A DNA stretch of 26,122 nt from a virus. Location of the stretch: positions 1 to 26,122 of IMG/VR virus record IMGVR_UViG_3300044765_000197; one strand, given 5' to 3'. Made by a program: the position numbers and the translations under genes. The notes beneath the pieces were generated by a model. It made no database searches, was not told the DNA's origin, and saw nothing but the letters and a program-made list of their open reading frames with translations. Positions 1-26,122 of this stretch are shown piece after piece (within the stretch, counting starts at the first letter, position 1; each line of letters starts with the position of its first letter).

Positions 1-75
1 CCACTGAAACGATTGATCCGCCTGCCCGCCCGGTGGCGATGACGGCCGCTTTGGGCTGTTCGGGTGCTCATTGGA

Positions 76-339
76 ATGATCCGCCCGCGCGAGACCCGCA
101 CCATCACCGTCCAGGCCGAGGAGCTCGACGAGATTCAGGACCTAATCCGCGCGCAGACGCCAGCCGGGTGGGAGACGATCTCCGCCCCGGTGACGATGTC
201 GAAGAAGGACACCACGATGACGGCCGAGGGCACGATCGCACGCCGCGACGGCGTCGAGGAGATCGAGGCCGACGACATGGCCGCGCTCGACGCGAAGGTC
301 CCCGAGGGGTATCAGCTTCTCTCTGTGCGTCAGCGATGA
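76..339 (+). CDS. Small hypothetical protein
   Basis: An 87-residue soluble, acidic protein beginning MIRPRETRTITV. I do not recognise a family. A GTG at 64 in the same frame would add four residues; neither start has a clear ribosome binding site, and I prefer the ATG at 76. Its TGA (337-339) overlaps the ATG (336) of the downstream broken HNH-like gene in an ATGA arrangement, so the two were probably translated together. Together with the damaged neighbour, this suggests an accessory segment next to rnpB. No membrane segment or signal peptide is visible. Confidence 0.5.
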   Translation: MIRPRETRTITVQAEELDEIQDLIRAQTPAGWETISAPVTMSKKDTTMTAEGTIARRDGVEEIEADDMAALDAKVPEGYQLLSVRQR

Positions 340-1190
340 CCTCGTCACCTCGAGGTCCGCTTGCTTCCTCGTGCATCGCATGCGGGCGTTCTTCTCGGAC
401 CAAGGCGCACATCCTGGCGCGAGCACTCCATCGGTAGCTGGATCCCACCGACGCACCGACGCGCTCCGTCGAGTCTTGGATCCGGGTTGACCGACGCGGG
501 AAGCCAGTCGCCGAGGTTACGTCCGACGCTAAATCCAACGGTGGCGCGGTGAAGGACACCCAGCCGCGCGTTCTTTGCGATGAATGCAACAACGTCTGGA
601 TGAACGGCCTGGAGCAGGGAGCTGTTCCGCTGCTAGGCGCACTCCTCCGCGGGGAGCCAGTATCGACAGACTTCGAGACACTCATGAAGCTCACCGAGTG
701 GGCTCTTGCAGCTGCAATCGTCCGCGCAGAGCATGGAGGAAGCCACACCAAGCTCCCCGAGGCTACCGTCCGCGCAGCGCGTGCTGGCGGCGCCCGTGCG
801 GTGGAAGGCGCAGCTGCAATCTTCTCTATCCTCCGAGCTGACCGCATAGCGTCGCGCAACCGGGGCGAGACCATCGGGCGAGGGGTCGCAACATCGGCGT
901 ACGCGTCGGCGCATACCGATGAGCCGGACGAAAGAATGGTCATCCTATGGGTCGATCGCATCGCGGTCGTCATTGCGTTCGGGGGTTGGTCCTACCTTGT
1001 CCAGCGCGCTGCCCGCGTGGCGCGCCGCGCCGCACTTCCGCTCCCTGATGTAGTTCCAGCGGCGCCCGAGTGGGGCCCTGATTCGTCTATCACCGAGGAT
1101 CAGCTGCTTAGCCTCCTGGGAGTCGGCGGCGTGCCGGCAGATGCCTATGCGGGCAGGGGTCTCTTTGCCCCCACTCGCAAGATCGGATGA
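336..1190 (+). pseudogene. HNH-like cysteine-rich gene broken by an in-frame TAG
   Basis: Reading from the ATG at 336 gives a C-x2-C pair (CIACGR) followed by a KAHILARAL segment, then TAG at 435-437. The same frame stays open to TGA at 1190 and contains a second C-x2-C motif (CDECNNVWMNGLE) around 585-620. Two knuckles with a histidine segment between them match a common family of uncharacterised proteins with an HNH/treble-clef-like zinc module (CxxC, S/K-x-E/A-H, then CNN-W-LE). The C-terminal ~190 residues are of unknown function. Because frame and motif order continue across the TAG, I read this as one gene with a nonsense mutation. A GTG at 549 could restart translation but would lose the first knuckle. 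Amber readthrough or a sequencing error are alternatives. Its start overlaps the stop of the upstream small gene. Confidence 0.6.
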
Positions 1191-1604
1191 CGTCTTTCAC
1201 CGCTACGACGACGAAAGGAGTCGCTTGACCTGCGCGACCCCCTTCGCGGCAACTCGCAGATGGTCGTCAGAGATGATCGTGCGGGCGCGCGTGACGACGG
1301 CGTCGATGACGACGGCGTCGATGAAGCACGACGACGTCCGGGCTCTCTGGTCTCGGCCCGGTCAGTGCTCCGGTTCGTCGTCGATGCCCAGTTTTTTACG
1401 GATGCCGGGCATGCCGCGGCGGGCGGAGGCATTTCGTACCACAGACGGCTGGCTAAGCTCAGCACAGTCACCTGTGGGCGGACTCCGACGACCGGACGCG
1501 CGAGGCGGTGGACTCGGTTCTGCTGAATCGACCGGATTCTGCGGACTCGCCGCGGACAGAAACGACCGGCCGACCAGGGAATTCCTGATCAGCCAGTAGT
1601 TAGT
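1191..1604. other. Region without a convincing gene
   Basis: The ORFs on both strands here are arginine/serine-rich and lack family resemblance or ribosome binding sites. Two things stand out. A perfect 15-base tandem duplication lies at 1293-1307 and 1308-1322. On the minus strand, a short frame ending at 1362 gives a protein-like tail (GMPGIRKKLGIDDEPEH) with no start codon I can place before it runs into rnpB; it could be the 3' remnant of a lost gene. The rest looks like degraded DNA. Confidence 0.4.
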
Positions 1605-1971
1605 GAACGGGCCGGCCTGTACGCCGGGTTCTGTTCCGGGGCGGAGCCCCTTCGACGGTCATCTCTCTCGGCGACGCGTTGCCGCGCCGCTCCAGCGGCC
1701 TACCCGGGGACTCGGCGGGCCGCGTCATCATCCCCTGTCTGGCCTTGCTCCGGGCGAGGTTTACCTGGCGGGCCGTGTCACCACGGCCCCCGGTGGTCTC
1801 TTACACCACCCTTTCACCCTTACCCCGGTCCGTGCGGACCGGGGCGGTCTTCTCTCTGTGGCACTGTCTCGCGGATTGCTCCGGGTGGGTGTTACCCACC
1901 GCCCTGCCCTGTGGAGCCCGGACGTTCCTCGGTGCGGTCTCCCGCCACGCGACCGTCCGGCCGACCCGTTC
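1605..1971 (-). ncRNA. rnpB: RNase P RNA (bacterial type A)
   Basis: Catalytic RNA that removes 5' leaders from tRNA precursors. On the minus strand the sequence begins GAACGGGTCGGCC and ends with the complementary GGCCGGCCCGTTC, forming helix P1. Inside are the universal core segments: GAGGAACGTCCGGGCTCC near the 5' end, GGTGAAAGGGTGGTGTAAGAG in the centre and ACAGAACCCGGC near the 3' end. About 367 nt is normal for actinobacteria. The 5' end is only nine bases after the stop of the DNA polymerase gene, and a TAGACT -10 box overlaps that stop. The ends are set from the P1 helix and may be off by a few bases. Confidence 0.95.
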
Positions 1972-1977
1972 GGATCC

Positions 1978-1983
1978 AGTCTA
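1978..1983 (-). promoter_or_regulatory. Candidate -10 box of rnpB, overlapping the polymerase stop codon
   Basis: On the minus strand TAGACT lies six bases before the first base of the RNase P RNA (1971). Its first three bases are the TAG stop codon of the DNA polymerase gene (1981-1983). I do not see a good -35 box at the usual distance inside the polymerase 3' end. Confidence 0.5.
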
Positions 1984-3705
1984 CGAGGCCTTGCCCGCGT
2001 CCTCCGCGATGCGCAGGTCGAGAGGGATGTCGATCTCGAACCCCGGGAAGAGCCTGCGGGTGGCGGCGTCCGCGGATTCCTGCACGGCGCGCGCCGCCTC
2101 GGCCGCGAGTTCGGCCGGCGCATGCACGATCACCTCGTCGTGCAGGAAGAACGCGAGGTGCGCACGATCGGAGAACACGGGACCGGATCCGGTCGCGGGC
2201 CGAGCGGCCCCCGGCAGCGCGCTCAGGCGGTGGCGGATCTCCGCGAGCCACAGCAGCGACCACTCCGCCGCGGTGCCCTGCACGACGAAGTTGCGCGTGA
2301 ACCGACCGCGATCCCTCGCCCTGCTGCGCGCCGCGCGCTCGTCCGCGCCGTCGGCCTCCGGGTCGCTCGCCCGGAACTGCGCGGCGGTCCACGCCGCATC
2401 CGGCCGAGGCGAGCTCCGGCCCAGCAGCGTCGACACCACTCCGCCCTCCTCGCCCGTCTTCGCCGCGCCGTCGACGAGCGCCATGGCGCGCGGGAACACG
2501 CTGCGCAGTCTCGGCCCGAGCCGGCCGCTGGGTCCCGTCGTCGCCCCGTACATCGCGCCGAGCACGGCGTACTTCGCCTCCTGCCGCGTCTGCACGGCAC
2601 CGGAGCGCACCACTCCCTCGTACAGGTCGGCGCCGCGCGCCGCGTCCGCCATCGCGCGGTCCTTCGACATCGCGGCGAGCACGCGGGGCTCCAGCTGCGC
2701 CACGTCGGCGCACACCAGCACCCATCCCTCGTCGGCGCGCACCGCCGGGCGCAGACTCCGCGGGATCTGCAGCGCTCCCCCGCCACTGGACGCCCAGCGC
2801 CCGGTCACCACACCGCCGGTCAGGTAGATCGGGCGGAACCGCTCGTCGTGCACCCACTCCGCCAGCCAGTGCCAGCCGTTCGCGGAGTACAGCCGGGCGA
2901 GCTTTTTGTACGCGAGCAGCGGCTCCACCACCGGATGCTCGATCTCGCCGAGCTCCCAGCGGGAGGTGGAATCCACGAGGATCCCAGCGCGGCGCAGCGA
3001 CTTCAGGAGCCGGGACGGGCTGTCCGGGTTCACCGACGGATCCTCCAGGGCCGCCGCGATCGTCGCGGCGAGCTCGGCCATCCGCGCCGGCCGGGCTCCG
3101 GTCACCGGCCGCGGCCCGAGCGCATCCGCCAGCAGGCGCTCGTGCACGGCGGTGCTCCACGGGAGTCCCGCGGCGGTCATCTCCTCCGCGACGAGAGCCC
3201 CGGTCGACTCCGCCGCGCAGAGCAGGGCGAGGCGACCATCCGCGGCGCGGCGCAGCACTGCCCGCTGCCGCGCGTATTCGGCGAGCAGTTCGTCGATCTC
3301 CGCCGCCTCGTCGGCCGCGGATGTCTCGTCGTGGAGGTCGAACAGCGCGGGCGAGGAGACCGGGACCGCCGACGGATCCACGCGCAGCCAGCGCGGCGAC
3401 GCGGGGACCGGATCCGCGAGGCTGGCGGTGTCGCGCAGGATCGCATGGCACAGCAGCAGGTCGTGAGCGCGGCGGATCCGGATCCCGGCGGCCAGCAGCG
3501 GCGGGTAGATCTCGCGGAGGCTCCGCACCACCCAGCGCGGATGCGCCTGCTCCTCGACCGCGCGGATCAGGGCGTGCAGTGCGGCGCCGGGGACCTCGCG
3601 CGTGTCCTGCTCCGCGCCCCCCTCGCCGTAGGCCACGAGGCACCAGTGGCCCGGCCGGGCCGACCGTCCCAGCACGATCTCATGCGGGAGGGCCGATTCG
3701 ATCAT
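1981..3705 (-). CDS. Bifunctional 3'-5' exonuclease/DNA polymerase, family A-like
   Basis: A 574-residue protein with the palm and fingers of family A DNA polymerases. Motif A (CADVAQLEPRVLAA) is near residue 332, motif B (K-YAVLGAMYG) near 375-385 and motif C (HDEVIVHAP) near 522. The N-terminal ~200 residues occupy the place of the proofreading exonuclease but show no clear DEDD signature, as in the short actinobacterial Pol I-like proteins annotated as 3'-5' exonuclease/DNA polymerase. There is no 5' nuclease domain, so it is not the main PolA. I chose ATG 3705 because upstream in-frame ATGs would overlap the divergent reductase, and because TAGATT sits seven bases before this ATG, suggesting a leaderless mRNA. 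It probably acts in repair or translesion synthesis. rnpB follows directly on the same strand. Confidence 0.9.
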   Translation of the reverse strand: MIESALPHEIVLGRSARPGHWCLVAYGEGGAEQDTREVPGAALHALIRAVEEQAHPRWVVRSLREIYPPLLAAGIRIRRAHDLLLCHAILRDTASLADPVPASPRWLRVDPSAVPVSSPALFDLHDETSAADEAAEIDELLAEYARQRAVLRRAADGRLALLCAAESTGALVAEEMTAAGLPWSTAVHERLLADALGPRPVTGARPARMAELAATIAAALEDPSVNPDSPSRLLKSLRRAGILVDSTSRWELGEIEHPVVEPLLAYKKLARLYSANGWHWLAEWVHDERFRPIYLTGGVVTGRWASSGGGALQIPRSLRPAVRADEGWVLVCADVAQLEPRVLAAMSKDRAMADAARGADLYEGVVRSGAVQTRQEAKYAVLGAMYGATTGPSGRLGPRLRSVFPRAMALVDGAAKTGEEGGVVSTLLGRSSPRPDAAWTAAQFRASDPEADGADERAARSRARDRGRFTRNFVVQGTAAEWSLLWLAEIRHRLSALPGAARPATGSGPVFSDRAHLAFFLHDEVIVHAPAELAAEAARAVQESADAATRRLFPGFEIDIPLDLRIAEDAGKAS

Positions 3706-3850
3706 GCATTCGAATCTACGCCCTCGCGGGGGCGGCCCCCGACACGGCCCTCGCTCGCGCTCCGGAGCCTTGGGTGTGTCGGCGTGTATCACAGCCCCGC
3801 GCGCGCGAGGGCGGCGACGATTAGCGTGGGAGCACCGGAGAGGAGACCCC
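3706..3850. promoter_or_regulatory. Divergent promoter region between polymerase and reductase
   Basis: The minus-strand -10 box TAGATT (3718 to 3713) lies seven bases before the polymerase ATG. On the plus strand TAGCGT (3822-3827) is a plausible -10 for the reductase, which also has a GAGGAG ribosome binding site just before its ATG at 3851. The polymerase therefore looks leaderless and the reductase leadered. Confidence 0.45.
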
Positions 3851-4690
3851 ATGTCCGATGCATCCCCCTTCATCGCCCACAACGGCTTCACCCTGCCCGT
3901 ACAGGGCCTCGGCACCTACGGCTTCCGTGGCGAAGCCGGCGCGGACGCCGTCCGCAGCGGGATCGAGAGCGGCTACCGCCTCATCGACTCGGCGTTCAAC
4001 TACGAGAACGAGGGCGCCGTCGGCTGGGGCATCTCGGGAGCCGCCGTCGACCGCGCGGAGCTCATCGTGACGTCGAAGCTGGCCGGCCGCCACCACGCCA
4101 GGGCGAAGGCGCTGGACGCGATCGAGGAGAGCCGGTTCCGGCTCGGCCTGGACGCGATCGACCTGTTCCTCATCCATTGGCCCCTGCCACGCCGGAACAC
4201 CTACGTCGAGGCCTGGCAGGCGCTGATCGAAGCGCGCGATCGCGGCCTCGTGCGGCAGATCGGGGTGTCGAACTTCCTGCCGGAGCACCTGGAGCGCATC
4301 GAGGATGAGACCGGCGTGCGCCCGGTCGTCAACCAGATCGAGCTGCACCCGCGCTTCCCGCAGGAGGAGGCGCTGGCCTACCACCGGGCGCAGGGGATCA
4401 TCACCGAGGCCTGGAGCCCGCTCGGCCGCGCCGGCGACCTGCTCCAGGATCCCGCGATCACGGCCGTCGCGACCGCGCACCGCATCACGCCTGCACAGGC
4501 CGTGCTGGCCTGGCACGCTGCGCGCGGCGTCGTCGCGATCCCGAAGGCGGCGTCCCCCGAGCACCAGGCGCTGAACCTCGCCGCGGCCGAGGTGCGGCTG
4601 TCCGAGGACGAGGTCGCCGCGATCACCGCTCTCGGCACGCCGGACGGGCGCCTGTGGGAGTCCGACCCCGCCACGCACGAGGAGTTCTGA
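3851..4690 (+). CDS. Aldo/keto reductase
   Basis: A 279-residue cytosolic NADPH-dependent oxidoreductase of the AKR superfamily, resembling bacterial 2,5-diketo-D-gluconate reductase-type members. The catalytic tetrad is visible: D46 and Y51 (LIDSAFNYENEG), K76 (TSKLAGR) and H109 (LIHWPLP). The family signatures GVSNF (about residue 140), NQIELHP and AWSPLGRAG follow, and IPKAASPEH near the C-terminus is the cofactor 2'-phosphate-binding region. Length is typical for the family. The start is supported by an AGGAG motif 5-10 bases upstream. The substrate cannot be told from sequence. A GC-rich hairpin follows the stop. Confidence 0.93.
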   Translation: MSDASPFIAHNGFTLPVQGLGTYGFRGEAGADAVRSGIESGYRLIDSAFNYENEGAVGWGISGAAVDRAELIVTSKLAGRHHARAKALDAIEESRFRLGLDAIDLFLIHWPLPRRNTYVEAWQALIEARDRGLVRQIGVSNFLPEHLERIEDETGVRPVVNQIELHPRFPQEEALAYHRAQGIITEAWSPLGRAGDLLQDPAITAVATAHRITPAQAVLAWHAARGVVAIPKAASPEHQALNLAAAEVRLSEDEVAAITALGTPDGRLWESDPATHEEF

Positions 4691-4691
4691 A

Positions 4692-4710
4692 GCGCGCCGG
4701 GCGGGCGCGC
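4692..4710. terminator. Hairpin between convergent genes
   Basis: A perfect 7-bp stem, GCGCGCC and GGCGCGC, around a 5-base loop. It lies between the stop of the reductase (4690) and the stop of the convergent zinc-ribbon gene (4719). There is no strong U-tract, so its role as a bidirectional terminator rests on position. Confidence 0.45.
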
Positions 4711-4718
4711 CGCGTCGT

Positions 4719-5480
4719 TCAGTCCGCTGCGTGCGCGCTCGCGCTGCTGGTCAGCCCCGATTCCTCGGTGCGGACGAGGATGCAGCCGCACTCCGGGCAC
4801 GACACCACGTCGTCGTCCGCGGCCTGACGGATCACGTTCAGATCGGTGCCGGAGAGCACCATGCGGCACCCCTCGCACGTGGCGCGACGCAGCAGAGCGG
4901 CCCCGGCAGTCCTTCCGACCCGGCGCTGGTACTCCGCCATGAGCGACGGGGAGACGGAGTCGACGAGCGCCGCGCGATCGCGGGCGAGCTGCTCCCCCTC
5001 GGCGGTCGCGTCCGCGATGAGCGCCTTCGCCTCGGTGGTCAGCCGGGTGCCCTCGGCGACGGTCTCGTCGATGAGCGCCTGCTGGGCCGCCACAGCCGCC
5101 TCCGCGTCCTCGAGGCGCGCCATGATCTCGAGCTCCGCGTCTTCGAGGTCGCTGATCCGGCGACCAAGACTCGCGATCTCCTGCTCGAGGGCGACCGCGT
5201 CCTTGGGATTCTGCGTGGCCGCGAGCCGTTCCGCGTCGCGGTCGCGGCGCTGCGTCGCGAGGGCGACGTCGGACTCCACGCGCTTGAGCTCGGCCTGCAC
5301 GTCGTCGCGCGCACCGGACAGCACGGTGAGCTCGCGCAGTTGCCCCTGCCGCTGGGCGGCGAGCTCGTTGATCCGCTCCCCCTGCGCCGGGTGCGTGCGC
5401 GCGTAATCGGCCTGCAGGATGCGGCGGTCGATGTCGGCGATGTCGAGGAGCACGAGCTGGTGCGCGGGGTTGGCTTTCAC
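4719..5480 (-). CDS. Coiled-coil protein with C-terminal C4 zinc ribbon
   Basis: A 253-residue protein of the CT398/DUF164-like family. Residues about 30-175 are heptad-rich and charged, predicted as a long antiparallel coiled coil. The C-terminus carries four cysteines in two knuckles (CEGCRMVL and CPECGC, residues ~200-232), forming a zinc ribbon probably used for nucleic-acid or protein binding. The family's role is unknown; in actinobacteria it often neighbours Nif3-family and ribonuclease HI-type genes, which are not in this window. The start is the GTG at 5480: a TAGGTT -10 box seven bases before it suggests a leaderless transcript. Confidence 0.88.
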   Translation of the reverse strand: MKANPAHQLVLLDIADIDRRILQADYARTHPAQGERINELAAQRQGQLRELTVLSGARDDVQAELKRVESDVALATQRRDRDAERLAATQNPKDAVALEQEIASLGRRISDLEDAELEIMARLEDAEAAVAAQQALIDETVAEGTRLTTEAKALIADATAEGEQLARDRAALVDSVSPSLMAEYQRRVGRTAGAALLRRATCEGCRMVLSGTDLNVIRQAADDDVVSCPECGCILVRTEESGLTSSASAHAAD

Positions 5481-5543
5481 GACGTCAAACCTACGCCAGC
5501 CGGGCGCCCGCCCGCGCCTGCGGGAAGCGCGTGCGGGGAGGCG

Positions 5544-5930
5544 TCAGGCCACGACGCCGTCGACGTAGTACCACTGTCCGTCCTCGCGCACGAAGCGGCT
5601 GCGCTCGTGCAGTACTCCGCGACCGGTCGGATCCCGGTGGATCGCCTCGAACTCGACGACGCCCTCCGTGTCGAACGGGCCGCCGCCGGTCTTGCCGAGG
5701 ATGTCGAGACGCAGCCAGCGCACGTCGTCGTCGAGGTCCAGGCGTTCCGGGCGGGTGGACGGGTGCCAGGAACGCAGCAGGTACCCGGCATCACCGCGCG
5801 CGAACGCGGTGTACCGCGACCGCATCAGGCGCTCCGCGGTCGGGGCAGGACGGCCCGCGAGGATCGGCGCGCAGCACGCGTCGAACAGGTTGCCGCTGCC
5901 GCACGGGCAGCGGTCCGCCGCTGCGCTCAC
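5544..5930 (-). CDS. YchJ-family SEC-C motif protein (UPF0225-like)
   Basis: A 128-residue protein with an N-terminal SEC-C zinc motif (CPCGSG, then CC nine residues on) followed by the conserved YchJ core (RLMRSRYTAFARGD, then YLLRSWHPSTRP) and a C-terminal cystatin/NTF2-like fold ending WYYVDG. The function of YchJ proteins is not established; the SEC-C motif binds zinc. The start is GTG 5930, which overlaps the TGA (5927-5929) of the upstream aminotransferase as GTGA, so the two are co-transcribed and probably translationally coupled. Longer upstream frames run inside the aminotransferase gene and are not supported. Confidence 0.88.
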   Translation of the reverse strand: MSAAADRCPCGSGNLFDACCAPILAGRPAPTAERLMRSRYTAFARGDAGYLLRSWHPSTRPERLDLDDDVRWLRLDILGKTGGGPFDTEGVVEFEAIHRDPTGRGVLHERSRFVREDGQWYYVDGVVA

Positions 5931-7057
5931 ACGCCGATCCGGTCCAGCGCGTCGCCGAGGCGGCGCACCGTGCCGTCCACGTCGCCGAGCTTGTCCAGGC
6001 CGAACAGTCCGATCCGGAACGTGGAGAACGAGTCCGGCTCGCCGCAGTGCAGCGGCACCCCCGCAGCGATCTGCAGTCCCTGCTCCCGGAACAGCGCTCC
6101 GCTGCGCAGACCCGGATCCGTCGTGTGCACGACGGCGACGCTCGGGGAGGCGAAGCCCTCCGCCGCGACGGACGGCAGGCCCCGCTCCGCGAGCAGCGCC
6201 CGCACCCGCGTGCCGAGGTCCCACTGGGCGGCACGGAGCGCATCGAACCCGCGCTCACGCGTCTCCGCCATGAGCACGGCGTTGTGCGCGAGCGTGTCCG
6301 TGGGCATGGTCGCGTGGTACGGCGCCCTGCCCTCGCGGTACTCCTCCGCGATCCACAGCCACTTCGCCAGGTCGATCGCGAAGCTCGAGGAGGCACGCGA
6401 GGTCACCGCGTCACGGCCGGCGTCGTTGAGCATCACGTATCCCGCACCGGGGGATCCGCTCCAGCCCTTCTGCGGAGCGCTCAGCAGCACGTCGACGCCG
6501 AGTGCCTCCACATCCACCCACAGGGCGCCCGAGGCGATGGAGTCGAGCACCAGCAGGCCGCCGACCTCGTGCACCGCATCGGCGAGAGCCCTCACGTACG
6601 CGTCCGGCAGCAGGATCCCGGCAGCGGTCTCGACGTGCGGCGCGAACACGACCTCGCTGCGCTGCGCCCGGATCGCCGAGACGACCTCCTCGATCGGCAC
6701 CGGCGCCCACGCGGCCTGCACATCGTCCGAGGCCGGGCGTGCCGCGCACACCACGGTGCTCTGCGCGATGTCGCCGGCATCGAGGATCTGCGACCACCGG
6801 TAGGAGAACAGCCCGTTGCGCACCACGAGGCAGCGTCGCCCCGTGGCGAGCTGGCGCGCGACCGCTTCCATCGCGTAGGTGCCGCCCCCGGGCACGATCG
6901 CCGTCGTCGTCGCCCGGTACGCGGCGCGCAGATCGGCCTGGATGCTCTGCATCACCCCGATGAAGCGCGCGGACATGTGGTTCAGGGAGCGATCCGTGAA
7001 GACCACCGAGTACTCCAGCAGGCCCCCGGGATCGACATCGTCGTGCGGAAGGTTCAT
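5927..7057 (-). CDS. Class-V aminotransferase (alanine-glyoxylate/serine type)
   Basis: A 376-residue fold-type I PLP enzyme. The cofactor-binding loop PGGGTYAMEA is near residue 56. D172 (LVLDSIAS) should contact the pyridine nitrogen and K197 (SAPQKGW) is the Schiff-base lysine. The overall layout matches alanine-glyoxylate or serine-pyruvate aminotransferases, or short SerC-like enzymes; the amino donor cannot be assigned. I place the start at ATG 7057 (MNLPHDD), because the frame upstream runs into the tRNA and its promoter. CAGGGT, six bases before the ATG, could be a leaderless -10 box. It forms a two-gene unit with the YchJ-like gene and is divergent from the tRNA used as the prophage insertion site. 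Confidence 0.88.
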   Translation of the reverse strand: MNLPHDDVDPGGLLEYSVVFTDRSLNHMSARFIGVMQSIQADLRAAYRATTTAIVPGGGTYAMEAVARQLATGRRCLVVRNGLFSYRWSQILDAGDIAQSTVVCAARPASDDVQAAWAPVPIEEVVSAIRAQRSEVVFAPHVETAAGILLPDAYVRALADAVHEVGGLLVLDSIASGALWVDVEALGVDVLLSAPQKGWSGSPGAGYVMLNDAGRDAVTSRASSSFAIDLAKWLWIAEEYREGRAPYHATMPTDTLAHNAVLMAETRERGFDALRAAQWDLGTRVRALLAERGLPSVAAEGFASPSVAVVHTTDPGLRSGALFREQGLQIAAGVPLHCGEPDSFSTFRIGLFGLDKLGDVDGTVRRLGDALDRIGV

Positions 7058-7084
7058 GGCCCCACCCTGGCACATCGGCACCGG

Positions 7085-7090
7085 TAGGCT
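7085..7090 (+). promoter_or_regulatory. Candidate -10 box of the tRNA-Val gene
   Basis: TAGGCT lies nine bases before the first base of the tRNA (7100). No good -35 box is evident. If active, transcription enters the prophage antisense to the repressor 3' end. Confidence 0.35.
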
Positions 7091-7099
7091 GGAGCTCAC

Positions 7100-7142
7100 G
7101 CGCCTATAGCTCAGTTGGTAGAGCACGTCGTTTACACCGACG
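7100..7142 (+). tRNA. 5' part of tRNA-Val(TAC), interrupted at the prophage junction
   Basis: The acceptor 5' strand GCGCCTA (7100-7106), D-arm (GCTC 7109-7112, loop AGTTGGTA, GAGC 7121-7124) and anticodon arm (CGTCG 7126-7130, loop TTTACAC, CGACG 7138-7142) are all intact. The anticodon TAC (7133-7135) reads valine codons. Downstream, a 3' acceptor strand would have to read TAGGCGC and none occurs nearby. A weak T-arm can be drawn (GGTCC, loop TTCGACC, GGCTC, with one mismatch and one wobble), but the following bases pair with only two or three of the seven acceptor positions. The 3' half has been replaced by phage DNA and probably lies at attR outside the window. Confidence 0.8.
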
Positions 7143-7148
7143 ATGCAG
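7126..7148. other. Probable attL junction
   Basis: tRNA structure is perfect up to 7142 and fails beyond roughly 7148, where sequence becomes the coding 3' end of the repressor. The junction therefore lies in this interval. The exact crossover and core length cannot be set without attR or attB. Confidence 0.6.
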
Positions 7149-7407
7149 GTCCTTCGACCGGCTCCGGGGAGCCCTCACCCGTCATGAGCCACACGCGATC
7201 GACGCGCGTGCGCAGGACGATTCGGTTGATCGTCGCAACGTAGTCCCGCGGCTTCTTGCCCGCCTCCCAGTTCGTCCAGGACGACGGCGGAAGACCGCAC
7301 TCCACGGCAGCCTCCTTGACGTTCCAACCCATGCGCCACCGGATGAGAGCAAGGCGTGCTCCGAAGGTGTCGACGCTGGGGACCCAGCTTGTCATTGGTG
7401 CGCTCAT
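7132..7407 (-). CDS. Phage repressor, XRE-type HTH, ending inside the tRNA
   Basis: A 91-residue protein with a Cro/CI-type HTH at residues ~12-65 (FGARLALIRWRMGWNVKEAA, ECGLPPSSWTNWEAGKK), the expected immunity repressor. The ATG at 7407 is preceded after seven bases by TATCGT (7420 to 7415), with TTGCGC as -35 at 18-base spacing, so the mRNA looks leaderless; an in-frame ATG at 7395 is an alternative. Its final codons (SSV-stop) and TAA stop (7134 to 7132) are antisense to the anticodon arm of the host tRNA-Val. In the non-integrated phage the gene must therefore end differently. This matches repressors of integration-dependent immunity systems such as mycobacteriophage BPs, where attP lies in the repressor 3' end and the viral form has a longer, unstable C-terminus. 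The viral form is not visible here. Confidence 0.85.
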   Translation of the reverse strand: MSAPMTSWVPSVDTFGARLALIRWRMGWNVKEAAVECGLPPSSWTNWEAGKKPRDYVATINRIVLRTRVDRVWLMTGEGSPEPVEGPASSV

Positions 7408-7414
7408 GCGTCAC

Positions 7415-7444
7415 ACGATAGGACATTCCGCGCATCTCGCGCAA
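7415..7444 (-). promoter_or_regulatory. Repressor promoter (leaderless)
   Basis: On the minus strand, -35 TTGCGC (7444 to 7439), an 18-base spacer and -10 TATCGT (7420 to 7415), followed by seven bases and the ATG of the repressor. Transcription would start at or next to the ATG. Confidence 0.5.
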
Positions 7445-7472
7445 GCACCCATAAATCGCGCATGATTCGACT

Positions 7473-7491
7473 AGTGGTGTTTGACACCACT
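7473..7491. promoter_or_regulatory. Palindromic operator overlapping the -35 box of the rightward promoter
   Basis: A perfect 8-bp inverted repeat, AGTGGTGT-TTG-ACACCACT. Bases 7481-7486 read TTGACA, a consensus -35 box; the best -10 is TTCACT (7505-7510) at 18-base spacing, seven bases before the ATG at 7518. A repressor bound here would block the rightward promoter. CGCGCAT recurs at 7429-7435, 7457-7463 and 7494-7500 and may mark further sites. Confidence 0.65.
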
Positions 7492-7517
7492 TGCGCGCAT
7501 ATGCTTCACTCTGGGGC

Positions 7518-7715
7518 ATGACGCAGGAACTGGTGCTTATCACCACTTCGGATCTGGCCCGGGCTCTGGGCGTCGACGTATCGACAGTTCGACGGTGGGT
7601 GTCGAGCTCGAAGATCACGCCCAGCCTGACCACGCCGGGCGGACACCACCGGTTCGATCTGTCGCAAGTGCGCGAGCAACTGCGCGCGCTCGCCGAAGGC
7701 GGTGAGCAGCAGTGA
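7518..7715 (+). CDS. MerR/excisionase-type HTH protein
   Basis: A 65-residue protein that is almost entirely one winged HTH of the MerR/BldC type (TTSDLARALGVDVSTVRRW, then GGHHRFDLSQV wing). Divergent from the repressor, it is the first rightward early gene, so it could be the Cro-equivalent or the excisionase/recombination directionality factor. Sequence alone does not separate these. I choose ATG 7518 rather than the upstream TTG at 7491, which lies inside the operator; the -10 box seven bases upstream predicts a leaderless message. Its TGA overlaps the GTG of the next gene. Confidence 0.8.
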   Translation: MTQELVLITTSDLARALGVDVSTVRRWVSSSKITPSLTTPGGHHRFDLSQVREQLRALAEGGEQQ

Positions 7716-7930
7716 CTGGCGACGTGCTCAGCTTCGTCGTGGCCGTCGTCGCGCTGGGTCTGGCCATCACGAGCTTCGTCGTCTCCCGCCGAAATGAGCG
7801 GCGCGAGCGGCTCCACCGCCAGTGGATGGCTAGTCAGCTGGCGAGGAGCTCGGCTCTGCGCCAGCAACTACACGAGGCGGCCGCGGAACGCGAACGACGC
7901 GCTTCGTCTCGAACGGAGCAGTCACGATGA
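7712..7930 (+). CDS. Small membrane protein
   Basis: A 72-residue protein starting at GTG 7712, overlapping the previous TGA (GTGA). Residues ~5-25 form one hydrophobic helix (LSFVVAVVALGLAITSFVV), followed by an Arg/Glu-rich cytoplasmic helix (RRNERRERLHRQW) probably forming a coiled coil. No family recognised. The last 101 bases overlap the 3' end of the convergent minus-strand gene, so the C-terminus is constrained by both frames or one gene is shorter than drawn. Confidence 0.55.
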   Translation: MTGDVLSFVVAVVALGLAITSFVVSRRNERRERLHRQWMASQLARSSALRQQLHEAAAERERRASSRTEQSR

Positions 7931-8354
7931 TCGTGACGCTGCCAGGCAAGTCGTCGCCGTTCGGCTTGATGGAGATGCTTCCCACGTCCTCGCCGGGTTC
8001 CGCGATCCCGAATGTGTTGTCACGTGCCGCCCAGTTCATGAGGCCGCCGCGGTCCAACCGGAAATGGCACTTCACGTCGCCGGTGAACCACAGCCGGTAC
8101 CAGTGCTCCTGTCCGATGAAGGCGTCGTACTCGAGCTCGAACGAGATGGAACGCTGCCTGCGATCCTCTTCCGCTGCCTCCCGGTCTTCCTCGATCAGTG
8201 CGCGATCCTCTTCGCGGAGCCTCTGTGCCTCGGCCCGGTCCCGCTCGCGCTCTACGACACGGCGGCGCTCCACGCGCCAGGTGTGCACCAGCGCCAGGCC
8301 GGCAATGACCGCAGCGCTCAGCGCGATCCAGTTCTCCGCAAGCCACTTCCACAC
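7830..8354 (-). CDS. Membrane-anchored coiled-coil protein, candidate lysogenic-conversion gene
   Basis: A 174-residue protein: an N-terminal membrane helix (ENWIALSAAVIAGLALVHTW, residues ~7-26), a highly charged helix (about residues 28-68, RVVERERDRAEAQRLREED) and a C-terminal domain rich in aromatic and beta-prone residues (~70-155). The GTG start at 8354 follows a stop codon directly in frame and has a GGAAAGGG-like ribosome binding site upstream. The plus-strand frames opposite are Ser/Arg-rich shadows. It is the only leftward gene besides the repressor, so it could be expressed in the lysogen and serve in exclusion or host conversion; this is inferred from orientation only. Confidence 0.65.
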   Translation of the reverse strand: MWKWLAENWIALSAAVIAGLALVHTWRVERRRVVERERDRAEAQRLREEDRALIEEDREAAEEDRRQRSISFELEYDAFIGQEHWYRLWFTGDVKCHFRLDRGGLMNWAARDNTFGIAEPGEDVGSISIKPNGDDLPGSVTIIVTAPFETKRVVRVPRPPRVVAGAEPSSSPAD

Positions 8355-8453
8355 CTACGGCACCACCCTTTCCTCGTCCCTCGCGACGATCGTAGAGGTC
8401 AGCGGTCCTCTCACGCTTCCCGAGACCACCGGCATCCTCCACGGCGCCGGTGA

Positions 8454-8492
8454 GAGCGCCGGGGGCGTCCCCCCCATGCGGCCCCGGCGCTC
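8454..8492. terminator. Inverted repeat, possible terminator or RNA structure
   Basis: A perfect 11-bp inverted repeat, GAGCGCCGGGG at 8454-8464 and CCCCGGCGCTC at 8482-8492, with a further G/C-run pairing inside the loop. It sits in the 160-base gap between the leftward membrane gene and the long rightward operon. There is no U-tract. Confidence 0.4.
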
Positions 8493-8514
8493 AGTTTCAC
8501 GACGGGATCTCCTC

Positions 8515-8637
8515 ATGACTCCGTGGGAGGTCGCGATCTCCGTGGTCGTCACCGCATACGGCGTCGCGATCGCATCCCTCGGCCTCGTCGTCGGCCTCCA
8601 CCTCCGCCGCGCTCGCCGCGGTGCGGACGAGCCGTGA
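8515..8637 (+). CDS. Tiny membrane protein
   Basis: A 40-residue protein with a single membrane helix (VAISVVVTAYGVAIASLGLVVGLHL) and a basic tail (RRARRG). An in-frame ATG at 8476 lies within the preceding hairpin, so I favour 8515. The TGA overlaps the GTG of the following gene. Function unknown; first gene of the long overlapping operon. Confidence 0.55.
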   Translation: MTPWEVAISVVVTAYGVAIASLGLVVGLHLRRARRGADEP

Positions 8638-8885
8638 GCGAGCAGTCCGGGGCGCCAAGCCCCGCATACGACGACCTCGGAGGCATGCACGCCCCCACCG
8701 GACGCCGTCGCCGGTCCTACCGGTACCCCTCCCGGACGATCGACCCCAACCCGGGGAAGGTCTGCCAGAACCACATCTTCGACCCACAGTCCGGCTGGTG
8801 CAGCTGCGGCACCCGCGACGACGGCCAGCTCGCCCCCGGATCCCCGGCTGAACGCGAAGCAGCAGCCCGCAAGCTCACTCCCTGA
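8634..8885 (+). CDS. Small hypothetical protein with Cys/His cluster
   Basis: An 83-residue hydrophilic protein starting at GTG 8634 (GTGA overlap). An N-terminal basic patch (GRRRRSYRY) is followed by a cluster C-x2-H ... C-x-C (VCQNHIF, WCSCG), which could bind zinc. No named family recognised. Confidence 0.6.
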   Translation: MSEQSGAPSPAYDDLGGMHAPTGRRRRSYRYPSRTIDPNPGKVCQNHIFDPQSGWCSCGTRDDGQLAPGSPAEREAAARKLTP

Positions 8886-8900
8886 CCACGAGGAACCACC

Positions 8901-9089
8901 ATGGACCTTCCCCGCCCCGTCCACCGCTCCGAGCTCCGCCCCCGCTTCACCGACGTGATCGCCGTAGGAGCCGTTCTGAGCGTCCCGTTCGTCCTCGCCG
9001 TACTCCCGGTGCCTGCCGCCGTCGTTGTGGCGCTCAGCGTGGCCGTGGCGTGCACCGTGGCCTACTTCCGGCTTGGGCGTCGCGGCTGA
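8901..9089 (+). CDS. Small membrane protein
   Basis: A 62-residue protein with a soluble N-terminus and two closely spaced hydrophobic stretches (VIAVGAVLSVPFVLAVL and AAVVVALSVAVACTVAYF), probably a hairpin of two membrane helices, ending in a basic tail. A GAGGAA ribosome binding site lies six bases before the ATG. The TGA overlaps the next ATG (TGATG). Confidence 0.65.
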   Translation: MDLPRPVHRSELRPRFTDVIAVGAVLSVPFVLAVLPVPAAVVVALSVAVACTVAYFRLGRRG

Positions 9090-9814
9090 TGGGAACCATC
9101 TGCCCCCCGGACCACGCCCACGCGTCGACCGACAAGCTGACCTGCTACGCCGCGCACGGCTGCCGCTGCGACGAGTGCGGCGAGTTGTCCCGCGCGTACG
9201 GCTACTGGCGTGACCACATGAACGCCTCCGGCCACGAGCTCACGATCTCCTCCCTCGGCACACAGCGCCGCATCCAGGCGCTCATGTGCCTCGGCTGGTC
9301 CATGCACCAGATCGCGCTGCGCCTCGACGACCGCCGCGGCAACATCCGCCGGCTCCTCCTCACCGACACGATCACCCGCAAGCTCGCCAAGCGCGTCGCC
9401 GCGGTCTACGACGAGATGTGCATGACCCGCCCCGAGGGCACCACCCGGGCGGAGCACGCCTCCATCGCCCGGATCCGCATCTTCGCCCGCCGCAACGGGT
9501 GGGTGCCGCCGCTCGCCTGGGACGACATCGACAACGACGAGCGCCCCGCACTCGTCGAGCACGTCGCCTACGCCACCCAGGTCGACACCGTCGCCGTCGA
9601 CCTCGCCCTCACCGGCAACCGCACCGTCCGCCTCACCCCCGCCGAGCGCCGCGTCTGCGTCCGCCAGCTGCACTCCCGCCGCTGGTCCGACAAGGCGATC
9701 GCCACCCTCATCGGCTGCAACGAGAAGACCGTCACCCGGATCCGCGAGGAGCTCCACCTCGACCCCTGGAACGACGCCGAGCAGCTCACCACGCGAGCGG
9801 ACGTCGCCGCATGA
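9089..9814 (+). CDS. Double helix-turn-helix regulatory protein
   Basis: A 241-residue protein beginning with a cysteine motif (TCYAAHGCRCDECGELSRAY, residues ~18-37), a module I associate with actinophage regulatory proteins. A first HTH follows around residues 60-90 (LGWSMHQIALRLDDRRGNIRRL) and a second near the C-terminus (WSDKAIATLIGCNEKTVTRI, ~205-225). Both resemble sigma-factor region 4/Trp-repressor-type HTHs. It probably controls phage transcription, but which promoters is unknown. Its ATG overlaps the upstream stop and its TGA overlaps the next ATG. Confidence 0.75.
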   Translation: MGTICPPDHAHASTDKLTCYAAHGCRCDECGELSRAYGYWRDHMNASGHELTISSLGTQRRIQALMCLGWSMHQIALRLDDRRGNIRRLLLTDTITRKLAKRVAAVYDEMCMTRPEGTTRAEHASIARIRIFARRNGWVPPLAWDDIDNDERPALVEHVAYATQVDTVAVDLALTGNRTVRLTPAERRVCVRQLHSRRWSDKAIATLIGCNEKTVTRIREELHLDPWNDAEQLTTRADVAA

Positions 9815-10038
9815 GCCCTGCACCCGCCATCCGCTGGCTCATCCGTCGCGAGCACATCCGCGCCACCCGCTTCGGCGAACCCCTCGCCAACAGCACCGCC
9901 TGGGCCGTCACCCCTATCACCGGCCGCCACCCGAACCGCCACCGCATCACCGGCCCCACGTTCTTCCCCTCCCGCGCCGCAGCGTTCCGCTACGTCGACC
10001 AGGAGATCCGCCGCACCTACCGAAAGAAGACCCCCTGA
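9811..10038 (+). CDS. Small hypothetical protein
   Basis: A 75-residue basic protein (AIRWLIRREHIRATRFG, C-terminal RRTYRKK). ATG overlaps the upstream TGA (ATGA) and its stop overlaps the next ATG (TGATG). Family not recognised. Confidence 0.6.
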   Translation: MSPAPAIRWLIRREHIRATRFGEPLANSTAWAVTPITGRHPNRHRITGPTFFPSRAAAFRYVDQEIRRTYRKKTP

Positions 10039-10313
10039 TGACCGTCCACGCCCCCAACATCGAAGCAGTCCTCGAACACACACCAGCCTCCGCACCCGCC
10101 CGCCTCGTCCACCTCGCGCTCGCCGCGACCGCCGACGAGAACGGCCACGCCGAGACCACGCTGCACTCCCTCGAGCACATCACCGGCATGCGAGCCGACT
10201 GGGTGGCGTCGATCCTCGGACAGAACGAGCTCGGCACCATCCTCATCCCCGCCGCCGTGTCATTCGCCGACGACGTCGTCAAGGTCGACCTCCTCAAGGC
10301 GGTGCGCTCGTGA
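10038..10313 (+). CDS. Hypothetical protein, winged-helix-like
   Basis: A 91-residue protein whose central part (ARLVHLALAATADENGHAETTLHSLEHITGM) resembles the first half of the winged-helix domain of phage replication initiators, as in the gene two positions downstream. No wing is evident. It might be an accessory replication or regulatory factor. Start-stop overlaps on both sides. Confidence 0.55.
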   Translation: MTVHAPNIEAVLEHTPASAPARLVHLALAATADENGHAETTLHSLEHITGMRADWVASILGQNELGTILIPAAVSFADDVVKVDLLKAVRS

Positions 10314-10654
10314 ACATCCGGCAGGTCGAGGAGTTCCTCCGCAGCAGGGGCGTCAGCGAAGACGAGATCACAGCAGAGCGCGCACGCCTCGACCAGCGCG
10401 CGGCGGCGATCGACGACCTCACCGTCGCCGCGACCGCCGCGACGCAGGCAGAGACCCCTGAGGAGGCGGTCCTGCACGGGCTGGACGTGATCACGATCTA
10501 CCGCGCACAACTGGGCGAGATCTCGCCGACGGGCATGGACTTCGCGCAGCAGGTCGCTGCACGCCTCGCTCACGCCGTCATGACCATCTGGAGTCTGACC
10601 GATCAGATCACCGCTCTGGAGGCCGAGATCGCGCGCCTGAGGCGGGGTCGTTGA
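10310..10654 (+). CDS. Hypothetical helical protein
   Basis: A 114-residue, almost entirely helical protein starting at GTG 10310 (GTGA overlap), ending in a short coiled coil (ITALEAEIARLRRGR). No recognised family. Confidence 0.6.
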   Translation: MNIRQVEEFLRSRGVSEDEITAERARLDQRAAAIDDLTVAATAATQAETPEEAVLHGLDVITIYRAQLGEISPTGMDFAQQVAARLAHAVMTIWSLTDQITALEAEIARLRRGR

Positions 10655-11490
10655 TGGGCGGCGGCGCCGACCGGCCGACCCGGATCCGCAACCAGTACGG
10701 GAAGTTCGCACAGATCCCCGAGGTCCTCGTCCGCGACCCAAAGGTTTCCGACCGCGCCATCCGCATCTATGCCCTCCTGTGGACGTACAGCGGCGAGAAG
10801 GGCCGCAAGGCGTGGCCGTCACGCCGCGAGATGTCAGAGTGCCTCGAGGTGTCCGTCTCGACCATCGACCGGGGCCTCCGCGAGCTCGAGGAGCGCGGCG
10901 CGATCGCCGTCGAATCTGACTACAACGGCGACCGTCAAACGTCCAACATCTACACGATCCTGGTGCTCCCCGACGAGGCCCCGAAGAGCCGGAAAGTTGT
11001 CCACAGGGGCCGCAAATCTGACGCCCCTCGGCTGTCCACAGGGGCCGCAAATTTGACTACCCCGGGGGCCGCAAATCTGACGCACCAGGAACAAGAACCA
11101 CAGGAACAAGAGATCTCTGGTCCAGTCCCTGAGGTCACCACCGGAACCGCTGTGGATAACTCGGACCGGACTGGACGGGCATCATCGGGGGTCACTCCTC
11201 GGGCGCTGTCACGCACTCACGGGCTGCCGCTGCAGCCGGCCGACGTGTTCGCATCCTGCGGCCACCAGCTGCCCGACCATCTCGACGACGCCGGCCTGCA
11301 ACAGCTCGCCGACGAGATCATCGCCAAGGCCAGCAGCCGAGTCCTCGACCCGACCGCGTACGTCATCCGCGCACTCCGGATCCGCGGCCTCAACGACGAC
11401 CTCGCCGACAAGGGCCGGTGGCTCGCCCGCGCCGAGGTCATCGCCGACGAACGAGGCCTCCGCACGCTCGGCGCGGGAGGGATGTTCTGA
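10654..11490 (+). CDS. Winged-helix phage replication initiator (DnaD/GP O-like role)
   Basis: A 278-residue protein. Residues ~15-105 form a winged helix (VSDRAIRIYALLWTYSG, WPSRREMSECLEVSVSTIDRGLRELEERGAI) of the type in phage replisome organisers. A low-complexity linker (EQEPQEQE) follows and a C-terminal helical domain starts near residue 190. The segment encoding the linker carries iteron-like repeats and DnaA boxes, as in lambda O where the origin lies inside the initiator gene. I take ATG 10654, overlapping the previous TGA, over TTG 10651. It probably binds the embedded origin and recruits host helicase; no phage helicase is seen in the window. Confidence 0.75.
   Translation: MGGGADRPTRIRNQYGKFAQIPEVLVRDPKVSDRAIRIYALLWTYSGEKGRKAWPSRREMSECLEVSVSTIDRGLRELEERGAIAVESDYNGDRQTSNIYTILVLPDEAPKSRKVVHRGRKSDAPRLSTGAANLTTPGAANLTHQEQEPQEQEISGPVPEVTTGTAVDNSDRTGRASSGVTPRALSRTHGLPLQPADVFASCGHQLPDHLDDAGLQQLADEIIAKASSRVLDPTAYVIRALRIRGLNDDLADKGRWLARAEVIADERGLRTLGAGGMF
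10996..11159. other. Candidate phage replication origin inside the initiator gene
   Basis: Three copies of GGGGCCGCAAATCTGAC (second copy one base different) lie at 11006-11022, 11041-11057 and 11065-11081. The first two are each preceded by a DnaA-box-like 9-mer, TTGTCCACA at 10997-11005 and CTGTCCACA at 11032-11040; TTGTCCACA is the preferred DnaA box of high-GC actinobacteria. A third box, TTATCCACA, is on the minus strand at 11159 to 11151. Copies 1 and 2 are 35 bases apart and so lie in different codon phases, which shows the repeat is conserved as DNA rather than as protein. Confidence 0.65.
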
Positions 11491-11942
11491 TGCGCACCGC
11501 CATCCCGTCATCGCTCGAAGTCACCGGCCGCGTTCACCCCGACGCCGACACCTGGATCCTGTACTTCGCATGGCCCACGAACCCGCTCCCGATGAACGGC
11601 AGCCGCGGCGGCAACTGGCGTCCCGCCGCCCGCAAACGCGCAGCCATCCGCAACCACGTCTTCCAGATGGCCACCTTCGCCCGCATCCCCGCCCTCGGCC
11701 GGATCCGCGCCCAGGTCACCTGGTGGGTCACGTCGACCGCGAAGACCCGCGACCCCGACAACCTCGCCCTCCTCGAGAAGCCCATGTTCGACGCGCTCGT
11801 CGACGCCGGCATCGTCACCGACGACCGCCCCGACCTCATGGACAAGCCCCGCGCCGTCATCCGCCCCATCGCGGACTCCGCCGGCCTCATCACCGCCCCC
11901 GGCTTCACCCTCACCATCACCCGACTCGGAGACCCCGCATGA
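11490..11942 (+). CDS. RusA-family Holliday junction resolvase
   Basis: A 150-residue protein with RusA hallmarks: a central strand leading to RDPDNLALLEKPMFDALVDAGIVTDD (about residues 90-115), giving the conserved aspartates that bind metal (DPDN and the DD after the helix). RusA dimers cut four-way junctions, here probably resolving phage recombination or replication intermediates. The usual N-terminal PPSxN-like loop appears as PLPMNGSRGG. ATG overlaps the previous stop (TGATG) and its stop overlaps the next ATG. Confidence 0.85.
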   Translation: MRTAIPSSLEVTGRVHPDADTWILYFAWPTNPLPMNGSRGGNWRPAARKRAAIRNHVFQMATFARIPALGRIRAQVTWWVTSTAKTRDPDNLALLEKPMFDALVDAGIVTDDRPDLMDKPRAVIRPIADSAGLITAPGFTLTITRLGDPA

Positions 11943-12394
11943 ACCTCGAGCTCGTCCACTACAGCCGCGAACCGTTCACCCTGAACCGCGCGATCGTCTA
12001 CAACCAGACCGGGTTCGGCAACGGCAAGCCCGACGGCCTCTGGGTCACCACCGATACCCCGGACGGGTGGGCCGACTGGTGCCGCCTCGAGAACTGGAAC
12101 ACCGCCGGCCTCGCCCACCGCACCGCACTCACCCTCACCCCCGGCGCGAACGTCCTCCACCTCGAGACCGTCGAAGCGCTCCGCGCGTTCAACAAGACCT
12201 ACGCCGGCCACCCCGACGCCGGCCCCCTCAGCCGCCATTACATCAACTGGGCCGCCGTCGCCGACATCCTCATCGTCCCCTACCAGTGGCAGGCACGACT
12301 CGACCTCGAGCTGCTCTGGTACTACGGCTGGGACGTCGCCTCCGGCTGCATCTGGAACCTCGACGCCCTCGCGCTCGCCGAGGTGCCCGCATGA
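11939..12394 (+). CDS. Phage protein, possibly ADP-ribosyltransferase-like
   Basis: A 151-residue protein widespread in phages by my recollection. It starts LELVHYSREPF, then RAIVYNQ, KPDGLWVTTD, and ends with a tryptophan-rich DLELLWYYGWDVASGCIWNLDAL segment. An early H-Y-S, a following aromatic strand and a later acidic position recall the ART/Tpt1 fold, but the catalytic residues are not certain and I treat this as a weak structural guess. It lies in the early operon between RusA and the ASCH protein, with 4-base overlaps on both sides. Confidence 0.6.
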   Translation: MNLELVHYSREPFTLNRAIVYNQTGFGNGKPDGLWVTTDTPDGWADWCRLENWNTAGLAHRTALTLTPGANVLHLETVEALRAFNKTYAGHPDAGPLSRHYINWAAVADILIVPYQWQARLDLELLWYYGWDVASGCIWNLDALALAEVPA

Positions 12395-12867
12395 GGATCC
12401 TCACCGTCCGCCAGCCCTGGGCCTGGGCGATCATCCACGGCGGCAAGAACGTCGAGAACCGCACCCGCAACATCGCCGGCACCTACCGCGGCCCCGTCGC
12501 CATCCACGTCGCGACCGCCTGCCCGCTGCTCGACGACGACTGCAAGGTCAGCGACCTCCTCGGCAAGCCCGTTCGCACGATGAAGGACTTCCAGCCCATC
12601 GATGGCGGTCACATCATCGGCGTGGTCGACCTCGTCGACGTGCACCGCGTCATCGAATCCGCCGGCCGTGCTCACTGCGAGATCACTGAGGCTCCGACCG
12701 ACCCAGCCGTATCCGGCGCCTGTTCGATCTGGGCGGAACGCGACGCGCACCACCTGTTGCTCGCGAACCCGCGCACGCTCGCCGAGCCGATCCGGTACCG
12801 CGGCGCTCTCGGCCTCCGCGAGCTCGACGCTGACACCGTCGCCCGCATTGAGGCGGCGATCGCGTGA
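12391..12867 (+). CDS. ASCH-domain protein
   Basis: A 158-residue protein with the ASCH signature at the N-terminus (MRILTVRQPWAWAIIHGGKNVENRTRN), the YRGPVAIHVAT strand and IIGVVDLVDVHRV, then a C-terminal YRGALGLREL strand. ASCH domains have a PUA-like barrel and are thought to bind RNA or modified nucleotides; some hydrolyse N4-acetylcytidine. The exact substrate here is unknown. ATGA overlap upstream, GTGA overlap downstream. Confidence 0.85.
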   Translation: MRILTVRQPWAWAIIHGGKNVENRTRNIAGTYRGPVAIHVATACPLLDDDCKVSDLLGKPVRTMKDFQPIDGGHIIGVVDLVDVHRVIESAGRAHCEITEAPTDPAVSGACSIWAERDAHHLLLANPRTLAEPIRYRGALGLRELDADTVARIEAAIA

Positions 12868-13124
12868 ACGTCGAGAAGGAGATCGCCGAGATCGACCAGA
12901 AGGTCCGCCGGCAGATCAACGCCAGCGCCCGCGAGGCACTGCTCCGCATCGGCGTCGACCCCGACGAGGTCGAGCGTGAGGAAGCCGCTCGCCGTCGCGA
13001 GGAGCTGCTCGCCCCGTACGTCGCCGCCGGCGCCGCACTCCGCATGATCTGCGACGTCGTGGCCGAGACCATCAATGCGGCCGTAGCAGCGTTCGAGCGT
13101 GGCTTCAACGGAGGCGGACGATGA
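12864..13124 (+). CDS. Hypothetical helical protein
   Basis: An 86-residue, Glu/Arg-rich helical protein from GTG 12864 (GTGA). The first half is likely a coiled coil (EKEIAEIDQKVRRQINASAREALL). No recognised family. Overlaps its neighbours by four bases. Confidence 0.6.
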   Translation: MNVEKEIAEIDQKVRRQINASAREALLRIGVDPDEVEREEAARRREELLAPYVAAGAALRMICDVVAETINAAVAAFERGFNGGGR

Positions 13125-13549
13125 CCGTCTGGCACCACTCGCGGCGCGGCCGCATCGAAGGCGACCTGCTCCGCCAGGACGACACCTGGGCGCACATCCG
13201 CCTCACGGCTCCGACCGACCTCGCAGACCGCGCCCTGCGCCCGACGCAGCATGACGGCTTCGAGGCAGGCGAGACCATCACCGTCCGCCGTGAGCACCTC
13301 ACCGAGGTCATCCGGCCCACCACCGCACAGCTGCTCGACTTCGCCGCCCGCCACCCCGGCAAGCACGACTCCCGCGTCGACCAAGCCATCCGCGACGAGC
13401 TCCGCATCACCCCCACCCGCTACATCCAGCTGCTCACCGACGCGATCCGCACCCCCGAAGCCCTGCAGCACGACCCACAGACGACCCGCCGGCTCCTCCG
13501 CGAGGAAGCCGCTGCGGAAGCCGCACGCGCTCGCCGCGTCCACCCCTGA
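13121..13549 (+). CDS. Protein with DUF3263-like C-terminal domain
   Basis: A 142-residue protein with two parts. The N-terminal ~65 residues (WHHSRRGRIEGDLLRQDDTWAHIRL) look like a small beta barrel. The C-terminal part (LLDFAARHPGKHDSRVDQAIRDELRITPTRYIQLLTDAI, then HDPQTTRRLLR) resembles the actinobacterial DUF3263 domain, a small HTH-like module with the T-R-Y-x-Q-L-L motif. The role is unknown; DNA binding is likely. Confidence 0.7.
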   Translation: MTVWHHSRRGRIEGDLLRQDDTWAHIRLTAPTDLADRALRPTQHDGFEAGETITVRREHLTEVIRPTTAQLLDFAARHPGKHDSRVDQAIRDELRITPTRYIQLLTDAIRTPEALQHDPQTTRRLLREEAAAEAARARRVHP

Positions 13550-13560
13550 AAGGAACCACC

Positions 13561-13719
13561 ATGACCCCCGTCGAACTCGTCCGGTGGGCGCTCGCCGTGC
13601 TCGTCTGCGTCGTCGTGCTCGCCGTGATCGCGCTCCTCATCGGAGCCACGATCGCCGGCATCCGCAACGCCAACCGCAAGGCCAAGCAGCAGCTGCCGAA
13701 CGACCACCAGATCCTCTGA
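13561..13719 (+). CDS. Small membrane protein
   Basis: A 52-residue protein with one long hydrophobic helix (residues ~7-33, ALAVLVCVVVLAVIALLIGA) and a basic C-terminal tail (RNANRKAKQQ). An AAGGAA ribosome binding site lies a few bases upstream of the ATG. No family recognised. Confidence 0.65.
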   Translation: MTPVELVRWALAVLVCVVVLAVIALLIGATIAGIRNANRKAKQQLPNDHQIL

Positions 13720-13746
13720 CCCGCCCGACACCCCGAAGGAACCACC

Positions 13747-15231
13747 ATGGCCACGAAGTACGACCCCACCACCGCCGACCCCGGCCAGATCGAGAAGATC
13801 CCCGCCGGGCAGATCGTCATCGACCCCAACGTCCGCAAGGACATCCGCCGCGACCCCAGCTTCGTCTCCTCGATCCGCGTGCTCGGCTTCCAGCAGTACC
13901 CCGTCGGCTACCGCGACGGCGACCAGGTCCACATCACCGTCGGACAGCGCCGCATCAGCGCCGCCCTCGAAATCGGGTGGGACGTCGTCCCCATCGTCAT
14001 CAAGCCCCGCCGCGACGCCGAAGCCGACCGCATCGAGGAGCTCCGCCTCATCGAGCAGATCGCCGAGAACGAGCAGCGCGCACCCCTCACCCCCGCCGAG
14101 CTCGCCGCCGGCTACAAGCAGCTCGCGCTCCTCGGCGTCACCGACGAGCAGATCGCCCGCAAGACCAACGCGCCCAAGACCACCGTGCAGACCGCGCTCG
14201 CCGTGGCCGCATCCGACGTCGCCACCGCGGCGCTCGAAGCCCGCCCGATCACGCTCGAGCAGGCGGCGCTGCTCGTCGAGTTCGAGGACGACCCCGCGGC
14301 CATCGAAGCCATCACCGAAACCCTCGCCGAGCGCCCCGAGCAGGTCGAACACACCGCCGCCCGGATCCGCAAGGACCGCGAGGTCGCCGCCGCCGTCGAC
14401 GCCAAGGTGAACGAGCTCGAGCAGGCCGGTTGGTTCGTCCAGCGCGAGGAGAGCAGCTACGGGTGGAAGGCGCCCGCCGGCACCTACACGCTCCGCCACC
14501 TGTACCGCGCCGGCGACCCGAACGAGGAGCAACTCCTCCCCGAGGACGTCGCCGAGCTCGATCAGCGCCATGCGGTCGTCTACCCCACCCCCTACCGCGA
14601 CGAACTCGTCGAGGCCCGCTACTACATCGGCAACCCCACCGACCAGGGACTCGAGATCTTCGACCACGCCAAGCCCGCCGCTGGGAAGGGCGAACTCACC
14701 GAGGAGGAGAAGGCGGCCCGCCGGCAGAAGCGCGCCGACAAGGCCGACATGATCACCGCCACCGCAGTCCGCCGCGCCTGGATCCGCGACTTCCTCACCC
14801 AGAAGACCGCCACCAAGATCCTCACCGCCCCCGGCATGCCCCGCTGGATCACCCACGCCATGTTCCAGACCGCCGACTGCCTCGGCCACAACCAGCGCGA
14901 CGGCAACGCCCGCGACCTCGCCTGGGAACTCCTCGGCCTCGACATCCCCTCCACGAAATACGCCTACCAGTCCCGCAACGCCTCCGCCCAGTTCATCAAC
15001 GACCACCCGAACCTCGCCCTCGCACTCACCGCCGCCTACGCGATCGCGCTCGCCGAAGACGTCCTCGGTGACCCGAAGCACTACTGGGCGGGAACACAGC
15101 CGGCTGAGCTCGTCCCCTACCTCGAGCAGCTCGCCGAGTGGGGATACACGCTGTCCGACGTCGAGCAGCGCCTCGTCGACTCCCGCCGTGACGCATTCGC
15201 TGCGGCCCGGGCGAAGGAGCTCGCAGCGTGA
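13747..15231 (+). CDS. ParB/Spo0J-like DNA-binding protein
   Basis: A 494-residue protein. The N-terminal ParB/sulfiredoxin-like domain has the conserved arginine motif GQRRISAALEIGW (near residue 70) and box ENEQRAPLTPAELAAGY (residues ~108-125). It is followed by the ParB HTH (LLGVTDEQIARKTNAPKTTVQTAL, ~130-155). The ~300-residue C-terminal extension is unusual for ParB and not recognised. No ParA-type ATPase is nearby, so plasmid-style partition is unlikely; phage ParB-like proteins may act as CTP-binding clamps, nucleases or regulators. A GAAGGAACC site precedes the ATG. Confidence 0.82.
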   Translation: MATKYDPTTADPGQIEKIPAGQIVIDPNVRKDIRRDPSFVSSIRVLGFQQYPVGYRDGDQVHITVGQRRISAALEIGWDVVPIVIKPRRDAEADRIEELRLIEQIAENEQRAPLTPAELAAGYKQLALLGVTDEQIARKTNAPKTTVQTALAVAASDVATAALEARPITLEQAALLVEFEDDPAAIEAITETLAERPEQVEHTAARIRKDREVAAAVDAKVNELEQAGWFVQREESSYGWKAPAGTYTLRHLYRAGDPNEEQLLPEDVAELDQRHAVVYPTPYRDELVEARYYIGNPTDQGLEIFDHAKPAAGKGELTEEEKAARRQKRADKADMITATAVRRAWIRDFLTQKTATKILTAPGMPRWITHAMFQTADCLGHNQRDGNARDLAWELLGLDIPSTKYAYQSRNASAQFINDHPNLALALTAAYAIALAEDVLGDPKHYWAGTQPAELVPYLEQLAEWGYTLSDVEQRLVDSRRDAFAAARAKELAA

Positions 15232-15311
15232 TCGGGGAGATCATCCTCGCCGTGATCGTGTTCGTCGTGCTCGTCGCGATCGTGGCGCTCAACGTCTGGC
15301 TCGAGCGGTGA
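15228..15311 (+). CDS. 27-residue membrane peptide
   Basis: Starts at GTG 15228, overlapping the ParB-like gene stop (GTGA), and ends at TGA 15309-15311, overlapping the GTG of the next gene. The product MIGEIILAVIVFVVLVAIVALNVWLER is almost entirely one membrane helix with charged ends. Perfect coupling on both sides is the main argument that it is a real gene. Confidence 0.55.
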   Translation: MIGEIILAVIVFVVLVAIVALNVWLER

Positions 15312-15520
15312 GCCGCGGCCCGTACCGGCGCGCACCCCGCCGGCACATCAGCGAAGCGACCCACCGCGTCGGCGACATCATCACCGTCGGCGCCACCCGG
15401 TGGCTCATCCAGCAGATCACCGGCAAGGACGTCGTCCTCGAAGCCACCAACACCCTCGCCGGCATCGTCTGGCGCACCACCCTCACCAACCTCCCCAACC
15501 CGAACAAGGAGCTCCAATGA
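15308..15520 (+). CDS. Small hypothetical protein, beta-barrel-like
   Basis: A 70-residue protein from GTG 15308 (GTGA). A basic N-terminus (RGPYRRAPRRH) precedes a pattern of short strands (VGDIITVGATRWLIQQI, KDVVLEATN, IVWRTTL) that suggests an SH3-like barrel. Family not recognised. Stop overlaps the next ATG. Confidence 0.6.
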   Translation: MSRGPYRRAPRRHISEATHRVGDIITVGATRWLIQQITGKDVVLEATNTLAGIVWRTTLTNLPNPNKELQ

Positions 15521-16956
15521 GCAGCAGCGACCTCTTCACCGCCGACTACCCCCACGGCACCCCCGAAGGCTTCGACGGCCCCGACGGGCATGACGGATGC
15601 CGCGGCGGCGCATGCCCCGGCGCCGACATGTGGGGCCTCTCCTGCAAGCGAGCCAAGCAGCTCAGCCGCAGCGACTACCAGTACCAGAAGCTCGCCGCAC
15701 AGGGCCTCACCCCCGCAGCGATCGCCGACGAGCTCGGCCTCGTCCCCACCGGTGCGACCGCTGCCCCGGTGACGAAGCGCGCACCCAAGCCCAAGCCCGC
15801 CGACCGCGCCGCCGCCAAGAAGGCCGCGAAAGCCGAAGTCGCCGCAGCGTTCGCAGTCGACGAGGAGCTGCTCGACAACGGCCCCGACACGAACCTCAGC
15901 GACCAGCACGACGCGGGATACACCGAGGTCATGGATGACAGCGTCGGGCTGCAGGAGCAGATCCAGACGCTCCTCCCGCAGATCGAGCCCGAGATCGCCG
16001 CCTACCTCGGGCGTCCCGGCGAGCTCACCGCCATCTCCATCGATGTGCAGGGTACCGAAAGCTCGGTCGAAAACCCCACGCCGGCCGCAGCACCTACGCC
16101 GAAGGAGATCCGCACCTGGGCAATCGAACGCGGCTACGAGGTCAAGCCCATGGGCAAGCTCCCGCAACACATCATCGACCACTACTGGGAGACCCACGGC
16201 CTCCTTGGCCGGCCCGCCCACTACGCCCCCGCCAAGGTGGACCCGGACACCGACCAGGTGGACACCGAGACCCCCGCAGCGGCCACGATCGTCCCCGAAC
16301 CGGACGGCCGACGCCCCGAGTGGGCCCACGTCACGCTCACCGAAGACCTCGCCCGCGCCCAGACCGAACGCGACGCGCTCGCCGAAGAACTCGAAGAGAC
16401 CAAGGGCGAGCTCACCCGAGCCCGCGGCCTCGCCGCCCGCCTCGAGGAAGAACTCGCCCGCGACCGCGAGGAGCACGCCGCGGAGATCTCCGACCTCCAC
16501 CTCCAGCTCAGCGGCAGCCACCACGGCATCCAGCAGCGCATCCAGCAGCTCGAGGAATCCATCGCATCGCTCGAGCAGGACGAGCGGATCCGCGCATGGG
16601 AGCTCGTCACCAGCCACCGCGCCTTCGCAGGATGCCACGACGAGGAAGCCCCGCTGATCACCAGCATCCTCAAGCGCCTCAACGAGCTCACCAACCAGAA
16701 CGAGGCCAGCACGATCGCACGCCTGTCCAGCGCGCTCGAACTCACGATCCGGAAGTGGGCCGCCGAACGCGAACGCGGCGACCACCTCGCCGAAGTCCTC
16801 GCCGCTAAAGACTGGCTCGATCAGATGCGCCGTGAAGAGACGCACCGGCGACTGGCGGCGATCACGGACCGCATCCCCGCCACCCCCGACGACGACGGCA
16901 TCCAGCGCCCCGGACTGGCCCGCCGTATCCGCCGCGGATGGATGACCGGCCGATGA
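15517..16956 (+). CDS. Protein with embedded Lsr2-like DNA-binding domain and coiled coil
   Basis: A 479-residue multi-part protein. The N-terminus has a Cys cluster (CRGGACPGADMWGLSC) and a short HTH-like segment (LTPAAIADELG). An Ala/Lys linker (KPKPADRAAAKKAAKAE) follows. At residues ~192-228, EIRTWAIERGYEVKPMGKLPQHIIDHYW matches the C-terminal DNA-binding domain of Lsr2, where the R-G-R minor-groove hook is replaced by M-G-K. Residues ~271-354 are a long coiled coil, and the C-terminus is basic (RRIRRGW). Lsr2 silences AT-rich foreign DNA in actinobacteria, so a phage relative could counteract or mimic it. That function is inference. Confidence 0.75.
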   Translation: MSSSDLFTADYPHGTPEGFDGPDGHDGCRGGACPGADMWGLSCKRAKQLSRSDYQYQKLAAQGLTPAAIADELGLVPTGATAAPVTKRAPKPKPADRAAAKKAAKAEVAAAFAVDEELLDNGPDTNLSDQHDAGYTEVMDDSVGLQEQIQTLLPQIEPEIAAYLGRPGELTAISIDVQGTESSVENPTPAAAPTPKEIRTWAIERGYEVKPMGKLPQHIIDHYWETHGLLGRPAHYAPAKVDPDTDQVDTETPAAATIVPEPDGRRPEWAHVTLTEDLARAQTERDALAEELEETKGELTRARGLAARLEEELARDREEHAAEISDLHLQLSGSHHGIQQRIQQLEESIASLEQDERIRAWELVTSHRAFAGCHDEEAPLITSILKRLNELTNQNEASTIARLSSALELTIRKWAAERERGDHLAEVLAAKDWLDQMRREETHRRLAAITDRIPATPDDDGIQRPGLARRIRRGWMTGR

Positions 16957-17741
16957 CACCCGACACCGATCACATCGCCACCGCGCTCGCCGCAGTCGCC
17001 GACACCGCCGATCCGGTCACGATCCAGGACATCATCGCCCTGGTCGACGAGCTCGCGATCGCCTCCTCCCCCACACCCCGATCCACCATCACCCGGCCGG
17101 CGCTGCTCACCATGCTCCGCGACGCCGTCGCCCCCAACCTCGGATCCACCGGGGCAGGGCGCGGCGCCGGCCGCAGCATCCCCATCGACGCCGGCGCCCT
17201 CACCCTCTGGGAAGACGTCACCGGCCGCATCGAAGCCCTCCACGAGGACCTCGAGGGCGAAGCACCCGTGACCGGGTCACACGAGCAGATCCTCCTCGCC
17301 TGGTCCCGCGAGCTCCTCGCCGCAGCCAACAGCCCGCACGGCCTCAACCAGGACGCGATCGACTACGCCCACCACCGCGTCGCCCGCATCCGCAACCTCA
17401 TCCGCGACCACTTCGACCCGCCCCGCATCGGCGAGATCCTCGGCGCCGCCTGCCTCGACTGCGGAGAGACACAGGTGCTCCTCCTGATCGACGGCGAAGA
17501 GATCCCCGCCCCTGCCGTCATCACAATCCGCCGCGGCAACGACCCCCTCATCGTCCACTGCCGCGTCTGCGCCGAGACCTGGTCCACCGAAGACCTCGAA
17601 CTCCTCGACCGCTTCCGCTGGGCCCAACGCCGCACGGAGCGGATCCACGACCTCACCACCCCCCTCAACGACGACGACTGGCACCACATCCGCCTCGAGC
17701 TCCGCGACAACGCCGCCCCGAAGAACAGGAACCACGCATGA
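16953..17741 (+). CDS. Hypothetical protein with CxxC pair
   Basis: A 262-residue protein. The N-terminal helical part contains a Gly/Arg-rich turn (GAGRGAGRSIPIDAGALTLWEDV) that I associate with a common actinophage family of unknown function. The C-terminal half has two C-x2-C knuckles (CLDCGE and CRVCAE, residues ~167-207) forming a probable zinc ribbon. I use the ATG at 16953, which overlaps the previous TGA; an in-frame ATG at 16938 would overlap by more. Role unknown. Confidence 0.7.
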   Translation: MTPDTDHIATALAAVADTADPVTIQDIIALVDELAIASSPTPRSTITRPALLTMLRDAVAPNLGSTGAGRGAGRSIPIDAGALTLWEDVTGRIEALHEDLEGEAPVTGSHEQILLAWSRELLAAANSPHGLNQDAIDYAHHRVARIRNLIRDHFDPPRIGEILGAACLDCGETQVLLLIDGEEIPAPAVITIRRGNDPLIVHCRVCAETWSTEDLELLDRFRWAQRRTERIHDLTTPLNDDDWHHIRLELRDNAAPKNRNHA

Positions 17742-18064
17742 CCCGCTACATCACCATCACCAGCCAACGCTTCCCGACCGACTACGACCGCGCCTTCCTC
17801 GTCGAGCTCACCGACAACCACGGCACCGTGAAAGCCGAAGGCACCTACGCACAGATCACCGACCTCCTCACCAAGCTCAACAGCGACACCAACACCGAGC
17901 CCAACAACGACGACTTCGCCCACGACCGAGCCGGACGACTCCGACGCATCCACGACCTCCTCAGCAGCCTCGACTTCGACCACACCTTCCCCCCGGACAC
18001 CGCCTGGGGAGCCGTCCTCCGCGAAGCACTCGCGCTCGCCGCAGAGGACGGAGGCCAGGCATGA
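17738..18064 (+). CDS. Hypothetical protein
   Basis: A 108-residue acidic protein, starting MTRYITITSQRFPTDYD, alpha/beta in pattern. No recognised family. Overlaps neighbours by four bases on both sides. Its coding strand is extremely C-rich, like the preceding genes and unlike the next one. Confidence 0.6.
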   Translation: MTRYITITSQRFPTDYDRAFLVELTDNHGTVKAEGTYAQITDLLTKLNSDTNTEPNNDDFAHDRAGRLRRIHDLLSSLDFDHTFPPDTAWGAVLREALALAAEDGGQA

Positions 18065-18240
18065 CCAAGGTCGTGCTGCTCGGCGGACCCTTCGATCGCC
18101 GAGAGATCGACATCCGACGGGAGCCTCCGCGCTTGGAAGTCGCAGGGAGGATCTACGAGCGGATCAATGACCCAGAAACGGGTGCGTCTCTCGGCGCCTA
18201 CGTCATCGCAGATCGCACGGATGGGACGGAGGAGCGATGA
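18061..18240 (+). CDS. Small hypothetical protein
   Basis: A 59-residue protein reading MTKVVLLGGPFDRREIDIRR and ending in ADRTDGTEER. ATG overlaps the previous TGA and its TGA overlaps the next ATG, so it fills an otherwise empty slot in the operon exactly. A short alternating pattern (LLGGPF, EVAGRIYERI, GAYVIAD) suggests a small beta fold. Base usage is less C-biased than upstream genes, hinting at a separate origin. Confidence 0.65.
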   Translation: MTKVVLLGGPFDRREIDIRREPPRLEVAGRIYERINDPETGASLGAYVIADRTDGTEER

Positions 18241-18524
18241 GCGAGGGACCGATCAGCCAGGCCCGCCGTGCGTGGCTGCCGCCGAAGACGAGCACGAACC
18301 CGAAGACGGCGAAGCACCTCACCGAGCACCTCGGCGGGCTGCCGCTGTGCGGCTACCGCAAGCCCACAGCGGAGACCAACGACCCGACGCGGGCGACGTG
18401 CGCGAACTGCCTCGCCGCATACAACGCAGATCGCACGATTGGCGCGAGCGATGAGTGGGACGAGACCGAACCCGACCTGGCGCTAAGGTCGTCTCAACAA
18501 CCAGGAGGGGACCCCACATCATGA
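18237..18524 (+). CDS. Small protein with Cys motif
   Basis: A 95-residue protein with LCGYRKPTAETNDPTRATCANCLAAY in the middle (a first Cys, then C-x2-C), a probable partial zinc knuckle seen in many actinophage small proteins. Function unknown. The AGGAGG that serves the next gene lies inside its 3' end. Confidence 0.6.
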   Translation: MSEGPISQARRAWLPPKTSTNPKTAKHLTEHLGGLPLCGYRKPTAETNDPTRATCANCLAAYNADRTIGASDEWDETEPDLALRSSQQPGGDPTS

Positions 18525-19099
18525 CCCAGACCGTCGCCCAGGCTCAGGACGTTGTCGACCGTAGGCGAGCGCAGCTCCACGCGGCTCTGCCGGGGATCGT
18601 GGAAGCGTTTCAGAAGACCCTGCAGTCCGCGTTCGACCAGATCATCCAGCAGACGGTCATCAAGCAGCCGTCCATCACGAACGGGATCAACGCGGCGGAT
18701 CTCGGCGCGCTCAAGTTCAACATCAACGAGGCGAGCAAGCAGGCCCTCGGCACGGTCGCCAAGACGATCGACGAGTTGCGATTCGATGACATGGCGAGGC
18801 GCGCCCAGCCCAACATCAGCGGCATGGCCTACGTGCGCGCCGATCAGATCATCGACCCCCTGCTGACTCCGGTGTTCCGTCTGCTCGAAAGAGCCGGCTA
18901 CAACGTCGCCACGTACAGGAGCGGGACGAACGCTGAGTACAGCAGCTCCAACCTGCGAGGTGTCGACCTCGCTGCCGATACCGCATCCCGCACCCTCGAC
19001 CGACTGATCGAGGACTACGGGAAGGCCAAGTTCGAACTCCGCAAGGCGGAGGACGCCGTGGCGGAGACGGAAGCCCGAAGTGCATGGGACAACGCATAA
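18521..19099 (+). CDS. Hypothetical protein, end of the early operon
   Basis: A 192-residue mainly helical protein (QDVVDRRRAQLHAALPGIVEAF, C-terminal helix YGKAKFELRKAEDAVAE). It has the strongest ribosome binding site of the operon (AGGAGG about 12 bases before the ATG) and a 4-base overlap with the previous gene. No family recognised. A structured intergenic region follows. Confidence 0.65.
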   Translation: MTQTVAQAQDVVDRRRAQLHAALPGIVEAFQKTLQSAFDQIIQQTVIKQPSITNGINAADLGALKFNINEASKQALGTVAKTIDELRFDDMARRAQPNISGMAYVRADQIIDPLLTPVFRLLERAGYNVATYRSGTNAEYSSSNLRGVDLAADTASRTLDRLIEDYGKAKFELRKAEDAVAETEARSAWDNA

Positions 19100-19211
19100 C
19101 CCGACAGTCACACCCCGCGACACGCCGCGGAGGTGCGCGCTCGCCGTGTGACGCCCGAAATTCGTGTTACAGTTTCGGCGCGCGGTAGAAGTGTTTCTAT
19201 CGCCAGGACAG

Positions 19212-19239
19212 ACGCCCTGAGCCCATCGGCTCGGGGCGT
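19212..19239 (+). terminator. Strong hairpin, probable intrinsic terminator
   Basis: A 12-bp stem, ACGCCCTGAGCC at 19212-19223 and GGCTCGGGGCGT at 19228-19239, with one T-G wobble and loop CATC. It is followed by TCGTCGTT. It would end transcripts of the early operon or a short leader RNA. Confidence 0.6.
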
Positions 19240-19284
19240 TCGTCGTTAAGGGGAGAGCGCGTCGTGGGTGGTTCCCGACGAGCA

Positions 19285-19318
19285 CCGTGCCTCGCGTCCC
19301 CCAGAACGCGAGGCACGG
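19285..19318. repeat. Perfect 13-bp inverted repeat upstream of the HNH gene
   Basis: CCGTGCCTCGCGT at 19285-19297 and ACGCGAGGCACGG at 19306-19318 around CCCCCAGA. Only two bases separate it from the GAGGAGG ribosome binding site, so it could affect translation of the HNH gene, act as a second terminator or be a protein-binding site for packaging. Confidence 0.6.
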
Positions 19319-19333
19319 CCCGAGGAGGTAGCG

Positions 19334-19639
19334 ATGTCCGCCGTGCACCAGGATCCCCGCCAGGCTCGCGCCCTGCAGGAGTTGCGCGGCCGTGGTGAGA
19401 TCCAGGAGTGCTGGTCCTGCCACCGCGAGCTGCACGCCTCAGCACGCAAGCCCAGCCCCTACGCCATCACCGTCGGCCACTACACGGACGTCGACCTCGG
19501 CCTCACTGATCCGTTCGACCCCGCAAGCTACGGCCCGCAGTGCGCGCCCTGCAACTACGCCGGCGGCGCCCGTCGCACTAACGCCAAGCGCCGCGGCGAG
19601 ACCGGCCTCGAACTCACCACCTCCCCCGACTGGACGTGA
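19334..19639 (+). CDS. HNH endonuclease, packaging-associated
   Basis: A 101-residue protein with an HNH treble-clef: CWSCHREL (first Cys pair, ~residues 29-36), VGHYTDVDLGLTDPFDP (catalytic His region) and PQCAPCNYAGGARRTN (second Cys pair). Small HNH proteins encoded just before terminase are common in HK97-type phages and work with the large terminase in DNA cutting. A GAGGAGG site eight bases before the ATG supports the start. Confidence 0.8.
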   Translation: MSAVHQDPRQARALQELRGRGEIQECWSCHRELHASARKPSPYAITVGHYTDVDLGLTDPFDPASYGPQCAPCNYAGGARRTNAKRRGETGLELTTSPDWT

Positions 19640-19645
19640 CTGCTC

Positions 19646-19837
19646 ATGCTCGCATGGATCATCGCTGCCGCCAGCCTGTGGCGTGGCCTCACCCCCGATG
19701 AGGTGGACCAGGTCGCTGCCGAGGTACAGACCAGGCTGACAGAGCAGGCAATCGACCCGATCAATGTGACCGCGAGCGGAGCACTCACGATGCTCGACAC
19801 CGCGATCGCCGTGGTCCTGGAGCGGTGCCGCCGGTAG
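19646..19837 (+). CDS. Small hypothetical protein
   Basis: A 63-residue protein with a hydrophobic start (MLAWIIAAASLW) followed by a helical acidic part (TPDEVDQVAAEVQTRLTEQ). It might be a short helical adaptor or a weak membrane anchor. The preceding stop is six bases upstream. No family recognised. Confidence 0.5.
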   Translation: MLAWIIAAASLWRGLTPDEVDQVAAEVQTRLTEQAIDPINVTASGALTMLDTAIAVVLERCRR

Positions 19838-19918
19838 ATCGGTCCGTTTTTTCGCATCGTGGAGGTGCGACAAGACCGCGCCATCTTCCATTTCTCTCTC
19901 TCCGACTCGGGAGGGCCG

Positions 19919-20449
19919 ATGTCGTCACGGCCGAAACTGCCACCGCACGGCACGCCCGAGCGCTATCGGCTCGAGCGGAAGGCCGGCAAGACGTGCGACC
20001 GCTGCCGAGCCCGCATGGCCAGTCTTCGCAAGGAGCAGCGCGCCAACGCCGCCGCCGCCGACGCGCGGTCGAAGATCCGCGCTCTGCCCCCCGCGGCTGA
20101 CGACACGGTTAACGACACGAAGGTCGAACCGCCGACCGCGCGAGGCGGCCGCGGCAGAGGCGACGGCCCTGGCGTGATGGAGATCTCCGTTCAGGCGGAT
20201 ATCGACGAGATCGACGAGAGCCTGCAGGTGCCGTTCCACCGCACGCTCGCGAAGCTCGCCATCGGCCTCGCCAAGGAGATCGACGACAAGGACACCTCAG
20301 ACACCGCCCGCCGCGACGCCCGCAAACAGCTCTTCGAGGTGCTCAAGTCCATGCGCACGCAGAAGGAGGGCGATGATGCCTCGGCGCTCCACGTCCTCCT
20401 CGAGCAAGCAGGATTCGGGGTTCCCCTCGTACCTGGCGGTCCCTCCTAG
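19919..20449 (+). CDS. terS: Terminase small subunit
   Basis: A 176-residue protein. The N-terminus has a basic Cys-containing segment (HGTPERYRLERKAGKTCDRCRARM). After an Ala-rich and Gly/Arg-rich linker, a helical C-terminal half (VPFHRTLAKLAIGLAKEIDDKD, ARKQLFEVLKSM) resembles oligomerisation regions of actinophage small terminases. The assignment rests mainly on location directly before the large subunit. ATG 19919 has a GGGAGGG site; an in-frame GTG at 19859 would add 20 residues. Its last 74 bases overlap the large terminase gene in another frame. Confidence 0.72.
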   Translation: MSSRPKLPPHGTPERYRLERKAGKTCDRCRARMASLRKEQRANAAAADARSKIRALPPAADDTVNDTKVEPPTARGGRGRGDGPGVMEISVQADIDEIDESLQVPFHRTLAKLAIGLAKEIDDKDTSDTARRDARKQLFEVLKSMRTQKEGDDASALHVLLEQAGFGVPLVPGGPS

Positions 20450-21941
20450 GTTCGGGACTCACCGCAACTTCGACAACCCGACCTACGGTGACCGGATCGG
20501 CCTGACGGCCCGTCTGCTCGGCAAGCCGCTGCTGCCGCATCAGCAGTACATGGCCGACGTGCTCGGCGAGGTCGACCCGCGCACCGGGATCCGGATCTAC
20601 CGCAAGGGCTTCGTCACGTTCTCGCGCCAGGGCGGAAAGACCACGTTCGTCATCGCCTACAAGTCGCACCGCGCGCTCGACTGCACCACCCCACAGGTCA
20701 TGCAGTTCGCAGCACAAGACGGCATCGAGGCGAAGAAGAAGTGGCTGCAACACGCGAAGCTGATCAAGAAGTCTGCGCTCGGCACGCGCGTGGTCGACGG
20801 CTCACCGACTACGTCGAACGGCAAGGAGATCTTCGAGTGGGACACGGGCTCCACGGAGGTCCCTCTCTCCGGATCCGAGGGGTCCGGTCACGGCGACACC
20901 GTCAACCTCGGCCTCATCACCGAAGCATGGGCGCACAAGGACTCCCGCTACCTCGACACGATCGAGCCCGCCATGAACGCGGACCCGAGCGCGCAGTTGC
21001 TGCTCGAGTCCACCGCTGGCAACGCATCATCCATCTACTGGAACGAACAGATCCCCGAGCTGCGCGAAAGACTGGAAGCCGACCGCGCCGAGCTCACCGC
21101 ATCGCGCATCGCGATCTTCGACTGGTCGTTCGCAGACGACGAGGACCCCGGCTCGCCTGAGACGTGGCGGCGTCGGATCCCCCAGCTCGGCACGCAGTTG
21201 CTGCGTATCGAAGAGGTCGAAACCGCCTGGCGCAACGCGACGACTCCGAAGAAGATCCGTGCCTTCAAGCGCGCCTACGGGAACGTCGCCGACCTCGGCG
21301 CCGGCGACAGCAGCCTCTTCAACGAGGAAGTCTGGGAGAGCACCGAGACCGATGACGTCATCGTCGGGCTCCGTGCACTGACGTTCGACGTCACCCCGGA
21401 CCGGTCCTGGTCGAGCCTCGCATGGGCCGGCATGACCGCCGGCGGCGAGATGCTGTCCGAGCTCGTCGCCCATGACCGTTCGACCCACTGGGTTGTCGCC
21501 GCGGCGGGCGAGATCTTCGACCGCAACCCGAAGATGGCCCGCCGGATCTACTGCGTATCCGGCGGCGAAGCGGTCACCCTCGAAAAGGCATTCACCAGGG
21601 CTGGCATCGACCTGATCATCCTCGGGCGTGCCGACTATGCCGGCGCTGCAGGTGAGTACTTCTCCGGATGCGGTGACGACCCAGACCTCGAAGAACCCGC
21701 CCCACGAATCCTTCACCGCTCCGGTCGCGAGCAGCTTCCGCTGCACATCGCCGTCGGCGGTGCCGCATGGACGCGCGACAAGGCGCCCGTGTGGGACCAC
21801 CGTCGGGCGACCACCGTGATCTCGCCGCTCGTCGCGTGCTCGATCGCGCCCTGGGCCTACCACCTCGAACTCGAGGCCGACTACGACCCCATCGCGGCGA
21901 TCCGCTACGCGAACCGTCTCGACGAGAGGACAGGCACATGA
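20376..21941 (+). CDS. terL: Terminase large subunit
   Basis: A 521-residue packaging motor. The ATPase Walker A is FSRQGGKTT (residues ~82-90); the Walker B-like strand is NLGLITEAW, with Thr182 where Asp is usual and Glu183 as catalytic carboxylate. The coupling segment LLLESTAGNASS follows. The C-terminal nuclease domain begins LTFDVTPDRSW, with further positions around ILGRADYAGAAGEYF and the DHRRATTVISPLVACSIAPWAYH segment typical of actinophage TerL. I choose the second ATG of the ATGATG (20376), which is better spaced from AAGGAGGG. It forms a cassette with HNH, TerS, portal, protease and capsid genes. Confidence 0.93.
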   Translation: MPRRSTSSSSKQDSGFPSYLAVPPRFGTHRNFDNPTYGDRIGLTARLLGKPLLPHQQYMADVLGEVDPRTGIRIYRKGFVTFSRQGGKTTFVIAYKSHRALDCTTPQVMQFAAQDGIEAKKKWLQHAKLIKKSALGTRVVDGSPTTSNGKEIFEWDTGSTEVPLSGSEGSGHGDTVNLGLITEAWAHKDSRYLDTIEPAMNADPSAQLLLESTAGNASSIYWNEQIPELRERLEADRAELTASRIAIFDWSFADDEDPGSPETWRRRIPQLGTQLLRIEEVETAWRNATTPKKIRAFKRAYGNVADLGAGDSSLFNEEVWESTETDDVIVGLRALTFDVTPDRSWSSLAWAGMTAGGEMLSELVAHDRSTHWVVAAAGEIFDRNPKMARRIYCVSGGEAVTLEKAFTRAGIDLIILGRADYAGAAGEYFSGCGDDPDLEEPAPRILHRSGREQLPLHIAVGGAAWTRDKAPVWDHRRATTVISPLVACSIAPWAYHLELEADYDPIAAIRYANRLDERTGT

Positions 21942-22138
21942 GTCCCGAGCAGGAGCAGATCGTCGAGGCGATCGCCGACCGCAAGCGCGCCGAGCGCATC
22001 ACCACGGTCCTGGATGGCGCCGGCGCGATCCTCGTCGTCGCGGGCGTCGCGCTGTGGTCGATCCCCGTGGCACTCGTGGTCGCCGGTCTCGCCGTGCTGC
22101 TGATCGCTCACCCGATCCCGATCCGGAGGTCGCGATGA
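21938..22138 (+). CDS. Small membrane protein between terminase and portal
   Basis: A 66-residue protein: a charged N-terminus (SPEQEQIVEAIADRKRAER) and two hydrophobic stretches (GAILVVAGVALW and VALVVAGLAVLLIA) predicted as a membrane hairpin, ending in a basic tail. ATGA overlap with terL and ATGA overlap with the portal gene. A membrane protein here is uncommon; role unknown. Confidence 0.65.
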   Translation: MSPEQEQIVEAIADRKRAERITTVLDGAGAILVVAGVALWSIPVALVVAGLAVLLIAHPIPIRRSR

Positions 22139-23301
22139 GCCTGTTCACACGTGAAGAGACCCGCTCTCTCACCTACGGCGACGTGTGGGGAACCGGATCG
22201 GACCCGCTGATCGGCACCGAGACGGTCACCCGCATCGCCCCGGTCTACTCGGCCGTGTCGCTCATCGCCGACCTGTTCGTCCAGGGCAACGCGCGTGCCG
22301 TGTCGGAGCGCGCCGACGGCGAACTCGACCCGGCGCCGACGCCGATGTGGCTCAAGGATCCGGACCCGTTCCTGAGCCCGTCGACATGGCGCTACCAGTT
22401 CGTCGTGTCCTGCAAGCTCCGCGGCAACGCGTACGGCCTGGTGGACCCGGGCCGGCGCTTCGTCCGGTGGCTGCACCCCGACTGGGTGCAGATCGACGAG
22501 TCCACGCCGCTCCAGCCGCGGTATTTCGTGCTCGGCCAGGAGGTCGATCTCGTCAAGCGCGGCGGCTCCCTGATCCACGTTCCCGAGTTCGTGCAGCCCG
22601 GCCGGGTGAAGGGCATCAGCCCCATCCAGCAGTTCATGGACCTCTTCGACGGCGCGGCCGCAGCGGCCGCGTACGGGCGCAGCTGGTTCAAGAACGCGTC
22701 GATCCCGCCGGCGATCCTGTCCACGAAAGCAGAACGCGTCGGCGCCGAAGTCCTCCGCGAAGCGCGCGACGACTTCGTCGCCGCGGCGAAGACCGGACTA
22801 CCGGTCGCGCTGCCCGGCGAATGGAACTGGCAGCGGATCAGCGTGGCGCCGGCAGAGGCGCAGTTCCTCGAGACGATCAAGGCGAACGCCACGACGATCG
22901 CGTCCATCTTCCGCGTCCCCGCCGAAGACATCGGCGGGGAGGCGGGATCCTCCCGCACCTACTCGAACCGCGAGATGGACCAGGAGCTGCTCAACGTCCG
23001 GACCATGCAGCCTCTCGGGACCAGGTTCGGCGACGGCGTCGCCCCGCTGCTCCCCACCGGGCAGAAGGTGATCGTCGACTTCGACGGGCTCGCCCAGCCG
23101 GGCGTCCTCGAGTCGTCGCGAGCCGACAGCGAGCAGCTGAAGAACGGCACCCTCACCCTCGCGGAAGCACGCCGTTCCCGCGGCCGCCGCCCGCTCACCG
23201 CGCAGGAGATCGCCGACTGGCAGCAGTGGTACGCGACGTTCAAGTCCGAGTCCGAGTCCGAGGCGACGTCCGTTTCCGTCACGAAGGAGCAGAAGCCATG
23301 A
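22135..23301 (+). CDS. Portal protein, HK97 type
   Basis: A 388-residue protein forming the dodecameric DNA gateway at the capsid vertex. Recognisable features are the N-terminal APVYSAVSLIADLFVQ, GNAYGLVDPGRRFVRWLHPDWV (clip/wing region) and the stem region SPIQQFMDLFDGAAAAAAYGRSWFKN. FRVPAEDIGGEAGSSRTYSNREMDQELLNVRTMQPL follows, typical of the HK97 portal family. Length is normal. An ATCCGGAGG-type site precedes the ATG. The C-terminus has a short Ser/Glu repeat (KSESESEATS). It overlaps the protease gene start by four bases. Confidence 0.93.
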   Translation: MSLFTREETRSLTYGDVWGTGSDPLIGTETVTRIAPVYSAVSLIADLFVQGNARAVSERADGELDPAPTPMWLKDPDPFLSPSTWRYQFVVSCKLRGNAYGLVDPGRRFVRWLHPDWVQIDESTPLQPRYFVLGQEVDLVKRGGSLIHVPEFVQPGRVKGISPIQQFMDLFDGAAAAAAYGRSWFKNASIPPAILSTKAERVGAEVLREARDDFVAAAKTGLPVALPGEWNWQRISVAPAEAQFLETIKANATTIASIFRVPAEDIGGEAGSSRTYSNREMDQELLNVRTMQPLGTRFGDGVAPLLPTGQKVIVDFDGLAQPGVLESSRADSEQLKNGTLTLAEARRSRGRRPLTAQEIADWQQWYATFKSESESEATSVSVTKEQKP

Positions 23302-23993
23302 CCGACACGATCGAGCACCGCGCATTCGAATGCACGATTGAGTACCGCGCAGCCCCGGAGGGTTCAACCTCTCCCGGGACCCTCGTCGGACACGCCGCCG
23401 TGTTCAATCAGCTCAGCCGAGACCTCGGTGGATGGTACGAGGAGATCGACCCCGGCGGCTTCGGCGCGAACGCCGCGGACGGCAGCCTCGACATGGTCGC
23501 GCACAACCGCGTCATGGCTCGATCGGAGCATGACTCCCGGCTCCTGCTGGGCACGACCGACGCAGGCACGCTCCGCCTGTTCATCGATGACATCGGTCTC
23601 GGTTACGAGGTCGACCTGCCGAACACCACCGCGGGCCGCGACGCGGGTGAGCTCGCACAGCGCGGCGAATACCGGTACTCGAGCTTCGCGTTCTCGCTCA
23701 TCGACGCGGTGTGGCGCGAGGACGGCGAGGGACGGCTCATCCGCCGCAACACGAACATGCGCCTGATCGACGTCGCCCCGGTCGCGAACCCGGCGTACTG
23801 GGGAGCCACCGTCGGCAAGCGCGACTTCACGCCCGACCTGGGCGCCGTCCGCGCTCAGCTTCACCCGGCGCCGGCCGGCCCGGGTGATCGCGAACGGTCG
23901 GCCGTCGACCTGTTCCGCGCCAACAACGACCGCCTCCGGGACTTCCGGAGCGGCACACGAGCCCGCAGTGTGCGGGGGAAGGAGCTTCGCTGA
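23298..23993 (+). CDS. HK97-family prohead protease
   Basis: A 231-residue serine protease that matures the capsid. Conserved blocks are GTLVGHAAVFNQLSRDLGGWYEEIDPGGF, HNRVMARSEHDSRLLLG (His of the HD motif), RYSSFAFS (nucleophile Ser) and LIDVAPVANPAYWGATV. These match the herpesvirus assemblin-like fold of phage proheads. ATG overlaps the portal stop; the stop overlaps the capsid ATG. Confidence 0.93.
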   Translation: MTDTIEHRAFECTIEYRAAPEGSTSPGTLVGHAAVFNQLSRDLGGWYEEIDPGGFGANAADGSLDMVAHNRVMARSEHDSRLLLGTTDAGTLRLFIDDIGLGYEVDLPNTTAGRDAGELAQRGEYRYSSFAFSLIDAVWREDGEGRLIRRNTNMRLIDVAPVANPAYWGATVGKRDFTPDLGAVRAQLHPAPAGPGDRERSAVDLFRANNDRLRDFRSGTRARSVRGKELR

Positions 23994-25219
23994 TGGCCAC
24001 CATCCTCGAAGACATCAAGCGCCTGCACGACGAGCAGAAGCGCGACTGGGAGACCGAGGGCAAGCCCCTCGCCGACATCGCGTCCGAGCGCGAGTTCACC
24101 GCCGAGGAGGCGGAGAAGTTCGACAAGCTCACCCGCGCGTTCAACTCCTACGACGACCGGATCACCGTCCTGCGTCAGCAGCTCGAGCTCGAGCAGCGGG
24201 CGATGGACTTCGCCGGCGAGCTGCTCGGCAACCGGTCCGCGTTCGGCACCGCGGCGGAGGTGCAGGAGTTCGCGGAGAGCATCCGCTCCGTCCTGCGTGG
24301 CGAGACGCGCAGCCTCTCGTACGTGCCGACCGCCGCCGAGGTCCGCAACCTCGCCGAGATCCGCGCGCTGAGCGTCGGCGGCAACGGGCAGATCGTCGGC
24401 AAGACGTACCTCGAGCAGCTCGTCATGCCGCTTCGCATGTTCTCCGGCATCGTCGCCGCCGGCGCGTACACGTTCGTGACGGAGAAGGGTGACGACGTCA
24501 TCCTGCCCCGCCTCGCGAGCTTCGGCGCCGCCGCAGCACAGACGGAGGCGGCGCAGCTGACCGGCACCGACCCGACCTTCAACCAGGTCACGTTCAAGGC
24601 GTTCAAGTACGGCGACTTCCGCGGTATCTCGACCGAGCTCATCCAGGACTCCCTGATCGACATCGAGGGTCTCACGAACCGGCTCATCGGCGAGAACATC
24701 TCGGTGCTGCTCGGGCAGAAGCTCGCCGTCGGCGCTGGCACCACCGAGCCCACTGGCATCGCCACCGCGGCGACCGTTGGTGTGACCGGCGGCACCGGCG
24801 TCGGGGGCGCCCCGTCGTGGGACAACCTCATCGACCTGCAGGAGTCGGTGCTCGCGCCCTACCAGGCGCGCGCCGCGTGGGTCATGTCCAACGGTGCCGT
24901 CGCCGCGGCCCGGAAGCTCAAGGACACTCAGGGCCGCTACTTCTGGGAGCCGAACGGCCAGTCGGGTGCCCCGTCCGAGCTGCTCGGCAACCCGGTGTTC
25001 CGCGACCCGTTCATCGCCGCCCCCGGCCTGAACGCGACCTCGATCTTCTACGGCGACTTCTCGCGGTACTGGATCCGCATGGTCGGCGACGTGCGCATCG
25101 AGCGCTCGGACCACGCCCTGTTCGGCTCCGACCAGGTCGCGTTCCGCGGCGTCCTCCGCGCCGACGGCAACCTGGTCGACGTCAACGCCATCAAGGCGTT
25201 CAAGGGTGGTGCGTCCTGA
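23993..25219 (+). CDS. Major capsid protein, HK97 fold
   Basis: A 408-residue protein. The first ~100-115 residues are a charged coiled-coil delta/scaffold region (LEDIKRLHDEQKRDWETEG), expected to be removed by the protease; no separate scaffold gene is present. The mature part contains the P-domain and loop features AVGAGTTEPTGIATAA and AWVMSNGAVAAARKLKDTQGRYFWEPNGQSGAPSELLGNPVFRDP, followed by YGDFSRYWIRMVGDVRIERSDHALFGSDQVAFRGVLRADG near the C-terminus, which is standard for HK97-fold capsids. The start is ATG 23993, overlapping the protease stop. Confidence 0.95.
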   Translation: MATILEDIKRLHDEQKRDWETEGKPLADIASEREFTAEEAEKFDKLTRAFNSYDDRITVLRQQLELEQRAMDFAGELLGNRSAFGTAAEVQEFAESIRSVLRGETRSLSYVPTAAEVRNLAEIRALSVGGNGQIVGKTYLEQLVMPLRMFSGIVAAGAYTFVTEKGDDVILPRLASFGAAAAQTEAAQLTGTDPTFNQVTFKAFKYGDFRGISTELIQDSLIDIEGLTNRLIGENISVLLGQKLAVGAGTTEPTGIATAATVGVTGGTGVGGAPSWDNLIDLQESVLAPYQARAAWVMSNGAVAAARKLKDTQGRYFWEPNGQSGAPSELLGNPVFRDPFIAAPGLNATSIFYGDFSRYWIRMVGDVRIERSDHALFGSDQVAFRGVLRADGNLVDVNAIKAFKGGAS

Positions 25220-25668
25220 TGGCCACCCGGAAGCCGGCTCAGGCGGCCGTCACCTCGCCCGACGAGGGCCAGGTCAGCGAGCCCGCCGAGGGCGAGAAGC
25301 AGACGCCCGACGAGGGCCAGGTCAGCGAGCCCGCCGAGGGCGAGCAGGCAGCGCCCGCTGAAGGTGAGCAGGCGCCCGCCGAGGGCGAGCAGGCAGCGCC
25401 CGCTGAAGGTGAGCAGGCGCCCGCCGAGGGCGACAGCGCGGAGCCCGAGGTCACCAAGCCGGAGACGACCGAGGAGCTGCTCGCCCGGCTGACCTCGCAG
25501 GGCTGGAGCGAGCCGGTCAACGTCGAGCCGACGACCGTGGTCATGCAGATCGCGATCACCGGCACCCGCGACGGCGAGCCGTGGCCACGCCCCGGCGAGG
25601 AGATCACGCTCCCCGCCGACGAGGCCGACCGCATGGTCCGCCTGGGCTACGCCAGCCCGGTCGACTGA
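25219..25668 (+). CDS. Acidic Pro/Ala/Glu repeat protein downstream of the capsid gene
   Basis: A 149-residue protein in two parts. Residues ~13-75 are low-complexity repeats of PAEGEQ, DEGQVSEPAEGE and similar units, encoded by near-identical DNA repeats. Residues ~85-149 form a small globular domain (VVMQIAITGTRDGEPWPRPGEEITLPADEADRMVRLGYAS) that recurs in small phage head proteins by my recollection. It might be a decoration or head-fibre protein with a disordered acidic stalk. ATG overlaps the capsid stop (TGATG). A strong hairpin follows. Confidence 0.7.
   Translation: MATRKPAQAAVTSPDEGQVSEPAEGEKQTPDEGQVSEPAEGEQAAPAEGEQAPAEGEQAAPAEGEQAPAEGDSAEPEVTKPETTEELLARLTSQGWSEPVNVEPTTVVMQIAITGTRDGEPWPRPGEEITLPADEADRMVRLGYASPVD
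25256..25434 (+). repeat. In-frame tandem repeats in the acidic protein gene
   Basis: A 41-base unit recurs identically at 25256-25296 and 25304-25344 (offset 48). A 45-base unit is tandemly duplicated at 25345-25389 and 25390-25434, differing only in the last base. Both offsets are multiples of three, so the frame is kept. Confidence 0.9.
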
Positions 25669-25671
25669 GAA

Positions 25672-25709
25672 GTGCGCGGGGGGGCGTCTCACCCCCCGCC
25701 CCCGCGCAC
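25672..25709 (+). terminator. GC-rich hairpin after the capsid-region genes
   Basis: GTGCGCGGGGG pairs with CCCCCGCGCAC around a C-rich loop, an 11-bp stem. It lies four bases after the acidic protein stop. There is no U-tract. It could act as a partial terminator or protect the 3' end of abundant capsid mRNA. Confidence 0.5.
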
Positions 25710-25728
25710 CCAGCCCTGAGGAGACACC

Positions 25729-26122
25729 ATGGCAGCCAATTGGCCGATAACGACGGCGGATCTCCGCAAGGAGCTTCAGATCGCGGCCGGCAGTGATGAC
25801 GAGGCCGAGCTTCAGATCTACGTCACGGTCGCGTGCGAGCGCATCGACGCCAACACGGGCCGCAACATCGAGCCCAGCCGCCACGAAATCGCCGGCAACC
25901 TGCCGGAAACGTTCATCCTCGCTGCTCGCGCGACCGCCGCCCTCTGGTGGCGGCAATCGAAGAATGGTCCCCGCAACCGCCCCGGCGGGCAGGCCGGCGA
26001 GATGAACGGCCCACCGGCCGGCATCGACCTTCCGTCCAAGGTCAAGGGATGGCTCACCCCGTACCCTCCACGCCTGTATCCGCCCGCCAGCCCCGTGTTC
26101 AATCCCGTCACCCTCAGCTTCG
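25729..26122 (+). CDS. Head-tail connector protein, partial (cut by window edge)
   Basis: The first 131 codons are present, starting MAANWPITTADLRKELQIAAG. The pattern (short helical repeats ADLRKEL, DDEAELQIYVTVACERIDANTGR, then FILAARATAALWWRQSKNGPR) matches the HK97 gp6-like head-tail adaptor, which usually follows the capsid gene. A GAGGAG site is six bases before the ATG at 25729. The frame is open at the window end, so length is unknown. Confidence 0.8.
   Translation, partial: MAANWPITTADLRKELQIAAGSDDEAELQIYVTVACERIDANTGRNIEPSRHEIAGNLPETFILAARATAALWWRQSKNGPRNRPGGQAGEMNGPPAGIDLPSKVKGWLTPYPPRLYPPASPVFNPVTLSF

Follow-up and report, generated by a model that had tools for sequence, protein, structure and literature searches.

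When a prophage enters a host tRNA gene through the end of its own repressor gene, does host sequence decide where the repressor stops, and what then becomes of the tRNA? IMGVR_UViG_3300044765_000197, a virus contig of 26,122 bases, raises both questions; all of it (positions 1-26,122) was analysed here and is referred to as the window. Bacterial DNA extends from position 1 to about 7100, and phage DNA runs rightwards from about 7146. The bacterial part carries, by Pfam, a CT398-type coiled-coil/zinc-ribbon gene and a class V aminotransferase gene; the latter shares 75-79% DNA identity with three Microbacteriaceae genomes and does not lie beside tRNA-Val in the nearest genomes compared. On the phage side, a Pfam and PHROG profile scan gave the repressor, a MerR/excisionase-like gene, a replication initiator, a ParB-like protein, the portal, and the major head protein. 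The prophage occupies about 7146-26122, and the right edge of the window falls within the head genes, so the far prophage end, with attR, the integrase, and the phage's own attP, lies outside. Among the window proteins scanned by profile there was no integrase, and ARAGORN found no phage tRNA in the 19 kb of phage DNA in the window. A first-pass annotation, made from the sequence alone, had expected the integrase at the far end; this prediction is supported, and in relatives the integrase lies at attR or downstream.

The left junction is confirmed (Table 1). The left edge of the prophage interrupts a host tRNA-Val(UAC) gene and leaves its 5' part intact, with G1 at 7100 and the anticodon stem formed by 7126-7130 and 7138-7142 (CGTCG/CGACG). 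Twenty tRNA-Val(TAC) genes from Microbacteriaceae and related taxa have the 5' half and anticodon arm in common with it. This match ends at tRNA position 46 (7145), and after ATG (7143-7145) the sequence departs, continuing as CAGGTCCTTCGACC. ARAGORN finds no complete tRNA at the junction, where the T-arm and the 3' acceptor strand are absent. The first-pass description of an otherwise host-type tRNA-Val(TAC) therefore stands for the 5' half and the anticodon arm, but the gene is incomplete; what that description missed is that the tRNA is destroyed without being rebuilt. The host tRNA-Val is left unreconstructed at the very junction bearing its 5' half, as in tRNA-dependent lysogeny, and its loss implies a phage-borne tRNA-Val(UAC). 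The border between host and phage lies somewhere within 7131-7145, in the shared core, and one end cannot fix it. Neither 54 genomes of the nearest genus nor the best matches among 400 family genomes yielded an unoccupied attB with the same anticodon stem, and exact-pattern scans of viral contigs gave no match to the tRNA-Val core, the phage side of the junction, or an attR-like tRNA 3' half.

Table 1. Features of the attachment junction and the adjoining immunity region in the window.
Feature	Coordinates	Strand	Basis
Host aminotransferase class V gene, chromosomal side of the attachment site	5927..7057	-	Pfam PF00266, E 3.2e-8
5' part of host tRNA-Val(UAC), positions 1 to about 46, lacking the 3' half	7100..7145	+	Sequence; 20 tRNA-Val(TAC) genes; ARAGORN
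Anticodon loop TTTACAC, anticodon TAC at 7133-7135	7131..7137	+	Sequence
TAA stop of the repressor, antisense to U33-U34-A35, probably host-supplied	7132..7134	-	Sequence; host-supplied stops in five rebuilt relatives
Prophage form of the predicted integration-dependent immunity repressor, 91 aa, ending GEGSPEPVEGPASSV-stop	7132..7407	-	HTH/XRE profile matches; homology
Minimal attP/attB shared core, minus strand CATCGTCGGTG, tRNA positions 46-36	7135..7145		tRNA-Val match and phage coding frame; exact extent needs attR
Candidate operator: perfect inverted repeat AGTGGTGT-TTG-ACACCACT in the interval separating the divergent genes	7473..7491		Repeat; motif scan
Divergent small HTH_17/MerR-like gene (excisionase/Cro-like), first rightward phage gene	7518..7715	+	Pfam PF12728, E 3.1e-8; PHROG 66 excisionase, E 2.5e-8
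Candidate operator, second copy with 1 mismatch, immediately within the divergent gene	7530..7546	+	Motif scan

The leftward gene that ends at this junction is, as proposed in the first pass, an XRE repressor (PHROG 2328 'transcriptional repressor', E 6.6e-21; Pfam HTH_31). Its reading frame crosses attL and ends inside the host tRNA, with the core inside the frame, which is the arrangement of integration-dependent immunity. The proposed antisense stop was likewise found, the TAA of the 91-aa frame being the reverse complement of tRNA positions 33-35. Related repressors are encoded by Arthrobacter phages Popper and Elesar (58-59%) and by Brujita (gp34, about 46%), with more homologues in Gordonia phages, in Schnabeltier, and in M. 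abscessus prophages, for whose repressors GenBank notes place attP within the immunity repressor; the window repressor was not found in the nearest genus. The geometry suggested in the first pass is supported, and so is homology to Brujita gp34 and other integration-dependent repressors. The two copies of GTGGTGnnnnnCACCAC in the divergent region, with 0 and 1 mismatches, are likely repressor operators. Two additional matches to this motif (1 and 2 mismatches) occur in host DNA.

No close complete relative of the window phage emerged from pattern scans of viral contigs or from a head-protein search, in which a single 6-kb contig accounted for the close relatives of the major head protein, and a nucleotide search of annotated phages with the window gave only short matches. 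Within 12380-12520, about 130 bp match unrelated records, namely a faecal phage and the Mycobacterium phages Sejanus and Mask, at 82-90% identity, far above the remaining phage DNA.

Related repressor loci came from one scan of bacterial genomes (13) and one of viral contigs (12), and at many of them the repressor frame enters a host tRNA in antisense; since the same geometry recurs in many related prophages, the window junction is not a product of chance. L062, whose repressor is 67% identical, has the same attL arrangement, with tRNA-Arg. The window is a single metagenomic contig, which leaves room for an assembly chimera of host and phage reads at 7145/7146; this we consider extremely improbable, as the join coincides, both in the repressor frame and within the tRNA, with that of the isolate genomes of Leaf141 and Rathayibacter.

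For five prophages with both ends present (Arthrobacter Leaf141, Rathayibacter, Microcella, Tersicoccus, and Mycolicibacterium canariasense) attP was rebuilt. The prophage repressor stop is absent from the rebuilt attP in 5/5, and the free-phage form is 8-41 residues longer. In Leaf141, attP reads GGATTAC and attL GGATTAG, and the repressor ends ...KPLD in the prophage versus ...KPLDYKVGGSAEVLAFPLRREHFADLPLEIAA in the free form; in Rathayibacter VKM Ac-2630, whose two ends lie on separate contigs, the respective endings are ...DPSD and ...DPSDYLARVTQLRPAA. In both, one host anticodon base makes TAG from the TAC of attP. Microcella pacifica changes attP TGG to prophage TGA (...DGL versus ...DGSWVAPVRRLADYSRERNQLGA), and Tersicoccus Bi-70 changes TGT to TGA, its free form being 41 residues longer. 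In M. canariasense the prophage stop is a host TGA further downstream, and the free form ends RRPPLASVSFAA. A sixth prophage (L064/L077), trimmed at the core and without host flank, gives a free form ending DYKAVVSDLTAHRLARAAS. The tails of the five rebuilt free forms mostly end in small residues (IAA, PAA, FAA). The C-terminal residue of free-phage repressors is A in 11/15 and the last two are AA in 6/15, although several are close kin, so that these counts overstate the independent evidence. Popper attP, CCTTTGGATTACAAGGTTGGCGATTCGG, is almost identical to the Leaf141 rebuild, and the rebuilt free forms thus agree with actual free phages. In a Microbacteriaceae genome (G071), a Brujita-like integrase adjoins a long-tailed repressor (...SLLVSDLYADRAA) on one contig (L075, 869-1189); this appears to be an unrecombined attP arrangement within a bacterial assembly, representing a free or episomal phage or a defective element. 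The switch suggested in the first pass, in which integration shortens the repressor, accordingly has its counterpart in the relatives, in all five of which the prophage stop is missing from attP and replaced by a longer tail often ending in AA; for the window phage, the C-terminal switch and proteolysis of the long form are predicted from homology.

It could instead be that TAA lies inside the common core and is present in attP as well, so that integration leaves the repressor C-terminus unchanged and only the tRNA breakage is real. The phage-side anticodon stem (7138-7142) equals the host stem exactly, which gives a shared block of at least 11 bp that may be longer, and in M. canariasense the shared core spans the whole anticodon loop. 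Moreover, the window stop lies at tRNA positions 33-35, rather than 35-37 as in the Arg cases, so a shared core could in principle include it. We nevertheless judge this reading unlikely. The prophage stop is missing from attP in every relative with both ends, the short prophage forms are similar in length while every free form is longer, and the short-core cases begin host sequence at position 35. With the exchange in that same register, the window would be host sequence from position 35, and its TAA (35-33) wholly host-derived.

Relatives with a short core, 6 bp of GGATTA or AGATTA together with scattered matches, fail to restore the host tRNA. Both non-restoring rebuilt prophages, Leaf141 and Rathayibacter, as well as L064/L077, have tRNA-Arg(UCU) adjoining the integrase, the Leaf141 gene being partly masked. 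In the Leaf141 and Rathayibacter genomes the host tRNA-Arg(UCU) is split in two halves, one at each prophage end, so that a full-length match exists only in the phage copy. Popper and Elesar, as free phages, also carry tRNA-Arg(UCU) beside the integrase, and altogether 15 of 16 related integrase loci have it, a tblastn count that leaves out 'win' rows, in which the query was several proteins joined. The three tRNA-restoring rebuilt prophages, by comparison, showed no tRNA gene next to the integrase. A host-made stop together with a phage-only tRNA-Arg(UCU) in the two non-restoring relatives indicates that integration-dependent immunity and tRNA-dependent lysogeny are, as far as their sequences tell, fused at one crossover there. 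All short-core relatives sequenced have tRNA-Arg(UCU) and none tRNA-Val, and annotated phages, when searched for a tRNA-Val(TAC) gene, yielded for the most part tRNA-Lys and unrelated phages.

The most plausible reading of the window is a further non-restoring case, in which both the tRNA and the stop differ. On this reading a core of such length does not suffice to restore the tRNA; the host tRNA-Val(UAC) gene is split, and the phage would have to bring a tRNA-Val(UAC) with it. The junction might also be simply a broken tRNA-Val, with no phage tRNA-Val(UAC) beside the integrase, given that many tyrosine-integrase phages use tRNA genes and that the host of this metagenomic record is known from the virus record only. 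We hold this to be quite improbable: Leaf141, Rathayibacter, and L062 have the same unrestored attL with intact repressors, a matching tRNA accompanies the short-core prophages, and the window repressor and early genes appear intact.

Parts of the same arrangement occur elsewhere. In Microbacterium phage Min1 (L085), ARAGORN places a tRNA-Arg(tct) next to the integrase (4854-4929); Min1 was previously given 0 tRNAs and, in a table of the same paper, called lytic (PMC7302621). A different XRE repressor just upstream ends ...QPKDYKAAVSDLTAYRAAKAAG, and the att/tail module therefore looks exchangeable between repressor types. Two further loci (L086 and L087) have a GGATTAC or AGATTAC att motif, tRNA-Arg(tct), and related integrases, but other upstream genes; the L087 repressor ends ...SQPSDYSADHRAPVVSLFSRRELARVAAAH. 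These two loci suggest that the device is common in Actinobacteria.

Taken together, the window probably represents the attL of a temperate actinophage that joins integration-dependent immunity and tRNA-dependent lysogeny at one crossover. Infection would begin with a long repressor whose tail, judged from relatives, resembles ssrA-type tails. The integrase would recombine attP with the anticodon region of tRNA-Val(UAC), replacing the phage 3' end of the repressor gene by the antisense of the host tRNA, in which the anticodon loop would provide TAA. The prophage would then make the short 91-aa repressor, and the free phage a longer, tailed one. The short form would shut the divergent promoter, the site of the two GTGGTGnnnnnCACCAC copies. 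With host tRNA-Val(UAC) gone, its function would pass to a phage tRNA-Val(UAC), which should be encoded next to the integrase at attR; the other prophage end should read CACCGACGATG followed by the tRNA-Val 3' half ending TAGGCGC. We lean, by a modest degree, towards a single checkpoint, in which the anticodon-loop crossover both writes the repressor stop, so that the degradation tail is lost, and destroys a host tRNA for which the prophage then substitutes. If so, immunity would be on only at the correct site, the cell would survive losing the prophage only through clean excision, and the window would represent, with tRNA-Val and TAA, a variant of the device seen elsewhere with tRNA-Arg and TAG.

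Such an arrangement would tie superinfection immunity, the choice of integration site, and the cell's dependence on the prophage to one recombination event, and a stop codon read off the host anticodon would be a natural check for integration in the right gene. It also suggests why some actinophages have a single tRNA gene beside the integrase and share a ...DY... repressor tail. The cultured phages Popper, Elesar, and Min1 are systems in which both halves are testable.

Integration-dependent immunity was reportedly described by Broussard in 2013 for the mycobacteriophages BPs, Charlie, and Brujita. In these phages attP lies inside the repressor gene, as the core does in the window, and bacterial sequence at attL brings a stop that shortens the prophage repressor, as it probably does here; their free-phage repressor adjoins the integrase and its long form ends in small residues, features that in the window phage would fall outside the contig with attP and the tail. 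However, such canonical systems rebuild the tRNA at an attachment junction, and the window does not. For BPs, proteolysis of the ssrA-type repressor tail has been shown (PMC4557955), and M. abscessus prophages also have integration-dependent immunity (PMC9934374). The first-pass annotation suggested a separate instance; the class as such is not new, being known from mycobacteriophages, Gordonia phages, and M. abscessus prophages.

The second device, tRNA-dependent lysogeny, was described for Fionnbharth, in which a phage tRNA-Lys replaces the host tRNA (Guerrero-Bustamante and Hatfull 2024, PMC10865867). It shares with the window a short core in the anticodon region and an unrestored host tRNA, and with the window's relatives a matching phage tRNA. 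Fionnbharth integrase mutants are still immune, its repressor being independent of integration (PMC10865867), whereas the window crossover would also end the repressor. The isotypes in that study are Lys, Ile2, and Leu, as against Val(UAC) in the window and Arg(UCU) in its relatives. Popper, Elesar, and Min1 resemble the proposed device in that a related integrase adjoins tRNA-Arg(UCU) and the repressor reads through ...DY... into a tail; they differ as free phages using another tRNA, Min1 also having a repressor of different type. No description of such a switch in these three was found in the literature searched. Integration-dependent immunity and tRNA-dependent lysogeny are each already known singly, and one paper, alone among the open-licence papers searched in containing both terms, discusses them as different systems (PMC10865867). 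A single crossover doing both, or an anticodon base making a stop, was not found described in the open-licence literature, which is weak evidence of novelty. The nearest precedent for the combination is M. abscessus prophiT36-2, with its impaired tRNA-Thr (PMC9934374). There, prophiT36-2a/2b likewise pair integration-dependent immunity with an impaired tRNA for which a phage tRNA-Thr is thought to compensate, but the two prophages lie in tandem, have near-complete cores, and were presented as an exceptional tandem case, not as one coupled device (PMC9934374).
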